From positions 1 through 64,000 of the forward strand of contig NZ_CP102412.1 in assembly GCF_024628725.1 (NCBI RefSeq): 64,000 nucleotides of DNA, read 5' to 3'. The DNA is from Ruegeria sp. YS9 (GTDB lineage: Bacteria; Pseudomonadota; Alphaproteobacteria; Rhodobacterales; Rhodobacteraceae). Position 1 is the stretch's first letter. Each line of letters opens with the position of its first letter. The position numbers and the translations under genes were made by a program. Of this stretch, positions 1-64,000 are shown in pieces. Under the pieces are notes generated by a model. The model saw only the letters and a list, made by a program, of their open reading frames with translations, was not told where the DNA came from and searched no databases.

Positions 1-167
1 CTGCCTTCGACAAAACGAAAGGCGGAATGATCCTGAACGGAAGACAGGTTTTGCAGCGATCCGGTGGACAGGTCATCCAGCACCGTCACCTCATGCCCAT
101 TGCCAATCAGACGCTCGGCCAGATGTGACCCGATAAAACCGGCCCCGCCCGTGATCAATATTTGCAT
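1..167 (-). CDS. NAD-dependent epimerase/dehydratase, N-terminal part (cut by window edge)
   Basis: The reverse strand opens with ATG at 167, 6 nt after a GAGGG ribosome binding site, and reads about 55 residues before the window ends. The start MQILITGGAGFIGSHLAE is the Rossmann nucleotide-binding signature (GGxGFIGSHL) of extended short-chain dehydrogenases acting on nucleotide sugars. The following DDLSTGSLQNL pattern is typical of UDP-glucose/UDP-glucuronate epimerases and decarboxylases rather than RmlB. Substrate cannot be decided because the catalytic YxxxK and the C-terminal domain lie outside the window. It points away from the second epimerase at 339, sharing a 171-bp spacer, and fits a nucleotide-sugar supply role for EPS. 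Confidence 0.8.
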   Translation of the reverse strand, partial: MQILITGGAGFIGSHLAERLIGNGHEVTVLDDLSTGSLQNLSSVQDHSAFRFVEG

Positions 168-338
168 GAAAAACCCTCGTACCAACAGAATCCACTCTAA
201 TGCCACAGGCTTAGCATAGGGATCGGTGGTCACCAAATGGTAGATACCGCTATGGTGCGCTGACAGGCCGGGCCTGCACAGTTTTGAGAAAAGGGCTGAA
301 TTGTTGCACAACGCATTAAGAATGTTGAACCTGCGGAC

Positions 339-1430
339 ATGACCGAAAAACACGTGGACCCCCGCCCCGGCGACGGGCTTGCAGGCCAGCGCGTGGTCGT
401 GACCGGCGCGACCGGCTTTATCGGCCGGCGCCTGATCGATGCGCTGCTGAAACTGGAATGTGATGTGACCGCCTTGCTGCGCACGCGCCACGGGGCTGCC
501 GCGTTGGAACAGGCCGGAGCAAAGGCACAGGTTTGCCCGCTGCACCCCGGCCCGGCTCTGACGCAGGCGCTGGACGGCGCGGCGGCTCTGTTTCATCTGG
601 CTTACGATTTCCGGGCCCCCGGCGCGGAAAACCTTGCAGCCTTCGACGCGCTTGTCAAAGCCGCCGAAGACGGGTCTTGCAAACACATCGTGCATCTGAG
701 TTCCGCCGTGGTCTATGACAGCTGGCCAAACGGGCCGATCACCGAGCGCAACCCGATCACGCCGGAAGATGTGCAAAGCTATCGCGGTTCCAAAATTGCG
801 ATGGAACAGAGACTGTTGCAGGGGAAATGCGACGCCGCCATCTTGCAGCCAACCATCGTCTACGGCCCCGGCAGCGCGCTCTGGACCAACGGGCCATTGG
901 CGATGATGCGCCGGGGCGGCATCATCCTGCCCGACCCGCCCGGACAATGCCCGGCCGTGCATGTCGATGACGTGGTGCAGGCCGCCCTGCGCGCGGCGTC
1001 ATCGCCCCGGGCCGGGGTCGAGCGATACCTGATCAGCGGGCCGGACATGTTGGGATGGAAGACGTTTTTCGAAGGCTACGCCCGCCTTGCCGGATGCGGA
1101 GAGGTTCGGATTGATCCGGTTGCAAACCCGGCCCCGCCCCCGCCGCCCAATGACAGTGCGCCCGCAGGCCCCTCTCTGGCGGGGCAGCTCAGCGCGCATC
1201 TGCGCCACCTTGTCGGGCGCCGCCGGGTCGAGGCCGCCGCGGACTGGGCACGGTCCGTTCAAGCCCGGCTGGCGAACCCCCGGCCCGTGCTGCCTGACAT
1301 GGCCGGGCGCAGGCTTTTTGCCGGCCTGCCAGAGGTTTCAACCCGACATGCACAGGATCAGATCGGCTATGCACCTCGTGTTTTCTTCGATGAATGGATC
1401 GAGAGCATGCGAAAACAATCGGCACCCTGA
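339..1430 (+). CDS. Extended SDR family NAD(P)-dependent epimerase/dehydratase
   Basis: A 363-residue extended short-chain dehydrogenase. After about 15 variable residues comes the Rossmann motif VVVTGATGFIGRRL (about 19-32); the catalytic Tyr-Lys pair is in SYRGSKIAMEQ, with the serine of HLSSAVVY upstream. The C-terminal third has a proline-rich insert (PAPPPPPNDS) and is less conserved, as expected for the substrate domain. Family members convert nucleotide-linked or free sugars (epimerisation, dehydration, reduction); the exact substrate is not readable. The first ATG is used; the ribosome binding site is weak. It sits upstream of a nucleotide-sugar dehydrogenase on the same strand, with a 163-bp gap, so they may act in one sugar-supply pathway without being a tight operon. 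Confidence 0.85.
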   Translation: MTEKHVDPRPGDGLAGQRVVVTGATGFIGRRLIDALLKLECDVTALLRTRHGAAALEQAGAKAQVCPLHPGPALTQALDGAAALFHLAYDFRAPGAENLAAFDALVKAAEDGSCKHIVHLSSAVVYDSWPNGPITERNPITPEDVQSYRGSKIAMEQRLLQGKCDAAILQPTIVYGPGSALWTNGPLAMMRRGGIILPDPPGQCPAVHVDDVVQAALRAASSPRAGVERYLISGPDMLGWKTFFEGYARLAGCGEVRIDPVANPAPPPPPNDSAPAGPSLAGQLSAHLRHLVGRRRVEAAADWARSVQARLANPRPVLPDMAGRRLFAGLPEVSTRHAQDQIGYAPRVFFDEWIESMRKQSAP

Positions 1431-1593
1431 TTCAGGACTGCCTTGTTTTTGGAAACACCCAATCCGGGTCTTTGCCGGGAATGACAAATTAGTTGGCTTC
1501 GTTTCCGATCTGTCCTATCCGATGAAGAGAGAAGGTTTCCAATCTGCTAAGCTAATTTTAATTCAGTGTGACTTTGTACGATCAGGATAGATT

Positions 1594-2964
1594 ATGAACT
1601 ACGAAACCTCGCACCATCAGTCCCTCAAACAGCTTATCGCGGCGCGCGATGCGCGGGTTGCCGTGGTTGGGCTTGGCTATGTCGGGCTGCCGCTGGCGCT
1701 GACCGCCTATGATGAAGGGTTTGATACCACCGGCGTTGATCTGAACCCCGACCGGGTGGCGCGGATCAATCAGGGCGATCAGGTCATATCCTATCTGGCA
1801 TCCGACCGGATCGCACAGGCGGTGGAGAGTGGGCGCTTTCGCGCAACGCAGGACGCCGCAGCACTGGCCGAGGCCGATATCATCCTGATCTGCGTGCCGA
1901 CCCCGCTGACCGACGCACAAGATCCGGACATGCGCTTTGTCGCTGCCGCCGCGCAGACCATCGCGCAGCATCTGCGCCCCGGTCAGATGGTGGTGCTGGA
2001 AAGCAGCGTCTGGCCCGGCGCCACGACCACGCTGGTTCAGCCGATCCTCGAAGCGGGCGGTCTGCGGGCAGGTTCCGATTTCTTCCTGGCCTTCTCGCCC
2101 GAGCGCGAAGACCCCGGCAATGACAAATTCGACACGCACAGTATCCCCAAGGTGGTTGGCGCCGACGATCCGCTGTCGCGGCAACTGGTCGAGGATTTCT
2201 ACCGCGCCATCGTCACCAGCGCCGTACCGGTCAGTTCGGCCGCCACGGCCGAAGCGGTGAAACTGGTCGAAAACAGCTTCCGTACCGTCAATATTGCGCT
2301 GGTCAACGAGTTGAAGACCGCGCTTGAAGCAATGGACGTGGATGTCTGGGAAGTGATCGAGGCGGCGGCGACCAAGCCGTTTGGCTTCATGCCCTTCTAT
2401 CCCGGTCCTGGAATTGGTGGGGCCTGCATCCCGGTGTCTCCGGCCTATCTGGCCTGGCGCGCCGCGGATGCAGGATCTGATACGCCGCTGATCAATCTGG
2501 CCCGCTCCAGCAATGACGCGGTCCCTTCGATGCTGGCGGCACGGATGGCGGCGGAACTGGCCGCGCGCAACGGGTCTGCACTGGCGGAAACCGGGCAACC
2601 CCTGACCGGACAGCGCATTCTGTTGATGGGCATCGCCTATAAACGCGATGTCGAGGATACCCGCCGCAGCCCGGCGCTGGTGTTGCTGGACGAGCTTGAA
2701 AAGCTGGGGGCCGAGGTCGAGTATCACGACCCGTATTTCCCCCGCCTGCCCGAAGGTGGCGAATACCCGCAGCTTGCGGGCCGGACATCTCAGCCGCTGA
2801 CAGCAGAAAATCTGAAACGCTATGCTGCGGTGGCCGTCATCACCGATCACAGCGCCCCGGATTATGGTCTGGTCGCGCGCGAGGCCGCGCTGGTCTTCGA
2901 CACGCGCAACGTTTTTGAAAAGCAGGGGATCAGGGTGGCAGACGGACGGCTGGTAAAACTCTGA
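1594..2964 (+). CDS. UDP-N-acetylhexosamine-type 6-dehydrogenase (WbpA/WecC-like nucleotide sugar dehydrogenase)
   Basis: A 456-residue UDP-glucose/GDP-mannose dehydrogenase family enzyme, which oxidises the C6 hydroxyl of a nucleotide sugar twice with NAD to give a uronic acid. The NAD-binding GLGYVGLPLA is at 26-35, the catalytic lysine/asparagine region is EAVKLVENSF (K223, N227), and the catalytic cysteine lies in GIGGACIPVSP (C278). The CIPxxPxYLxW pattern is the mark of the WbpA/WecC/TviB branch that uses UDP-GlcNAc or UDP-GalNAc, not of the UDP-glucose branch. That branch usually has His before the Cys (GGHCIP); here it is Ala. A C-terminal domain with KRDVEDTRRSP follows. An AGGA site precedes ATG by 7-8 nt. 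Likely supplies an acetamido-uronate to the EPS. Confidence 0.85.
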   Translation: MNYETSHHQSLKQLIAARDARVAVVGLGYVGLPLALTAYDEGFDTTGVDLNPDRVARINQGDQVISYLASDRIAQAVESGRFRATQDAAALAEADIILICVPTPLTDAQDPDMRFVAAAAQTIAQHLRPGQMVVLESSVWPGATTTLVQPILEAGGLRAGSDFFLAFSPEREDPGNDKFDTHSIPKVVGADDPLSRQLVEDFYRAIVTSAVPVSSAATAEAVKLVENSFRTVNIALVNELKTALEAMDVDVWEVIEAAATKPFGFMPFYPGPGIGGACIPVSPAYLAWRAADAGSDTPLINLARSSNDAVPSMLAARMAAELAARNGSALAETGQPLTGQRILLMGIAYKRDVEDTRRSPALVLLDELEKLGAEVEYHDPYFPRLPEGGEYPQLAGRTSQPLTAENLKRYAAVAVITDHSAPDYGLVAREAALVFDTRNVFEKQGIRVADGRLVKL

Positions 2965-3208
2965 GCAGCGGCGGTTCCTGATCCCGCAAAACCGCACTGA
3001 TCGGCAAACCTTCGCACGTTTTTGGGGGGATGCATTCTCATGCATTGCCGTCACAGCGAATTTACGAGACAATCTACCCGAGCATCCTAATGTTTAAAAA
3101 AGCATACGGTGTTGAACGAGTAGTGGGGCAAAGCCCCGTCAGGTAAAAATAACCAAATTTTAACCTCTGGTGGTCCAAAGTTTTGCCATGATTTCAGCGC
3201 GGAATCAT

Positions 3209-3228
3209 ACCGGGGCGCTCACCCCGGT
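3209..3228. other. Perfect hairpin in the leader of the small membrane protein gene
   Basis: ACCGGGG (3209-3215) pairs exactly with CCCCGGT (3222-3228) around the loop CGCTCA. It lies about 60 bp upstream of the ATG at 3292 and has no T-run after it, so it is more likely a leader structure or protein-binding site than a terminator. The rest of the 327-bp gap after the dehydrogenase gene (2965-3291) is AT-richer and shows no gene. Confidence 0.45.
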
Positions 3229-3291
3229 GGCATAACCACAGCCACTTTGGAAACTGACGCAGCCAAGACCAATGCCGGAGGACCGGATAAC

Positions 3292-3495
3292 ATGATGGGA
3301 ATTCTCGGAATAGCTGTCCTTGTTGGCTTGGGAGCCAGTGGATTTGCTTTATACTCCGGCATGTCCATCCTGATGGTCATAGGAGTCTACATGCTGGCGG
3401 GTTGGGCATTCATCCTTGCCGCCGCCATCGTGATCTTCGCCATCCGGTCATTCAGACCACAGGCACAGAAACAGGATCACGCCTATTCGGGCTGA
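3292..3495 (+). CDS. Small two-helix membrane protein
   Basis: A 67-residue protein starting at ATG 3292 (or the adjacent ATG 3295), preceded by GGAGG at 3277-3281. A longer reading from a TTG at 3247 lacks such a site. It has two hydrophobic segments, roughly residues 3-22 and 24-46, then a short basic tail with RSFRPQAQKQ. No enzymatic motif is visible and I do not recognise a named family. It sits between the sugar genes and repA, facing repA tail to tail with a 58-bp gap. A role in the membrane, such as a small regulator or an EPS accessory, is only a guess. Confidence 0.6.
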   Translation: MMGILGIAVLVGLGASGFALYSGMSILMVIGVYMLAGWAFILAAAIVIFAIRSFRPQAQKQDHAYSG

Positions 3496-3553
3496 TCCTT
3501 TACAATGTACCGGAACATCTTCCATCAAATCAGCAAATGCGCAGCGGGATGCC

Positions 3554-4561
3554 CTAGTCCCGTCCGGCGACCCGCTTGGCCACATAACCCAGAAACGCCC
3601 GCTGCGGGTTTCTGATCTGTGGGCGGCCTGACGCGGCCCAATAGGCCAGCCAATCCGCTTCCAACGCATAGACATCGCGGCCGGGCACCATCGCCCTGGC
3701 CTCCTCCAGCGCCTGCGGCGGCAGGATCGGCTTGTCCGGTCCCTCGACCACCTGACCCCGGCGCGAGAACCGGATCAGGTCGCCCGGCTCTTCGGTCATC
3801 TCATAATCGGGCAGGTGGTCGGCTGCGATCATGTCGCGGATCATCTTGCGGAACACTCGCCGGGGTGAGGCCGAGCCGGACTTTTTCAACAACACCTCGA
3901 CCGAGATCCGCCACTCGGGCTGACGGCCGCAATGTTTGCGCGCCAACTCATAGATCCGCCGCTCGAGCGGTTTGCGCAGGCGGAAGTAATCGCGGCTGAG
4001 GGTCAGCACCGATTTCGCCAGCACCGCGCGGAACAGCCAGTCCGACAGTTTCACGCTGACGCTGGCCATCCGTCCTGCCCTTGTGTGCCGCACGATTTCC
4101 CAGCTTTCGATCAGGCCGAACCCGGTGGTGGTTTCCTTTTCACCCGTCACAATGTTGGTGGTGATCCTTGTGCCGGCCAGCCGCTCGAACGCTTCGCGCA
4201 GACGCTTGTAACCGTCACCGCTGGTTTCGCGGTTGGTGGCCACCAGCAGATCATGCGCCTTCAGATGCAACACCCGGCTGACCGTGCGGCCCGCATTGAT
4301 CGCTGCCATCAGCTGGCTGATGCAAAAAATCAGGATGTCCTTGTCGTGGATCGTCGCCAGACCGCGCACCGAAGGCGTCACCGTGATCTGGACCCCGTTA
4401 TGTTCGTAATTGAGGATCCGCCGATCCGGCCGGGTCGAGAGCGAAAACATAGGATGCTCCATCGAACCCATATCTGTCTTGGGCAGCGCATCGAAGATAT
4501 CGCATACAAAAAAATCGCCCGTTGGGTGCCGGTCAGGCAACAACGCCCCCGACCCGCTCAT
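3554..4561 (-). CDS. repA: Plasmid replication initiator protein RepA (replication initiator protein A family)
   Basis: Matches the alphaproteobacterial 'replication initiator protein A' family: PDRHPTGDFFVCDIFDALPKTD near the N terminus, HPMFSLSTRPDRRILNYEH, then LIFCISQLMAAINAGR, a winged-helix-like region with GDGYKRLREAFERLAGTRI, and RRIYELARKHCG. It binds iterons and opens the origin. The frame extends upstream to a GTG at 4672, but that start falls inside the first iteron and upstream of the DnaA box, so I prefer ATG 4561 (335 residues), which follows a GGGCAGGGCAG stretch. It is read away from parA, with the origin between them. The arrangement repA / origin / parA-parB is the one seen in RepA-type replicons of the Roseobacter group. 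Confidence 0.88.
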   Translation of the reverse strand: MSGSGALLPDRHPTGDFFVCDIFDALPKTDMGSMEHPMFSLSTRPDRRILNYEHNGVQITVTPSVRGLATIHDKDILIFCISQLMAAINAGRTVSRVLHLKAHDLLVATNRETSGDGYKRLREAFERLAGTRITTNIVTGEKETTTGFGLIESWEIVRHTRAGRMASVSVKLSDWLFRAVLAKSVLTLSRDYFRLRKPLERRIYELARKHCGRQPEWRISVEVLLKKSGSASPRRVFRKMIRDMIAADHLPDYEMTEEPGDLIRFSRRGQVVEGPDKPILPPQALEEARAMVPGRDVYALEADWLAYWAASGRPQIRNPQRAFLGYVAKRVAGRD

Positions 4562-4625
4562 ACTGCCCTGCCCATATGTCCTGCCCGAATCTTTGTTCGT
4601 GGTTTTATTGACGCTCACCGTAGAG

Positions 4626-4634
4626 TTATCCACA
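4626..4634 (+). promoter_or_regulatory. DnaA box, exact consensus TTATCCACA
   Basis: A perfect 9-mer DnaA-binding site (TTATNCACA). It lies 20 bp from the iteron array and 65 bp upstream of the chosen repA start. This supports the origin and argues against the longer repA reading. Confidence 0.75.
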
Positions 4635-4653
4635 GGATGCGTAAAGCCGCCGG

Positions 4654-4719
4654 AACGTGGGTTCAGAGTCACTGCAACGTGGGATCAGAGTCACCCTATC
4701 GTGGGATCAGATTCAGTAT
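4654..4719 (+). repeat. Three tandem 22-bp iterons of the plasmid origin
   Basis: Three head-to-tail units start at 4654, 4676 and 4698. Each has the core CGTGGGWTCAGAKTCA; unit 1 differs from unit 2 at one core base (GTTC for GATC), unit 3 at a few. The 22-bp period equals about two helix turns, so a bound initiator would sit on one face of the DNA. Their place next to repA and a DnaA box is the usual setting for RepA-binding iterons. Confidence 0.8.
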
Positions 4720-4947
4720 GATCTGCAAGAAATACAAAAACCCCTTTTTTTTCTTACACTTAAGAGAATTCAAATTGACCCGTAACTAATAAGATAACAG
4801 GATTCTAACGGAACATTTTTTTGCTGTACGCTCAAAAGCAGCGTCTCGAAGGGTTTCTACCCCTTAATTTTGCTTAGAAAATCCGGTTTTGTGCTCATAA
4901 TGCTTTCACATGCGTCCTTTTGTGGTATATTGGTGAAAACATAGCAC
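4720..4947. other. AT-rich part of the replication origin and parA leader
   Basis: This gene-free stretch is clearly AT-richer than its surroundings, with runs such as CCCCTTTTTTTTCTT near 4742 and ACTAATAAGATAAC near 4787. It is a good candidate for the DNA-unwinding element next to the iterons. It also has to hold the repA and parA promoters. Confidence 0.5.
4904..4931 (+). promoter_or_regulatory. Possible parA promoter
   Basis: TTTCAC (4904-4909) and TATATT (4926-4931) are separated by 16 bp and lie just ahead of parA ATG 4948. If used, the leader would be only about 10 nt, or about 25 nt if translation begins at the in-frame ATG 4963. Confidence 0.35.
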
Positions 4948-6375
4948 ATGGGCAGTATTTCAATGCGAGCAGCAACCTCCGAGGGGCTTCCCCCGTATTT
5001 CAATATCGATCCGGATCTGGCCTATGCTGAACTGGGTGATCCAACCGGAACACATGAGTTCTCACAGATCGCGGATGCCTGTGCACGGGGTCGTAGCGAC
5101 CTGGCAAACCGGGGGCTGGAAGAAAACGGTCAGAAAAAGCTGCGCCTGTTTTCAACCTGGGAAATCACCAAATATCTGATCCCTGTGGCACCAGCCCATT
5201 TTCGCCGGGTCCTGAAAGGCAATCCGGATTTGCCCCAGGGACAGTCCGAAACCGAGGGCGGCGCGAAGTGGTTCACGCTGGATGAGGTTCTGCGGCTACG
5301 GGCGCATTTCGCCTCGGAAGGATCCAAGGCAAAAGAATACCGTCCCTACCGACCCGAGGGTCTGCCCGCCAAGATCGTCTCGGTAGCGAATTTCAAGGGT
5401 GGCGTCGGCAAAACCTCGACCTGCGCCCATCTGGCCATGTCGGCGGCTCTGGACGGCTACAAGGTTCTGGTCATCGACCTGGACAGCCAGGGTTCGATGA
5501 CATCGATCTTCGGCGGCAAGGTGAGCGATGAATGGCAGACGGTGTTCCCCTTGCTCGCCCGTCATTACGCCACCCATCTGCGCCGCGACAATCAGGGGCG
5601 TCTTGACCGGGGAGAGGCCCCGCATCCGATCGACGACACCCTGTCCGAGGCGCTGAAGACCCGCAGCAGCGATCTGATCCAAACCACCCACTGGCCGAAT
5701 ATCGATCTGATCGGAGCTCAGCTGAACCTCTACTGGGCGGAATTCCAGATTCCCGTCTGGCGGATGCAGGGCCGCAGCTGGAAGCTGTGGGATGCACTGA
5801 CCGATACGCTGGACGAAGATGGGGTGCTGGACGATTACGATATCATTTTCATCGATACCCCCCCTGCCCTTGGCTATCTGACGATCAACGGGCTGGCCGC
5901 ATCGGATATCCTTCTGGTGCCCATGGGGGCCTCGTTCCTGGAGTTCGACTCCACGGGGCGGTTCTTTGACATGCTGCATTCCACCTTCCAGTCCATCGAG
6001 GATGGCGAGAACATGGCCGCGCGCGCCCTGGGGCGACCCGAGATGGCGTTTCAGTGGGATGCGGTGCGCACGATCATTACCCGCTATGACGGCAGCCAGC
6101 AGGCGGAACTGGCCGGGCTGATGCAGGCCTATCTGGGCCGGACCCTGTCGCCGCACTGGCAGGGCTACACGGCGCTGATCGGTCAGGCCGGGGAACAGGT
6201 CAACGGTATCTACGAGGCCGATTACCGAGATTTCAACCGCGAAACCTATGTGCGCGGGCGGGAAACTTTTGATGCCACCTATGCCTCGTTCAAGAAGCTG
6301 CTGATCGGCGTCTGGCGGGGCGAAGAACGGGCCCGGCAGGCCGAAGAGGCGGGAACACCGGAATTGTCGCTCTGA
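4948..6375 (+). CDS. parA: Plasmid partition ATPase ParA with N-terminal DNA-binding region
   Basis: A 475-residue ParA. The first 135 residues carry an MerR/HTH-like region (TWEITKYL ... WFTLDEVLRLRAHF), as in type Ia ParA proteins that repress their own operon. The deviant Walker A KGGVGKTS is at 150-157, Walker A' LVIDLDSQGS follows, and Walker B IIFIDTPPALG comes later. ParA forms ATP-dependent gradients on the nucleoid that move ParB-parS complexes to daughter cells. It is read divergently from repA across the origin and is followed by parB after 77 bp holding the first parS palindrome. An internal ATG at 4963 is an alternative start. Confidence 0.93.
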   Translation: MGSISMRAATSEGLPPYFNIDPDLAYAELGDPTGTHEFSQIADACARGRSDLANRGLEENGQKKLRLFSTWEITKYLIPVAPAHFRRVLKGNPDLPQGQSETEGGAKWFTLDEVLRLRAHFASEGSKAKEYRPYRPEGLPAKIVSVANFKGGVGKTSTCAHLAMSAALDGYKVLVIDLDSQGSMTSIFGGKVSDEWQTVFPLLARHYATHLRRDNQGRLDRGEAPHPIDDTLSEALKTRSSDLIQTTHWPNIDLIGAQLNLYWAEFQIPVWRMQGRSWKLWDALTDTLDEDGVLDDYDIIFIDTPPALGYLTINGLAASDILLVPMGASFLEFDSTGRFFDMLHSTFQSIEDGENMAARALGRPEMAFQWDAVRTIITRYDGSQQAELAGLMQAYLGRTLSPHWQGYTALIGQAGEQVNGIYEADYRDFNRETYVRGRETFDATYASFKKLLIGVWRGEERARQAEEAGTPELSL

Positions 6376-6381
6376 GCGCGA

Positions 6382-6399
6382 TGTTTCGCGCGCGAAACA
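6382..6399. promoter_or_regulatory. parS: parS-like centromere site 1 (perfect 18-bp palindrome)
   Basis: TGTTTCGCGCGCGAAACA is its own reverse complement. It resembles the classic chromosomal parS (TGTTTCACGTGAAACA) with a longer GC centre. It lies 6 bp after the parA stop and ahead of parB. The same 18 bp recur at 7470. Confidence 0.8.
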
Positions 6400-6452
6400 C
6401 GCCTGCCATGTCCCGAAACAGAGTCTGATCCGCGCAGGAAAAGGAGAAACCA

Positions 6453-7469
6453 ATGGCAAAACGCAAACGACTGACCCCTGCCCGGCCGGATTATCTGGAA
6501 GACAACCGCCCTGCCCCTGGGCTGAACCCCATGTTTCCCGCAGATACACCCCGCGCCGCGCCGCCGGTCGCGCAGGTGGCCGGGGCCACGGCGGCTCAGG
6601 CGGCGCTGGAAGAGCTGTCCGGAGAATTGCGTGCCGCGCGGGCCGAAGGGCGCTTGGTGCAGGATCTGCCGTTGGACGTCATCGAAGAAACCTATCTGGT
6701 GCGTGACCGCATGGCGGCAGATGACGCGGACATGGAGGCGCTGAGGGAAAGCCTGAAGACCCGCGGCCAGCAGACCCCGATCGAGGTCGTGGAACTGGAC
6801 GGCGGGCGTTACGGGTTGATCTCGGGCTGGCGGCGCCTGACAGCGCTGCGGGCGCTGGCGCAGGAGACGGGTGAGGCCCGCTTTGAAACCGTACGCGCGT
6901 TCCTCAGACAGCCACAGAGTGCTTCGGATGCTTACGTAGCCATGGTCGAGGAAAACGAGATCCGCGTCGGGCTGAGCTATTACGAGCGTGCCCGGATTGT
7001 GGCGCGCGCGGCAGAGCAGGGCGTTTACCCGGATGAGGCGGCCGCTCTGCGTGGGCTTTTCGCGTCGGCCAGCCGGGCGAAGAGATCTAAGATCGGCTCG
7101 TTCATCGCGATCTATCACGCCCTGGATGACCATTTGCAGTTCCCTTCGGCGATTCCTGAACGGTTGGGGCTGTCGATTGCGAAAGTTCTGAAGGAGGAGG
7201 CAAAAGCCGCTTCCTTGATCACCACCGCTCTGCGGAAGGCCGCACCTCAGAGCGGGGAAGCCGAGATTTCCGCTCTGACCCGTGCAGTGAGCGGCCTGGG
7301 GTCGAATGGGAAAAACCCACCTGCTGCCAAGACCCCCCTGAAAGAGACATTCGGCGGCATTCAGTTGAAACAGAGTCGAAATGGTGCACAGGTCACCTTG
7401 TCCGGCGAGGGAATGTCCGAGACATTTCTTGCGGAGTTGAAAGCCTGGTTGCACGCGCGCGGTACATGA
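6453..7469 (+). CDS. parB: Plasmid partition protein ParB
   Basis: A 338-residue ParB/Spo0J family protein with an AAGGAG ribosome binding site 8 nt before ATG. After a variable N terminus come the ParB N-terminal domain (VRDRMAADDADMEALRESLKTRGQQ is its start), the GxRRL-type motif GWRRLTAL, ENEIRVGLSYYERA (the conserved EN..R box), and a helix-turn-helix region that would read parS. The C terminus is expected to dimerise. It binds and spreads from the parS-like palindromes on both sides of its own gene and stimulates ParA ATPase. The second palindrome starts at the base right after its stop codon. Confidence 0.92.
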   Translation: MAKRKRLTPARPDYLEDNRPAPGLNPMFPADTPRAAPPVAQVAGATAAQAALEELSGELRAARAEGRLVQDLPLDVIEETYLVRDRMAADDADMEALRESLKTRGQQTPIEVVELDGGRYGLISGWRRLTALRALAQETGEARFETVRAFLRQPQSASDAYVAMVEENEIRVGLSYYERARIVARAAEQGVYPDEAAALRGLFASASRAKRSKIGSFIAIYHALDDHLQFPSAIPERLGLSIAKVLKEEAKAASLITTALRKAAPQSGEAEISALTRAVSGLGSNGKNPPAAKTPLKETFGGIQLKQSRNGAQVTLSGEGMSETFLAELKAWLHARGT

Positions 7470-7487
7470 TGTTTCGCGCGCGAAACA
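7470..7487. promoter_or_regulatory. parS: parS-like centromere site 2 (perfect 18-bp palindrome)
   Basis: An exact second copy of the palindrome at 6382, directly abutting the parB stop codon and 10 bp from the end of the convergent recombinase gene. Two identical long palindromes bracketing parB strongly suggest the partition site. Confidence 0.8.
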
Positions 7488-7497
7488 GATTCTTCCA

Positions 7498-8553
7498 TCA
7501 CCCCAGCAGATCCGCCGCCGGGTTTTCGGCGATATCGACGTCGTCATAGTATTTCTGCGCCTGCGCCACAGAGCGGTGCAGTGACAGGCGCATGGCGGCC
7601 TGGATCGGCGCACCGTCCAGCGCTGCCTGGGTCAGGAAGCCGGACCGCAGCCCGTGGGGCGAGGCAAAGTCATCGGGTAGCCCGGCCAATGTCAGTCGAT
7701 GCTTTATGATCTGATAGATGGCGTCGGGGCTGAGGCGGCGGTTCAGCACCCGGTCCGCCTTGGAGATGGGGCGGAACAGCGGCCCGTCGGCAATCTCACC
7801 AACCTCGATCCAATGCACCAGCGCCTGCGCGGCGCGGCCTTTCAGGATCAGGCGCGGCGTCTCTCCCTTGGCCGTGGTCTTGGTTTCCAGCAGCGACAGC
7901 CAGGCGACGCCGGATGTGTCGAATTCCTTCAACGAGACATCTTCGCGCATCAACCCGGTGATCTCGGACCGGCGGCGCCCGCCGCTGGCCCAGCCCAGCA
8001 TCAGGATCGCCCGGTCGCGGCAATCGCGCCGCGACCCGTGGCAGGTGGCCAGCAACTGTTCCAGCACGCCACGGGTGATGGGATGGGCGGATTTCGGGGC
8101 AGGGGGGCGGGCGGCCGCACGGCGCGCCTTGGCCCGGGCCTGTTTCACCTGCGGCGCAACAAACGGGCTGGTCAGGTTCTTCATCCGGTGAAAGGCCAGC
8201 CAGGACGCGATGCGCCGGTCCAGCGTCGACGGCGCCGGGCAGGCCAGCGATTTGCGTAGCCCCTGCGCAATCAGCACCTCCGCTGTTTGACGCGCAATAT
8301 CCTCATCGGGCGCATCACCCAGATCGCGGGCATGATCGAGGATGAAGGCCAGCGCCGTAGCCTCAGATTCGGGCCAGTCCAGTGCCGCCCCGAAGCGCGA
8401 CATTTTCCACGCCGTCACATAGATCAGATCGCGTTCATAGGCGCGCAGCGTGTTGGCGGGGGTGCCGCGGATATAAAGATCACTCAGCGCGTCCTGATCT
8501 GCCTGCGACAGGGCAGGGGCGGCGGCGGGGAGATATGGGGCAGGGGGCTTCAT
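7498..8553 (-). CDS. Tyrosine recombinase (phage integrase/Xer family)
   Basis: A 351-residue tyrosine recombinase starting at ATG 8553; a TTG at 8589 would add 12 residues. An N-terminal core-binding domain (NTLRAYERDLIYVTAW near 35-49) precedes the catalytic domain. Visible catalytic residues: R194 in GGRRRSEITG, H300-x-x-R303 in SPHGLRSGF, H326 in LSLHRSVA, and the nucleophile among Y335/Y336 in AQKYYDD. It cuts and rejoins DNA at specific sites. Placed at the end of the par operon, it most probably resolves plasmid multimers, though integration or inversion of cargo is possible. A dif-like inverted repeat lies 43 bp upstream of its start. Confidence 0.88.
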   Translation of the reverse strand: MKPPAPYLPAAAPALSQADQDALSDLYIRGTPANTLRAYERDLIYVTAWKMSRFGAALDWPESEATALAFILDHARDLGDAPDEDIARQTAEVLIAQGLRKSLACPAPSTLDRRIASWLAFHRMKNLTSPFVAPQVKQARAKARRAAARPPAPKSAHPITRGVLEQLLATCHGSRRDCRDRAILMLGWASGGRRRSEITGLMREDVSLKEFDTSGVAWLSLLETKTTAKGETPRLILKGRAAQALVHWIEVGEIADGPLFRPISKADRVLNRRLSPDAIYQIIKHRLTLAGLPDDFASPHGLRSGFLTQAALDGAPIQAAMRLSLHRSVAQAQKYYDDVDIAENPAADLLG

Positions 8554-8595
8554 GGCAGCCACTCTGCGCGCATTTCGCGGCAAAATCAAATAAAC

Positions 8596-8616
8596 CTGAT
8601 AAGCGATACTTATCAG
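8596..8616. promoter_or_regulatory. Inverted repeat upstream of the recombinase: dif/res-like site or operator
   Basis: CTGATAAG (8596-8603) and CTTATCAG (8609-8616) are perfect inverted arms around CGATA. Read as CTGATAA-7 bp-TTATCAG, the inner ATAA...TTAT ends and short central region recall Xer recombination sites. It sits just ahead of the recombinase gene, so it could equally be its operator. Confidence 0.5.
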
Positions 8617-8767
8617 ATGTGAATGGTCAATAAACTAGAAAATGCTGTAGTCGTCGTTTTTAGAACTTTTTGCGTTTTACTTGACATAAGCCTCAATATA
8701 AAAAGGCCAAATAATTCTGAATCTAAGGTCTTAGGCGCTGTAACAAGCGGGGTATCCAAAACCATCT

Positions 8768-9160
8768 TCATGAAGATGGCTTGGCGAAAGCCCATCGACG
8801 GGATGTCAGATACGTGATTGCCGGAACCGTTAAGATAATCACGCAAAGAGCCAGAAAATAGTTCACCCCACCCAGGTTGACCATGAGGTAGACGATCACC
8901 TGGTTGAGAAACAGACCAAAGCCCGCAATCGCTAGGAACCGCGGCATAGCCTGCCTGTGACCAGCCTCAGATTGAAAGCTGAATCGGTGATGACCGAAAT
9001 AGGATACTATGAACCCTGCTCCAAAGCCAAATGCGTTGGCTGAGAATGGATGCAGGCTGCAGATTTCAATCAATGCAATCGCAACAAGAGCGTGAGTGAC
9101 TGTAGCGAGGATACCAACAACCCCGAAGGACAGGATACTTCTTAGATCAAAGGGTTTCAC
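8768..9160 (-). CDS. GtrA-like membrane protein (polyprenyl-phosphate-sugar flippase family)
   Basis: A 130-residue protein starting at GTG 9160, whose GTGA overlaps the stop of the upstream GtrB-like gene, so translation is coupled. It has four hydrophobic segments, the short loop YFGHHRFSF typical of GtrA proteins (N/GHxxTF-like), and the ending SRRWAFAKPSS (usually RRWVF). A much longer frame reading back into the glycosyltransferase gene in another frame is spurious. GtrA proteins are thought to flip undecaprenyl-phosphate-linked sugar made by GtrB to the periplasmic face. The pair here matches the gtrAB arrangement of O-antigen glucosylation clusters. Confidence 0.82.
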   Translation of the reverse strand: MKPFDLRSILSFGVVGILATVTHALVAIALIEICSLHPFSANAFGFGAGFIVSYFGHHRFSFQSEAGHRQAMPRFLAIAGFGLFLNQVIVYLMVNLGGVNYFLALCVIILTVPAITYLTSRRWAFAKPSS

Positions 9161-10146
9161 GAGTGCTCGTCCGGACCTGAAACGACGCGCTCCACCACAA
9201 AGTGGGGGCGTCGTTTGCTTTGCAGATAGAGCCTGCCAATATATTCCCCAAGAATACCAATTGTCAGAAGCTGAACCGAGCTCACCAATAGTACCACCAC
9301 CATCACCGAGGACCAGCCCGAGACGACATCCCCGGTAAACCATTGGAATAAGACCCATACGATCAAAGTCAGCCCTAGTACGGTGGTCAAAAGTGCCAGC
9401 CATGTTGCCAGCCGTAGCGGAACAATGGAAAATCCGGTGATAGCATCGACGGCCAGGCGCAGCATTTTTTTGAACGGGTACTTGGTTTCCCCGGCAAAGC
9501 GTTCTGCACGGTCATACGGCAATGGTATTTGCCGAAACCCTAGCCAGCTGACCATGCCGCGAATAAAACGGTCTTCTTCCGGCATAGTATTCAGGTAGTC
9601 GACTACAGTGCGGGACATCAGGCGGAAATCTCCGGTATCGAGCGGAATGTCGACATCGGTCAGTTGATCCAGCAGGCGATAAAACGCGGCTGCAGTTGTC
9701 CGCTTGGCTACCGTTTCACCCGCCCGCTGCCGACGTTGCCCATAAACGACATCAGCTCCGTCCTGCATCAGCTCCAGCATATCGGGTAGGAGCTCGGGCG
9801 GGTCTTGCAGATCCGCATCCAGCACCAGAATATTTGTCCCGCGCACATACGTCAGCCCGGCTGAAAGTGCCTTCTGGTGGCCGTGGTTTCGAGACAGGAT
9901 AATTGCACGGATATTGAGCTTGGTTTCCGCAAGCTCCGTAATCATGTCTCGTGTGCGATCAGTGGATCCGTCATCAACCAGAATGAGTTCCCAGGATGAT
10001 CCAACGCATGTTTCGGCCACGGCGCTGACCCGGCGAATGAGTTCCGGCAAAACCGCTTCTTCGTTGAAGCAGGGCACTACGATTGACAAGCTGACGATGG
10101 CCTGTTCCATCCCTTTTTCCGCATCCGCTTTTTGTACTTTGATCAT
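9157..10146 (-). CDS. GtrB-like polyprenyl-phosphate glycosyltransferase (GT2)
   Basis: A 329-residue GT2 enzyme of the dolichol-phosphate-mannose synthase/GtrB type. It transfers a sugar from a nucleotide donor to undecaprenyl phosphate on the cytoplasmic face. Visible: LSIVVPCFNEEAVLPEL, DDGSTDRTRD, the metal-binding DADLQDPPELLPDM, the DTGDFRLMSR box, and two C-terminal membrane helices (about 235-255 and 270-295) ending in GILGEYIGRLYLQSKRRP. All are characteristic of GtrB. It is followed directly by its probable flippase with a 4-bp overlap. A second GtrB-like gene lies at 19343. Confidence 0.88.
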   Translation of the reverse strand: MIKVQKADAEKGMEQAIVSLSIVVPCFNEEAVLPELIRRVSAVAETCVGSSWELILVDDGSTDRTRDMITELAETKLNIRAIILSRNHGHQKALSAGLTYVRGTNILVLDADLQDPPELLPDMLELMQDGADVVYGQRRQRAGETVAKRTTAAAFYRLLDQLTDVDIPLDTGDFRLMSRTVVDYLNTMPEEDRFIRGMVSWLGFRQIPLPYDRAERFAGETKYPFKKMLRLAVDAITGFSIVPLRLATWLALLTTVLGLTLIVWVLFQWFTGDVVSGWSSVMVVVLLVSSVQLLTIGILGEYIGRLYLQSKRRPHFVVERVVSGPDEHS

Positions 10147-10382
10147 CGTTACAACAACTCTTTCCGGTTCACGCGCCGATTAAGGTTTTTGATCTCAAAT
10201 ATTGGGTAAAATAACAATTCCCTGGTGATCATATACATTTTGGAAACGCCGCTTTCCCATATTACTCTTCTCCAGAGCATCGGATGACAACAGGTAAGAA
10301 ATTCATTAATAACGAAGCCAGAATTCAAAGAAAGGTGCTGTAGGGTGACATTGGTTTGTGTGGTTCCTAATTGGACTTCGCC

Positions 10383-12269
10383 ATGACCAATGTCAGGATA
10401 CCGGCACGGGTTTTATTTTTCTCAGCGATCATTGCAGCCCTTTTTTTTCTACCCACTGCCGGGATAGGAATTGCGCGATCTGGCTTCAATCCGGATGAAT
10501 GGCGGTTCGCAGCTGGTCTTGAGCGTGTATTCGCTGAAGTTCATGGCCGCTGGGCGACGCATTGGGCGCACGAGGTTCTTTTTGAACAGGGCGCGCCGAT
10601 TGCCATCCTGATCTTCATCATTTTTGCGGCTTTGTTCGGGGTTTCCGTTCTGATTGCCCGTGGGGCTATTGCGATGACAGGGCCAGTCATGGTCGTCACT
10701 GCCATCCTGGCGGTTTTTCTGGCCGGGTCTTCGCATGTCTATCTGACGGAGCTTTTGCACTATCAGACGCTGGCACCGTGGTTTTGTCTTGGTCTTCTTG
10801 CATCCGTCGGGGCCATGGTACTGATTGAGCCCGCGGGCATGCGGTCGCGTTCTGGGCTGATCCTGCGAATGGCCGTCGCCGCAGAATTGATGGCCATATC
10901 CATTGGCTTTTATCAAAGTTATGTTTTGCTGGGGTTTATTATTCCGGCTCTGGTTCTGATCCGGGTTGATCGGTTTAACCACAGGCAATGCCTGTTCTGT
11001 CTGTTGAGGGTCCTAATCGTCTCAGGTGCAGCTCTGGTCCTGTATCAACTGCAGCGTGACATTACGATTTACGCCCTGAACCTCGATGCAAATTTCCGTT
11101 TCTCGGGTGGCATAGATGCTGCGGTACTTGCCGATAAGCTGTCGGCTTTCTACCGGATTGAGAAGCTCATACATAGCGGTGGGCTTCTGGGGGTGCCGTC
11201 CTTTTATCGCCGCCTGTTCCTGTTGACTTCAGCCACAGCCTGCATCTTGGTTTTTATAGCGGCGGCGGTAGCTGTTTTTGCTGCGCGCAGGCTTGTCGGA
11301 GGAGGGTGGATAGGCGGATTGCGCGTGCTCGTTGGGGGATTGGGCGCGTTTTTCATCTTGCCGGTTCTGATCTGGTTTCTTTATCCGGAACCCTATCTGA
11401 TCGGGCGCAGCATCGGGTTTGTTGGGTTTATCCTTGCCGGGGTTGTTTTGGCTTCGGCCACGGTTATCGTGCAGGGGATGGAAGCGACGCCTGTGTCCCG
11501 CCCGGCGCCGGTTGTGGCGATGATGTTGATCCTTGTGTTTGGCGTAAGCCAGGCAGTTGCCTCATCACATATCTGGCCCCTGTTTAGTCAAACGGCGGAG
11601 CGGGACATTGAATTGGTGGACGCGATTGTCGAGCGAGCCCGGTTGCTGGATGGGTTCGACGTCATAACCACGCCGATCCGCTCCGTTGGCGGGCCTGTTT
11701 CACCGTCTCTAAAGTTCGGCAGTTTTCAAACGCCAAGCGTGTTTCATCGCGGGGTTGATATGAATGCTATTTTTCAGGTGCGGCATGGCGCGACTGACTA
11801 TGCCGGGTCGGTTCTGACACCGCCGCAGGCATGTATGGGGTTCCCGGCAGAAGGGGCGGTTTTCATGGCTGGGGGCACACTCTTTGTTTGTTTTGAAGAC
11901 CTGAAGCCCTTGCCTGCGCAATCTACCTGTTACCCATTGGGCGGTGATGTGACTGGCGCACTTTGTTATTCTCGCAGGATGGCCGTTCTGATCGGTCAGA
12001 CCTGCGCTGATATCAACCTTGGTAAAGGTCAGATTGTTGCAACTCAATTGGATGAGGCAGGGAACTGGATCAGATCCAATCAATTTCACTGGCAGGCGAA
12101 AGCGACCGAGATGAACGGCCTTTGCTATCGGTTTGCTGAGACATCTGACCTGCCTTTTTTGGTCTTGCGGATCGAGCACAAGCTCTCAACGTCCGAAACG
12201 GCATGGGTGGTCAAATATGACGTCAAGGATGCACGCCCTTTGAAGGAAATATTCGATACAGTTAATTAA
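10383..12269 (+). CDS. Polytopic membrane protein, probable GT-C type glucosyl transferase (GtrII-like)
   Basis: A 628-residue membrane protein with about ten or more hydrophobic segments in the first 430 residues and a soluble C-terminal part of about 200 residues with several cysteines. An upstream TTG at 10371 would add four residues. After the first helix comes GFNPDEWRFA followed by HGRWATHWAHE. An acidic motif in the first extracytoplasmic loop and a downstream GRW are features of GtrII-type glucosyl transferases and GT-C enzymes generally, which use polyprenyl-phosphate sugars in the periplasm. Its place divergent to gtrB-gtrA supports the role of the specific transferase of that set. 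Which sugar and which acceptor are unknown. Confidence 0.6.
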   Translation: MTNVRIPARVLFFSAIIAALFFLPTAGIGIARSGFNPDEWRFAAGLERVFAEVHGRWATHWAHEVLFEQGAPIAILIFIIFAALFGVSVLIARGAIAMTGPVMVVTAILAVFLAGSSHVYLTELLHYQTLAPWFCLGLLASVGAMVLIEPAGMRSRSGLILRMAVAAELMAISIGFYQSYVLLGFIIPALVLIRVDRFNHRQCLFCLLRVLIVSGAALVLYQLQRDITIYALNLDANFRFSGGIDAAVLADKLSAFYRIEKLIHSGGLLGVPSFYRRLFLLTSATACILVFIAAAVAVFAARRLVGGGWIGGLRVLVGGLGAFFILPVLIWFLYPEPYLIGRSIGFVGFILAGVVLASATVIVQGMEATPVSRPAPVVAMMLILVFGVSQAVASSHIWPLFSQTAERDIELVDAIVERARLLDGFDVITTPIRSVGGPVSPSLKFGSFQTPSVFHRGVDMNAIFQVRHGATDYAGSVLTPPQACMGFPAEGAVFMAGGTLFVCFEDLKPLPAQSTCYPLGGDVTGALCYSRRMAVLIGQTCADINLGKGQIVATQLDEAGNWIRSNQFHWQAKATEMNGLCYRFAETSDLPFLVLRIEHKLSTSETAWVVKYDVKDARPLKEIFDTVN

Positions 12270-12303
12270 CGGGAGTATGTCGTAGCGGAAAGTATGAGCG
12301 CAT

Positions 12304-12734
12304 TTGGACTTGTTACTTTTTCCTGCAAGTGGTGCGATTCTTGCTTTTCTGGTGGGTGTTTCGGTCATGGTTCTGAATATGCCACCAACGGCTTTGCTCC
12401 GAGAGGCCAAGAATACGGCAGAGGAACTAATCCGCAGCCCGTGGTATCGCGACTCCCGATGGGGCTGCGCTGGTATGAAGGCGTTGACTTGGTAAAGCAT
12501 GACCCTGAACGCAGTTGGGCCGGGCTTACGGTCATTCAAGGCATTGTCCGTAGTCAGAGTTTTTCGGAATGCTTGGGCGTTTTAGTAACGGAGACTCTGG
12601 TTCGGTTTCTGTTTCAGGTTAAGCGGCAGCGCCCTGGTTGCTTGCATCCCCGTGACGACGTGGCGCGGAATATCCGGTTTGCAAACAGGACGATACAGGT
12701 CGGGGTCGGATTGTCGCCCCAGTCTATAGTATAA
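12304..12734 (+). pseudogene. Decayed N-terminal remnant, possibly of an arylsulfotransferase-family gene
   Basis: Two overlapping frames together look like one broken protein. The first (from ATG 12304) gives a membrane anchor LLLFPASGAILAFLVGVSV followed by LREAKNTAEELIRSPWYRD. The frame of the second continues with GVDLVKHDPERSWAGLTVI. That second part resembles the 'GVTxxDPxxAxPGxTLF' start of bacterial arylsulfotransferase-like beta-propeller proteins, and anchor plus that motif is the usual order in them. A frameshift near 12470 and the lack of any downstream propeller suggest a dead fragment. The family assignment is tentative. Confidence 0.35.
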
Positions 12735-13069
12735 GAAGCGTGTATGGTTGTCTGGCCGGCCTGGAACGCTTTCAAAGCAAGGGTCGCTTGGATTTATGAC
12801 ACATACCGGCTCTGAAGGGATGAGTGTTTCGTTTGCAAGCACAAAGGCCCCGCCCAGGATCTGTTTAAAGCCAGATAGTGAGTTAAGATTTTATTTTGTA
12901 ACACAACCACCTTATCCTGTCATACGTCCTAAGAGCTAAACGAGGGAGGTTTGAGCAATACATCGTTCTCAGATTTCCATCGGATTAACTTTGTTCTTGA
13001 TAGTTATTTAAACGGAAACCATTTTGCCCCGTTATCTCCAGCCAATGACCATTTTGAAGCTTTAAAGCC
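12735..13069. other. Intergenic stretch without a recognisable gene
   Basis: About 335 bp between the decayed gene and the GtrA-like gene, AT-richer toward 13069. No frame on either strand resembles a protein; it presumably holds debris of the decayed gene and the promoter of the next one. Confidence 0.4.
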
Positions 13070-13474
13070 ATGATTTCAGAGCTCAAAGATAAGCGCCTGC
13101 TCCTCAGGTTTCTCAGTATCAGCGTTCTGGGTACGATTGCGGATTACCTGTTGGCGCTTTTGCTCGTTCTGACTTTTGCAGCCCCTTATGTTTTTGCTTC
13201 GATATGCGGCTTTGTGCTGGGCTCATTTGTCAATTACTGCGGGCATAATATCTTCAGCTATGAGCACACCGACAAAGGTACAATCTCGCTCCTGGGGTAT
13301 GGGAAATACCTTCTGGCGGTCCTGTCATCTTTGGTGGCCCGCCTCGCAGTAGTGGCAGGGCTGGGATATGCGACCACCCTGCCTTTCTGGTTTATCCTGT
13401 TGGTTGCGATCGGGGCATCTTTTGTTACCAGCTATGTGATTTCGACACTCTGGGTGTTTCGCAAACCGGATTAG
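13070..13474 (+). CDS. Second GtrA-like membrane protein
   Basis: A 134-residue GtrA family protein with four membrane segments. The first is RFLSISVLGTIADYLLALLL, whose Gly and Asp are usual in GtrA. The loop NYCGHNIFSYEH corresponds to the family's N..GHxxTF motif, and the end STLWVFRKPD matches the usual RxWVF tail. It probably flips an undecaprenyl-phosphate sugar. Unlike the first gtrA it is not beside a gtrB; the second GtrB-like gene is 6 kb away. It runs tail to tail into the amidotransferase gene with a 4-bp overlap. Confidence 0.8.
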   Translation: MISELKDKRLLLRFLSISVLGTIADYLLALLLVLTFAAPYVFASICGFVLGSFVNYCGHNIFSYEHTDKGTISLLGYGKYLLAVLSSLVARLAVVAGLGYATTLPFWFILLVAIGASFVTSYVISTLWVFRKPD

Positions 13475-15375
13475 GCATCGATGTAAAGCTCGTACCACAT
13501 CATGTAGTTCAAAAGACCCCAGAGCGGGCGGCCATTGTCCCGTTTACCGCTCAGATGGTCGTTGATCAGTGTCTGCACCGCCTGAACCCGAAACAGGCCT
13601 GTACGCTGAATATTCTCGGGCCCGAGATAGCGCATCATCAGATCCTTGAGCTCGGTCTTGAGCCAGCGGGAATAGGGCATTTCAAGCCCGACCTTCTTTT
13701 TGTTGAGAATGCTGTCGGGCAGATCGTTTTCCATTGCACGCCGCATAAGATGCTTCTTGCGCCGGTTTTTCATTTTCAGATGTGAGGGGACTGTGGCCAT
13801 GAACCCGGTCAGCTCCGGGTCGGTAAAGGGCACCCGGGCCTCAAGAGAATGCGCCATGGTCATCCGGTCATTCTTGATCATCAGATCGTCGGGCAGGAAG
13901 ATGGTTGAATCGATATACATCAGACGTGACAGGGTCTCTTCCGCACCGCAATGTTCGTAGGCCGCTTGAAAATGCCGCACTGAAGGCTGCAAGGTTTCGG
14001 TTTCGGCCACACCATCTGCGTAAAGGTCCAGCTTTTCAGCTTCGCCCAGGACAATCCGCCACCAAAGATGGGCTTCTTCAGGGGGCAGGTCCAGCCCGCC
14101 CAGAAACCGCTTGGCCTTGAATTCGAAGCTGAGCTTCTTGTCTGACACGGGCAAACAGTTCACCAGCGGTTTCATCACGCCATTCCGAATGAACCCGGGT
14201 ATCTTTCGGGCCTGTTTATACATGTTGTAAGCCGCATGGGTGTCATAGCCGGCGAAGACCTCGTCACCGCCTTCGCCCGATAGAACGACAACCACCTCAT
14301 CCTTGGCCAGTTCGCTGATGAAATACGTCGGTATTGCAGACCCGTCGCCATATGGCTCATCGGTGAAGCTCAGGTATTTTGGTAGCATGTCCCGCACCAT
14401 ATCGGCGGTGACGGTTACTTCACGATGCTTGGTGTTGAACTTTTCGGCCACAATTCGGGCATAGGGCAGCTCATTGAAGCTTTGATCTTCGAAGCCGACG
14501 GAATAGGTGTGGATCGGCTCATCCACATGTTTGTGCATGAGTGCGACCAGGGTACTGGAATCCAGCCCTCCCGACAGGAACACGCCAATCGGAACATCCG
14601 CGACCAGACGGCGCTGCAAAGCCTTGTCCATGAGTTCATAAGACTTTTGAATCGCCTGTGCTTCGGTCATACTGGGATCGACATGGAAGTTCAAATCCCA
14701 GTACCGCCGTATCGAGATTGTGCCGTCACGGGTGACCGTCATGTGATGCCCCGGCGGTATTTCGGAAATACCGTCAAAGGCTGTCTGGGTTCCCGGGATG
14801 TAGTTGAAGGTCAGAAAGTCATGCAGGGCCTGCATCGACGGTTTCCGCACAACCCGGTCATCGGCGATGATCGCCTTGATCTCAGAGCCAAAGCGAAAAT
14901 GGTCATTATCTTTCTGGTAGAAGAAGGGTTTGATCCCATAGCGGTCACGTGCCAGGTGCAATGACTTACTGCGCGTGTCCCAGATCGCAAATGCAAACAT
15001 CCCGTTGAGTTCTGGGATCATGTCGAGGCCAATTTCCTCGTAAAGATGGATCAGAACCTCGGTATCCGTGCGGGACTTGAAGACATGGCCGCGCTCTTCA
15101 AGGCGGTATTTCTCCTTCAGTTCCTGAAAGTTGTAGATTTCGCCATTGAAGACAATCACTACAGTTCCGTCCTCGTTTGTCATTGGCTGATGACCTGCAT
15201 AAGACAGGTCAATCACCGAAAGACGCCGAAAACCCAGCGCAACGTCCTCGTCCAGCCAGACGCCATCATCATTTGGTCCGCGATGGGCCAATGTTGTCGC
15301 CATTTCTGTGATCAGCTCTTTTTCGGGGTGATCAGCCGCCGGGTCGACCTGCAGGATTCCGCATATTCCGCACAT
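13471..15375 (-). CDS. AsnB-like glutamine-dependent amidotransferase of the EPS locus
   Basis: A 634-residue class II amidotransferase. Cys2 (MCGICGILQ) is the glutaminase nucleophile; RRLSVIDLSYAGHQPM and VFNGEIYN follow in the N-terminal domain; the synthetase domain has the ATP-binding SGGLDSS (in PIGVFLSGGLDSSTLVA). Family members make asparagine or, in exosortase-linked EPS loci, are recurrent amidotransferases of similar length thought to amidate a sugar or lipid intermediate. Context favours the second: it follows a GT39 gene with one base between stop and start (translational coupling) inside an EPS island. Sequence alone does not exclude asparagine synthesis. Confidence 0.85.
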   Translation of the reverse strand: MCGICGILQVDPAADHPEKELITEMATTLAHRGPNDDGVWLDEDVALGFRRLSVIDLSYAGHQPMTNEDGTVVIVFNGEIYNFQELKEKYRLEERGHVFKSRTDTEVLIHLYEEIGLDMIPELNGMFAFAIWDTRSKSLHLARDRYGIKPFFYQKDNDHFRFGSEIKAIIADDRVVRKPSMQALHDFLTFNYIPGTQTAFDGISEIPPGHHMTVTRDGTISIRRYWDLNFHVDPSMTEAQAIQKSYELMDKALQRRLVADVPIGVFLSGGLDSSTLVALMHKHVDEPIHTYSVGFEDQSFNELPYARIVAEKFNTKHREVTVTADMVRDMLPKYLSFTDEPYGDGSAIPTYFISELAKDEVVVVLSGEGGDEVFAGYDTHAAYNMYKQARKIPGFIRNGVMKPLVNCLPVSDKKLSFEFKAKRFLGGLDLPPEEAHLWWRIVLGEAEKLDLYADGVAETETLQPSVRHFQAAYEHCGAEETLSRLMYIDSTIFLPDDLMIKNDRMTMAHSLEARVPFTDPELTGFMATVPSHLKMKNRRKKHLMRRAMENDLPDSILNKKKVGLEMPYSRWLKTELKDLMMRYLGPENIQRTGLFRVQAVQTLINDHLSGKRDNGRPLWGLLNYMMWYELYIDA

Positions 15376-15376
15376 A

Positions 15377-17098
15377 TCAATCGTTATCCTTTACAGTACT
15401 TGTACTCTTTCCTGTGGCTTGGGCCTTGGTCGGATCTGCGAGGCTGACCACCACGTCTCCCCCGCCCAGAGAACCCCGGAACCGCGAAACGGTAGCGTAT
15501 TCCTTTTTGATCCTCTCCAGTATTCCCGGATATGTGGTCCGGGCGTGCACTGGCATCGTATAGACCAACCAGGTTCTGCCTGACTGTGAGGCCAGGCGAT
15601 CCAGATCATCGGTCGTTTCGATGACATCCCACCCCTTGTCATAGTATGCATTGAACGGAAATCCTGCGATCCCGACAGCAAGAACCGTGTCCCCGGGTTG
15701 CAGGTCGCTTTCAATCAGATTGATGGCACCATTGAAATCCTGTTTTGGCAGATACACGTGCCGGAGGGATAAAAGAGATACCGCCACAATGCCTGCGCAT
15801 ATCAGTCCGGGCAGCCATTTCGTTGCTGCGGCGGGCAACCGTGCCAGGTGCGCAGTCAACTGGCCGGCAACAAAGGCACCGCGGATCACGATAAGTATCG
15901 CAAATCCAAAGGTAAAAAAGAAAAACCGTGGAAACAGAGTATACCCGATGCTGGTCATCGCCATGAACCCGACCCCAACCGGGATCAGAAACAACGCCAC
16001 AACAGCCGGTCGCGTTCGGGCAAAGCTGATGACACCAATCGCAAAGACAAGGCCGGCGGCTATCACAACACCCGCACTGGCTAACCCGATTTGCAGACTG
16101 CTGAACAGTTCTGCCAATGCCCAAAAAGGGTTGGTCCACTCGTTGTCTTCGCCCTTCAGTCCGGAATTCAATAGCGCCCCGCCGACCATACTGGGCAGGA
16201 CCAGAGCATAGACCTGAAACGTAAACAGACCCACCGGGATGAAGCCACAAAACAACCCGTTCCAGCGGTAGCGCTTGTCGTCTTCATTTTGCCGGAACCA
16301 GGCCGCGCTCCAGATTGCAAAATGCGCAAGCACCATCAGCCCCATGGTAGGGTGCGCATACGCCCCCAGGACGACGGCAAGGCAATACAGCCCCCATTTG
16401 CGGGGGCTCCCCTGGCGCATGGCGTCCAGAAACCAGGTGCTGGAAAGCAGGGCAAAGAACAGTAATGCGGTGTAACCACGTGCATTCTGGCTGAACCAGA
16501 TGTGGTGATAGGAAAACGCCAGTAGTGCCGCCGTAAACAGAGCCTCACGAGTCGGGCCGACGCGTCGGGCAAAAAAGTAAATAGCGGCAATGCCGGCAAT
16601 GCCAAAACCGACCGCAGGCAATCTCAAGGCCCAGACACTGTCATCGAAGACCGACAAAGACAGGCGCGCCAGCACCGAAAACAGGACATGGTTGTTGGCA
16701 TCGTGATAGGTGCTGACGATCTGCCCGATTGTGAGGGGCATGTAATTTACGGATGTCAGAATTTCATCATACCAGATGCCGGTATCAAGTCGGTAAAACC
16801 GTAAAGCCGCGGCGCAAATCAGCAGAAGGCCAAAGATCAGTGTCTGGACCGGGCTAGCAGGAGAAACCTCGGGGCGCTGTGGAGATAGCGGACGGCCAAT
16901 AGGCAGAAGCCGCAGAAAAAGAAGATATGCCCCTATGATGATGAGGCCGGCCTTGAACAGCCAAACCCCCTGGGTAAAGGCCGGATCGGCTGCCGCATCG
17001 GCGCCGCGCAACACCTGGGTGAACAGACCGACTGGCAAAAGCAGCCCTAAAATAGCACTCGTCACTCCCGCCAAAGCGCCAAAAGAAAGCCTGCCCAT
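15377..17098 (-). CDS. Glycosyltransferase family 39-like membrane glycosyltransferase
   Basis: A 573-residue protein with about 11-13 membrane segments. The GT-C signature is in the first large extracytoplasmic loop: LDTGIWYDEILTS, with the catalytic-type DE at 111-112, followed by the DANNHVLFSVLARLS region and SYHHIWFSQNARGYTALLF, which is characteristic of this GT39 group. Such enzymes move a sugar from a polyprenyl-phosphate donor to an acceptor outside the cytoplasm. The short C-terminal soluble part has PGDTVLAVG. It is the first gene of a two-gene unit with the amidotransferase. Acceptor (polysaccharide, lipid or protein) is unknown. Confidence 0.78.
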   Translation of the reverse strand: MGRLSFGALAGVTSAILGLLLPVGLFTQVLRGADAAADPAFTQGVWLFKAGLIIIGAYLLFLRLLPIGRPLSPQRPEVSPASPVQTLIFGLLLICAAALRFYRLDTGIWYDEILTSVNYMPLTIGQIVSTYHDANNHVLFSVLARLSLSVFDDSVWALRLPAVGFGIAGIAAIYFFARRVGPTREALFTAALLAFSYHHIWFSQNARGYTALLFFALLSSTWFLDAMRQGSPRKWGLYCLAVVLGAYAHPTMGLMVLAHFAIWSAAWFRQNEDDKRYRWNGLFCGFIPVGLFTFQVYALVLPSMVGGALLNSGLKGEDNEWTNPFWALAELFSSLQIGLASAGVVIAAGLVFAIGVISFARTRPAVVALFLIPVGVGFMAMTSIGYTLFPRFFFFTFGFAILIVIRGAFVAGQLTAHLARLPAAATKWLPGLICAGIVAVSLLSLRHVYLPKQDFNGAINLIESDLQPGDTVLAVGIAGFPFNAYYDKGWDVIETTDDLDRLASQSGRTWLVYTMPVHARTTYPGILERIKKEYATVSRFRGSLGGGDVVVSLADPTKAQATGKSTSTVKDND

Positions 17099-17479
17099 CC
17101 AACTATGTACTCAATACCATTAACGTTTATGTCCTAAGCGCCCTGCGGAATTTTGCAAAACCGGCTCTACCTGTGCCGGGAATACGACAGAGATTACATT
17201 TCTTATCACTCATATCAATTTTTGGATCATCAGAAACTTATTCTGCTGATGATCGCAGTTTAACGAAACAATTTCTAGCTATGTGTAATAATGTTTCAAT
17301 CCGGTGCAAGTACATCTCGGTCGAGAGAGCTATGAAACAGACTTAGCCCGAATTGACTGTTTTGGTCGCATCGTGGTGAACTAAAAGCTGGTTTATTCCG
17401 TGACGAGACCCGGACGGTTTCTACCGGGACGATTGTGTTCCTCCCGCGGTCATAACGCGCAGTAAGAGACAAGAATCCC
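17099..17479. promoter_or_regulatory. Divergent promoter region between two GT39 genes, with a 30-bp inverted repeat
   Basis: This 381-bp AT-rich gap separates two divergently read membrane glycosyltransferases, so it must hold both promoters. GATCATCAG (17225-17233) and CTGATGATC (17246-17254) are perfect 9-bp inverted arms 12 bp apart, a possible operator or hairpin. No gene is seen. Confidence 0.5.
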
Positions 17480-19231
17480 ATGACGACATCCGAAAAAGGT
17501 TCTGTTTTTCCCAACAGACGCGAGTATCGCACAGGCGCCGTCCTGTTTGCCTTGACGGTCGCGGTTTTGCTGGCGCTGATACTGCGGCTCTGGGGAATTG
17601 ATCTGCGCAGTATGTCCCATCCGGAAATCTATGTCCCTGGCATCGACCTGGTTTCCGGTATATCCGAACCGCCACCGCGCCATAACCTGGCTGAAACCAT
17701 CTGGTGGCATTTCCACGATGAACCGCATCCCATGGGCTGGTATGTGTCCATGCTGGGCTGGACCAAAGCGTTCGGCACGTCCCATTTTGCCGTGCGATCC
17801 CCAGGAGTTTTGTTCGCTTTAGGCTCTATTCCACTGATTTTTCTGATCGCCCGCAATATCTTTGGATCGACTGTGGGATGCCTGGCCGCGCTGCTGTTGT
17901 CGCTTCATGGGTTTCATGTGTTCTGGAGCCAGATGGCCCGCATGTATGTCGCTGGGGCCTTCCTGTCATTGCTGGCGACCTGGTTTTTACTGTGCCTTGT
18001 CAGAACGCGCGAACCGCGCCCGGGCCTTGAGATCGCTTATGTCCTTTCGGTTATGGCGGGGGTTCTGACGGTTGAGCTGTTCTGGCCCCTTATCATGATC
18101 CATGTGTTCTGGGCGGCTCTGGTCTTGCCCCGGACAAACGTGGATGGCCTGCGGTTTTGGCGCCGGATCAGTTTGCGGCGGGCCCCTCGGCTATTGCAGG
18201 TGCAGGCGCTTGCCTTTATCCTGTCCGCCCCGGCATTGACCCATGCGGTTTATCGTGCGCGTAAAGGAGCGGCTCCTGATCCTTCTCCTGACTTTCTGAC
18301 CGAGTATTTCTCTTTTGGATTTCTGTTTGCAAAAGACGATTTTGCAGTCCCGCCGCTGTACATCGGGCCGGTCTGGACCTGGTTTGTTCTGGGTTTTGCC
18401 CTGCTGCTTTTGGCGGCCAGCCTGAAAGCCCCCAAACGCGAGGCGCCGGTGGTGGCTCCAGAGCGTAAGATCCCGATATGGGTTTTGGGGCTGGCAGCGG
18501 GTTGTTCGGCCTGCTTCATGTTCTGGCTCGGCTCAATCGCCCATCGCAGGAGCGAAGCACTGATGGCGATGTCTGTTTTACCCTTTCTGGCGCTGCTCAT
18601 TCCTGTTCTGGGCACCATGTGGGGCGCGGTTGTGCCCAGGCTGCCCTCAAACACACTGCACTATCCTCAGGAACGGACATTGCTTTTGTGGCTTGTTGCG
18701 GTTGTCTCTCCGCTGATCCTGTTTGCAGCGTCTTACAAAGTTTCCATCCTGGCCCCCAGGGCCTTTCTGCTTTTCGTGCCATATTTGCTGATCCTTTGCG
18801 CGGCCGGCGCAGTTCGGGTATTTCAGGACCACCGTTTCAGGCTGGCCTCGATTGGCCTGTGCGTCTTGGTGTTTGCGGCCAGCATACCTTACGCCGCTGG
18901 TAAGCCGGGCTCTCCCAATGACTATCAGGGAATTGTGAAGGCCATGCTACCTGAAATGCTGCCTGATGATCTGGTTTTTCTGAGGGACCGGGATTGGATC
19001 GATACGCCGCTGTTCTACTATATCAATGATGCGCAATTCATCGTTGCGGATCATGGAGAGGCCTTGCGACGTAATCCCGACGCTCGGGTCTGGTTGGTCA
19101 CATGGCCCGATGTGGGGCAATCCGTTGTCACCGATGTGCGGCGTGAGGTCCTGAAGGATTATAAACAAATTCTGAAAATTGAAAGATTGCGGGCCAGTGC
19201 AGAGCTTTTCGAACCTGATACCAGGCCTTGA
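17480..19231 (+). CDS. Second glycosyltransferase family 39-like membrane protein
   Basis: A 583-residue polytopic protein of the same GT39-like type as its divergent neighbour. After one helix (about 20-38) comes LWGIDLRSMSHPEIYVPG, where the usual Asp-Glu of the first loop is replaced by an SHPE arrangement. A second conserved stretch WWHFHDEPHPMGWYVSML and the SLHGFHVFWSQMARMYVAG segment match the SQNARGY-type motif of the family (here SQMARMY). The C-terminal 100 residues are soluble. It likely transfers a sugar from a polyprenyl-phosphate carrier in the periplasm. Whether the altered acidic motif keeps activity is uncertain; Glu49 could be catalytic. Confidence 0.72.
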   Translation: MTTSEKGSVFPNRREYRTGAVLFALTVAVLLALILRLWGIDLRSMSHPEIYVPGIDLVSGISEPPPRHNLAETIWWHFHDEPHPMGWYVSMLGWTKAFGTSHFAVRSPGVLFALGSIPLIFLIARNIFGSTVGCLAALLLSLHGFHVFWSQMARMYVAGAFLSLLATWFLLCLVRTREPRPGLEIAYVLSVMAGVLTVELFWPLIMIHVFWAALVLPRTNVDGLRFWRRISLRRAPRLLQVQALAFILSAPALTHAVYRARKGAAPDPSPDFLTEYFSFGFLFAKDDFAVPPLYIGPVWTWFVLGFALLLLAASLKAPKREAPVVAPERKIPIWVLGLAAGCSACFMFWLGSIAHRRSEALMAMSVLPFLALLIPVLGTMWGAVVPRLPSNTLHYPQERTLLLWLVAVVSPLILFAASYKVSILAPRAFLLFVPYLLILCAAGAVRVFQDHRFRLASIGLCVLVFAASIPYAAGKPGSPNDYQGIVKAMLPEMLPDDLVFLRDRDWIDTPLFYYINDAQFIVADHGEALRRNPDARVWLVTWPDVGQSVVTDVRREVLKDYKQILKIERLRASAELFEPDTRP

Positions 19232-19342
19232 TCATCCATGCGCGCCTTCTGGTGCCTGTTTTAGGGCCGCGGCTGTATCGGGTTGCCCATCCCTGCCTGC
19301 TGAAGCTATGGCCGATGGGGCGTCGGTTTTCCTGCCAGTGGA

Positions 19343-20347
19343 TCAATGGGGCTGATCATCCAGGCCCAGGCTGCTTTCGACAATGTAAAGCGGCCGTTTC
19401 TGAGCCTCTGCATAAAGCCGCCCCAGATATTCCCCGATGACGCCCAGCACGACAAGTTGCAGGCCGCCGATCAACAGCACTGCAACCATCAATGAGGCAT
19501 AGCCGGGTACATCCACCCCGTAAACAAGGGTACGTGAGATCAGGAAAACACCGTAGATGATCGCGGCCAACGCAGTCAGCATGCCGACATAGCCTGCAAT
19601 CCTGAGAGGTACGGTGCTGAACCCGGTAATACCGTCCAGCGCAAAGTTCCAAAGGCGCCAGTAGTTGAACTTGGTCTGCCCCGCCGCACGCTCGGGGCGG
19701 TCATACGCCACCTCGGTGTGCCGAAACCCGACCCAGGCAAAAAGGCCCTTCATAAAGCGGTTGTGCTCGCGCAGTTGAACGACAGCCTGAACCACGCGCC
19801 GGTCCATAAGGCGGAAATCGCCGGTATTGGCGGGTATCGGCACGCCTGAGAGCCGGTTGATGACCTTATAGAACTTCCGCGCTGTCCAGCGTTTCATCGC
19901 GGTATCGCTGTCGCGGTGGCGCCGGACGGCATAGACGACATCGAATCCTTCGCGCCATTTTTCCAGAAATGTCTCGATCAGTTCGGGCGGATCCTGCAAA
20001 TCCGCGTCTATCGGAACAACGGCTTCACCCGCAGCTGCATCCAGCCCCGCCGTCAATGCGATTTCCTTGCCGAAATTACGTGAAAAGTTCAGCACCTTGA
20101 TACGATCATCGCGCTCATGCGCAGCAGCCAGAATCCTGGCGGTCGCGTCTGTGCTGCCGTCGTTCACGCAGATGATCTCGTAGCTTTCCCCAAGCTGACC
20201 GAGGAATTGCCCCAAACGTTCGAACAGGGCCGGCAGAACCTCTTCTTCATTGAACATGGGCACGATGATGCTGAGCGTCGGAGCGCTATGGTCCGGGGCT
20301 TTTCCCCGGGACGGAGATGTGGGGGTGCTCATGTTCAACGTCACCAT
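19343..20347 (-). CDS. Second GtrB-like polyprenyl-phosphate glycosyltransferase (GT2)
   Basis: A 334-residue GtrB/DPMS-type GT2 with LSIIVPMFNEEEVLPALF, NDGSTDATARIL, the metal-binding DADLQDPPELIETF, NTGDFRLMDRR, and two C-terminal helices ending in GVIGEYLGRLYAEAQKRP. It is clearly paralogous to the enzyme at 9157 but differs enough to suggest another sugar. Starts are possible at ATG 20347 (AAAGG upstream) or ATG 20332; the frame open to 20407 is longer than the family norm. It has no adjacent gtrA; the orphan GtrA at 13070 could be its partner. It converges on the GT39 gene. Confidence 0.87.
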   Translation of the reverse strand: MVTLNMSTPTSPSRGKAPDHSAPTLSIIVPMFNEEEVLPALFERLGQFLGQLGESYEIICVNDGSTDATARILAAAHERDDRIKVLNFSRNFGKEIALTAGLDAAAGEAVVPIDADLQDPPELIETFLEKWREGFDVVYAVRRHRDSDTAMKRWTARKFYKVINRLSGVPIPANTGDFRLMDRRVVQAVVQLREHNRFMKGLFAWVGFRHTEVAYDRPERAAGQTKFNYWRLWNFALDGITGFSTVPLRIAGYVGMLTALAAIIYGVFLISRTLVYGVDVPGYASLMVAVLLIGGLQLVVLGVIGEYLGRLYAEAQKRPLYIVESSLGLDDQPH

Positions 20348-20965
20348 GACGCGGGCCTTTTTCCGTTCATTTGGGCACAGGTGATCATGGTTTGGACTTC
20401 GGTTCAAAAAATTTTGTATGGGCGCGCAAAATTTCGATTTTCAGTATCTTTTCGCCACCAATAAGTACCTCACGGCGCGCATCGGGAATAGCGACTTTTT
20501 TGGCGTGATCAATGTGAGTAGCCAAGCGCGCGCTTTTGGGGCTCGAAAAAAGAAAACCGAATGCTCATCAAGATGAAGATAGTGAGTACTATACATCTCA
20601 AACTGATTGAGGAAGGTTCGTGCAGAAGTGAAAGGGCGATGCATGGCATTCGAAATTCGAAAAAGAGTGAAAGCATCTTGCGTGAAGGCAAAGCACAGGT
20701 GCTTTAGTACTTTCAGGCCGGGTCCAGAAATTGACCCGGAAACGTCTGGTTTTGAAAAAGCCAGCCTCTTTGCGGCATCTGCCAAAGTAACCCCTATAAC
20801 GTCGGAAAGCGAATTCTTATCAACCTGTTCACAGGTGTTGGAGCGTATTTTCTTGGCTGCCGCATCTTCTGAAAGATCGCAGGGGATACGGTCTGTGTTT
20901 CTTGAGGTCGAACGAAATCCCGGTTCTGTTGCCGTCAGGATGGCAAAACGAGGCAGGGGCGTTTG
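20348..20965. other. Stretch of uncertain content upstream of the GNAT gene
   Basis: Over 600 bp without a convincing gene. One plus-strand frame (ATG 20643, about 107 residues, ending SVAVRMAKRGRGV) overlaps the GNAT start as TGATG, which would fit a coupled small gene. It has no recognisable motif and competes with an equally open frame on the other strand. I leave it as a possible small hypothetical gene or remnant. Confidence 0.25.
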
Positions 20966-21622
20966 ATGGCATCTTTCCACCGACTCAATCTTGTCTTGCG
21001 ATCCTTTCGTCGAGGCGACATTGTTGGCGGATTCAAGACAATGTGGATGCTTTTCAGGGATCGTGTCGTCGGCCAGCATAGGTTGCTCTTCGCCATGAGT
21101 GGCGACAAAGCCCGGAAGATCGACAGCATGTCAAACACATTGGCCGTGCAGTGCTTTCGCAGTTGGGCCGATCTTGATGATCAAAGCAAAGACTTTCTGA
21201 AGCGTAATCAGGACAAGATCCACTGGGATGTTCAAGGCGACCTGAACGCGGGTATGTCCGTCTGGATCGGGTTTTCCGACGGGGTTCCGGCAACTATTGC
21301 GCAAACCCGCTCCGGGCAAAACGTGAACGTATATTTCTTCCCGATGACCGAGCGCTGTGCTCTGATCTCTCACTGCTTTACCGTTCCTGATATGCGGGGC
21401 CGGGGATATTATGTGGAAATTCTGAAACATGTGTGCCGCACGCTGGCGGAAGAGGGGACCACGCGTATTTATATTGATTGCAGTGACAGTAATCTGTCGT
21501 CGGAACGCGGCATTCTTTCCGCGGGGTTCTTGCCCATCGGGCAGGGGGTCCACCGCCGAAATGGGACCGTTCATTGGCGACAGGATGCGCCACCATCGAT
21601 TTGTCGGCTGGAGGAAAGATAA
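20966..21622 (+). CDS. GNAT-fold N-acetyltransferase-like protein
   Basis: A 218-residue protein; ATG 20966 follows AGGCAGGGG by 5-6 nt. After about 100 residues with LDDQSKDFLKRNQDKIHWDV comes a GNAT-like acetyl-CoA domain: CALISHCFTVPDMRGRGYYVEILKHVC holds the V-x-x-x-x-RGxGxG/Y-type loop (PDMRGRGYYVEIL), followed by RIYIDCSDSNLSSERGILSAGF. This suggests acetylation of an amino sugar or another EPS component. It is followed after 102 bp by a membrane O-acyltransferase on the same strand, so both may be transcribed together. Substrate unknown. Confidence 0.6.
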   Translation: MASFHRLNLVLRSFRRGDIVGGFKTMWMLFRDRVVGQHRLLFAMSGDKARKIDSMSNTLAVQCFRSWADLDDQSKDFLKRNQDKIHWDVQGDLNAGMSVWIGFSDGVPATIAQTRSGQNVNVYFFPMTERCALISHCFTVPDMRGRGYYVEILKHVCRTLAEEGTTRIYIDCSDSNLSSERGILSAGFLPIGQGVHRRNGTVHWRQDAPPSICRLEER

Positions 21623-21724
21623 CTCTTGAATCAGTGAATGCTGAGGGGCGAGGCAGTCACAGCATTTCAATCCGTGACGTGCCAGTTCGGTCAGAATTTT
21701 ATCCGGGAAATAAACTCGAAACAG

Positions 21725-22693
21725 ATGATCAACAATATTCAAGCCTTACGAGCCTTTGCTGCCATAAATGTGGTTTTCCTCCATGTCATCAAGACGGCAT
21801 CGACATATGGACAAAGCACCGATTATTTATCCTTCCTGGCCGGGTGGGGTGCAAATGGGGTCGATATTTTTTTCGTGATATCCGGCTTTGTCATGCTGCA
21901 CACTCAAATGCAGAAAAAGCGGCGCACAGGCGCTTTCTTGAAATCGAGAATTCTAAGGGTCGTGCCAATTTACTGGCTGATCACACTTTTTGTCGTGGCG
22001 GTCTATTACGCTGTTCCCGGGATCTTCAGGTCCATGGAGCTTTCAGGAACCATCATATTGTCATCGCTTCTGTTTTCTTCGCTTCTGGTGCTCGGTGAGC
22101 CGCCGATTGTGTATGTTGGGTGGACCCTGGAATGGGAAATGCTCTTTTATTTTGTTTTTGGACTGTCTCTCTTCCTGAGGTCGTGGGTCCATGTTTTCCT
22201 GGTTGTCAGCCTGGTTCTGGCCGGGGTCTCCCTGGCGTCCGGTGATTTTATATCGCTTGAGTTCCTGTTTGGGATGGCTGTTGCGTATTTTTACAACAAG
22301 GGGTTTGAAATCAGGGAAAAGACAGGGGTCTTGATATTTGTTTTCGGGATGCTTCTTTTATGTGCCTCCCTGTCGAGTGAACTTGAGGTCGACCCAACAA
22401 ACCGTGTCATTATCTGGGGTATACCATCTGTCTTTATCGTTTTTGGGCTGCTGTTTGCGACGCAGATTTCAAATCGGTTTTTGGTCTATCTCGGGGATGC
22501 ATCCTACAGCATCTACCTTGTCCAGATACTCACCATTCCCGCTTTTTATAAAGTGTCTTCGATTGTCCTCAGGCCTGTGAATGGTGACGTTCTGTCCATC
22601 TTGTGCCTGGCAAGCAGCGTAGCGGCAGGATGCCTGGTTTTTTCACTGGTGGAAAAACCCCTGACCAAAAGGATGAGGCGGGCGTTCTCCTGA
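21725..22693 (+). CDS. Membrane acyltransferase, acyltransferase 3 family (OafA-like)
   Basis: A 322-residue polytopic protein. ATG 21725 is chosen because the family begins a few residues before IQALRAFAAINVVFLHV, whose RaxAxxxVxxxH holds the conserved Arg and catalytic His; the frame is open further upstream without homology. GVDIFFVISGFVM is the second family motif, and RRTGAFLKSRILRVVPIYW the third. Roughly ten membrane segments follow, with GDASYSIYLVQ near the end. These enzymes acetylate sugars of exported polysaccharides or lipopolysaccharide. Base composition here is more AT-rich than in the core EPS genes, hinting at separate acquisition. Confidence 0.85.
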   Translation: MINNIQALRAFAAINVVFLHVIKTASTYGQSTDYLSFLAGWGANGVDIFFVISGFVMLHTQMQKKRRTGAFLKSRILRVVPIYWLITLFVVAVYYAVPGIFRSMELSGTIILSSLLFSSLLVLGEPPIVYVGWTLEWEMLFYFVFGLSLFLRSWVHVFLVVSLVLAGVSLASGDFISLEFLFGMAVAYFYNKGFEIREKTGVLIFVFGMLLLCASLSSELEVDPTNRVIIWGIPSVFIVFGLLFATQISNRFLVYLGDASYSIYLVQILTIPAFYKVSSIVLRPVNGDVLSILCLASSVAAGCLVFSLVEKPLTKRMRRAFS

Positions 22694-22696
22694 TCA

Positions 22697-22746
22697 TTGC
22701 CGCAGGTTGTTCTGCCGGCGGCAATCCCGGGCCGGGGCGCCCGGGA
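22697..22746. terminator. Two adjacent hairpins between convergent genes
   Basis: TTGCCGC (22697-22703) pairs with GCGGCAA (22718-22724), and directly after it TCCCGGGC (22725-22732) pairs with GCCCGGGA (22739-22746). They start 3 bp after the acyltransferase stop and lie between two convergent genes, so they probably terminate one or both. No long T-run follows. Confidence 0.5.
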
Positions 22747-22831
22747 CATTGAAGCATCGTCGATGTGACAGTTCGCTCGAGCGCTGCTGATCCAAAATCA
22801 ATATACGCTCGGCCGGAAAGGCGGGTGGGAT

Positions 22832-23677
22832 TCAGAAAAATTCTTTCAGTTTCCGCGCATGCTTCAGGTTTGATGGCAGCGATATCACATGTCGGGCCAG
22901 CTTGGCCAAGGACCGCGTGCCGGGGATGACCTTGAGGGCCGACAGGCTTTTGGACGCTTTCAGGAAGTTTTCATAGGCCTGGTTGTCTGCGTGGCGGAAG
23001 TCTTTTGCGTTCAGGTCTTCCCCGCCGTTGTCGGTTGGTACGGACACGACAGAGGTCGCCTTGCGGTTCACATCGAATACAACAAAGGATTCATAGAAAC
23101 GGATGCCCCAAACCCGCTTTTCCGCAGTGTCCGAGAGGAGTTTGGAAAAGCGCCGGTTTACGCGATCTGTCATGCTCATGGCGTATTTTACGAAGGACCG
23201 GTGCTTGGGACCGAAGCCTTCCATATAGGATGTATGCGTGTCTTCCACGACCAGCATGCCGCCATCGCGGATATGCGGCAGCAGGCACTCGGTTGTGATA
23301 ATCTGTTGTTCATAGGTGTGGCCGCCATCGTCCAGGACGATGTCGATTTCACCGATCTCTTTTGCGAGTTTTTCCAGAAAGGCCGGATCGCTCTGGCTGC
23401 CGATGAAAATTTCAAAGCCATCCTGCTCCCAGCGCTTTGCGCCGGGGTTCAGTTCAACACCGATGATGCGGGCTTGCGGTCCAAAAAACTCGCGCCACAT
23501 GAACAAGGAGCCGCCACTGAGAACCCCGATTTCGACGAAGGTAATTGGCTTGCCGATGTAGGGAGAGAAAAGCTCGTCATACACATCGAAGTAGGTCGAA
23601 TGCTTGCTGCTTTTGTACGGGCTGTTCAGGTAAGCTTGGTAGCTTGCTGCGGTCACCGGCATTTTCTCAGGTTTCAT
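22832..23677 (-). CDS. Class I SAM-dependent methyltransferase
   Basis: A 281-residue methyltransferase with AGGA about 8 nt before ATG. Motif I is TFVEIGVLSGGSLFMWREF (about 46-64) with the glycine-rich SAM loop, then RIIGVELNPGAKRW (acidic residue binding the SAM ribose), DIVLDDGGHTYEQQI, and GGMLVVEDTHTSYM with the metal-binding-type DDGGH and EDxH signatures. These motifs occur in the cephalosporin hydroxylase (CmcI)/macrocin O-methyltransferase-like group, many members of which methylate sugar hydroxyls with Mg2+. An O-methyl decoration of the EPS is a reasonable inference. The gene stands alone, convergent to the acyltransferase. Confidence 0.75.
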   Translation of the reverse strand: MKPEKMPVTAASYQAYLNSPYKSSKHSTYFDVYDELFSPYIGKPITFVEIGVLSGGSLFMWREFFGPQARIIGVELNPGAKRWEQDGFEIFIGSQSDPAFLEKLAKEIGEIDIVLDDGGHTYEQQIITTECLLPHIRDGGMLVVEDTHTSYMEGFGPKHRSFVKYAMSMTDRVNRRFSKLLSDTAEKRVWGIRFYESFVVFDVNRKATSVVSVPTDNGGEDLNAKDFRHADNQAYENFLKASKSLSALKVIPGTRSLAKLARHVISLPSNLKHARKLKEFF

Positions 23678-24012
23678 TTCGTGGTCCTGTAATTGAATAA
23701 AGTTTACTCGTAAGCAAGGTCGTGGCCCGTCTGTCTGTCATATATGATGCCGATGCGGGATCATGTGTCGAGACAAATACTCCTTCACTCTAAAACACAA
23801 AACTTCCGCAATCTCATTTCGGAACGGACCCGATTGGACAGCCCCGCCCTGAAGGCCTGTTACAATATGGGGGCGTAAAACTCCTGGGTGGGGTCAAACT
23901 TTTTTCGCATGTGTCGTAGTGAATTGCGCTGCCCACAATGAGCTTTAAGTCAACAGGGACGCCTCATAAAGGGCATATGCGCACAGTTTTGCATGTTCCG
24001 TAGTGTGCTGGT
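23678..24012. other. Intergenic stretch without a recognisable gene
   Basis: About 335 bp upstream of the methyltransferase and downstream of the beta-helix gene. It presumably holds the methyltransferase promoter; no frame on either strand resembles a protein. Confidence 0.4.
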
Positions 24013-24016
24013 TCGG

Positions 24017-24056
24017 AAAAGGCGCGGGCGGGCCCCAAATCTGAGACCCGCCCGTG
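24017..24056 (-). terminator. Rho-independent-like terminator of the beta-helix gene
   Basis: Read on the minus strand, CGGGCGGG (24054-24047) and CCCGCCCG (24032-24025) form a strong stem, followed by CGCC and TTTT. It starts 42 bp after the stop codon of the beta-helix gene that ends at 24098. Confidence 0.6.
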
Positions 24057-24097
24057 CTTTGATTGACAATTTCTCTAACCTGAGGCGGTTGTTGCCA

Positions 24098-26164
24098 TCA
24101 GGCAAACAAATCCGCGTATGGATTCGGCGACGAGTCAATGAAGTCCACATCATCTCCGATCCCGAGGGTTTCCACGCTGTCGCCAACGTACCAGTCCCGT
24201 TCTCCGCCGCCCGCGAAATCGAGATCGGTTTCGGTTTCATCCAGGACAACAGCGCCGTCCACCAGCACCTGAAGGCGATCAGTGTTCTGATCGACCATCA
24301 TGGTCACCTGATGTGCCTCGCCGTCGTTCAGATCAAGATCCTTGATCTTATAGCCATCACGGAAACCGCCATCGTTGTTGTCGACTTTCGCGACCAGATG
24401 ACCCTTTTTGGTCAGCTTCAGACCGAAGTTCGAGTGGTTCCAGACAAGCCGCTCGGCGCCGGTATCGTCTTCGCCCCGGGTCATCTCGAACGATAGAGAA
24501 ATTTCCTCGGCCTCTGCGTAACCAGGCACTTTGCCGATGTTCCCCCGGCTGTCCTGGTTGCTTATGTCGATCATCAACTCGCCCTGAGGTTCGGCAATGT
24601 TGATGGGGTTTTCGACGTCGGCCTCTGTCTCGGGCTGGTTTTCCCCGGTTTCAGGCTGATTGCCTCCGGTCTCGGGCTGGTTTTCCCCGGTTTCAGGCTG
24701 GTTGCCTCCGGTTTCGGGCTGGTTTTCCCCGGTTTCAGGCTGATTGCCTCCGGTTTCGGGCTGGTTTTCCCCGGTTTCGAGCTGATTGCCTCCGGTCTCG
24801 GGCTGGTTGCCTCCGGTTTCGGGCTGGTTTTCCCCGGTTTCGGGCTGATTGCCTCCGGTCTCGGGCTGGTTTTCCCCGGTATCAGGCTGGTTGCCCCCGG
24901 TATCAGCAGGTGGTGGGTTCGTTCCGATATTGGGTTGGCTTGTTCCGGTATTGGGCTGAGACGGCGTGCCGGTCCCGGTATACCCGTTGTTTTTGAGCCA
25001 ATCAAAATATGAACCCGAAATGCTGTTTGCGAGGTCAGAACCTGCACTGACCAAAGCTGCCGGGCTTCCCGGTTTGACGATGTATTGATTGTAGCCGTCC
25101 GTCTGCGCCGTGGCCTGGTAGGTAAAGTGCTGGTCGTATTCGGTGGGCTTGATCAGGACGTTGTCCGCAACAGTCCAGTCCGCCTGACCATTATGCCCCA
25201 GAATCTGCGATGTGATGTTTTGGGTAATCGCGACATTGCTGGAGCCGTTCGATACGAAGATGAGCGGAATTTCAATGCCGCCTGTCTGTGTTTTTTCATC
25301 TACGTGCAGAACGGAGTTCTTTGTGATGGTGATACCATCCGCACCGTAAACCGAAATGCCATGCAGGTGGCCGTTATAGATCACGTTCCCTTCGATCAGG
25401 ACATTGTGGTGGATGACGTTCGGGTCGCTGAGATCCTTGCCGTCCCCGCCAAACCAGATGGTCTGGGTGTAATCTCCGTTGCCCATGTCAAAGACGTTGT
25501 TGCGGATGGTGATGTTGTCACTGCCGCTGCCGTTTGCACGCTGGACCTGGATCATGTCACGGTGATCGCCCGCGCCCGCAGCGCCGCCGAAATCGTGAAT
25601 ATAGTTGTTCTCTACCAGGATATTGTCGACATTGTCGAACACCAGACCATCCGAGCGGATCGAATGAACGTCGTTCCCGGTGAAGCTCACCCCATCGGAG
25701 TTAAGAGCGATGGCGCCCTTCCACCATTTCGAGAATTCGGTATTGATGACGTCGATATTGTTGGAACCGGAGATCATCAGACCGGTGCCATATCCGGTGC
25801 CATCCGCAGATGTTCCGGTGCCGCTGGCAAAATCACCGTCGAAGTTCGAATTCTGGAATGTGATGTTCGAACTGTTGGTGACGCTGAATTTATTCTGGAA
25901 GTGATAGTCGCCAGGGCTGTACGTGTAATCGAATTTGATCGTGTCGAACGTTACATTCGACGCCCCATTGAGATGCGCTTCAGAGAAGCTTGCGCTTGCA
26001 TTCGGATCAGCGGATTTAATCGTTACGTTAGATGAAAACTGTTTACCATTCAGGCTGAGCTTGCCGTAATTGCCGGCCGCAAGCAGTATTGTTTCCCCAC
26101 CTGTCGCCTGTGACAAGGCCTGGTTCAGCTCTGCCGCAGAGGTTACCGTAATTGTCGTCGACAT
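24098..26164 (-). CDS. Extracellular right-handed beta-helix protein with heptad-repeat linker and LamG-like C-terminal domain
   Basis: A 688-residue protein with AAGGTG shortly before ATG. Residues 1 to about 390 form a right-handed parallel beta-helix of the polysaccharide lyase/epimerase type: LLAAGNYGKLSLNGKQF at the cap, then repeated N-x-(I/V)-x-(I/F) rungs, and HSIRSDGLVFDNVDNILVE. A linker with 13 heptads of NQPETG(E/G) follows, then about 150 residues resembling a concanavalin/LamG fold (LKLTKKGHLVAKVDNNDGG). There is no N-terminal signal peptide, so export by a C-terminal signal (type I secretion) is likely, but no such transporter is in the window. It may cut, epimerise or bind the EPS. 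Its paralogue at 26646 is divergent and has a Sec signal. Confidence 0.78.
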   Translation of the reverse strand: MSTTITVTSAAELNQALSQATGGETILLAAGNYGKLSLNGKQFSSNVTIKSADPNASASFSEAHLNGASNVTFDTIKFDYTYSPGDYHFQNKFSVTNSSNITFQNSNFDGDFASGTGTSADGTGYGTGLMISGSNNIDVINTEFSKWWKGAIALNSDGVSFTGNDVHSIRSDGLVFDNVDNILVENNYIHDFGGAAGAGDHRDMIQVQRANGSGSDNITIRNNVFDMGNGDYTQTIWFGGDGKDLSDPNVIHHNVLIEGNVIYNGHLHGISVYGADGITITKNSVLHVDEKTQTGGIEIPLIFVSNGSSNVAITQNITSQILGHNGQADWTVADNVLIKPTEYDQHFTYQATAQTDGYNQYIVKPGSPAALVSAGSDLANSISGSYFDWLKNNGYTGTGTPSQPNTGTSQPNIGTNPPPADTGGNQPDTGENQPETGGNQPETGENQPETGGNQPETGGNQLETGENQPETGGNQPETGENQPETGGNQPETGENQPETGGNQPETGENQPETEADVENPINIAEPQGELMIDISNQDSRGNIGKVPGYAEAEEISLSFEMTRGEDDTGAERLVWNHSNFGLKLTKKGHLVAKVDNNDGGFRDGYKIKDLDLNDGEAHQVTMMVDQNTDRLQVLVDGAVVLDETETDLDFAGGGERDWYVGDSVETLGIGDDVDFIDSSPNPYADLFA
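24620..24892 (-). repeat. Tandem 21-bp repeat (13 copies) coding NQPETG(E/G) heptads
   Basis: Thirteen in-frame 21-bp units, mostly alternating two versions (heptads ending in Glu or Gly), so a 42-bp higher-order period shows. Variants are one NQPDTGE, one NQLETGE and the last NQPETEA. The alternation breaks once, at two Gly-type units in a row, a sign of unequal recombination or slippage. It codes an acidic, disordered linker. Confidence 0.9.
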
Positions 26165-26645
26165 ATTTCACCTTCTGTTTCATAGGCGCTGTGAGTGGCA
26201 GCGCACGAGATCCCGCACACCCAGGACGGATGGAACAGCTGCCCGAGGGCAGTAGAGTGGCCTAAATATGGCTATGTTTGGAAATTGTTGCCTGCATTGG
26301 GACAATGACGTCCCTTTGCCTTCATTTCCGAGTGAACTCGATACTCGATACTGGGAATTGTTCCACTTCCCTTGGCGGTTGACGTCTGTTTGGGTAATTG
26401 ATTCCCGTTAAGCAACAATGAACACATAATTGCCACTATTCCGGCGCGTCCTTGCGTATCTCTGGTATGTGTCGGCAATGAATTGCCCGGTGCCGCTACG
26501 GAAACTTGCAGATTTAATTGAGATCACCCCGGAAAAGCACCGCTGAGCGTCTCGGAAATGTCATGCGATCCGAGGGGCACCACAATAGACAGTATGCGGG
26601 GGTTCGACTAAGCTTTCGAACGGTCGCAGATCAGAAAGGTACGTC
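26165..26645. promoter_or_regulatory. Divergent promoter region between the two beta-helix paralogues
   Basis: A gap of 481 bp with no gene. It must hold both promoters. Seen in it: a short direct repeat CTCGATACTCGATAC near 26338 followed by GGGAA...TTCCC, and a TTGACG near 26380 with no convincing -10. Operator assignment is not possible by eye. Confidence 0.35.
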
Positions 26646-27917
26646 ATGCCCAGATCACGTATTCTTGCGCTGGCAGGTACGATCCTGTTGTTCTTTAGCT
26701 CTGCCTTGCATGCGAATACGTCTTGCGATGGGCAGCGATTCAAACCCAGATTTACGGCCCAGGTCCAAGGTCAGGCCATTTCCGACGCAGCAGCGTTGGC
26801 AGGTGCTTTGCAGAATGCCCGTGGCGGTGAGGTCTATCTGCTTGCACCCGGAAACTATGGCACTCTGAAACTGGGCAAGGCTTTCTCGGCGCCAGTAGTG
26901 ATCAGATCGGCTGATCCTGCCAGCCTCGCGTGTTTCAGTGTCGCCATTCTTGACGGGGCCGAGAATGTCCATCTGGATGGCATCAGGTTCGACTATACCT
27001 TCAAGAACGCTGACCCGTATCACCTGGCCAACTTTGTTGTTCGCAACAGCCGGAACATCACTATCTCCAACTCCGTGTTCAGCGGGGATGTTGCACGCGG
27101 CACCGGAACGCCAGAAGACGGGGCGGGGTTTGGTACAGGTCTGTTGGTGTTCCACGCCGCCAATGTCGATATTTCAAATTCCGAGTTTCTCACATGGTGG
27201 AAGGCGATCATCGCTATTAATACAGACGGCATAAAGATCACTGACAGCGACGTGCATTCGATCCGCTCGGATGGTCTGGTGTTCGACAATGTCGACGACA
27301 TCCTGGTTCAGAACAATTACATCCACAACTTTGGCGGGGCCGATGGCGTTGGCGATCACCGTGATATGATCCAGATCCAGCGGGCCAATAACAGTGGAAG
27401 CGCCAATATCACGATCCGGGACAATATCTTCGATGTAGGTGCCGGCGACTTTGCCCAGACGATCTGGGCTGGCGGAGATGGAAAGAACATCGGAGACCCC
27501 GAGGTGCGGCATCGGAACGTGCTGATCGAAAACAACATGATTTACAACGGCCATGTCCACGGCATTTCCATCTACGGCTCCGACAACATTTCGGTCAGAA
27601 AAAACTCTCTGATCAATGTGCCCGGTGGCCATTCTGTGCCGGTAATCAATATCTCACCGGACTCTACATCCGTTGTCATCGAACAGAACGCTGCGGCAAA
27701 CATCATGGGGTATGAAAACCAGCGCGATTGGGTGCTTCTTAACAATGCCATGATTCAGGATCAAAACCCGTCTCAGGAAGGGTATTATGATCAGCAGTTC
27801 ATCTACCATGCGTTGGGACGGGAAAAGGGGTACAATGAGTTTGGCGTGCGTCCCGGCAGCCTCATGGATCGCCTGAATGCCGGATCAACGCTGGCAAAGA
27901 ACTATCCCACTCAATGA
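26646..27917 (+). CDS. Secreted right-handed beta-helix protein (polysaccharide lyase/epimerase-like)
   Basis: A 423-residue protein with AAAGG 7 nt before ATG. Residues 1-24 are a Sec signal peptide (RSRILALAGTILLFFSSALHA, cleavage near AHANT). The mature part starts with a short Cys-containing segment and is then one parallel beta-helix closely paralogous to residues 1-390 of the divergent neighbour: LLAPGNYGTLKLGKAF, GTGLLVFHAANVDISNSEF, HSIRSDGLVFDNVDDILVQ, and DHRDMIQIQRANNSGS. It lacks the repeat linker and LamG-like tail. It should act in the periplasm or be released, most likely trimming, epimerising or binding the polymer made by this locus. The conserved DHRDMIQ stretch is a candidate active-site region. 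Confidence 0.8.
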   Translation: MPRSRILALAGTILLFFSSALHANTSCDGQRFKPRFTAQVQGQAISDAAALAGALQNARGGEVYLLAPGNYGTLKLGKAFSAPVVIRSADPASLACFSVAILDGAENVHLDGIRFDYTFKNADPYHLANFVVRNSRNITISNSVFSGDVARGTGTPEDGAGFGTGLLVFHAANVDISNSEFLTWWKAIIAINTDGIKITDSDVHSIRSDGLVFDNVDDILVQNNYIHNFGGADGVGDHRDMIQIQRANNSGSANITIRDNIFDVGAGDFAQTIWAGGDGKNIGDPEVRHRNVLIENNMIYNGHVHGISIYGSDNISVRKNSLINVPGGHSVPVINISPDSTSVVIEQNAAANIMGYENQRDWVLLNNAMIQDQNPSQEGYYDQQFIYHALGREKGYNEFGVRPGSLMDRLNAGSTLAKNYPTQ

Positions 27918-28031
27918 AGACTGACATGGATGATTTCCGCTGGCGTGTTTAATGGCAAGGGCGTGGCTATGAAGGCCACCAGGTTTTTTTGGTTTTTGAA
28001 GAGTTACTTGAGTTAAGGGCAGGAAATTCGA

Positions 28032-29468
28032 ATGATCGCTGTGTCATCAGCCAAAACGAGAGAACAGGTGACAAAACCGCTTGTCCTGATGCTGCTCGTC
28101 ATATCTTTTGCGATGCCATTTTATTTCTTCCTCGGCGGGCTGAAACTCAATGGCTATCGTGTGATCCTCCTCCTTTATATGTTCCCCGCAGTTTTTGGGT
28201 GGCTGAGCGGTAAAGCAGGTAAAATCAGGGCGGTCGATTTCTTAGTAATCGGCTTTGCGTTCTGGGCCAGCCTGACTTTGGCCGTCAATCACGGCATTCA
28301 GGAATTGTGGCAGTTCATCGGAATGTTCATAATAGAAACGCTAACCCCCTATTTCATCGCCCGAACCTATATTCGAAATCTGGATGCGTTCCGGTTCTTT
28401 GTGAAATGCCTCTTCATTCTGATCATGGTTCTCTTACCGTTTGCGGCTTATGAAGCTGTCACGGGCAAGATGCCGCTCCTGAATCTGTTTGGGAAGGTGA
28501 TGAGTGTTTATCAAAAGTGGTATTTTCCACCGAGACTGGGATTGCTGCGCGCTCAGACAACGATGCCGCATCCGATTTTGTTTGGAGTGTTCTGTGCACC
28601 GGCTTTTGCACTTACCTGGTATGTGTTGGGATGGAATAAATCCTTTAACAAAAAGGTTGGTCTCGTTTCCATCGTTGGGGGCACCGTGTTCTTTTCCCTG
28701 TCGTCGGGTGCTTTCATGAATGTCATACTTCAGATGATGCTGATGGCGTGGAACAGGATATTTTGGTTCCTGAAGAATAGGTGGAAAATTCTTCTCTATA
28801 TTTTCTCCTTTTTGTACTTCGTCGGCGAAGTCAGTTCCAATCGGACTATGTTTCAGATCTTCGCAACGCACTTCACTTTGACACCGGGCACCGCATTTAC
28901 GCGGATCAATATTTTCACCTTCGCCTCTGACGATGTTCTGCAGAACCCGTTGTTTGGAATCGGGTTGAATGACTATACGCGACCCCACTGGATGGCCATG
29001 TTGACCACGGTGGACAATTTCTGGCTGGTGATAGCATTGCGGCATGGATTCCCGGGGCTGTTTCTGCTGTTGGGTGCGGTGTTGGTTGTCTTTTTCCAAG
29101 CCGGCAACAGGAATTTGACCGGCGCCGTCGCAGACGCCCGTCTTGGGTATTTGATTGCGTTGCTGGGCCTATGTGTTTCCGCGATCACGGTGCATTTGTG
29201 GGACTCTACCTTCTGTTTCTTCATGTTTCTTTTGGGGGCGGGGGTTTGGCTTTTTGATGCTGATGATCAGGAAAGCCAGGGCGGCGACAGTGTACAGACA
29301 CCGACTGAAGGCAGGAAATTGCGTTATACGCGGTTTCCACAGATTGTTCCGGGTGAGTTAACAGCAAGGCGGGCTGTCAGAACCGGTTCAGCCGGTCGTC
29401 ATCCAGCGCCGCCGAGACATTCCCAAAGTCCGCCGCAAACGGCGCAGGGGCGGCATTTGACCGGATAA
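28032..29468 (+). CDS. O-antigen ligase/Wzy-like polysaccharide polymerase
   Basis: A 478-residue membrane protein with AGGAA about 8 nt before ATG and about 11-12 membrane segments. The long periplasmic loop carries RLGLLRAQTTMPHPILFGVF, the Arg/His-containing motif typical of the Wzy/WaaL superfamily, and FGIGLNDYTRPHWMA with later RHGFPGLFLLLG also fits. It would polymerise lipid-linked repeat units on the periplasmic side. The last 50 residues are hydrophilic, rich in Arg/Pro/Ser, and run 81 bp into the oppositely oriented deacetylase gene, which is unusual and suggests loss of an original stop. The codon use of the membrane part is AT-richer than the neighbours. Confidence 0.72.
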   Translation: MIAVSSAKTREQVTKPLVLMLLVISFAMPFYFFLGGLKLNGYRVILLLYMFPAVFGWLSGKAGKIRAVDFLVIGFAFWASLTLAVNHGIQELWQFIGMFIIETLTPYFIARTYIRNLDAFRFFVKCLFILIMVLLPFAAYEAVTGKMPLLNLFGKVMSVYQKWYFPPRLGLLRAQTTMPHPILFGVFCAPAFALTWYVLGWNKSFNKKVGLVSIVGGTVFFSLSSGAFMNVILQMMLMAWNRIFWFLKNRWKILLYIFSFLYFVGEVSSNRTMFQIFATHFTLTPGTAFTRINIFTFASDDVLQNPLFGIGLNDYTRPHWMAMLTTVDNFWLVIALRHGFPGLFLLLGAVLVVFFQAGNRNLTGAVADARLGYLIALLGLCVSAITVHLWDSTFCFFMFLLGAGVWLFDADDQESQGGDSVQTPTEGRKLRYTRFPQIVPGELTARRAVRTGSAGRHPAPPRHSQSPPQTAQGRHLTG

Positions 29469-30068
29469 AGTGGCATCCATCTCGTGCGTGGACATGTCAC
29501 CACGCAACGAGGTCCGCGGCCGCAGAAAACTGTTTGCGCGCCAATTGCCGCCATCGCTTGACCAGGCAACGGTGTACCCCGCAGCGCGCAAGGCCCGCAG
29601 GACCCTTGCGTCATAACGCCCGAAGGGGATGCCGGCCTCTGTCACCGGATGTCCGCAGATTTTTTCAAGCTGCGCACGTGATGCGCACAGCTCTTCGGTC
29701 AGTGCAGCATCATCCAGGGTGGGCCACGCCGTGTGAGCAATGCCATGACTTCCAATTGTCATGCCCGCGTCGCGCAGGGTGTGAAGATGTTCGACATCCA
29801 GCGAGCCCACCTGCCCGATCCGATCGGTGAGAACGAAAAAGCGCCCCCGGAGGTTACGGGCCGCAAGGGCGGGCAGGGCAATACTGTAATCTGAAAGATT
29901 GCCATCATCGAAAGTGATCGTGAAATGGCCCGGATCGGGGGCTTGGGCGATCTGATCCAGCGCATATTCGAATTGACTGACTGACAGCCAGTAAGGGGCC
30001 TCGTCCGGTTCCAGGGCACGTTCCGGTGTGCCGATGCCGTGAAAAATGATACTCGTTCCAGTGGTCAT
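29388..30068 (-). CDS. Polysaccharide deacetylase (NodB homology domain)
   Basis: A 226-residue NodB-domain protein. The metal-binding/catalytic TFDDGN is at 52-57 (D54, D55), the second motif SHGIAH supplies H108 and H112, and AGIPFGRYDARVLRAL corresponds to motif 3. No signal peptide is seen. It removes N-acetyl groups from amino sugars. Small deacetylases next to FemAB-like genes are a recurring pair in exosortase-associated EPS loci, which fits here. Its ATG overlaps the stop of the FemAB-like gene as ATGA; it is the last gene of a four-gene operon starting at 33275. Its 3' end overlaps the Wzy-like gene. Confidence 0.85.
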   Translation of the reverse strand: MTTGTSIIFHGIGTPERALEPDEAPYWLSVSQFEYALDQIAQAPDPGHFTITFDDGNLSDYSIALPALAARNLRGRFFVLTDRIGQVGSLDVEHLHTLRDAGMTIGSHGIAHTAWPTLDDAALTEELCASRAQLEKICGHPVTEAGIPFGRYDARVLRALRAAGYTVAWSSDGGNWRANSFLRPRTSLRGDMSTHEMDATLSGQMPPLRRLRRTLGMSRRRWMTTG

Positions 30069-31108
30069 TGGCGTGCTTTTTTCAAGCGGGAATGAAGCGT
30101 TTCGGCGGTGCCTATCAAAGCCGAACCCAATCCGGCGGGTCGGTATTCATAAGGTCCGGCCGCCAACAAGTCCGTTCCACCGGTCCGTTGTTTGAATTCT
30201 GTGACGGTCGGATTGATGTCAGGGTCGATACCGTCCAGATCGTACCATTTTATGCCCTGTGTCCGATGCCTCAGGATGGATTCCCACATCAGATAATGGC
30301 CGGCATTGCAGCGGCGCCCCACATCCGTTGTCGCGCCAAACAGATAGACCGCGAAATTTCCTGTCCGGCCGATTGTCATGCCGGCTATGTCGACACCATC
30401 TTTTTGGGCAAACAGAACCTCGTGGGAAAAATCAGCACCCTGAAGCGGGTAGTAGAATTCGGGGGGAATATCAGGTTGCTCGAACCCTTTGGCGGCCTGC
30501 ACCTGTTGATAGAGTTTATGAAATCTGCCCGAGGCTTCGGAGATCGGGGCGCTTTCCAGCGACAGATCGCTTTTCAACGCTTTGCGCAGATGGTTGCGCC
30601 ATTTGCCATGTTGCGCCTTAAGCAATATTTCTTCGTCCTGATCGCAATCGATGATGACGGTCCGATAAGGCCGGGAACGATCGGTGGGATGAAACCCCGC
30701 CGAGGCCGCAGACCGATCTATTACCGGAACGTCATGAAATGGCAGGGCGGGAAGCCGCAACCGAAGGATATGGCCGGTTTTCCGGGCATAGGCGCGCAGT
30801 GCCGCAAATGTTGCATCCAGCCGGTCCTGGTCGATTTCGGGCTGTTCGCGGTGATGCATCATAGGGCCTGCTGCGATCCAGGCGATACCACGCCCCAGGC
30901 CGGGCACGCGCTTTACGCGCAGGCAAGCCGCAGCGGTCAAGTGACCGGCCTGATCTGACAGGGTGATAAAATCAGTCGTGGCACCGATCCGTTGTGCCGC
31001 GGCCTGCGCATACGTCAGGGTCTGTTCGTATGTCAGATCGTGAAAACTGGCGCTGATCCGGGGCCATTCTTCTGCGGTGACTTTCTGAAACGAGAGGGTC
31101 GTGTTCAT
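30065..31108 (-). CDS. FemAB/GNAT-fold acyl- or aminoacyltransferase-like protein
   Basis: A 347-residue protein starting at ATG 31108, which overlaps the upstream stop as ATGA; the open frame upstream runs into the previous gene in another frame and is not used. The C-terminal half fits a FemAB-related GNAT domain: GKWRNHLRKALKSDLSLE (the conserved K-W-RN-L-RKA box), FYYPLQGADFSHEVLFAQKDG, and YLFGATTDVGRRCNAGHYLMWESI with KWYDLDGIDPDINPTV near the end (DxxG..P pattern). In peptidoglycan FemAB proteins this fold adds amino acids; in exosortase-linked loci a FemAB-type protein is regularly found with unknown substrate. It may add an acyl or aminoacyl group to the EPS precursor. Confidence 0.75.
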   Translation of the reverse strand: MNTTLSFQKVTAEEWPRISASFHDLTYEQTLTYAQAAAQRIGATTDFITLSDQAGHLTAAACLRVKRVPGLGRGIAWIAAGPMMHHREQPEIDQDRLDATFAALRAYARKTGHILRLRLPALPFHDVPVIDRSAASAGFHPTDRSRPYRTVIIDCDQDEEILLKAQHGKWRNHLRKALKSDLSLESAPISEASGRFHKLYQQVQAAKGFEQPDIPPEFYYPLQGADFSHEVLFAQKDGVDIAGMTIGRTGNFAVYLFGATTDVGRRCNAGHYLMWESILRHRTQGIKWYDLDGIDPDINPTVTEFKQRTGGTDLLAAGPYEYRPAGLGSALIGTAETLHSRLKKARQ

Positions 31109-32325
31109 AATTGCATCCGTATCCAGCTGCTCCAGAGGCTGTTCGGCCGGATTCCCAACCGCGGGCGGACTTTCAGGAACCAGACACGGTAGTAAAAGAA
31201 ATGCAAGGCATCCGCCCACAAAAGCAGTGCGCGGGCACGTAGCCGTGCGGAAGCCCGATCAGGTGCCAGAACGATATTGTAAAGTGGCACCAGATCTCCT
31301 CCGTAGCTCAGCTTGTATTCATACTCGCCGGCGCCGGCTTCAATCAGGTGCGCATCCTGATCGATCAGCTCTTCAACACGCGCGACCAGACCGACGCGGC
31401 CCAGGCCAGCCTTTGCAAATTCGGCATCGACTTCCCGTGCATTCAGCCACCAAAGCACCTTGCCGTTCAGGGTGTAACGTAACTGGCTGGACAGCAGCGT
31501 TTCATCCCGCCACTGTTCATCGATTGCCGCATGGCCTTTCGGGCTCAGGCGTTGCATCAGGCTGCGATAGAACGCTGCCGCAACCGGCCAGTCGGAAAAA
31601 TGCCCCCCTTTCCCGGCGGCCTCCCATTGTCGTGTATGCAATGCGATGAACCGATCCATCATTGCATCGACGGTTTCCGGCGTGGAACTGACAGTGCGCA
31701 AGACCTCACCTGCCGGTGTCAGGCGCTTGATGTCCCGCCGGACTTCGCGGCGGCGGCTTTTCGAAAGCGAGGCCATAAACGCATCAAAGGTATCAGGCAG
31801 AGTCATCAGTGTATGCCCGCGGGTGCTGATGTCGCGTAAAACGGATAGGCCACGCCCATTCAGGGCACGCAGGTTTTCCAGTTGTCCTGCGCGTTCTGAC
31901 AATGGCGACAGGCTTACGACGCTACATTTCAAATGATCGGTCAGGTGTTCAATGACAGCCCCGAGAACTGTGTTTTCGTAACCGGCGGCAATGGGCAGTT
32001 CCATGACCGCGAAATTAGGATCCACGCCCGCCAGCCGGGCGACGCGCACCGGAATGGGGCCGGCCCAAAGGGTTTCAACGCAAAAGGGCAGAACGCCAAC
32101 AAGCTCTGAACCGTTCCGCAGAATATAGCTGACGGGATGCCGGCTGGCGGCAAACGTTTTGCCGTAATGGTCCCACCAGGCAGATTGCCAGTCGGACAGG
32201 AAATATATCTCGGCACCGGACGCTGAGACAAAACTGTCCCAGCTGGCTTGTATGCTCAGCTTGTGTGCAGGTTTTTCGACACACTCAAGCTCGATATCTG
32301 CACTGTTGGAAATGGCGTCCCTCAT
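31105..32325 (-). CDS. CelD/BcsL-like GNAT family acetyltransferase
   Basis: A 406-residue protein with ATGA overlaps at both ends. The first half has SWDSFVSASGAEIYFLSDWQSAWWDHYG, the usual N terminus of CelD-like proteins of cellulose and EPS loci (residues facing acceptor). The second half has SKSRRREVRRDIKRL and GKVLWWLNAREVDAEFAKAGLGRV with LSYGGDLVPLYNIVLAP at the end (kfk..w.. pattern). This family is associated with acylation of exported polysaccharides. It is immediately followed by a second, FemAB-like member of the same superfamily, so two related transferases act in one operon. Confidence 0.75.
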   Translation of the reverse strand: MRDAISNSADIELECVEKPAHKLSIQASWDSFVSASGAEIYFLSDWQSAWWDHYGKTFAASRHPVSYILRNGSELVGVLPFCVETLWAGPIPVRVARLAGVDPNFAVMELPIAAGYENTVLGAVIEHLTDHLKCSVVSLSPLSERAGQLENLRALNGRGLSVLRDISTRGHTLMTLPDTFDAFMASLSKSRRREVRRDIKRLTPAGEVLRTVSSTPETVDAMMDRFIALHTRQWEAAGKGGHFSDWPVAAAFYRSLMQRLSPKGHAAIDEQWRDETLLSSQLRYTLNGKVLWWLNAREVDAEFAKAGLGRVGLVARVEELIDQDAHLIEAGAGEYEYKLSYGGDLVPLYNIVLAPDRASARLRARALLLWADALHFFYYRVWFLKVRPRLGIRPNSLWSSWIRMQL

Positions 32326-33275
32326 GCCATCGGTTCCTGACCGAAAAGATGATACCGGATTGCCGCTCCGGACAGGCGCAGCCTTGCCTTGCGATCAGGT
32401 GTGGCGCGCAGAAGCCCGATCAGTCCAAAGGCAATTCCGCGCAACATTGCACTGCTCAGGAAGATCGCGCGCGTTATCAGCTCACCACTGCGGCCATAGT
32501 GCTTTCTGGCGTAGATCGTCTTGCTTTTCTGTTTTTGCACATACATGCGCGATTTGATCTGAGCGGTGCTTTTCGAGCCGCCTTCAAGATGCAGAATCCG
32601 TGCCTCGGGTGCGAAGACGCAGCGTTTGCCAACATTGCGGATACGTCGGCACCAGTCAGCTTCTTCCGAATAGATAAAGAACGCGTCATCCAGCGAACCG
32701 ACTTCTTCGAAGACCGGGCGTGGTACCAGCATGAACATGCCCGACACCACATCCACGTCGCGCTGCGTTGTCCGGTCCCAGCCCCCATATTCGGGCCAGG
32801 TAAACAGCCGTTTCAGCCCGAATTCGATCACTGCCAGGCTGAGCGGTCCGGGATCGGCAAAACAGGTCAGCTGGATGGTTTCAGGGTCTTCGAAGACCTG
32901 GCAGCCGACGCATCCGACATCCGGATGCGCGTCGAGCCAGGCGCTCATGACATCGATCGCATGATCCAGGATGATCGTATCGGGATTAAGCAGCAGCAGC
33001 TTGGCGCCCGTAGCAATCTCGAGCCCTTGATTGTTGGCAGCGGCAAAGCCCAGATTTTCGGTATTCGCGATCAACCGGACCTGAGGAAATTCATCGGCGA
33101 CCATTTCAGGTGAGCCATCGCTGGAGGCGTTGTCGACAACGATGATTTCGTGCGGCAGCCGGGTCTCATGCGCAATGGATGCCAGGCATTCCCGAAGGAT
33201 ATCCCGGGTGTTCCAGTTCACGATAATGATAGATACAGCGTATTCGCTACTCGTACCGGGCGGCAATGAAACCAT
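32322..33275 (-). CDS. Glycosyltransferase family 2, rhamnosyltransferase-like
   Basis: A 317-residue GT2 enzyme. Its N-terminal GT-A domain shows VSIIIVNWNTRDILRECLAS (nucleotide-binding start), VVDNASSDGSPEMV, ENLGFAAANNQGL and the DxD-like LLLLNPDTII. These features, particularly VDNxSxDGS with NxGFaxaxNxG, mark the WbbL-type rhamnosyltransferase-like branch. A later GWDRTTQRDVDVVSGMFMLVPR and EEADWCRRIRNVG (ED/EEaDW catalytic-base region) complete the fold. It would add one sugar to the lipid-linked repeat unit in the cytoplasm. It is the first gene of the GT2-GNAT-FemAB-deacetylase operon. Confidence 0.88.
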   Translation of the reverse strand: MVSLPPGTSSEYAVSIIIVNWNTRDILRECLASIAHETRLPHEIIVVDNASSDGSPEMVADEFPQVRLIANTENLGFAAANNQGLEIATGAKLLLLNPDTIILDHAIDVMSAWLDAHPDVGCVGCQVFEDPETIQLTCFADPGPLSLAVIEFGLKRLFTWPEYGGWDRTTQRDVDVVSGMFMLVPRPVFEEVGSLDDAFFIYSEEADWCRRIRNVGKRCVFAPEARILHLEGGSKSTAQIKSRMYVQKQKSKTIYARKHYGRSGELITRAIFLSSAMLRGIAFGLIGLLRATPDRKARLRLSGAAIRYHLFGQEPMA

Positions 33276-33506
33276 GATGCTTCGCTCTCGTTAACCACTT
33301 ACATTTCAAATTTTTAACCACTGCCACATTTTGTGAACACTTAAAACGTGACCGTACCGGGACCGTTGTTGTCGAAAAGTAGCTATAAAAGTCAAATCAT
33401 TTAGATCAGTATATTGAGGTAATATTTTGACGGTGCGAAACCTTGAAAGACAAGACTGTATTAAGATCGGGTGCGGGTGAATTTTGGCCTCTGGGTTTGG
33501 CATCGA

Positions 33507-34661
33507 ATGACTGACCGTGGGAACGCACTTTATTGCGGCGATCCTGTCATGCGGTTGTCCGATCTGTTTCGCCGGGATTCTGCTGGCGGGTACACAGCCC
33601 TGTTCCAGGACCGGTCGGTGTTTTGGAGCTATAATACCCGCGTGGCAATCCGGGCGTCCTGTGACCTTTTAGGGTTGCAGCCCGGGGATGAAGTTCTGGC
33701 CCCCGCCTATAATTGCGGTTCCGAGGTCGACCCGCTGATTGATGCGGGCCTTTCGGTTCGGTTGTATCCGGTTTCCGAAAACCTGCGTGCCGATCCCGCA
33801 CGGATTGCGCCACTTATTACCGGGCGGACGAAGGCGATATATGTGATCCACTACTTTGGAATGCTGCAGCCAGATCTGGCGGACCTGCGGGCCTTGTGCG
33901 ATCAGCATGGGCTGCGGATGATCGAAGATTGTGCATTGAGCCTTCTCAGCGGTGCTTCGCCAGCAGAAGGCCGAACCGGGGACGTATCGGTTTTCTGCTT
34001 CTACAAGTTTGTGCCTGTTCTGGGTGGTGGGGCCATGGTCATCAATGCGCCGGACCTGAGCGCCAGGCACCCGTTTCCGCGGCCTGCTCCGGGCAAGGCC
34101 GTGGCCAAAGCATTTTTGCGCGCTGGTCTGGCAACCGTATTGGGGCCGTCTCGTATGCAGGCCATGCTTCAGAAGGCACGCGGCCAACACGAACCGCCGC
34201 CCCGCAGTGAGGGGGATCAACCGGAAGACATTCCGGGCCACTATTATTTCGACCCGGCGCTGCGCGGCGCACAGATGAGTGTCTTCACATCCCGTCCATT
34301 GCGGGCCTATTCCGTAGCAGAAACTATTGCGATCCGGCGGGCGAACTGGCAGCGGTACCGGGATGTTTTCAACGCGTTGCCCGAGATACGCATGCTTGTT
34401 TCGGAACTTCCGGCCGATGCCTGCCCGCTGAATATGCCGATCATAGTCGCGGGGCGTGACCGGGTCGTACGAGCGCTGCAAAAAAACGGGATTGGTGCCA
34501 CCGCCTGGTGGGCGGGCTTCAACCGCAATCTTGACTGGTCGGGGCAGGCCGAGGCGATGGCCCTGAAAGACAATGTCGTATCTTTGCCAGTGCACCAGTA
34601 CCTTTCGGCTGCGCATATCGATCACATAATAGCGCAGCTCAGAAATGAACTTGTGGCCTGA
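33507..34661 (+). CDS. DegT/DnrJ/EryC1/StrS family aminotransferase
   Basis: A PLP-dependent sugar aminotransferase-like protein. With ATG 33507 it has 384 residues; GTG 33471 and ATG 33549 are alternatives, none with a strong ribosome binding site. DEVLAPAYNCGSEVDPLIDAG is the family's early motif, IEDCALSLLSGASP holds the Asp (D141) that pairs with the PLP ring, and CFYKFVPVLGGGAMV has the Schiff-base lysine K167. The lysine context (YKF in place of the usual S-x-x-x-K) is the variant seen in DegT-like members of polysaccharide clusters. It probably makes an amino sugar nucleotide, though some relatives act on peptides or as dehydratases. It converges on the flippase gene. Confidence 0.8.
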   Translation: MTDRGNALYCGDPVMRLSDLFRRDSAGGYTALFQDRSVFWSYNTRVAIRASCDLLGLQPGDEVLAPAYNCGSEVDPLIDAGLSVRLYPVSENLRADPARIAPLITGRTKAIYVIHYFGMLQPDLADLRALCDQHGLRMIEDCALSLLSGASPAEGRTGDVSVFCFYKFVPVLGGGAMVINAPDLSARHPFPRPAPGKAVAKAFLRAGLATVLGPSRMQAMLQKARGQHEPPPRSEGDQPEDIPGHYYFDPALRGAQMSVFTSRPLRAYSVAETIAIRRANWQRYRDVFNALPEIRMLVSELPADACPLNMPIIVAGRDRVVRALQKNGIGATAWWAGFNRNLDWSGQAEAMALKDNVVSLPVHQYLSAAHIDHIIAQLRNELVA

Positions 34662-34707
34662 TCAGGCGGGTGGTTTATGCAGAGTGAGGTCAGCGTAACC
34701 GGGGCCA

Positions 34708-36258
34708 TCACGCCGCCCTGGACAGCTTGCGTTTGAGTTTTGCGGCAAGCTCCAGCGCCAGGCTCTCGAACCCTTTTGGCTTCCCGGCAAGGCGCCAGAG
34801 CAGCAGATGCGTGCCGACATAGACACATACCCCGACCAGAACCTTGACCGAGAACCGGATGCGCAGCAGCGGCAGGTCTTCCGCTGTCTCGTAAGCCCAT
34901 CCCACTGCGTCGCCACTGCCATAGGCGCTGCTGACAAATAGAACGGCAAGCAACATGGCAAAGGTCGACGCAAATGTACGCCAGGCCATCAGGATCGGTG
35001 CCAGAAACCCGCCGGTTCCGAAATCCTTGGCCATGATCAGCGCCAGACCGATCGCAAACAGGCTGGCGGCCCCTGACCCCAGGATCGCGCCGGTAAAGCC
35101 ATAGTTCGATCCCAGCACCGTCAGCGCTGTTGTGGCGGTCAACAGGATCGTGTTGCGGAGAAACAGGCGCTTTGTAGAGCCCTCGACATAGCTTGCAGAC
35201 CGGACATTGGCCTGCAATGTCTCGATCGCCTTCAATGGGGCAAGCACCCAGATGACCTGTGCGGCGGCCAGCCACTGATAACCGGCCACGACAACGATCA
35301 GGTGATTGGCAACCAGAGCCATGCCGACACTGGCTGGAACGATGATCCCCAAAAGGATGGCGTTGGCCCGTTCGAAGGCTTCCCGGCTGGAGCCTTTGGT
35401 CCGGGAGGCGTTGGCAAGGCTTGGATAAACCACCCGTTCCAACGGGCCGATGATCTGGCTGGTGAACAGGACCACAAGGCGATAGCCGACCCTGAAAATC
35501 CCTGCATCGGCCAGACCCAGCATGCTTCCGATGACAATCTGGGGCATGTTGTTGATCAGAAACTGGGTGATCTGGGCCCCCAGTGACCATGATGACACAT
35601 CAATGCAGTCATGCCAGCATCTGAGCGTCAACCTGGGTCGCATCGGGGCGACGGAAAAGCTCCAGATGACCCGGATGACCTGAGTGATGACGCTGGCGAC
35701 CACGATGGCCCAATAGTCACGCCAGATCCATGTGAGGCTGATGGCCATCAATGTATATGCAATTCGGCTGGTCGTTTCTTCGCCTGCGATGAAACCGAAC
35801 CGGAGATCTCTTTCCAAAAGTGGGAAGCGTGTGCTTTTGATGGAAGTTGCGATGGCAATGAAGCAAAGCGGGGGGATCAGCGATGTCAGTTCCGCAAGCC
35901 CGAAGAATGTCATCAGAGGGGCGCTGGCCCAGATCAGGAGTGCCGAAAAGATGCCCAAAAGCACCTGCATCGTGAACACGGTGTTCAGGTGATCGTCGGT
36001 GATTTCGGGCTGGCGGATCAGAATCATGGAAACGGCCCGCTGGACGATTTCCAGAAACGCGGCCGCGATTATGAAATAGGCAATGATCCCGAAATCCGTC
36101 GGCGTCAGAAGACGGGCCGTCACAACCAATGTCAAAACGCCCAGAAACTGGCTGAAAACGCCCGATGCAAACAATGTTGCGGCCCCCCTGGTAAGGGTCG
36201 CGCTGTGATCGGGTGTGCCCGGGGCGATCGTCACGCCTGGTTCAACTGGAGGCTTCAA
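34708..36258 (-). CDS. Oligosaccharide flippase (Wzx/MviN-like, polysaccharide transporter family)
   Basis: A 516-residue protein with about 12-14 membrane helices. It starts with TTG at 36258, preceded by GGAAAGG 8 nt upstream; no ATG or GTG fits better. LTRGAATLFASGVFSQFLGVLTLVVTARLLTPTDFGI is the standard opening of Wzx-like flippases, where the aRlLtPxdfG motif follows helix 1. FPLLERDLRFGFIAGEE and a second TDxxIxxxLG-like region (GSMLGLADAGIFRVGYRL) are also typical. It moves undecaprenyl-pyrophosphate-linked repeat units to the periplasmic side for the Wzy-like polymerase. A basic cytoplasmic tail (LKRKLSRAA) ends the protein. Read divergently from the AlgD-like gene. Confidence 0.88.
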   Translation of the reverse strand: MKPPVEPGVTIAPGTPDHSATLTRGAATLFASGVFSQFLGVLTLVVTARLLTPTDFGIIAYFIIAAAFLEIVQRAVSMILIRQPEITDDHLNTVFTMQVLLGIFSALLIWASAPLMTFFGLAELTSLIPPLCFIAIATSIKSTRFPLLERDLRFGFIAGEETTSRIAYTLMAISLTWIWRDYWAIVVASVITQVIRVIWSFSVAPMRPRLTLRCWHDCIDVSSWSLGAQITQFLINNMPQIVIGSMLGLADAGIFRVGYRLVVLFTSQIIGPLERVVYPSLANASRTKGSSREAFERANAILLGIIVPASVGMALVANHLIVVVAGYQWLAAAQVIWVLAPLKAIETLQANVRSASYVEGSTKRLFLRNTILLTATTALTVLGSNYGFTGAILGSGAASLFAIGLALIMAKDFGTGGFLAPILMAWRTFASTFAMLLAVLFVSSAYGSGDAVGWAYETAEDLPLLRIRFSVKVLVGVCVYVGTHLLLWRLAGKPKGFESLALELAAKLKRKLSRAA

Positions 36259-36615
36259 AAGACTTGCCTTTCCATACTCGGAACAAAAAACTTATCAACG
36301 TACCAATGTTTCTAATCTGGCTACCCTCAACATCGCTTCAAAAAACCCGCACTTGCTGTTCTAGGAATTTAGTCAGCTGGCTGCTAGTCAAACCTGTAAG
36401 TATATTTTTGTGTTGAAATCGCATGTTTTTCCAGTTTCAGAGAGGTACACCATGTTTCAATCAGTACCGTCGCGGCGAGTCGGCGCTGAATATTACATAG
36501 CAAAATGAAGTTTCGCCTCAGTGTCTCAGATTGGATTCTGACTGCGCAAGGGTAACAAGTAGAAGAGCCCGGTGTTTTCCGGACCCGGTGCCTGTTTTCA
36601 AGATGGTATAACAGT
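36259..36615. promoter_or_regulatory. Divergent promoter region, flippase versus AlgD-like dehydrogenase
   Basis: A 357-bp AT-rich gap without a gene. It must hold a leftward promoter for the flippase and a rightward one for the dehydrogenase-GT4 pair. I see no clear operator. Confidence 0.35.
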
Positions 36616-37878
36616 ATGAAGATTGCGATTTTTGGTCTGGGTTATGTGGGGTTCACGGCAGCATGTTGTCTGACCCGTGAGGGGCATGAGGTGATCGGCG
36701 TCGATGTGAATGCCGACAAGGTCTCGGAAATCAATGCCGGGCAGCCCCCGATCAAGGAACCCAAGGTGGCCGAGCTGCTGACCGAGGCGCTTGCAAAGAA
36801 CCTGATCCGCGCCACGGTTGAAATCCCCGACCTGTCGGATGTGGATCTGGCCATCGTTTGCGTCGGCACGCCCAGTTCCACTGACGGCTCGCACAACATG
36901 AATTTCGTGGCCGAGGTGACACGACAGATTGCCAAGGCCGTTTCGCCCGACCGTGCGCGACCGCTGACCGTAGCGTACCGATCCACCTTCCGGCCCGGCA
37001 CGGTGCGGCAGCTGATCGAGCCGATCTTTCACAGCTATCTGGGCGATCGGACGGGTCAGGCGATCGAGATTGTTTATAACCCCGAATTCCTGCGCGAGGC
37101 TTCGGCGGTGGATGATTTCTTCAACCCGCCCAAGATCGTTGTCGGCACGGCAGATGGAAACCGCTCGGCGGTGATGGACGAAATGCACGAAGGTCTGGAT
37201 GCGCCGGTGTTCTACACCGCGTTCGAAGAGGCCGAGATCACCAAATTCGTCGACAACACCTGGCACGCCACCAAGGTGGCCTTTGCCAATGAGGTCGGCC
37301 GGATCTGCCACAGCATGGGCGTGTCGGCAAAAACCATGCACGAGATTTTCGTCTCGGATACCAAGCTGAACATCTCGGCCTATTACACCCGCCCGGGGGG
37401 CGCGTTTGGGGGGTCCTGCCTGCCCAAGGATGTGCGTGCGCTGCAACATATCGCCGGTGAGGTGGGGGCGCATACCCATCTGATCGACAGCCTGTTGCAG
37501 ACCAATCAGGCACATAAAACCTATCAGGCGCAGGATATCATGGCACGGGTGCCCGAGGGCGGCCGGGTGCTGATGGCGGGGCTGGCCTTCAAGGCCGGAA
37601 CCGACGATCTGCGCGAAAGCCCCAATGTCGATATCGCCCGGCGCCTGTTGCAGGCGGGCTATCAGTTGTCGATCTATGATCCGGCCATCAAACCGGCCGA
37701 TCTGCGGGGGCAGAACCTTGGTTATGCCTTTACCCACCTGCCCAACGTGGGCAGCCTGCTGGTGGACCGCGCCACGGCCGAGGCCGGGCCCTGGAATCTG
37801 GTGGTCGGTTCAAACCGGATCGTGAATGATCTGAACCTGGGTGATGCAGAGGTGGTAAGAACCTATGAATATGACTAG
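36616..37878 (+). CDS. GDP-mannose 6-dehydrogenase-like nucleotide sugar dehydrogenase (AlgD-like)
   Basis: A 420-residue UDP-glucose/GDP-mannose dehydrogenase family enzyme. NAD-binding FGLGYVGFTAACCL is at 6-19; AEITKFVDNTWHATKVAFANE holds K210 and N214; the catalytic C268 lies in GGAFGGSCLPKDVRAL. The FAFGGSCLPKDVRAL-type motif, here with Gly in place of the first Phe, is the hallmark of the GDP-mannose dehydrogenase branch rather than UDP-glucose dehydrogenases. It would yield GDP-mannuronic acid, which would put mannuronate in the EPS. The stop overlaps the GT4 gene by 14 bp. The N terminus and internal spacing match AlgD closely. Confidence 0.85.
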   Translation: MKIAIFGLGYVGFTAACCLTREGHEVIGVDVNADKVSEINAGQPPIKEPKVAELLTEALAKNLIRATVEIPDLSDVDLAIVCVGTPSSTDGSHNMNFVAEVTRQIAKAVSPDRARPLTVAYRSTFRPGTVRQLIEPIFHSYLGDRTGQAIEIVYNPEFLREASAVDDFFNPPKIVVGTADGNRSAVMDEMHEGLDAPVFYTAFEEAEITKFVDNTWHATKVAFANEVGRICHSMGVSAKTMHEIFVSDTKLNISAYYTRPGGAFGGSCLPKDVRALQHIAGEVGAHTHLIDSLLQTNQAHKTYQAQDIMARVPEGGRVLMAGLAFKAGTDDLRESPNVDIARRLLQAGYQLSIYDPAIKPADLRGQNLGYAFTHLPNVGSLLVDRATAEAGPWNLVVGSNRIVNDLNLGDAEVVRTYEYD

Positions 37879-39121
37879 CCCTGTACCCGCCGTTCAGCCG
37901 ATCTCGTTCGAAGAGCTGCGCCAGAGCCAGCCTTTGAAGGGCCTCAAGGTTCTGATCGTGGTGGAAAACCTGCCCGTCCCCTTTGACCGCCGCGTCTGGA
38001 TGGAGGCGCGCACGCTGGCCGCGGCCGGCGCGCTGGTCTCGGTCATCTGCCCCACCGGCAAGGGCCATGAGGAACGCGTGTGGGAAGACGAGGGCATCAA
38101 GGTCTATCGCCACCCGCTGCCGCTGGATGCCAGCGGGGCGCTGGGGTATTTGCTGGAATATGGCGCGGCGCTGTTCTGGGAAAGCTGGCTGTCGCTGAAG
38201 ATCAAATTCACCCGCGGCTTTCACGTCATCCATGGCTGCAACCCGCCCGATCTGATCTTTCTGGTGGCGCTGCCGTTCAAGCTGTTTGGCGTGCGCTATC
38301 TGTTTGATCACCACGACATCAACCCCGAGCTTTACGAGGCCAAGTTCAACAAGCGCGGTTTCTTCTGGAAGCTGATGAAGACGTTCGAGCGGCTGACTTT
38401 CGCCTCGGCCCGTGTGTCGATTGCCACCAATGAAAGCTATCGCAAGATCGCCATCGAACGCGGCGGCATGGCGCCCGAGGATGTGTTTGTCGTCCGGTCC
38501 GGTCCTGATCTGAGCCGGTTGCAGCACCTGCCCCCGAACCCGGCCTGGCGCAACGGGCGGAAATACATGGTGGGCTATGTCGGCGTGATGGGCGATCAGG
38601 AAGGGATCGACCTGCTGCTGGAATCCGTGGCGCATCTGGTACAGGTGCAGGGCCGCGACGACATCCAGTTCTGCCTTGTGGGCGGGGGCCCCAGCCTGGA
38701 CAAGCTGCGCGAACAATCTGCTGAAATGGGCCTGTCGGATTACGTCACTTTCACCGGCCGTGCCCCGGATCAGGACCTGTTCGAGATCCTGTCGACCGCC
38801 GATGTCTGCGTGAACCCGGACCGGGTGAACGAGATGAACGACAAATCCACCATGAACAAGATCCTCGAATACATGGCTTTCGAGAAACCCATCGTTCAGT
38901 TCGACGTGACCGAAGGGCGGTTCTCGGCGCAGGAGGCCTCGCTTTACGCCAAGGCCAATGATCCGGTGGATATGGCCGACAAGATCACCGAATTGCTGGC
39001 CGATGACGACCGTCGCGCCGTCATGGGCCGCTATGGCCGCGCCCGGGTCGAGGCCGAGATGGCCTGGCCGCATCAGGTGCCCGCGCTGATCGCGGCGTAT
39101 CAGCGGATCTGGAAGGGGTAA
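37865..39121 (+). CDS. Glycosyltransferase family 4
   Basis: A 418-residue GT-B enzyme whose start overlaps the dehydrogenase end by 14 bp, so the two are co-transcribed and perhaps translationally coupled. LKVLIVVENLPVPFDRRVWMEARTLAAAG is the family opening, FDHHDINPELYEAKF and SIATNESYRKIAIERGG follow, and the C-terminal nucleotide-binding half has MVGYVGVMGDQEGIDLLLESV, FCLVGGGPSLDKLRE and the catalytic-region VNEMNDKSTMNKILEYMAFEKPIV (EX7E-like). The N-terminal extension fits Asn/Gln-rich EPS GT4 proteins of proteobacteria. Its coupling to the AlgD-like enzyme suggests it adds the uronic acid that enzyme makes. Confidence 0.88.
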   Translation: MNMTSPVPAVQPISFEELRQSQPLKGLKVLIVVENLPVPFDRRVWMEARTLAAAGALVSVICPTGKGHEERVWEDEGIKVYRHPLPLDASGALGYLLEYGAALFWESWLSLKIKFTRGFHVIHGCNPPDLIFLVALPFKLFGVRYLFDHHDINPELYEAKFNKRGFFWKLMKTFERLTFASARVSIATNESYRKIAIERGGMAPEDVFVVRSGPDLSRLQHLPPNPAWRNGRKYMVGYVGVMGDQEGIDLLLESVAHLVQVQGRDDIQFCLVGGGPSLDKLREQSAEMGLSDYVTFTGRAPDQDLFEILSTADVCVNPDRVNEMNDKSTMNKILEYMAFEKPIVQFDVTEGRFSAQEASLYAKANDPVDMADKITELLADDDRRAVMGRYGRARVEAEMAWPHQVPALIAAYQRIWKG

Positions 39122-39133
39122 TCGGCCAGAGCA

Positions 39134-40237
39134 CTACTTTGCTGCTTGTTTTGTTCCTGCCTGCCCATGCGCTTTCCTCGGAAACCGAAGCTTCATGGCC
39201 GGAGCCTCAATAAAGTGCCATGACAGGACCGCGCATAACAGGGAGAGGGGGAAAGACATCGCCATGTTGACGACTGGCGTCACGACGCCAGACTGCGCCA
39301 CCAGTTGCTGGATCGGGAACGCGTAGATGTAGACCCCGTAGGAATAGTCGCCCAGCTTGTTGTAGCGCAAAAGAAGCGGGGTTTTGACATAGCCGGCAAA
39401 AATCACGGCATAAGACAGGCTGATGGCAAAGACAGGCAGAAACAGTGGTGTGAACCAGGCCATAAAGGACAACGCGGCGGACAGGGCCAGCAGCGACCAG
39501 GACAATGGTACGTGCCTGCGCCAGATGTAAAAAACCATTCCCGACAGAAAAGGCAGACCAAGCCGTGTGAGGACCTCGATCCTTGGATTCACGTCAATGA
39601 ATACGACGATGACTGTATAGAAACACAGGAACAACAGCGTTAGCCCGGCAAAGATCTTTTTGTTTCCCAGAAATCCAAGCAAGCCGCATAAGAGGACGCC
39701 GACATAGCAGGTGACCTCGTATGAAAGAGACCAGAGCGAGCCATTGATCGCAGCACCATAGGGGTTGGATTCGAACACGCCCGGCAATGTGTATTGCAGT
39801 TTGAACAACAGCATGTTGCGGATGAAATAGCTGCCGGCTTCGTCCCAAAAAACAGAAGGGGGCGCTTGTGTTAACAGAAGCCCGGCAACCAGAATGGTGA
39901 TCACGGTTACCACGGCAAGCGCCGGGAACAGCCTCAGGGCTCTGGCGATCAGGAATGATGCTGCAGACGGGTTCCGGTCGAAACTGCGCGTAATGAAAAA
40001 ACCCGAAATTGCAAAGAAAGCCCATACGCACATCAAACCAAGCGACAGCCCGTGCAATGTGGATTCAAACGGTTGCCCGAACTCGGCGCCCAAACTCAGA
40101 GGATAGGCATGTGACACCAGCACAAGACTGGCCGCGATGATCCGGATCAGATTGAAATTGTTATCCCGCCCGTCTGATCGATCTGCGATAAACAGCGCAG
40201 GCTTCCCCGAAATCACATGCACATTATGCTCACTCAT
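39134..40237 (-). CDS. Membrane acyltransferase, acyltransferase 3 family
   Basis: A 367-residue polytopic O-acyltransferase. After 25 residues comes NFNLIRIIAASLVLVSHAYPLS, with the family's N..RxxAaxxVxxxH signature and catalytic His, then VWAFFAISGFFITRSFDRNP, and ARALRLFPALAVVTV. The long loop WDEAGSYFIRNMLLF and the end GDYSYGVYIYAFPIQQLV agree with the family. About ten membrane segments. It likely acetylates EPS sugars. Relative to the first acyltransferase at 21725 it is not a close duplicate, suggesting different positions or acceptors. It ends 12 bp from the end of the GT4 gene, convergent. Confidence 0.87.
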   Translation of the reverse strand: MSEHNVHVISGKPALFIADRSDGRDNNFNLIRIIAASLVLVSHAYPLSLGAEFGQPFESTLHGLSLGLMCVWAFFAISGFFITRSFDRNPSAASFLIARALRLFPALAVVTVITILVAGLLLTQAPPSVFWDEAGSYFIRNMLLFKLQYTLPGVFESNPYGAAINGSLWSLSYEVTCYVGVLLCGLLGFLGNKKIFAGLTLLFLCFYTVIVVFIDVNPRIEVLTRLGLPFLSGMVFYIWRRHVPLSWSLLALSAALSFMAWFTPLFLPVFAISLSYAVIFAGYVKTPLLLRYNKLGDYSYGVYIYAFPIQQLVAQSGVVTPVVNMAMSFPLSLLCAVLSWHFIEAPAMKLRFPRKAHGQAGTKQAAK

Positions 40238-40279
40238 CTGCGGTTCTCTGGGTCACTGGCACTATCATGGGACACACAA

Positions 40280-41842
40280 TTATTTGGAAGCTGATCTTTG
40301 ATACAATATCCATGGTGCGGTTGTCGCAAGAATATTGAATCCTTGGATCTGGGGCGGAAACGATTCCGTCGAGCAAACGACAATTGTGTCAGCTTTGGCG
40401 TTTGACAATGCGGTTATTGCGGACGGCACTGTATGATGTGCGTCCGAGGCAACGCTCTGAACCACGTTTTGCACATGGGCCAGCGGCCCGATGATGTGCA
40501 GCGGTTGCTGGGTGGGATCGGCGAAGGTGGGGATTGCGGTGCCGTTGAAAATCATGAGAAAGGACAGGGGTCGGCAGTTGGGCCGAAAAAAGCGTGGATC
40601 TCTGGCGTCTTCGACATAGGCGCCCGCGCCCAGGCTGCGCGTATCATGGCTGTTCAGTGCCTCAAGATACGAGGCGTAACTTCTGCCGTCCTGATACCAT
40701 CCGATGCTCAGTACCAGGTTTCGTGCCAGAAACAGCCCTGCGATCATCGCAATGACGATTTCGCGGGACGGTGATTTCACATCGGGTGCCAGAGACAGGC
40801 TTGCGGCCAGAAGCGCCAAAAGCAAAACCGGGATGCGTTCGCCCAAATGCCCGACACCGAACAGGGTCGGGGGTACGATCAGGATCAGCAGCACGCACAG
40901 GGCCACTGCAAGCTTCATGCGTCTGTCGATCTGCCAGATCCCGGTCACGAGCCCGCCGATCAGTACGCCCCACAATACGATGCCAAAGCCCCAGTCGATC
41001 GATTGCCATGTGGTTTCGGCCACGCGAAGGAAACCATCGACTCTCAGATAGGCTTCGGTGCTCAGCCGAACCCATAATGTGCCCTGTTCGGCATGGGCGA
41101 GAATACTATCTATCGGTATGGCGCTTCCCGCACCTATGGTTTTTGTTTGGGTAAACAACAGGGTTGGTATGACAGCGACCAGCGCAAGCCTTGAAGCCTT
41201 GTAAAAAAGTGTACGCAGCCCCGGGTGACCGGGTCCAAGAGCAAGTGACAGCTCGACCGCACCCAACAGCAACCCCCACAGCGCAAAGGCCAGCCCGTGA
41301 ATGAAAAACAGGAGCACGCCTATGCACATAGTCACGGTTAATTGCCGGACAGGTCGGTCCTGTGTTGCAATCCAGTATCCGATTGCGCCCAGCAGAACCC
41401 CCAATCCAAGCAGGAAATTCGAAAAACCCCAGATCAGAATATGGTTATACGCCACCAGACCGGCCAAAAACACGGTCAGCACTGAGAGTTGGCCGTGCAA
41501 AACGCGTGCAAGGTACAAAATGCCTGCGAACGGGGCCGCAATGATCAACCCTGCTATCAGCTTGGCCCCCAAAAGCGGGGGGAGTACATGCATGATACCT
41601 GTGCCCAGAATGTCCAGCCCGAGATTGGGCAGCAGTTGCCAGGCGGCTTCGTAGTTCTGTTGCAACATGGCCGAGGCCGGCAGCTTGGCCAGAATATAAT
41701 AGCGGGCGATATGAGCGTAGAAATCCGTCAGCGGCAAAACAGGGGTGACGCACAGGGGAACAAGGCAGGCAAACAGAGTCAGTGCCAGAACCGGGCGCAG
41801 TGAACGGCGTCGAAGTGTCGTAATCATTTCTGCCGCAGGCAC
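40280..41842 (-). CDS. Polytopic membrane protein, GT-C-like, function unknown
   Basis: A 520-residue protein starting at GTG 41842 (AGGTAGAG upstream) or ATG 41827. It has about 11 hydrophobic segments in residues 15-380 and a C-terminal soluble region of about 120 residues with two cysteines. The first loop reads VLPLTDFYAHIARYYIL, an Asp and His arrangement seen in GT-C type glycosyltransferases and related uncharacterised membrane proteins of polysaccharide clusters. There is no named family that I can assign. It is on the same strand as the acyltransferase at 39134, 42 bp before it, so probably co-transcribed. A role as a periplasmic sugar transferase is a working inference only. Confidence 0.55.
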   Translation of the reverse strand: MPAAEMITTLRRRSLRPVLALTLFACLVPLCVTPVLPLTDFYAHIARYYILAKLPASAMLQQNYEAAWQLLPNLGLDILGTGIMHVLPPLLGAKLIAGLIIAAPFAGILYLARVLHGQLSVLTVFLAGLVAYNHILIWGFSNFLLGLGVLLGAIGYWIATQDRPVRQLTVTMCIGVLLFFIHGLAFALWGLLLGAVELSLALGPGHPGLRTLFYKASRLALVAVIPTLLFTQTKTIGAGSAIPIDSILAHAEQGTLWVRLSTEAYLRVDGFLRVAETTWQSIDWGFGIVLWGVLIGGLVTGIWQIDRRMKLAVALCVLLILIVPPTLFGVGHLGERIPVLLLALLAASLSLAPDVKSPSREIVIAMIAGLFLARNLVLSIGWYQDGRSYASYLEALNSHDTRSLGAGAYVEDARDPRFFRPNCRPLSFLMIFNGTAIPTFADPTQQPLHIIGPLAHVQNVVQSVASDAHHTVPSAITALSNAKADTIVVCSTESFPPQIQGFNILATTAPWILYQRSASK

Positions 41843-42008
41843 ATCTCTACCTACATACTAAGAACCAAAAACCTGATCCCTCAGATATCAGCAACAGATC
41901 ATTGTGCAATCTATATTGCTTAATGCCATCCGAAACCCGGGATGCAATGACTTCGGAGGAAAGATTTGGTGGCCAGGGCGCTGTGATCACGTCGAGCTTG
42001 CCGTCTTT

Positions 42009-43628
42009 CTAAAACGGTACAAACCGCGGCAGGCGGTTCAGGCTTGGCTCCATGAAGCGTTGCAACCTTGCATCCGCATCCGCTTCGGTTTCGCCGGGCA
42101 GGATGGGGGTCACAAACCGGACCAGAGCGCCATCGGTGCGCCCCATGGTAAAGCCGTCTTGAATGACGCTCATCTTGGCGCGGAAATCATTGACCATACG
42201 CTTGCCGCGCTGTTCGAACCAGTAATAGACCAGCTGTTTCGATAGCTCTTTCTGGATCACGGCGCGGTTGACTGAAAAGCTGCCATAAGGCGTGTTGCCG
42301 GGGTTGATCTCATAAGGTTCAAGGCTGAAGATTTCCCAGCCACCCACCGGCAGGCAGACCTCGGGAGAATGGATACCGTCACCTTCGGTCTGCTTGTCGT
42401 AGAAGGCCACGAACATGTTCACGAAGTCGCCCGAACCGGTGTCGATATAGGTAGCATGAAGGTAATCGCTGGCACCCAGAACCTGTTCAACCTGTGGGTC
42501 CAACGTGGTGGGCGACCCGGACCAGGGGCCAAGCTGCCGTGGATACAGTACAAACGGGTCACGTTCCACAGGCCGTGCTTCGGAAGCGGGCCGCAGGGTC
42601 CAGGCGGTTGAAACCGCAAGCGTCAGAAGACCCGCGACCGCCAGTGCCACCGATGCGCGAATGCCAAAGATACGCAAGGCAACAGAACCCAGCCTCTGGG
42701 TATCCAGATCAATGGTCTCGGCAAAGGGTTGCGGATTCGGCGCCAGACGCTGCAAGCCGAGTGCCATCAGGAACAGAATGGCGACGCAGAGCAGGAAGAT
42801 GATCCAGCCTTCGAAGAAATGCATGAAGCCTTCAGCCTGCTCGATACCGTGCTGGTTGACCAGCACGCCGATCACACCGATGCGGATCGAGTTCATCAGC
42901 ACGGTCAGAGGGGCCGCCGAAACCAGCAAAACCACCTTGTGCCAGATCGGGCCACGGTAAAGCAGGGCAAAGAGATACGAGAAGCTCAGGATCGGGAACA
43001 GATAGCGCAGCCCGGAACAGGCCTCGGCCACCTGAAGTTTGTAGACCCCCAGATCGATGATGTTGCCTTCGATGAAAACCGAAACACCGGCCATCTGCAC
43101 GAACCAGACGCCCAGCTCGGACGAAATCCATTGCAGGAAGATCGTGAGCTTCCAATAGACGAACTGCGGCAGCGGCAGCATGAACACCAGATGCAGCACG
43201 GGCAGCTGGTGGTATTTGCCCCGCTGCCAGCCGAACACGGTCAGCATGACGCCGCCCACCCAGATGATCATGGCATAGGTGACGATATCGGGAATACGGG
43301 CCAGGTTGCCCAGAATGGCGATGATCAGGGCCACGGCAATCACCGCCACCCCCGGCCAGCGATCATGCACAACCGGATTGGGGGGTGGCATATCCCGCAA
43401 TTCACGCAGGAACAGATACAGCGAGATGATCGGGATCAGCGGGCCATGGCTGTATTCGGGGGTGCTCCAGGCGGCGCCCAGAGACACGATCCCGATCCAG
43501 AAGACGGGCACCGATCCAAGCAGCAGCAGGACAAACCAGAACAGCCCGACGGTGTTCATGACCGGCAAGCCTCTTCTGGCCGCATCAAGGATATTACTGC
43601 GGCTGTTTTTCGAATCGAGGTGATGCAT
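42009..43628 (-). CDS. xrtD: Exosortase fused to an EpsI domain, XrtD (VPLPA-CTERM-specific) type
   Basis: A 539-residue fusion (ATG 43628; GTG 43631 adds one residue). Residues 25-290 are an exosortase: [17 protein letters not shown], then the active site with Cys204 in [15 protein letters not shown], Arg249 in [12 protein letters not shown], and His270 in GFMHFFEGW, within about eight membrane helices. Residues 310-539 are an EpsI-like domain ([30 protein letters not shown]). Exosortases cut C-terminal sorting tails of secreted proteins at the inner membrane. The type call rests on the fusion layout and on the VPLPA-CTERM protein at 54127. It heads no operon of its own but follows the barrel, Wza, PrsT and EpsC genes on the same strand, after a 132-bp gap. 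Confidence 0.88.
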
Positions 43629-43760
43629 CACGGTCCATCATGCACAATAAGGTGTGGTCTGAAATTATGACGGCCCAAGCTCCCGCTATTTTGATCCGTT
43701 TTCGGGACATTGAGCGCGGGCTGTCCTGATTGTCGATATCATGAACCGGATGAATGAACG

Positions 43761-45338
43761 TCAGGGTTTGAGAGAAAAGCGCCGGCCCAACGTCAGAAAG
43801 ACCGAGTTTGAAGTTGCCGTAAAGCCGTTCTGATCGTCCATTTCATATTGGTACCCCACGTTTACAGCCCAGTCTTTCGTGACCGCCCGTGTATAGGACG
43901 CGCTGAACGTACCGCGCTGGCGCGGGTTGGGTTGACCGGTTCCCTCGTCTTCCTGGTCGATGTAATCGACGCTGAAAGACAGCCCCGATACCGGGTTGAT
44001 GAAATAGTCATATGTCAGAAACACCAGTGTTTCACGTGTTTCTATGCTCTGCGTACTGGTGCCGACCCGGCGTTGCACCGTTGCCCCGATCCGGGAACTG
44101 GCCAGCTGATAGCTGTAGTCAAGCTGCCCGATCGGTGTGACTTCGTCGAATGGTCCTCTGGTCAGGCCCACGTTGAAGCTGAATAGTCCGTTGGCGCGCT
44201 GAAAACTGCGGCCGGCCGTTGCGTTTATCCGCGACCCATTGACCCCGAATGTCTGGTCAATCTGAAAATCGGCCGATCCGTCTGGCAGGGTTTTGTTCCA
44301 TGCGAAATCCCAGACGAAATCCTCGGTTACGGTGTTGGTATTGGTTGTGCGCTGCGTGTCATCCACCTGACTGTAACCGATATTCGCACTGACGGTGGTG
44401 ACAGGGGATACGTCATAGGTCCCGCCAACTGTCACAACCGTCGTTTGCTCATCGGTTCGCACGTTGTCTTCTGCCGAGAAATCAGTGTAGTCGAGACGCA
44501 AGTTGGCCTGAAAAACCGGTGACACCCGCAATGTCGTGATCGCTGAGTAATAGCTTGACTTGTTGTCGAACAGGTTCGGATCGATTGTGTTTGTATAGGT
44601 GCGTTCGCCATAGCTGTAGATGAATTGGAACCCGATTGGGTCATTCAGGCCGGTTTGCCAATTCAGGTTGCCCAGGGAGTTGACCTGATCCCCGATGGTT
44701 CCGGTCACATCGGCGGCATCAATTCTGCCATCCAGATTGGTGTCGGTCAGTGAACGGTTAAAGGCCAGATCCTGTTCGCGGTAATCCAATAGCAGGTCAA
44801 GCTGGCTGTTCTGGCGCGACCGCTGATACGACAGGCGAGCAGACGGGTCCGCAAAGCTGGATGCCGTCCCGATAATCGGCTCATTGGCGATCCGGTACAG
44901 TCCGGAAAGGTCAAGAGCCAATCTCGAATCCGAGGTCTGCTTCAGAATTCCCAGGGCCAGCGTATTCTCCCACCAGGTCGTGGACCCAAGCGAAGGATCG
45001 GTCAGGCGAAGATTGCTGTCATGTCTGAGCGACGAGAGATAATCCAGGGTCACACTCAGGCCGGTCCCGGTCCCAATCTGCTGACCGGTCGGCAGGCCGA
45101 CCCTTCGGGCCGGATTTCGCTGTGCCTGTTGTGCGATCAGTTGCTGGCTGGGTGTCTGCTGCACAACCGTCGATGCGACGGTTGTCTGCTGCACGGATGT
45201 TTGCTGTGTCGAGGTTTGTGTTTGCTGCGCAGTCGTTTGCTGTGTCGAGGCCTGCTGCCCGACGGCTGGTGCAAACGAACTTATGACAGCGATCCCACCC
45301 CCCAGAATGGTGGACAGCCTGCTCCTGGATTTCCCCAC
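43761..45338 (-). CDS. Outer-membrane beta-barrel protein of the exosortase/EPS locus
   Basis: A 525-residue protein from GTG 45338. A Sec signal (GGGIAVISSFAPAVGQ) is followed by a low-complexity stretch of Gln/Thr with STQQT-like units (about 29-75). The rest is an alternating amphipathic beta-pattern in which every second residue is hydrophobic or aromatic, ending SVFLTLGRRFSLKP with a nearly terminal aromatic as needed for barrel insertion. PEP-CTERM/exosortase loci regularly carry an outer-membrane barrel of this size, here LSVTLDYLSSLRHDSNLRLTD at its start. It may be the outer-membrane conduit or receptor for the polymer. It follows the Wza-like gene by 12 bp, so is in the same operon. 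Confidence 0.78.
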   Translation of the reverse strand: MGKSRSRLSTILGGGIAVISSFAPAVGQQASTQQTTAQQTQTSTQQTSVQQTTVASTVVQQTPSQQLIAQQAQRNPARRVGLPTGQQIGTGTGLSVTLDYLSSLRHDSNLRLTDPSLGSTTWWENTLALGILKQTSDSRLALDLSGLYRIANEPIIGTASSFADPSARLSYQRSRQNSQLDLLLDYREQDLAFNRSLTDTNLDGRIDAADVTGTIGDQVNSLGNLNWQTGLNDPIGFQFIYSYGERTYTNTIDPNLFDNKSSYYSAITTLRVSPVFQANLRLDYTDFSAEDNVRTDEQTTVVTVGGTYDVSPVTTVSANIGYSQVDDTQRTTNTNTVTEDFVWDFAWNKTLPDGSADFQIDQTFGVNGSRINATAGRSFQRANGLFSFNVGLTRGPFDEVTPIGQLDYSYQLASSRIGATVQRRVGTSTQSIETRETLVFLTYDYFINPVSGLSFSVDYIDQEDEGTGQPNPRQRGTFSASYTRAVTKDWAVNVGYQYEMDDQNGFTATSNSVFLTLGRRFSLKP

Positions 45339-45350
45339 CTGTATCAGCCC

Positions 45351-45962
45351 CTATTCGAACAAGCGGCGTGCTGGTACGACAACCACGTCTCCGGGTCTAA
45401 GCACTGTATTGCCTTGGATGCCACCGCCCGAGCCTTTGTAGTTATAGGTATATTTTCTCATCACGCCTGTTTTACTGTCAGCCCGGCGCAATTCGATGCG
45501 CTTGCGAGCCGCGAAATTGGTCAGACCACCGGCCTGAGCCAAAACCTGAAGAATTGTCGTGCCTTCGGTTGCCAGATGCTTGCCGGGCACATTGACCTCA
45601 CCCATGATGAAAACATCGATGGTTGGTCCGGATGCGGCCTGTCCGCCCAGAAGCGGCGGCGGAGCCAGCGACGCCACTGAAATAAAGACTGTCGGCGGCG
45701 TATTGAAATTCGAGGCCAACGCCGATGAAAGCGACGCGCTCAATCCGCTGGTCGACTGGCCGGCCGCACGGATCGAGCCGGCAAGCGGAAAGTTGATGGA
45801 CCCGTCCGGCAGAACCAGGATGGTCCGATTCAGGGTGGGGTCTTCGAGAACTTCAACCTGCAGCGCATCACCCGGTTGGATTTGATAGGATTGCGCCCAT
45901 GATGCGGTGGCCACGATCATGGTAATGACAAGTGCGGTCAAGGACCCGATGACTGTACGCAT
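45351..45962 (-). CDS. Polysaccharide export protein (Wza-like)
   Basis: A 203-residue protein; ATG 45962 follows a GAGAGA site. The signal peptide (RTVIGSLTALVITMIVATASWA, cut near SWAQ) has no lipobox cysteine, unlike classic Wza lipoproteins. SYQIQPGDALQVEVLEDP opens the poly-export domain, LPDGSINFPLAGSIRAAG follows, and an SLBB domain starts at DVFIMGEVNVPGKHLATEG and contains LQVLAQAGGLTNFAARKRIELRR. Short single-SLBB proteins of this sort are the norm in exosortase-linked EPS loci, where a separate barrel may form the outer-membrane pore. It lies between PrsT and that barrel. Confidence 0.87.
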   Translation of the reverse strand: MRTVIGSLTALVITMIVATASWAQSYQIQPGDALQVEVLEDPTLNRTILVLPDGSINFPLAGSIRAAGQSTSGLSASLSSALASNFNTPPTVFISVASLAPPPLLGGQAASGPTIDVFIMGEVNVPGKHLATEGTTILQVLAQAGGLTNFAARKRIELRRADSKTGVMRKYTYNYKGSGGGIQGNTVLRPGDVVVVPARRLFE

Positions 45963-46076
45963 ATTCAAATCTCTCACTTTTTTCCTTTATGCCGCCCTAC
46001 AGGATACAAAACAATCTGCAGGGAGTCTGATACATACAAGATGCGGCAGAAATGCAGCGGCGTCATCAACTCTGTG

Positions 46077-48530
46077 TTAGTGGCTGTTGGTGGGTACAGC
46101 GTTCAGCTGTTCAATCTCAGCCTCCACCAATGACGCGACTTCCGTAGAAGCCCCGCTGAAAGCTCTGGCTTTATGAAAAAGACGCAGCGCATCTTCGTTC
46201 CGCTCCAAAGCCGCATATGCTTTTCCCAGATGATATAGTACCAGGGGATGTTCAGGGAACGCCGCTGCCGCAGGTTCAAGGTAGGTGACCGCCTCTTCAT
46301 AATTTCCCAACCGGTAGGCGACCCAGCCATATGTTTCCTGGAAGACCGGTTCCTGTGTGCCACGCAGACGTTGCGCCAAAACCTGCGCGCGCCGCAGACT
46401 CTCCTCATCGTTGCGATATGTTGTCAGCAGGCTTGCAAGATTATTGACTACAATCAGAGAGCGATTGGTGATCGGATATAGCTTTTCGTATGTTGCGATT
46501 GCCTGGTCCAGATCTCCGCTGCGTTCGTAATCCGTCGCCTGCAGCATGAGCAAAGCCGGATTTTCAGGCAGATTGGCCAATGCCTCAGTCAGAATTTCCC
46601 TGGCCTGATCGGGCGCGTTCCGTTCCGTTGCCAATCCGTGCAGCGCAATCCATGCCCGCGTCGTAGTCGGATAATCCTCAAGAATGACACGGTAGAGCTG
46701 CTCAGCCTCACCGCGGTCGCCTTCACTGATCAACGCATGGGCTTTGATCAGACGGATTGGCAAAGAATCCGGGTCTTCCGCAAGCAACTGGTCAAGATGG
46801 GCGAAGGCTTCGACCGTCTGCCCTTTTGTAAGCATCAGGCGAACAAGCGCGATATCGGCGGGCAGGCCAAATTCGGGATCATCCGCCAGCTCGTTCAGGA
46901 AAGAGGTCAGTTCCTGTGTGCGTTGCTGTGCGGCCAGCATATGCGCCCTGAGCTCATTCGCAGAGCGTCGTGTTCCCGGGCTGTCCAGATCCCTGATGGC
47001 ATCAAGGACGGTTTCCAGGCGGTCCCAATCCTGCATGCTCAGATATACTTCTCCCAATAGAAGCAGAAGCTCGGAATGTTCCGGAGCCTGGTGCAGGGCT
47101 TGGGCCAAAACACGTTCGGCGATCACCAAATCACCTTCCGCGATCAGAAATCGGGCATAGCGCAGCGTTTCGTCCGGTGCGTTCCCGGAAATTTCCGTCG
47201 CCAGCGCCAGCATCTCGCCCATCAGTTCCCTGTCTCCGTTGCGCTCATGCGCCTGGGCCATCAGGGTCATCAATTGCGGGTCGCGGGGTGCCTGACCGAG
47301 CGCTTCGCGCAAAAGCACAATCGCATCGCCGGTCTTGTCCTCGTCAATCAGCCAGGACGCCTTGAACTTGAGAGCGCTGACCTGGGCTGCATCCTCGGAC
47401 AGGACTTTTTCCACCAAAGCGCGGGCTTCATCGGGCTGGCCGACCTGGAACAGCATGAGGGCAAACTCTACCTCACTGGCGCGGGTCTGTATGTTTCTTT
47501 CCGCGCCTTCCAGCAGTGTCTGCATCTCGGCGATCGCGGCTAGTTCATCACCCGATCGGAATTTCAGCGCTGCACGCACCGTCTTGAATTGGAACGTGTT
47601 CGGGCCGTTCTGAGCGATGATCGTATCCAGCTCGGCAATTGCCGCTGCAGAGTCGCGGTTATCGTTCAGAAAGGCGATCAACCGCTGTGTCGGCATGTGA
47701 TCTTCAGCAAGCGGATCCACCTCGGCCCGCAGCATCTGTTCTGCCGCATCCAGATTCCCCTGATCGATATAATGTTCCACAAGCAACTGCTCGACGCCCT
47801 CATCGTCAGGGAATGTCACGGCCATCTGCCGAAGAAACGTCTCGATTTCTGCGGGCATATCCAGTTCCTGAAGTGCGCGGAGCCGGATTCCATAAAGGCT
47901 TTCTTCCATTGGATCGGTGGCTATGGCCACCTCTGTTTCCTGCAGAACACCGGGCCAGTCCTCATCGCGGATCAGATGGTCAATTATGATCTGGCGCGCA
48001 GTCATCAGTTCCGGGTGGCTTTTGATCATCTCGCGGGCCCTATGGACGGCGACGTCCACACCTGCAAAATCCCCATCCCTGACCGCGTCGGTATAAGCCA
48101 GCATGTTATTGATGGATTTGATTTCGATATCATCCGGAGCCAGAGCGCTTGCCAATGCGCCGTGACGCCTGACATCTTCCCAATTCCCCACCTCCAGAGC
48201 CATCTCAGCAAGGTTCCGATGGCCCTCAAGGTTGTCCGGATACTGTTCTATCAGCCGCAGATACTGACCATATGCAACCGAGATATTGCCGCGCTCGCGT
48301 TCCACCCTGGCAAAGGTCAGCCGTGCTTCTTTGTGCTGACCGTTGAGGTTGAAAACATTCCTGAACTCAACAAGTGCGCGCTCGACGTCACCGGCTTCCA
48401 GATGGGCCAGCCCTGCCTGGAAATGCGCTTCGGCCCGTTCCTCGGCCGAGTCGCACGCGCTCAGCAGGAGTGTCGCCGCAAAAAGGGCTGCGATCAGCCG
48501 TGCGCCAATAGGAGGTACGATCCAGCTCAT
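46077..48530 (-). CDS. prsT: PrsT-like TPR-repeat lipoprotein of the PEP-CTERM/exosortase system
   Basis: An 817-residue lipoprotein with GGAG ahead of ATG 48530; the longer frame from 48572 is discarded. Residues 1-26 are a signal with lipobox LLLSAC, so Cys27 or so is lipidated. The remainder is almost wholly tetratricopeptide repeats, about 20 helix pairs with A-x-x-x-Y/F-x-x-A-L spacing, for example HFQAGLAHLEAGDVERALVEF and LVLYHLGKAYAALERNEDAL. Long TPR lipoproteins with this architecture are a hallmark (PrsT) of exosortase EPS loci. They probably act as a periplasmic scaffold linking the polymerase, chain-length control and outer-membrane parts. It follows the priming transferase gene by 70 bp. 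Confidence 0.85.
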   Translation of the reverse strand: MSWIVPPIGARLIAALFAATLLLSACDSAEERAEAHFQAGLAHLEAGDVERALVEFRNVFNLNGQHKEARLTFARVERERGNISVAYGQYLRLIEQYPDNLEGHRNLAEMALEVGNWEDVRRHGALASALAPDDIEIKSINNMLAYTDAVRDGDFAGVDVAVHRAREMIKSHPELMTARQIIIDHLIRDEDWPGVLQETEVAIATDPMEESLYGIRLRALQELDMPAEIETFLRQMAVTFPDDEGVEQLLVEHYIDQGNLDAAEQMLRAEVDPLAEDHMPTQRLIAFLNDNRDSAAAIAELDTIIAQNGPNTFQFKTVRAALKFRSGDELAAIAEMQTLLEGAERNIQTRASEVEFALMLFQVGQPDEARALVEKVLSEDAAQVSALKFKASWLIDEDKTGDAIVLLREALGQAPRDPQLMTLMAQAHERNGDRELMGEMLALATEISGNAPDETLRYARFLIAEGDLVIAERVLAQALHQAPEHSELLLLLGEVYLSMQDWDRLETVLDAIRDLDSPGTRRSANELRAHMLAAQQRTQELTSFLNELADDPEFGLPADIALVRLMLTKGQTVEAFAHLDQLLAEDPDSLPIRLIKAHALISEGDRGEAEQLYRVILEDYPTTTRAWIALHGLATERNAPDQAREILTEALANLPENPALLMLQATDYERSGDLDQAIATYEKLYPITNRSLIVVNNLASLLTTYRNDEESLRRAQVLAQRLRGTQEPVFQETYGWVAYRLGNYEEAVTYLEPAAAAFPEHPLVLYHLGKAYAALERNEDALRLFHKARAFSGASTEVASLVEAEIEQLNAVPTNSH

Positions 48531-48600
48531 TGCTGTTCTCCTGCAAAACTTAAGGAAAAAGCATACAACCAATCAACCTGTTCGGCTGCATGGCCCGGTC

Positions 48601-49290
48601 TCAGCAACCCGTGCCGCGCAGGACAACGAAAATGGTCCGGAACACGATTGAAACATCTGTACTGAACGACATGCTTTTCCAATATTCGGTATCGTGAAAC
48701 GCACGCTCAGCAAATGTGGACTGATTGCGTTTCGAAACCTGCCAGGGTCCCGAAAGGCCGGGGCGCATGGCGGTATAGAATTTTCCAGGATAAAGCTCTT
48801 TCTGGCAAACCATCATCGGGCGGGGGCCAACCACGGACATTTCGCCAACGAAAACATTCCAGAATTGCGGCAACTCATCCATCGAGGATTTGCGCAGGAA
48901 AGTTCCGAATTTGATGATACGCGGGTCATTGCGCAGCTTCTGATCGCGGTCCCATTCTTCCTGGGCTTCGGGGTTCTTCGCCAGATGCTCCTGCAGCACG
49001 GTTTCAGCATCATGGACCATGGTGCGCAATTTAAGCATCTTGAAGGCTTTGCCATTCTTGCCGACACGTTCCTGCCGATAAAACGGGGTCACGCCCTGGC
49101 ATGCAAGAAACGCGGCCAGCAACAGCACCACCGGCACGACAAAAGGCGCTGCAAGCACTGCGAACGCTATGTCAAAAAGACGCTTGCCCCCACTTCTGTA
49201 TATCCCTGGATATGACACTGCGGCAGGCACAACAGAAATGCCGGAGTAGCCCGCGCCAGCGTTGGCCACTTCTTTCGAATGACTTGTCAC
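48601..49290 (-). CDS. Undecaprenyl-phosphate sugar phosphotransferase (priming transferase, ExoY/EpsC type)
   Basis: A 229-residue bacterial sugar transferase from GTG 49290 with GGGGG upstream. It has only the catalytic part: one membrane anchor in KRLFDIAFAVLAAPFVVPVVLLLAA, then FYRQERVGKNGKAFKMLKLRTM, SSMDELPQFWNVFVGEMSVVGPRPM (the DE..Q..NV..G.MS.VGPRP signature) and the acceptor-binding MRPGLSGPWQVSKRN. It lacks the four N-terminal helices of WcaJ-like enzymes. It transfers the first sugar-1-phosphate to undecaprenyl phosphate, starting each repeat unit. It begins the leftward operon EpsC-PrsT-Wza-barrel-XrtD. Confidence 0.92.
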   Translation of the reverse strand: MTSHSKEVANAGAGYSGISVVPAAVSYPGIYRSGGKRLFDIAFAVLAAPFVVPVVLLLAAFLACQGVTPFYRQERVGKNGKAFKMLKLRTMVHDAETVLQEHLAKNPEAQEEWDRDQKLRNDPRIIKFGTFLRKSSMDELPQFWNVFVGEMSVVGPRPMMVCQKELYPGKFYTAMRPGLSGPWQVSKRNQSTFAERAFHDTEYWKSMSFSTDVSIVFRTIFVVLRGTGC

Positions 49291-49945
49291 TATTTAAACC
49301 CCCAACACACACAATTACTCACGAACCACTCACCAAACTTACGAACCGAACACGCTCGACCTCAACCACGTATATTTAAAATCTTATATTTTTATACCAC
49401 TTCGACCCTGCACTTACTCACTTGCGAGGCCGCTTTCCCGTATCCAACTGTTAACAAATTCCACCTGCCTTGCAAAACATTAATGCTGGCAAACGTGTTC
49501 TCTGGTCGCTGAATACAGGTGCTTTTTAACAGTATCGTAAAGCTGCGACCAGCTGATCGGCCGCAAATTCATGAACTTTCGTTTCCCCATGGGACACAAT
49601 GAGCAATAATTTCACCCTTTAGGTTTGATTCCCGCCCGTAGAATCTCTTTTAATGTGTGATCACACCAGGTTCTGGTCGCCTCTTTCTCGGTCAACCCAA
49701 TAAGGGCGCAACGGAAACAATCGCGCCGATCACCTCATATTGAGAAAGCGGAAAGGTCAATTCACCGCGTGTGCAGTTTAGTGGTGCCTGCTATCTTGAT
49801 TTTGTGACAAACTAGTACCCAAGTACTTTTTGTTTATGTGATGTGTTCTTTGTGTAAGGGATTTCTGGTGGTTCAGAGTATGAGTTTGGATAATCTCCGG
49901 GGGGCCAGTACGAGGTTTGACAAGGCAGAAGGCAACCGAGGTGCA
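49291..49945. promoter_or_regulatory. Divergent control region between the two halves of the export/exosortase locus
   Basis: This about 650-bp AT-rich gap lies between the priming transferase (left) and the ATPase operon (right). It contains GTGTGATCACAC (49655-49666), a perfect 12-bp palindrome resembling a compact CRP/FNR-family half-site pair, and AGTAC-CCAA-GTACT (49814-49827). Either could bind a regulator of both operons. No gene other than a possible N-terminal extension of the ATPase is seen. Confidence 0.5.
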
Positions 49946-50803
49946 ATGGCGTCCAGCGACGGGTTTTATCTAGATTATTTCAGGCTTGACCGACGGCCCT
50001 TCACGCTGCTTCCGGATCCCGGATTCATGTACTGGTCGCCGCTGCACAAGCGCGGTTACTCGGTCCTGCAATTCGGCATCATGAGCTGTGCGCCCATCAC
50101 CGTGCTGACCGGGGAAATCGGGGCCGGAAAAACCACCCTGGTACAGCATCTTCTCAGCGAGATGGAGCAGTCGATCACCGTAGGGCTGATCTCGAATGCC
50201 CAAGGCGGCCGAGGAGAGCTGCTGCAATGGGTCCTGCATGCTTTAGGCCTGCCAATCGACAACGACGCCCCCTATGTACAGCTGTTCCGGGAATTACAGG
50301 ATTTCCTGGTCGCGGAATATGCAGAAGGGCGGCGTGTAGTTCTGATCTTTGACGAAGCGCAGAACCTGACCGTCGAAGGGTTGGAAGAAATCCGGATGCT
50401 GACCAATATCAACTCGAACACGGATGAGCTGATCCAGCTTGTTCTGGTTGGTCAGCCTGAATTGCGCGATATGGTTCTTGATCCCAAGATGCGCCAGCTG
50501 ACACAGCGCGTGGCCGCAAGTTTTCATCTTGAACGGATGGATGAGTCTTCGGTCGAAGCCTATATCAGACATAGGATGAAAACGGCTGGCGGTTCAGGCG
50601 ATGAGTTCACCGAAGAGGCCTGCAAGCAAATTTTCAAGCAAACGCGCGGTGTTCCGCGACTTGTGAATCAGTTCTGCGACTTTGCCCTGCTTTATGCCTG
50701 GACGAATGAGGCCGAGAAGGTGGATGAAGAGGTTGTGGAGCAGGTGGTCAAAGATGGCGTGTTCTTTGGCGGAAACTCACTCGAGAAGGAGCTGACAGTC
50801 TGA
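49946..50803 (+). CDS. ExeA-like AAA ATPase of the exosortase/EPS locus
   Basis: A 285-residue protein from ATG 49946 (GAGGTG just upstream); GTG 49838 and ATG 49880 give longer readings, but family homology starts at GFYLDYFRLDRRPFTLLPDP. Walker A is VLTGEIGAGKTTLVQHLL, Walker B is RRVVLIFDEAQNLT, and LIQLVLVGQPELRDMV (sensor region) follows with GVPRLVNQFCDFALLYAW. This is the general-secretion-ATPase-like family present in nearly all PEP-CTERM/exosortase EPS loci. It likely powers or controls export or polymer assembly from the cytoplasm. Its stop lies one base before the start of the chain-length gene, so the two are coupled. Confidence 0.85.
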   Translation: MASSDGFYLDYFRLDRRPFTLLPDPGFMYWSPLHKRGYSVLQFGIMSCAPITVLTGEIGAGKTTLVQHLLSEMEQSITVGLISNAQGGRGELLQWVLHALGLPIDNDAPYVQLFRELQDFLVAEYAEGRRVVLIFDEAQNLTVEGLEEIRMLTNINSNTDELIQLVLVGQPELRDMVLDPKMRQLTQRVAASFHLERMDESSVEAYIRHRMKTAGGSGDEFTEEACKQIFKQTRGVPRLVNQFCDFALLYAWTNEAEKVDEEVVEQVVKDGVFFGGNSLEKELTV

Positions 50804-50804
50804 T

Positions 50805-52343
50805 ATGGGCCCGGTTCGCTATTACTTTTCCATTTTCCTGAGACGGTTTCCGTATTTCCTGATCGTCGCCCTGATCGTGTCTGTAGCGTCATTCATTGTC
50901 GCCAGATCACTGCCTGCCACATATGTCTCGACGATGCGCCTGATTGTTGAATCGCCTCAGATTCCGGGCAATCTGGCGGCCAGTACCGTCACGACACCCG
51001 CGGCGGAACAGCTTCAGATCATCGAGCAGCGCCTGCTGACCCGTCCGATCCTTCTGGAAATTGCGCGCGAGTTTCAGGTTCTACCCGACCAAGATGAAGC
51101 AAGCCCCGATCAGGTTGTCAAAGCCATGCGCAAGAACACCTCGATCTGGATTTCCAGCGGTCTCAATCAGGCCAATCTGATGACAATCAGTTTCGAGGCG
51201 CGAACCGGTCCGATCGCAGCCGGTGTGTTGAACGCGTATTTGACGGAAATCCAGAAGCTGGACGTCTCTTATCGCAAGGAGCGCGCGACCGACACGCTGG
51301 CCTTTTTCCAACTGGAAGTTGATCGCCTGAGCAACGAGTTGAGCAGGCGCAGCGCCCGCATTCTCGAGTTCAAGAATGATAATTCCGATGCGCTCCCCGA
51401 CAGTCTGCAGTTCAGGCTGGCGCAGCAAGGGGCATTGCAGACCAATCTTGAACAGACGGATCAGCAGATTTTTTCCCTTAAGTCACAGCGGGAAAATCTC
51501 ATGAATATCTTCAGTTCGACAGGGCAGGTTGTCGGGCCTCCGCAACAAAACCAGACCCCGGCACAACAGCAGTTAAGTCAGCTGCAGTCACAGCTCGACA
51601 ATCAGCTTGTGGTCTATTCCGAGAACAGCCCGCAGATCAAACTGCTGCGCGCCAGGATTGAAAAACTTGAGAAAGTTGTAGCTGCCGAACAAGCAAACGC
51701 CCCGGCGCCATCTAACCAGACGGGAAATTCATCCCTTGACCTGCAACTGGCGCAGATCGACTCGCAGATTGCAGCGCTCGAAGATCAGCGCCGGGTGCTT
51801 CAGGACAGGCTCGACGCGCTGACCCTGACGATTGACCAGACCCCGGCCAACGCCATTACGCTTGCAGAACTGCAGCGCGAACACGACAATATTCAGAACC
51901 AGTACAACGTCGCGATCAGTCGCCTGGCCGATGCTTCAACCGGGGAACGGATCGAAGTCACGTCCCAGGGGCAACGTATTTCCGTCATCGAGCATCCCTC
52001 TACGCCAAGCGAGCCGGCCAAGCCAAACCGCTTGATGATCGCCGGCGGGGGCGCTGCCTTTGGCATCGCACTGGGGCTGGGGCTTGTGGTCCTGCTGGAG
52101 ATCCTGAATCGGTCCGTGCGTCGGCCCGAAGACCTGATCAGCAAGCTTGATGTCTGGCCAATCGCCACTATTCCCTATGCTCCGTCCCGCGGTGAAGTGT
52201 TGATGCAGCGCGCGGTATGGGGTGGGATCATACTGGCCATTCTAATCGGAGTGCCGGCCGGGGTCTGGGCGGTGCATACCTATTACCTGCCTCTCGATCT
52301 TATTACCGAGAGAGTGATGGATAAACTGGAGACATACTGGTGA
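50805..52343 (+). CDS. Polysaccharide chain-length determinant (Wzz/exosortase-type)
   Basis: A 512-residue membrane protein with N-terminal helix FPYFLIVALIVSVASFIVA (about 15-33), a large periplasmic coiled-coil domain (residues about 40-400, with Gln-rich segments such as QQQLSQLQSQLDNQL), and a C-terminal hydrophobic helix region around MIAGGGAAFGIALGLGLVVLLEI (Wzz-like, with a Pro-rich start EPAKPNRL). A further helix follows near the end (LWGGIILAILIGVPAGVW in pattern). The long form is that of the exosortase-associated chain-length determinants, not of short O-antigen Wzz. It controls polymer length and works with the neighbouring kinase-like ATPase. Confidence 0.87.
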   Translation: MGPVRYYFSIFLRRFPYFLIVALIVSVASFIVARSLPATYVSTMRLIVESPQIPGNLAASTVTTPAAEQLQIIEQRLLTRPILLEIAREFQVLPDQDEASPDQVVKAMRKNTSIWISSGLNQANLMTISFEARTGPIAAGVLNAYLTEIQKLDVSYRKERATDTLAFFQLEVDRLSNELSRRSARILEFKNDNSDALPDSLQFRLAQQGALQTNLEQTDQQIFSLKSQRENLMNIFSSTGQVVGPPQQNQTPAQQQLSQLQSQLDNQLVVYSENSPQIKLLRARIEKLEKVVAAEQANAPAPSNQTGNSSLDLQLAQIDSQIAALEDQRRVLQDRLDALTLTIDQTPANAITLAELQREHDNIQNQYNVAISRLADASTGERIEVTSQGQRISVIEHPSTPSEPAKPNRLMIAGGGAAFGIALGLGLVVLLEILNRSVRRPEDLISKLDVWPIATIPYAPSRGEVLMQRAVWGGIILAILIGVPAGVWAVHTYYLPLDLITERVMDKLETYW

Positions 52344-52374
52344 GTATTGTTTCGATTGAATTGGTGAATGTGTG

Positions 52375-53202
52375 ATGGACCGTCTTCAGAAAGCGATTCA
52401 AAAGGCGCGCGAGGAACGGCAGAGCCGCGAAAGCCCGCCGCCGGTCATGGAACAACCGCCCCGTCATGCCCCGTCAGAAGACGCTCGTGACACCCGGTGG
52501 CAAAGCGTGCCCGAGATACAGATCGACCCCAAACTTGCAGTGCGCAACCGGCTTGCATCGCTTGCTGGCGGCGGAGACGCCACCCCCTATGACATGTTGC
52601 GGACCAAGATGCTGCAACAGATCTTGTCCAACAAATGGCGCAGGGTGGCATTGACCTCCCCGTACAGCGGGTGCGGCAAAAGCACGACGACGGCCAACCT
52701 GGCCTTCAGCCTGGGGCGGCAGGAAGATCTGCGGACGATCGTGATCGATTTCGACATGCGGCGCAGGGGGCTGGCCGAGATTCTGAAGCAAACCGGCAAC
52801 CACAGCATGGCCGACGTCATTCAGGGATTGGTGCCGTTTCACGAACATGCGCTGCGGTATGGCAAGAACGTGATTTTCGGGCTGAATTACACGCCCACGC
52901 GCAACCCGGCGGAAATCTTGCAAAGCCGACGGGCGATCGAATTTCTCGAACAGCTCGAGGCGGATTACAAACCCGACGTCATTCTGTTCGACACGCCCCC
53001 CCTGATGATGAGCGATGACAGCCACGGCTTTCTCAGGAATGTCGATTGTGCCCTGCTTCTGGCTGCGGCCGAAGAAACCAGCATCGACCATATCGACGTT
53101 TCCGAACAGCAACTGGCGGAACTGACCAGCGTCATGGGGATCGTGCTGAACAAATGCCGATACATCAGCGGGACGTTTGGCAATGAGTACGGATCCTACT
53201 GA
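52375..53202 (+). CDS. Tyrosine-protein-kinase-like ATPase (BY-kinase/CpsD-type)
   Basis: A 275-residue P-loop protein starting at ATG 52375 (GTG 52372 is adjacent). The Walker A is SGCGKSTTT (98-106), the A' motif TIVIDFDMRRRG (122-133), and Walker B PDVILFDTPPLMM. This is the cytoplasmic ATPase/kinase partner of Wzz proteins, which autophosphorylates on a Tyr-rich tail; here the end CRYISGTFGNEYGSY has three tyrosines. It follows the chain-length gene by 31 bp. It overlaps the following GT2 gene by 20 bp, giving one transcription unit. Its activity should gate polymerisation and export. Confidence 0.87.
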   Translation: MDRLQKAIQKAREERQSRESPPPVMEQPPRHAPSEDARDTRWQSVPEIQIDPKLAVRNRLASLAGGGDATPYDMLRTKMLQQILSNKWRRVALTSPYSGCGKSTTTANLAFSLGRQEDLRTIVIDFDMRRRGLAEILKQTGNHSMADVIQGLVPFHEHALRYGKNVIFGLNYTPTRNPAEILQSRRAIEFLEQLEADYKPDVILFDTPPLMMSDDSHGFLRNVDCALLLAAAEETSIDHIDVSEQQLAELTSVMGIVLNKCRYISGTFGNEYGSY

Positions 53203-54067
53203 TACGGCTCCGGCCGATGCGGTGATCATTCCCCATTACAACGATTTGCCCCGGCTGGAACGATGTCTTCTTGCCCTGAGAGAGAACGATCTGACGGCGA
53301 CCGAAATCGTTGTCGTTGACAATAACTCTCCGGTGTCGCTGGACACGATGCGCCAGGCCTTTCCCGAGGTGCGTTTCGTGGTGGAAACCCAAAAGGGCGC
53401 GGCCCATGCCCGCAATCGCGGAGTTGCAGAAACCAGAGCGCCCCGACTGTTTTTCATTGACGCCGATTGCGTACCCGCGCCGGACTGGTTGAGCGTCGGG
53501 CGTCAGGTCGCGGATCAGGCCGATCTGATTGGTGGCCGGGTAGATGTCTTTGACGAAACCCCGCCCCCGCGCAGCGGCGCAGAAGCGTTCGAGGCCGTTT
53601 TTGCATTCAACTTCCGCAGGTATATCGAGGTTCAGGGGTTTTCCGGCGCCGGCAACCTGCTGACCCGGCGCGATGTGTTCGATGCGATCGGCGGGTTCAT
53701 CAACGGTGTCTCGGAAGATCGGGAATGGACCATGCGCGCGGTCGCGCACGGGTATAGCCTGATCTACCGGGACGACTTTCGTGTCAGTCATCCGTCCCGG
53801 CAGAATTGGCCCGCGCTCAAGGCCAAGTGGCGGCGCACGACCCAAGAGGCATATCTGCTGCATGGCACCAACGCCGCCGCGCGCATGCGGTGGGCGATCC
53901 GTGGATTGGCCATGCCGGCCAGTGCAATTGTGCACACCCCGAAAATCCTCAGCAGCAACAAGCTGTCCTCGGCGGGCGAAACCAGCCGGGCGATCATCAC
54001 GCTGTTCCGGCTCAGATGTCAGCGGATGATCTGGATGTTGCGCCAGGCAGCAGGTGGCGGCATCTGA
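53183..54067 (+). CDS. Glycosyltransferase family 2
   Basis: A 294-residue GT2 from ATG 53183, inside the end of the kinase gene (20-bp overlap). AVIIPHYNDLPRLERCL opens the GT-A fold, EIVVVDNNSPVSLDTMR follows, and the metal-binding FIDADCVPAPDWL is a clear DxD. Later, SGAGNLLTRRDVFDAIGGFINGVSEDREWTMRA holds the catalytic-base ED-x-x-W-type motif. No membrane helix is visible at the C terminus. It adds a sugar in the cytoplasm during repeat-unit assembly. As the last gene of the ATPase-Wzz-kinase operon it is followed by a terminator shared with the VPLPA-CTERM gene. Confidence 0.87.
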   Translation: MSTDPTDTAPADAVIIPHYNDLPRLERCLLALRENDLTATEIVVVDNNSPVSLDTMRQAFPEVRFVVETQKGAAHARNRGVAETRAPRLFFIDADCVPAPDWLSVGRQVADQADLIGGRVDVFDETPPPRSGAEAFEAVFAFNFRRYIEVQGFSGAGNLLTRRDVFDAIGGFINGVSEDREWTMRAVAHGYSLIYRDDFRVSHPSRQNWPALKAKWRRTTQEAYLLHGTNAAARMRWAIRGLAMPASAIVHTPKILSSNKLSSAGETSRAIITLFRLRCQRMIWMLRQAAGGGI

Positions 54068-54076
54068 TCAAAAGAA

Positions 54077-54099
54077 AAGGGACCGCGAAACGGCCCCTT
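54077..54099. terminator. Bidirectional hairpin terminator between the GT2 and VPLPA-CTERM genes
   Basis: AAGGGACCG (54077-54085) pairs with CGGCCCCTT (54091-54099), one A-C mismatch, loop CGAAA, followed by GTTCTGTTTG. A-rich before and T-rich after, so it can serve both convergent genes (54067 and 54127). Confidence 0.65.
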
Positions 54100-54126
54100 G
54101 TTCTGTTTGTCAGGTTTGTGTGTCGC

Positions 54127-54663
54127 TCAGGCGGCCCTGCGGCGACGCGTCAGAGCCAAACCACCAAGCGCGGTCAGAAGCAGCAGACCACCGGCGGGCA
54201 GCGGAACTGCAGCCACGTCAAAGTCAAAGCTGATCGGACCACCATTTGTCGTTGCTTGCGAATTGGCCCAGCTGAACACAAGATTCTGGCTCAGGGAGTT
54301 CGGGCTTACGCTGCTGAACAATGTGCTGAGCGTGGTCTGTATGCCGCCCAGAATCGCCGTACTCGCCAGAACGTTGCTGGGGTTTGCTGCGTCGACCCAG
54401 CTCATGGTCAGACCTGTGAACGCACCCAGTACCCGAATGGTAACCGACGCATTCGCTGACCCAATGAGCGGATCAATCGGCGATGTAAAGTTGACCGAAT
54501 ACGAGCCAGGTCCACCGAGTGTGGAAACAGATCCGATAAAGGCCGTATCAGATTTAATGTCATAGCTGCCGCCTGCCGTCACCGAGGTCAGCGCACTGGC
54601 CGATCCGGCCATCATCACAGCAGCAACAATCCCTGCCGCCATCATTTTCAAACTTTTAAACAT
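54127..54663 (-). CDS. Small secreted protein with VPLPA-CTERM sorting tail (probable XrtD substrate)
   Basis: A 178-residue protein from ATG 54663, with AAGGTGG upstream. A Sec signal covers residues 1-24 (MMAAGIVAAVMMAGSASA). The middle (about 25-152) is Ser/Thr/Gly-rich, with no cysteine and no enzyme motif. The end has VPLPAGG from residue 153, a hydrophobic helix LLLLTALGGLAL, and the basic cap TRRRRAA. This three-part tail is the VPLPA-CTERM sorting signal, paired with exosortase XrtD in the family definitions. The XrtD gene is 10 kb away in the same locus. It is probably processed at the membrane and presented at the surface or in the matrix. It is the only such tail in the window. Confidence 0.9.
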   Translation of the reverse strand: MFKSLKMMAAGIVAAVMMAGSASALTSVTAGGSYDIKSDTAFIGSVSTLGGPGSYSVNFTSPIDPLIGSANASVTIRVLGAFTGLTMSWVDAANPSNVLASTAILGGIQTTLSTLFSSVSPNSLSQNLVFSWANSQATTNGGPISFDFDVAAVPLPAGGLLLLTALGGLALTRRRRAA

Positions 54664-55294
54664 ACAAAGTCCCACCTTTGATTTTTATAACACAACCCGC
54701 TCGAAATCCCGGCAGGGCACCTACTGCAATTATTAATAATTCATTTCTATTTGATTGCGAAGGATTTTCCTCGGAATTGTGGCTTTTTTTTGTTGCAAGG
54801 GCCCATTGCTCAGCACAATGGATACTTGAGTTACAGTTTGTTTCCCTATCGTGAACCAGAATCACCCGAATAAGGCGAATCTGCGTCTGGAGAACATGCC
54901 GACTTTCCGGCGATTCCAAGCGTTTTCACATTGCACCAAGCATAATCCGAACCGGTTCAGGCAATGCAGAACCATGCCCGATCACTCTGTCATGAAATGC
55001 AGCCGGCACGTCTTTTCACATGACGGGCGCTCCCGTTCCACACAAGGCAAGAAACAATACAAACCATTTCAGCGCACTGTCTACTTTCTGCCCGGCACAA
55101 GGGCCCTGCGGATCGCAACAGAAGGGAAAAAGGCCACAAACCCGGGTTCCGCCATATTTATTCTTCGACGGTCCGAAAGTTTCGTGTAGCTTTGGATTGT
55201 TATTGTACCAAGTTCAGGCACGCATTTTCAATCGGAAGCCATTGTTTAGCCGTTTGTCCATTGTGCCTGCCTATTTAGCGAGGAGACATTGCGC
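54664..55294. promoter_or_regulatory. Divergent promoter region, VPLPA-CTERM gene versus methyltransferase
   Basis: A 631-bp gap without a convincing gene. The first 150 bp next to the VPLPA-CTERM start are AT-rich and probably hold its promoter; a weak inverted repeat CCATTG...CAATGG lies near 54805. Short open frames in 54850-55290 have no protein-like character. Confidence 0.4.
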
Positions 55295-56005
55295 ATGGGC
55301 GTTGGCCAGAACATAGCCGCTGAGAATGCGAACTGGACCTTTGGGGGCAGTGTTCCCGATACGTTTGTAGACCACATCAAATTGTCTGTTCCTCTTTATG
55401 AAATGGGTCACTGCCTGATCTGTCAGGTTTCCGATTTCTTCGTCCGCAATGACAGTCTCTGCTATGAAATCGGCACATCGACCGGAGAGTTGATCCGCAA
55501 GCTGGCAGAACACAATGCGGGAAAGCCTGACGCACGCTGGATCGGCATCGATGTCGAACCTGAAATGGTGAAGGTCGCCGAAGCGCATTGCGCGGATGTC
55601 CCGAACATTTCCATTCTTCATGACGATGCCCGTCATATGGAGATGGAAAAGGCGGACATGATCGTCAGCTATTATACAATGCAGTTCATCCCGCCCCGGT
55701 ACCGGCAGGAACTGTTCACCAAGATCTACAACACCCTGAACTGGGGCGGTGCGTTTGTCATGTTCGAAAAGGTCCGGGGGCCGGATGCGCGATTCCAGGA
55801 TCTTGTGACCCAACTCTACAACGAATTCAAAATCGGCAATGGATTCTCAAGCGAGGAAATCGTCGAAAAGGCGCGCAGCCTGAAAAGCGTGCTGGAGCCG
55901 TTTTCCACCCAGGGCAATCTGGATCTGCTGGGCCGGGCCGGTTTCAAGGATGTGATGAGTATTCAGAAGTATATTTGTTTTGAAGGTTTTCTTGCTATCA
56001 AATGA
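55295..56005 (+). CDS. Class I SAM-dependent methyltransferase, CmoA-like
   Basis: A 236-residue protein with AGGAG 9 nt before ATG 55295. FGGSVPDTFVDHIKLSVPLYEMGHCLI resembles the start of CmoA (carboxy-SAM synthase)-like proteins; SAM motif I is CYEIGTSTGELIRKL, followed by RWIGIDVEPEMVKVAEAH (acidic residue for the ribose), ISILHDDARHMEME and ADMIVSYYTMQFIPP. The last part has EKVRGPDARFQDLVTQ. The similarity to CmoA is in the general layout; it could make a modified SAM, or more simply methylate a sugar or amino group of the EPS. It stands alone; the next membrane gene begins 142 bp downstream on the same strand. Confidence 0.7.
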   Translation: MGVGQNIAAENANWTFGGSVPDTFVDHIKLSVPLYEMGHCLICQVSDFFVRNDSLCYEIGTSTGELIRKLAEHNAGKPDARWIGIDVEPEMVKVAEAHCADVPNISILHDDARHMEMEKADMIVSYYTMQFIPPRYRQELFTKIYNTLNWGGAFVMFEKVRGPDARFQDLVTQLYNEFKIGNGFSSEEIVEKARSLKSVLEPFSTQGNLDLLGRAGFKDVMSIQKYICFEGFLAIK

Positions 56006-56147
56006 TTGCTTAGCACGATTTCGGACGGCGGCCAGGAACGCTGATGAACACGTCTGTTTCAAATTTCAATGACCCGCGCCCGGACATCGGGCCCAGTTCA
56101 GGCGTGGCTGCATCCCGCGCGACCGGATCAAATGCTGCGGAAATGAC

Positions 56148-57641
56148 ATGAGCGTATCGGCACCTTCGGACAAACTGGCCTTTCAGACCCGGTCGGCCCT
56201 GCTGGCCACGCTGGCGGTTCTTGCCTGTCTGTCCGTGTTTCTGATCAACGGCGGTCCGCTCTATTATTTCGACACAGGCAGTTATATCCGGCAGGGCAGC
56301 GTGGCCCTCAACAGCCTTCTGCCGCCGGTGAACGAGACCAGCACGACGGGCGGCACTTACACCGCAGATGACGATGGGACTGCAACCGGCTCCCGCTCGC
56401 TGATTTATGGCCTCATCATAGCTACGTTTTTTCGCGCCGACGCCCTTTACGCTGTTCCGGTCATCCATCTGGCTGCCACGCTTTTTGCGGTCTGGATGCT
56501 GGCGCGGACGGCTGGCCGTTCTCTGGACGGTGCGCAGAACACAATGCTGATGACCGCAATCCCGCTTCTGGCGGCGGCCAGCACCTCTTTGCCGTTTTAC
56601 ATCGCCTATATGATGCCGGACATATTTGCACCAATTCTCCTGATCGCGATTGCGGCACTCACCGCCTTTGGGCAGACAATGCGCCTCTGGGAACTTTTTC
56701 TGATCTCGGGGCTGGCTCTGTTCTGCATTGTGCTGCATCCGTCGCATCTGGCGATCACAGGGCTGATGATCCCTTTTGTCGCCCTGGCGGCTCTGGGTCG
56801 CAGGATGCCGGGGCGCTGGCGCGCAACGGTCCTGATGGTGATGCTCCTGACGCTTGCGGCGGCCGAACGCAAGGCCTTCCAGATTACCGTTGAAGCCCAG
56901 ATGAACAAGGAAGTTGTCTATACCCCGCATATCACTGCGCGGCTCATCGTTGACGGGCCGGGGATGGACTATCTGAAGGATGTCTGCCCGGATGCAAGTA
57001 TACCAACCTGCGCGCTGTATGAGGCGCTTTCATGGTCGGATGACCCTTACAGACTGACCGCATCCCATATCATTTTCGAGCGCTCCTCTCAGTTGGGGTC
57101 GTTCCGTCTGCTGTCGCCGGAGGAGCAAAAACAAGTGGCGCTGGCACAGGGGGACTTTGCCAAAGCAGTCTTCCTGTCCAGGCCGATTGCGACGTCTTTC
57201 GCATTGGCCAAAAACGGCTATCATCAGATTATGCGCTACAGCATCACCATGACAATCCCGACGGATGTGGAATTGACCAACGCGCGCACGCTGGCTCGCC
57301 TCGACGAGGCGCAGTACGATTTGATTCAGAAAGGGAATCTGGCCTGGGACAGGGGCTGGATAGAAACGGCCGATATCGTGCACGGCGTGATCTATGCCGT
57401 CTCTTTTGCCTTTATCGTGTTTGTTCTGCTGCGGCCGGGTCGTGTGTCGCGTGACATGAAGCTGTTTGCGCTGTTCATCCTGATCGGAATAGCGGTCAAC
57501 GCTCTGGTCTGCGGAGGAGTATCTCAACCCGCGGATCGTTACGGCGCGCGCGTGATGTGGTTGTTGCCCTTTACAGCGGCCTTTCTTTTCCTTGTTCAGC
57601 GCTCAGGCGCTTCGCGTATCATTGCCGGAGATCCTTCGTGA
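56148..57641 (+). CDS. Polytopic membrane protein, GT-C-like
   Basis: A 497-residue protein with about ten membrane segments. After the first helix (LLATLAVLACLSVFLI, about 18-33) comes GGPLYYFDTGSYIRQGSVAL, an acidic motif in the first extracytoplasmic loop like those of GT-C glycosyltransferases, and a Gly/Thr-rich loop with the Asp run of TADDDGTA. A soluble stretch of about 130 residues lies between helices (FQITVEAQMNKEVVY to NAQ). I cannot assign a named family. It overlaps the next gene, a membrane GT2, by GTGA, so the pair acts together. Best guess is a sugar transferase of the periplasmic side. Confidence 0.5.
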   Translation: MSVSAPSDKLAFQTRSALLATLAVLACLSVFLINGGPLYYFDTGSYIRQGSVALNSLLPPVNETSTTGGTYTADDDGTATGSRSLIYGLIIATFFRADALYAVPVIHLAATLFAVWMLARTAGRSLDGAQNTMLMTAIPLLAAASTSLPFYIAYMMPDIFAPILLIAIAALTAFGQTMRLWELFLISGLALFCIVLHPSHLAITGLMIPFVALAALGRRMPGRWRATVLMVMLLTLAAAERKAFQITVEAQMNKEVVYTPHITARLIVDGPGMDYLKDVCPDASIPTCALYEALSWSDDPYRLTASHIIFERSSQLGSFRLLSPEEQKQVALAQGDFAKAVFLSRPIATSFALAKNGYHQIMRYSITMTIPTDVELTNARTLARLDEAQYDLIQKGNLAWDRGWIETADIVHGVIYAVSFAFIVFVLLRPGRVSRDMKLFALFILIGIAVNALVCGGVSQPADRYGARVMWLLPFTAAFLFLVQRSGASRIIAGDPS

Positions 57642-58663
57642 GTTCAGATCAATCCCTTTCCATCAGCGTGGTCATGCCGGCCTACAATGCCGAACATCTG
57701 CTGCCGCGCGTTTTGCCCCCATTGATTGAAATGCTGAATACCGGACAGGTGCAGCAGGTTCTGGTGGTGGATGACCAGTCCCCGGACGGCACTGCGGCGC
57801 TGGCACGGAAAATGGGCGCAACCGTTCTGGCCACGCCCGTCAATGGCGGTCCCGGAGCGGCCCGCAACCTGGCCGCCCAGCAGGCCACGGGCGATATCCT
57901 GTGGTTCGTGGATTCCGATGTCATCGCCTGGCCCGATGGCCCGGAACATATTCGCCGGGCGATGTCCGAAGACAATGTCGGTGCCGTGTTCGGATCCTAT
58001 GATGATGCCCCGGACGGGCAGGCCTGGTTTTCACGCTACAAGAACCTTCTGCATCGCTATCACCATCAACGGGCCCGCCGCGAGGCGCGCACCTTCTGGG
58101 CCGGGTGCGGCGCCATCCGGCGCGACGTGTTTCTGGAGGTCGGTGGGTTCGACGTAAAAACCTATGAGGTCCCCTCGATCGAAGATATCGAACTGGGCTA
58201 CCGGATAGCGGCCACCGGTCGCCGTATCCTGGTCGAGCCGCTTTTGCAGGGCAAACACCTGAAGGTCTGGACCATCCGCAACAGCCTGAGCACGGATATC
58301 TTCTGCCGCGCCTTGCCCTGGGCCCGGCTGATGATCTCGCGCGAGGGGCTGACCGATGACCTGAACACCTCGATGGCCGAGCGGGCACGGGCCGCAATTG
58401 CCGGGCTGTTGCTGCTGTCGCTTCTGGCCCTGCCGTTCTGGCCGGGAAGCTGGCCTTTGCCTTTTGTGTTACTGGCTGCGGCCTTTGTCGCCAATCTGGA
58501 TCTGGTGCGTGCCATGTCCGGGCATGGCGGGCCGTGGTTTGCGTTCAAATGTCTGCTCTACCATCAGGTCTATTACGTCTATTCCGCCACCATATATGTC
58601 TGGTGCCTGTTCGAATATCACATGCTGGGACAAAAGCAGAAGCTGCGCGTCACACGAAACTGA
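57638..58663 (+). CDS. Glycosyltransferase family 2 with C-terminal membrane segments
   Basis: A 341-residue protein. GTG 57638 overlaps the upstream stop (GTGA) and has GGAG 8 nt before it; the frame is open further upstream but within the previous gene in another frame. The GT-A domain shows SISVVMPAYNAEHLLPRVL, VVDDQSPDGTAALARK, the metal site FVDSDVIAWP and FWAGCGAIRRDVFLEVGG with SIEDIELGYRIAATG (ED base motif). Two to three C-terminal helices follow (AIAGLLLLSLLALPFWP onward). The membrane tail suggests action on a lipid-linked acceptor. Coupled with the preceding GT-C-like gene; a membrane GT2/GT-C pair resembles a GtrB-plus-transferase arrangement. Confidence 0.82.
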   Translation: MSSDQSLSISVVMPAYNAEHLLPRVLPPLIEMLNTGQVQQVLVVDDQSPDGTAALARKMGATVLATPVNGGPGAARNLAAQQATGDILWFVDSDVIAWPDGPEHIRRAMSEDNVGAVFGSYDDAPDGQAWFSRYKNLLHRYHHQRARREARTFWAGCGAIRRDVFLEVGGFDVKTYEVPSIEDIELGYRIAATGRRILVEPLLQGKHLKVWTIRNSLSTDIFCRALPWARLMISREGLTDDLNTSMAERARAAIAGLLLLSLLALPFWPGSWPLPFVLLAAAFVANLDLVRAMSGHGGPWFAFKCLLYHQVYYVYSATIYVWCLFEYHMLGQKQKLRVTRN

Positions 58664-58699
58664 CAGATCGCGTGACATCGCTGATTGTTCGGGCCGGGA

Positions 58700-59509
58700 T
58701 CAGAACTGCTTGGCGGGAAGCTGCTCGAACGGCAGTTTCTCGATCTGATCAAAACGCGGGTTGCTTTCGTGCACATAGAACGTGTCGTAGAGCGAATTGC
58801 GCACAAAGTGATACCCATTGGCAAACAGCAACTCATTAAGCTCGGGCGTCGGGCGTTCGATTGTCATCGCCAGAAAGCGGTACTTGTCGAATGGGAAATC
58901 ACGAAGAATTCGTGTTTCCGATCCTTCGACATCCAGGCTGAAATAGTCGATGTCTTTTGGCGCCTTATAGCGATCGAACACCTCGTCCAGCGGCACGGCT
59001 TCAACCGTAACGACCTTACCTTTTTCCCGAAACTTGGTCAGCTTCGAGGCGCGGCGTTCGTTCATGTTGTCGGCCTCATCCACCAGCAAGCTGCTACGCT
59101 GGCCATCGATCATGAATTCCAGTTGGCCGGGCTCGGGATCGACTGCTAACGGAACCGGGGTTGCCGTGCGGTGATGCCAGTGGGTGATCCGGTGATAATT
59201 GACAGGGTTCGGTTCGATCAGCAGCCCGTTCCAGCCATAATGCTTTTCCAGAACAAACGTGTTGGAATCTGAAAACCCATCAGCCGCGCCCAGTTCAACA
59301 AAAAAGCCCTTGCGCTTGCCGTTATAGACTTCGTTTATCACCCACATATCCTGCCCCCGGTCCGAGACGCGTTTGGGCAGGTAGCCAAGATTGTTCATCG
59401 CGAAGCGGCGACTTAGATTTCGGGCACTGACGACGCCAATATACGCAAAATAGGCTGGCTTCTGGAGGAGCGGATATGCTTCGACCAGCTTGGTAAGATT
59501 CTGCTTCAT
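58700..59509 (-). CDS. FkbM family SAM-dependent methyltransferase
   Basis: A 269-residue protein starting at ATG 59509 with GGAG 7 nt upstream (GTG 59521 is also in frame). GFFVELGAADGFSDSNTFVLE is SAM motif I in the FkbM form, GWNGLLIEPNPVNYHRI follows, and VEAVPLDEVFDRYKAPKDIDYFSLDVEGSE is the family's most conserved block, ending in the DxEGxE metal/substrate region. FkbM enzymes O-methylate hydroxyls of polyketides and polysaccharide sugars, so methylation of an EPS residue is the natural inference. It lies downstream of the membrane gene on the same strand (65 bp gap) and convergent to the GT2. Confidence 0.87.
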   Translation of the reverse strand: MKQNLTKLVEAYPLLQKPAYFAYIGVVSARNLSRRFAMNNLGYLPKRVSDRGQDMWVINEVYNGKRKGFFVELGAADGFSDSNTFVLEKHYGWNGLLIEPNPVNYHRITHWHHRTATPVPLAVDPEPGQLEFMIDGQRSSLLVDEADNMNERRASKLTKFREKGKVVTVEAVPLDEVFDRYKAPKDIDYFSLDVEGSETRILRDFPFDKYRFLAMTIERPTPELNELLFANGYHFVRNSLYDTFYVHESNPRFDQIEKLPFEQLPAKQF

Positions 59510-59574
59510 AAAGTTCTCCACTTAACTGCCCACTGTCGTTTTTGCGGACAAATACATCGTTTCACAGTCACCGA

Positions 59575-61542
59575 CTATCTCAGTCCCAAAACCTTTGCGA
59601 TATCCCAGACCGGATGCGGTGTTTCGCGCACACCGCGTCCGAAAATGACGTCAAATGACACACGATAGACTGGGGCGATACTGACCGGCACCCGGGTGTT
59701 GTGCAGATCGCTTTCATAAATCGCACTGCCCCGTGTCACCAACACCCGACCGTCGATCGCATCGCCAATTATTCTTTCATCAGCACGTAATGGCGCATCC
59801 ACTGCTCGAACGAAGTAGTCTGCCGCAGTGTCATTCGGTGTCATTATCCTGGCATACACGTAAACGGACAGCGCCCCGGCCATATAGCGCTTTTCCAACT
59901 CGGCCTGTGTCCAGATCGGCGGAAAGGCCTCGTCGATCAACGCCTCTACGGTACCTATTTCCTCCACATCGGGAAATGGCGCGACATCGGTCTCGAACGC
60001 GATGCGATGGCCCAGATGCCGGGTTATAGTAAAGGGGCGCAACGTTTCGGGCCAGCTGATCCAAGCGCTGATCGCCAGCCCGGCCAGTGCGCCGACAAGC
60101 GCCAGCGTAGGGGCCGCCTGAACCAGGCGCAGGCGCCAGAATACGATTAGCGGTATGATCGCTGCAGGCACGAAATGATGTGGCAGAATGCGGTAAGCCT
60201 GCACATAAAAGAACAAAACATACGCGATGACGGATAGTGTCAGCGCTCTGGACAACTTGTCCTGCCAAGGCCAGGCCAGCAAGGCCAGACCGGGCAGAAT
60301 CCCGCAGGGCAATAACCAGAACAGGATCCGTCCGGTATCAAAGATCGTAATGAAACGCAGGCGGTTCAGGATGCTGCTGGTATTGAACTCCGTGGACAAG
60401 CCCATCAACCCCAGCCGGTCTAACAGAAGTTCGAACAGCGATGCCATAATCAGGATGGCCACGGCAATTCCCCCCCCGATTGTTACCTGTCTGAATGGTA
60501 AAGGGCGGGTTAGAAGGAAAAAGGATATCAGGAAAAAACCGATCAGAAGAAAACCATTCGGTGCAGTAAACAAGGCCAGCGTGGACACAATCGCCATCCA
60601 GCCAAACTTCTGCTCTTGGAAAAACAAGATATAACCCAGTACTCCGAGCAAGATCATCGGCTCGCGGACCATCGGCAGAGCAATGTCAGCGAAATACGGA
60701 TTGTAAGATGGGTTGAATGCCATCACGAAAGAAAACAAAAGTAGAGCCATGCCCAACCCGAACACCGTCTGCATGTCGCCGCGTGTCTTGGTCGGGCGGA
60801 CAAAGGCCAGCATAACCCCGAACAGGATCGAGATACCCGGCAGATAGGCAAGGCGAATAGAAACTTCATACGGCCCAAATATCCGCATAAACCCGGATTG
60901 CAGGAATGTCTCCGTCATCATTTTGGGGGTTGGGTACCCTCCGATTGCACCAGAGTCCGGAGGCCAGAATGGCAGGCCCCTGATCATAAACAGCATTGCG
61001 TTCAGAAAGCTGTGCGCGCCGTCGTCATTCAACACCTCCCAATAGAATTTCGGAGACATCAGCAACAGCACAGCCAGAGGTAGCAGGATCATACCGATAA
61101 TATCCCAGCTTTTGCCCCGGAACATCTCTGTCTCAAAAGAACGGGCCTGAAACAGATAAAGGCCCGGCACGCAAAGCAGCAGGATCAGCAAGATGAAGGC
61201 TGCTTCAGTCATCTGCACGCCGCTGACAGCCTGAACCAGTGCCGCAATGGTGGGAATGCCGAACAGGGAAAGCGTAAACCCTTTGAGCAACCAATGCTCG
61301 AACCGATCACCAAGCGCACGGATACCCCATGCCAATATCAGCCCCGGAGCTAAAAATAACGCCGAAGCTGACAGGGTGACCAATGGAACCCAGATGTAAA
61401 GAAACAGTGCGTCATTCACTACGAAATAAGGGGACGCTCCATCTGCCAAGGCAGCCTTTGCGGACAATGTTGCCGCAATATCCTGTCCGGCCAGTAAGAT
61501 ACCGGCCAATACAATAAGAAACAAAGAAAGGCGAAATACCAT
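59575..61542 (-). CDS. Large polytopic membrane protein of unknown function, GT-C-like topology
   Basis: A 655-residue protein with about 13-15 membrane helices in residues 1-480 and a soluble C-terminal domain of about 150 residues. The first helices are followed by KFYWEVLNDDGAHSFLNAMLF, whose Asp-Asp near a membrane border recalls GT-C loops. The C-terminal domain contains VEALIDEAFPPIWTQAELEKRY and ends WDIAKVLGLR. No family is recognised. Base composition is more AT-rich than in the export genes. It may assemble or transfer a sugar on the outer face of the membrane, as for the other multi-helix genes of the locus, but the evidence is topology only. Confidence 0.45.
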   Translation of the reverse strand: MVFRLSLFLIVLAGILLAGQDIAATLSAKAALADGASPYFVVNDALFLYIWVPLVTLSASALFLAPGLILAWGIRALGDRFEHWLLKGFTLSLFGIPTIAALVQAVSGVQMTEAAFILLILLLCVPGLYLFQARSFETEMFRGKSWDIIGMILLPLAVLLLMSPKFYWEVLNDDGAHSFLNAMLFMIRGLPFWPPDSGAIGGYPTPKMMTETFLQSGFMRIFGPYEVSIRLAYLPGISILFGVMLAFVRPTKTRGDMQTVFGLGMALLLFSFVMAFNPSYNPYFADIALPMVREPMILLGVLGYILFFQEQKFGWMAIVSTLALFTAPNGFLLIGFFLISFFLLTRPLPFRQVTIGGGIAVAILIMASLFELLLDRLGLMGLSTEFNTSSILNRLRFITIFDTGRILFWLLPCGILPGLALLAWPWQDKLSRALTLSVIAYVLFFYVQAYRILPHHFVPAAIIPLIVFWRLRLVQAAPTLALVGALAGLAISAWISWPETLRPFTITRHLGHRIAFETDVAPFPDVEEIGTVEALIDEAFPPIWTQAELEKRYMAGALSVYVYARIMTPNDTAADYFVRAVDAPLRADERIIGDAIDGRVLVTRGSAIYESDLHNTRVPVSIAPVYRVSFDVIFGRGVRETPHPVWDIAKVLGLR

Positions 61543-62015
61543 CACGTCTTATATAAACTCGTTAAATATAGTAGGTGAAAATTAACAGATGACGGATATC
61601 CCGTTGTCCTGCTGAATACCGTTCCTTTAAACCACCAACTTGTTGATAACATGCAAGTCATGTTGCTTTGTCAGTTTTTTCTGAATGAGTGAATTACACC
61701 TGCAATGCGACATCAATACGGCAAATTAAGCAGCATTGGCGATCCAGTGAAAACAAAAGGAGCAGGTTCAATATCCGGCGTCAGAGTTGGCCTCAGCGAT
61801 GAGAAAGAAAAATCCTAGTCTGTTTTCAATGCCGGATTGCACAGATGACATCCTGCACGGGAACAGGCCTTGAATTGTACGCCGTGCAAGATCGCACGGC
61901 ACACCCAATCTGTGAATCAGAGCAGGCATGTACCGGATCACCAGCACTATCCTGGTCAGTGTCACCTCCGATTATCTGGCAGCGGAAAAACCGCTGATAT
62001 GATCAATAACCCGGC
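61543..62015. other. Intergenic stretch with two hairpins and no recognisable gene
   Basis: About 470 bp between two leftward genes. It contains CAGCGG-AAAAA-CCGCTG (61980-61996), 19 bp below the oxidoreductase stop and probably its terminator, and GCCGTGC-AAGATC-GCACGGC (61881-61900), a perfect 7-bp stem of unknown role. The part next to the membrane gene is AT-rich and likely holds its promoter. Confidence 0.45.
61980..61996 (-). terminator. Hairpin downstream of the FAD oxidoreductase gene
   Basis: Perfect 6-bp arms CAGCGG / CCGCTG around a 5-nt loop that reads TTTTT on the coding (minus) strand. Close to the stop at 62016; the lack of a T-run after the stem lowers confidence. Confidence 0.4.
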
Positions 62016-63518
62016 TCAGAGCGCCGCTCTGTTACTAAGTTTGTCTGAAGACGTCTGGTTCTTTTTCTTGGGCTTGGCTTCAAACTCTTCGTGATACGAG
62101 CGCTCAACATTGACATCCCAGACGTCATGATCCTCGCCCAGAATATTGCGCGCGGCGTACATCGCCGACAGCATGGAATGATCCTGGTTGTTGTAGCGGT
62201 GCAGACCATTGCGACCCACGGTCTGGAAGTTTTCCAGCGTCTTCAGCCAGCCGCTGACCGTGTCCAGGGCGTCCTTGTATTCACTGTCATAGACCGGATA
62301 GGCCTTGGGCTGCCGGATAACCGCGTGATCGATGACATCGCTGGCCTTGGCCAGACCCAGCTTTTCAAGCTCTTCACTGGCGAGATGCCTGAGGTCCTCG
62401 TCACTTGACGACCACAACCCGTCACCTTTCTGGCAGAAATACTCCATCCCGATCGATGCGGTGTTCTGATCTGGCAGCATTTCCGCGGACCAGGCCCGGA
62501 AATTCTGGATGCGCCCCACCTTCACCTGCGGGCTGTGGATGTAGATCCAGTTGTCCGGGAACGGGTCCGCGTGATCCAGGATCAGGGTCACGATCAAGAA
62601 ATCACGATACCGCAGACGGTCTGCCGCCTCGACGACCTCGGGTGGCGGCGGCGGATCAAAAGCATGGATCAGATCACGAACGGCCATTGAATTGACGAAC
62701 TCCGTGCCTTCCACCCGTTCTGTGTGTTTTTCGCCATCTTCAGTCCAGTGGCGCACATCGATCGAGGTGACGCGATTGCCATCACGGTTCACCTGGATCA
62801 CTTCGGAATGGGTCTCGACCGAACCGCCCTTTTCCTTGATCAGATCGCGGGTTTTTTCCCACATCATGCCGGGGCCCAGGCGGGGATACTGGAATTCCTC
62901 GATCAGGCTGGCGGTGTCATTGGCCCCGGAAATCGCGTTCCAGACCGCCTTGGGCAAAGACAGGTTCTTGATCCGCTGCGCGGCCCAGTCGGCGCGGATT
63001 TCGGACGGCGGAATACCCCAGACCTTTTTCGTGTAGCTGTGGAAGAAATGCATATAAAGCCGCCCACCAAAGCGGTTGATGACCCATTCTTCGAACGTGT
63101 CTTCCTGCGGCTTGGGCCGCAACTTCCATTTCACGAAGCTGCCGATGATCTTGTAGGTCTCGTAGGGGCCGATATTGCCAAGGGCGTTGAAGATACGCAG
63201 CGGGTAATCGTAGAATTTGTTGCGGTAGAAGATGCGGCTCAGGCGTTGCACGGTGATGAAATCATCCCCCATCACCTCGTGCCACATATCCTCGACTTCG
63301 CGCACCTTGGTGAAAAACCGATGCCCGCCAATGTCGAAGCGATACCCTTTGTGCGTTTCGGTTCGCGAGATGCCACCAACCATGTCCGAGGCTTCGAACA
63401 CCCGGGGAACATGTGTGTCGCTCAGTTTCTGAAGTTCATAGGCTGCTGTCAGCCCTGCTGGACCACCACCAATGACGACAACGGGAACAATATCTTTTTT
63501 CAAATGACTAACACCCAT
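62016..63518 (-). CDS. FAD/NAD(P)-dependent oxidoreductase, UDP-galactopyranose-mutase/protoporphyrinogen-oxidase-like
   Basis: A 500-residue flavoprotein. The dinucleotide-binding motif VVVIGGGPAGLTAAYEL is at 13-29, FEASDMVGGISRTE follows with the ribose-binding Glu and GGI-x-R/T, and GYRFDIGGHRFFTK is the phosphate-binding strand common to amine oxidase-type and UDP-galactopyranose mutase-type flavoproteins. A C-terminal FAD motif lies in NFQTVGRNGLHRYNNQDHSMLSAMYAARNI. The tail is Lys-rich (AKPKKKNQTSSDK). Such proteins are frequent in EPS clusters and may isomerise or oxidise a sugar or lipid precursor. Pyranose-furanose mutase activity is possible but not shown. It stands alone, with no obvious partner gene. 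Confidence 0.78.
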   Translation of the reverse strand: MGVSHLKKDIVPVVVIGGGPAGLTAAYELQKLSDTHVPRVFEASDMVGGISRTETHKGYRFDIGGHRFFTKVREVEDMWHEVMGDDFITVQRLSRIFYRNKFYDYPLRIFNALGNIGPYETYKIIGSFVKWKLRPKPQEDTFEEWVINRFGGRLYMHFFHSYTKKVWGIPPSEIRADWAAQRIKNLSLPKAVWNAISGANDTASLIEEFQYPRLGPGMMWEKTRDLIKEKGGSVETHSEVIQVNRDGNRVTSIDVRHWTEDGEKHTERVEGTEFVNSMAVRDLIHAFDPPPPPEVVEAADRLRYRDFLIVTLILDHADPFPDNWIYIHSPQVKVGRIQNFRAWSAEMLPDQNTASIGMEYFCQKGDGLWSSSDEDLRHLASEELEKLGLAKASDVIDHAVIRQPKAYPVYDSEYKDALDTVSGWLKTLENFQTVGRNGLHRYNNQDHSMLSAMYAARNILGEDHDVWDVNVERSYHEEFEAKPKKKNQTSSDKLSNRAAL

Positions 63519-64000
63519 ACCAAAACACTGACCTAAAGCTACAAGAGGTTATCCGAGATTCACAACAAAATCCTGTCAGCCCCCGAAACGGGGCTCCTGC
63601 GCTTTGCAGTTCCACCCCTTCCGTACAGAAAAATCAACCATCCGGTTTGACGAACCGCACTCGCGTCCTTCTCTGCAAATCGATGGCAGACCCAAACCGG
63701 GTCGCCTGTACCGAAAGCCGGCTTGGGTTTTGCGAAACCGACGGTCTTCCACACCGCCCGAAACAGCACGCGTTTTCCACAATGCCCTGAAACATAACGA
63801 TGATTGCTGACTGGCACAGCCAGCCGAAACTTCCCGCTCGGAAGCGAAACATAGATTGGATCCATACACCTCTTGCCCGGCGCCTGACCTGAACCATGAC
63901 CGCTTTTTTCAGGCTGCGTCTGTGATGTCCTTCACTGTATCGACGGACCGAAAGTGCGCATCAACAATGCTGTGACTTTTCTCGCATTGTGTATGGTTGA
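63519..64000. other. Unassigned end of the window
   Basis: No gene is recognisable in these 482 bp. Overlapping short frames on the minus strand (63560-63897) have no protein-like pattern. AGCCCC (63578-63583) pairs with GGGGCT (63590-63595); on the minus strand this is followed by ATTTTGTTG, so it could terminate a leftward gene, but no such gene is seen. The likely promoter of the oxidoreductase gene lies at its lower end. Confidence 0.35.

Follow-up and report, generated by a model that had tools for sequence, protein, structure and literature searches.

A plasmid-borne XrtD exosortase in an exopolysaccharide gene block, with putative VPLPA-CTERM substrates on plasmid and chromosome

The 84-kb plasmid and its exopolysaccharide block

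The stretch of 64,000 nucleotides analysed here (the window) comes from a marine bacterium and belongs to contig C4 of the host genome (G000), a closed replicon of 84,102 bp. An RPA initiator, parA and parB (Table 1) and the closure of the replicon identify it as an RPA-type (RepA) plasmid. The junction of the contig ends lies within an open frame that encodes an epimerase-like protein, which together with the RPA initiator rules out that C4 is a chromosome fragment; the plasmid location proposed in a first-pass annotation of this DNA was thus correct. The frame at 3932-4789 on the forward strand was rejected as a replication gene, as it matched no family and the RPA gene occupies the opposite strand there.

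Ten genes of exopolysaccharide type, among them xrtD and a gene for a VPLPA-CTERM protein, occupy positions 42009-54675, and each lies where the first-pass annotation had placed it. The same annotation described a complete export set. Recognisable relatives of such a set are indeed present, but the PrsT-like protein, the export protein, the ATPase, the Wzz-like protein and the kinase-like ATPase all score below their NCBIfam cut-offs; we therefore regard these five as relatives, and not as members, of the XrtA/PEP-CTERM-type exopolysaccharide export set. The 525-aa protein had been labelled a barrel. It gave no Pfam or NCBIfam match at E 0.001, and is found with 70-75% identity in genomes G431, G432 and G043; an outer-membrane barrel is suspected from its position among the block genes only. 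A promoter and terminator scan returned 6 promoter-like sites (6.6 expected) and 18 terminator-like sites (14.9 expected).

Table 1. Replication, partition and exopolysaccharide-block genes in the window.
Feature	Position	Strand	Remarks
Plasmid replication initiator (RPA type)	3554..4672	-	PF10134 339.5 bits
parA partition ATPase	4948..6375	+	AAA_31 107.3 bits; TIGR03453 198.2 bits, below cut-off
parB partition protein	6453..7469	+	TIGR03454 69.7 bits, below cut-off
xrtD	42009..43631	-	540 aa; exosortase (EpsH domain) fused to EpsI domain (DUF3485); TIGR04152, PF09721, PF11984
525-aa protein	43761..45338	-	Hydrophobic N-terminal start; outer-membrane barrel suspected from position in block only
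Wza-like polysaccharide export protein	45351..45977	-	PF02563 70.4 bits; TIGR03027 94.6 bits (cut-off 180)
PrsT-like TPR protein	46077..48572	-	TIGR02917 180.8 bits (cut-off 312.2)
Priming sugar transferase	48601..49290	-	PF02397 192.1 bits
Exosortase-system-associated ATPase	49838..50803	+	TIGR03015 267.7 bits (cut-off 324.5)
Wzz-like chain length determinant	50805..52343	+	TIGR03007 192.3 bits (cut-off 278.85)
Kinase-like ATPase (tyrosine autokinase type)	52372..53202	+	TIGR03018 80.5 bits (cut-off 230.65)
Family 2 glycosyltransferase	53177..54067	+	PF00535 79.5 bits
Block companion, putative XrtD substrate	54127..54675	-	Signal peptide recognised by eye; VPLPA-CTERM tail at 54136-54207, preceded by a body of unknown fold

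The exosortase and the VPLPA-CTERM proteins of the genome

In a profile search the exosortase scored 681.8 bits against TIGR04152 (cut-off 400), its residues 52-539 aligning to positions 2-486 of the 486-position model, so that the whole fusion is covered. The runner-up family, XrtW, reached 248.8 bits, below its cut-off of 425, and the earlier assignment of the fusion to the XrtD type is borne out. Cys205, Arg250 and His271, numbered from the GTG start, are invariant in 16/16 aligned XrtDs and are what we take to be the catalytic residues; they had previously been given as Cys204, Arg249 and His270, counted from the ATG that follows the GTG. No solved relative was found by sequence at E 0.1.

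Searches of the genome with PF09721 and TIGR04178 revealed no exosortase other than XrtD on C4, and a second such enzyme in this genome was thus rejected. The first-pass annotation had named a second chromosomal XrtD as evidence that would speak against its proposal, and this search revealed none. The search of the host genome with the family models, as it had suggested, yielded this one exosortase together with three VPLPA-CTERM proteins: the block companion and two that are encoded by the 3.24-Mb chromosome (C1). The proposed VPLPA pairing is supported. Against TIGR03370 (cut-off 25.35 bits) the block companion scored 34.1 bits; the VPLPA signals located in the genome search scored 37.9 bits on C4, and 38.6 and 22.5 bits on C1. 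The last of these, although below the cut-off, still has a signal peptide, a VPLPA motif, a hydrophobic stretch and a basic end, and the motif and layout of the tail are common to the chromosomal and plasmid proteins. The possibility raised beforehand, that the chromosome encodes further VPLPA-CTERM proteins, is therefore realised by two proteins, one of them below the cut-off. PF07589, tried as a route to more substrates, gave nothing over its cut-off, its best two matches being the two chromosomal VPLPA tails.

The block companion has 139 homologues in the protein collection, and proteins of its kind (63-81% identity) make up 7 of the 11 VPLPA proteins extracted from XrtD contigs of other genomes of the genus. 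Comparison of the companion with solved structures gave two weak immunoglobulin-type matches (E 0.016 and 0.039), which were not used.

Distribution of XrtD and VPLPA-CTERM proteins

In a sample of 54 genomes of the genus (probably Ruegeria), VPLPA proteins were present in all 18 genomes with XrtD and in only 2 of the 36 without it (Fisher p = 2e-12, kinship ignored); none of the seven genomes with only another exosortase type had them. An own VPLPA gene was found on 17 of the 18 XrtD contigs. As every VPLPA gene found lay on the XrtD contig in 6 of the 18 XrtD genomes, chromosomal substrates are not universal. The arrangement of G000 recurs in G432, an assembly of four contigs, with XrtD and one VPLPA gene on a 77-kb contig and another VPLPA gene on a 3.64-Mb contig. 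Across the family (394 genomes, 92 with XrtD and 302 without), VPLPA matches occurred in 87/92 XrtD genomes versus 41/302 of the others. Five XrtD genomes lacked a match, and two of these (G254 and G300) remained so with all candidates scored. Conversely, 31 of the 394 genomes carried 1 to 20 VPLPA matches with no PF09721 and no above-cut-off TIGR04178 match. In 13 of these 31, those with the best-scoring locus fetched, the tails resemble those of XrtD genomes.

The two genomes of the genus that have VPLPA proteins and lack XrtD, G427 and G428, had no detected exosortase of any type. Both chromosomal VPLPA genes of G000 are syntenic in them, at 92-94% nucleotide identity. The tails of G427 and G428 are under strong purifying selection (dN/dS 0.022; 14 synonymous differences and 1 non-synonymous). 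Between these two genomes 0 of 44 codons of motif plus membrane stretch differed non-synonymously, versus 3 of 42 codons in the signal peptides, likewise hydrophobic, of the same two proteins, the numbers being small. An XrtD-less copy of the plasmid was looked for in G428 and rejected: at E 1e-4 its contigs C3, C4 and C5 gave no match to an RPA protein or to any of the ten proteins of the block, an 811-kb contig lying outside this search.

The first-pass annotation also inferred that the module moves between strains as a plasmid. In indirect support of this, the replication module and the ten genes of the block all recur on plasmid contigs from three further species in the genus (G431, G432 and G043), and the XrtDs of the genus are polyphyletic. 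Against it, a Pfam scan of 50 C4 proteins (a subset of the frames) matched no relaxase or type IV secretion family, and of 43 plasmid records in which an exosortase was matched, 38 are typed as non-mobilizable. In 23 plasmid records xrtD is already annotated. Nor is XrtD confined to plasmids: the contigs that carry it measure 2.97 to 4.37 Mb in G035, G101, G104, G275, G300 and G351, and 2.26 Mb in G094.

A plasmid enzyme for chromosomal proteins, and comparison with known systems

The sole exosortase on the plasmid, the VPLPA proteins on the chromosome, the pattern in the genus and the two exosortase-free relatives together suggest that the chromosomal proteins most likely receive their enzyme from the plasmid. 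From sequence evidence we thus propose, with a probability of roughly 0.65, that the block is a plasmid-borne XrtD/VPLPA-CTERM sorting system inside an exopolysaccharide export module, serving the chromosomal substrates as well as its own companion. Judging from the sequences, a VPLPA protein would leave via Sec by its signal peptide and halt on the C-terminal hydrophobic stretch with its Arg/Lys end. As expected for its family, XrtD would then cut at the VPLPA tail, using Cys205, Arg250 and His271, and transfer the cut protein to what is probably a lipid or glycan acceptor. The sorted protein may finally reside on, or together with, the polymer exported by the adjoining genes. Loss of the plasmid would leave the chromosomal substrates unprocessed, a state that G427 and G428 seem to exemplify in nature.

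XrtD might instead serve the block companion alone, the chromosomal tails being plain membrane anchors or substrates of another enzyme. This would fit the conserved tails in G427 and G428, where no exosortase was detected, as well as the VPLPA gene on nearly every XrtD contig of the genus and the six genomes with none elsewhere. We nevertheless consider it possible but rather doubtful, since the presence of VPLPA proteins in the genus follows that of XrtD nearly without exception, the tails encoded on chromosome and plasmid agree in motif and layout, and non-synonymous change between G427 and G428 spared the motif and membrane codons and not the signal peptides, albeit in small numbers. That the chromosomal genes are relics being lost, leaving the plasmid enzyme no important chromosomal substrate, appears highly improbable and was rejected: only two such genes were found in G000, one of them below the cut-off, but both are syntenic in G427 and G428, and their tails are under purifying selection.

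An unrecognised sorting enzyme in the exosortase-free VPLPA genomes, also present in G000 with XrtD as one of two enzymes, would account for the 31 family genomes and for the XrtD-like tails in 13 of them. It is unlikely, as 34 of the 36 XrtD-less genomes of the genus have no VPLPA match, and for single assemblies loss of the plasmid or its absence from the assembly is simpler. Conserved tails in G427 and G428 together with the 31 family genomes in which no exosortase was detected do imply that the tail may have a role even where XrtD is absent, or that another enzyme may process it. We tentatively consider that in exosortase-free genomes of the family the VPLPA signals may be under selection either because the enzyme, as a good shared through plasmids, is gained and lost often enough to keep the tails fixed, or because of such a second sortase. 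If, as we favour, the plasmid holds the sole finishing enzyme for a class of chromosomal surface proteins, its gain or loss would alter the cell surface in one step, and the comparison of G000 with its close relatives G427 and G428, which lack the plasmid, makes a plasmid-supplied enzyme testable.

Titles, abstracts and selected passages of the exosortase/VPLPA literature did not reveal XrtD on plasmids as a subject. A split between plasmid and chromosome is described for the plasmid-borne EpsH/PEP-CTERM set of Desulfovibrio vulgaris, in a paper that, in the parts cited here, also predicts orphan signals after plasmid loss and already reports a small exception in the orphan species Chlorobium tepidum, with two PEP-CTERM proteins and no EpsH (Haft et al. 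2006, PMC1569441). That set belongs to another bacterial group and another exosortase. The relatives of G000 moreover include exosortase-free, few-contig genomes with chromosomal substrates whose tails are conserved, and the same parts of PMC1569441 report none such for Desulfovibrio. Within the same bacterial group as G000, the Roseobacter 'biofilm plasmids', characterised by a rhamnose operon (Michael et al. 2016, as cited in passages of PMC9426580), are likewise extrachromosomal and have a part in attachment to surfaces. A study of a methanol-fed reactor lists, for a bacterium of Methylophaga type, a riboswitch followed by the gene for a VPLPA-CTERM protein. Plasmid pTB2 of Roseobacter denitrificans OCh 114 (NC_008387.1, 69 kb) resembles C4 in its RPA-type initiator, parA/parB, polysaccharide genes, annotated xrtD and two VPLPA-CTERM proteins, but its XrtD is 48.9% identical. 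With the XrtD/VPLPA-CTERM system as defined by TIGR04152 and TIGR03370, the present one shares an XrtD far over the cut-off, the conserved Cys, Arg and His, the VPLPA signals and the exopolysaccharide neighbourhood. The enzyme itself shows no difference; what differs is that here the sole detected enzyme lies on a plasmid, while two of its putative substrates are encoded on the chromosome.

One exosortase and three VPLPA-CTERM proteins in Ruegeria sp. YS9

As observed in the first-pass annotation, the XrtD exosortase and a companion VPLPA-CTERM protein lie together in a ten-gene exopolysaccharide (EPS) block on a plasmid. The plasmid contig (84,102 bp, of which the window covers the first 64 kb) closes on itself, because an epimerase-like open frame spans the junction of both ends. 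Its genes include parA/parB and a replication initiator of the RPA type (PF10134 at 339.5 bits), and no relaxase or type IV secretion family was found among 50 of its proteins scanned with Pfam. The remaining contigs of the genome measure 3.24 Mb, 748 kb, 131 kb, 52 kb and 38 kb. Residues Cys205, Arg250 and His271 of XrtD were invariant among 16 aligned XrtDs, counted here from the GTG start (the first-pass numbering fits the next ATG). The polysaccharide partner genes scored under the cut-offs of the XrtA/PEP-CTERM export set, yet were recognisable as relatives; the 525-aa 'barrel' protein matched no family, and the companion no Pfam domain.

Features of the plasmid within the window
Feature	Position	Strand	Description
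Open frame	10371-12269		632 aa; no Pfam/NCBIfam match (E 0.001)
Right-handed beta-helix protein	24098-26164		strand opposite to the next
Right-handed beta-helix protein	26646-27917		strand opposite to the previous
EPS block	42009-54675		ten genes
XrtD	42009-43631	(-)	TIGR04152, 681.8 bits (cut-off 400); fused to a C-terminal EpsI domain
Companion VPLPA-CTERM protein	54127-54675	(-)	tail above cut-off; signal peptide judged by eye

Searches of the whole genome with PF09721 and with TIGR04178 each returned the plasmid XrtD and no second exosortase. VPLPA-CTERM signals (TIGR03370) were found on the plasmid (37.9 bits) and at two chromosomal sites, S1 (C1:2,343,576; 38.6 bits) and S2 (C1:2,149,955; 22.5 bits, under the cut-off of 25.35); three more matches (E 0.2-0.7) were left out of this count. 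S2 has the layout of a signal peptide, VPLPA, a hydrophobic stretch and a basic end, and its orthologues in three relatives (G427, G428 and G443) match at 27.5 bits, above the cut-off. Both named relatives of the S1 protein belong to Ruegeria. Two of the three substrates are thus chromosomal, so that further chromosomal VPLPA-CTERM proteins, for which the first-pass annotation had predicted plasmid control of surface display, do exist. Its interpretation is borne out in part: this strongest conditional prediction agrees with the sequences, and processing of the chromosomal proteins by the plasmid XrtD is inferred, at a confidence of 0.65.

In the body of S2, which lies within C1:2145001-2155000, 136-141 of the 176 codons are not those of the orthologues. 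The tail is alike, and the surrounding chromosome is 85-92% identical to the orthologous regions despite this divergence; the body looks like an allele replacement.

Distribution of XrtD and VPLPA-CTERM proteins

Among 54 genomes of the genus, XrtD scored above cut-off in 18 and VPLPA matches were found in 20, comprising all 18 XrtD genomes versus 2 of the 36 others (G427 and G428; Fisher p = 2e-12, uncorrected for kinship). A second exosortase type, with frames of 476-523 aa (L144-L153) and 62-85 bits to PF09721, occurred in ten genomes, and none of the seven that carry it without XrtD had a VPLPA match. Of the 18 XrtD genomes, 17 have a VPLPA gene on the XrtD contig (40 to 358 kb across the genus) and 12 have at least one off it, although separate contigs of a draft may belong to the same replicon. 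In the four-contig assembly G432, XrtD is on a 77-kb contig and a second VPLPA gene on the 3.64-Mb contig. VPLPA proteins of the XrtD contig were sought in 15 other genus genomes and 11 were extracted by pattern; seven were of the same kind as the window companion (63-81% identical), and those of G400, G401, G424 and G434 were of a different kind. The protein collection held 139 homologues of the companion.

Across 394 Rhodobacteraceae genomes, XrtD scored above cut-off in 92 and VPLPA in at least 128 (both, 87; XrtD only, 5; VPLPA only, 41; neither, 261; Fisher p = 1e-48, uncorrected for kinship). The VPLPA counts are lower bounds, because at most 21 candidates were scored per genome and signals may be missed; two of the five XrtD-only genomes (G254 and G300) had no VPLPA match after all candidates were rescored. 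Another PF09721 exosortase was present in 9 of the 41 VPLPA-only genomes. None of the remaining 32 had TIGR04178 above cut-off (G244 matched at 16 bits), and in one, G256, XrtD is interrupted by a contig end. This leaves 31 genomes, among them G013, G055, G106, G128, G134, G240, G269 and G332, that carry between 1 and 20 VPLPA matches and in which PF09721 finds no exosortase and TIGR04178 none over its cut-off; G269, with five VPLPA matches, is assembled as one contig of 3.6 Mb. In 13 of the 31, those whose best-scoring locus was retrieved, the tails resemble those of XrtD genomes. Plasmids missing from the assemblies, diverged exosortases or an unknown enzyme are possible explanations.

Conservation of S1 and S2 in plasmid-free relatives

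The assemblies of G427 (3.66 Mb and 743 kb) and G428 (five contigs) contain no XrtD and no PF09721 match. Both are colinear with the YS9 genome around S1 and S2 (92-94% nucleotide identity), with the VPLPA tails intact. Between these two relatives, the 55 codons of the S1 and S2 tails show 14 synonymous changes and one non-synonymous change (P = 2.5e-7 for at most one non-synonymous in 15 changes without selection), with dN/dS of 0.022 versus 0.12 for the bodies. The motif-plus-membrane part (44 codons) has 14 synonymous and no non-synonymous changed codons, and the signal peptides (42 codons) eight and three, a contrast that rests on few changes. Such conservation fits a plasmid that was recently lost or is carried by other strains, and is explained equally well if the tail matters without XrtD. 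The ten block proteins and the RPA protein had no match on G428 contigs C3, C4 and C5, where parA/parB matched at only 27-38% identity and an integrase-like gene at 92%; the comparison covered these three contigs of G428, not its 811-kb contig, and the first 20 kb of the 743-kb contig of G427.

Probable transfer of XrtD and comparison with known systems

XrtD matches occur in 43 records of the plasmid collection. In 24 records, from 14 genera, a match extends over at least 80% of the query, and 23 of these 24 carry an xrtD annotation. Chromosomal XrtD also occurs, in several genomes. NZ_CP061940.1 (H25), labelled a Bacillus velezensis plasmid, has an XrtD match of 54.8% in three pieces, and mislabelling or contamination is suspected. 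In a tree of 56 XrtDs with retrieved loci (G417 and G300 left out), the 17 rows from the genus are scattered, with six changes, at least five forced by well supported branches; transfer between genera is therefore likely from the tree. The replication module of the window plasmid recurs, at 87-89% nucleotide identity, on plasmid contigs of G431, G432 and G043, which also carry all ten block genes. The block (42009-54703) is 73-76% identical between these plasmids, and some backbone parts are 88-92% identical, others lower; block and backbone may thus have separate histories, the lower block identity reflecting either block exchange or faster change. The plasmid of G435 shares much less with the window plasmid than these contigs do; nine of the ten block proteins are matched (27-57% identity) in a different order, and the companion is absent.

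Among the papers listed by our literature search, with most subscription journals outside its scope, none dealt with plasmid-borne XrtD. Haft et al. (PMC1569441) described a comparable split for a Desulfovibrio plasmid and reported two PEP-CTERM proteins in Chlorobium tepidum, which lacks EpsH; the present case is another of this kind, for XrtD and VPLPA, with plasmid-free relatives that offer a natural comparison. In Aliiroseovarius sp. M344, xrtD is near a VPLPA protein, but beside nitrite-reductase genes. On pTB2 of Roseobacter denitrificans (L250, NC_008387.1) a rhomboid protease gene lies among the EPS genes, approximately 11 kb from xrtD; a rhomboid subfamily is described as pairing with another C-terminal signal (PMC3237569). 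pTB2 is itself an RPA-type plasmid, and its xrtD keeps the same gene company as the window block.
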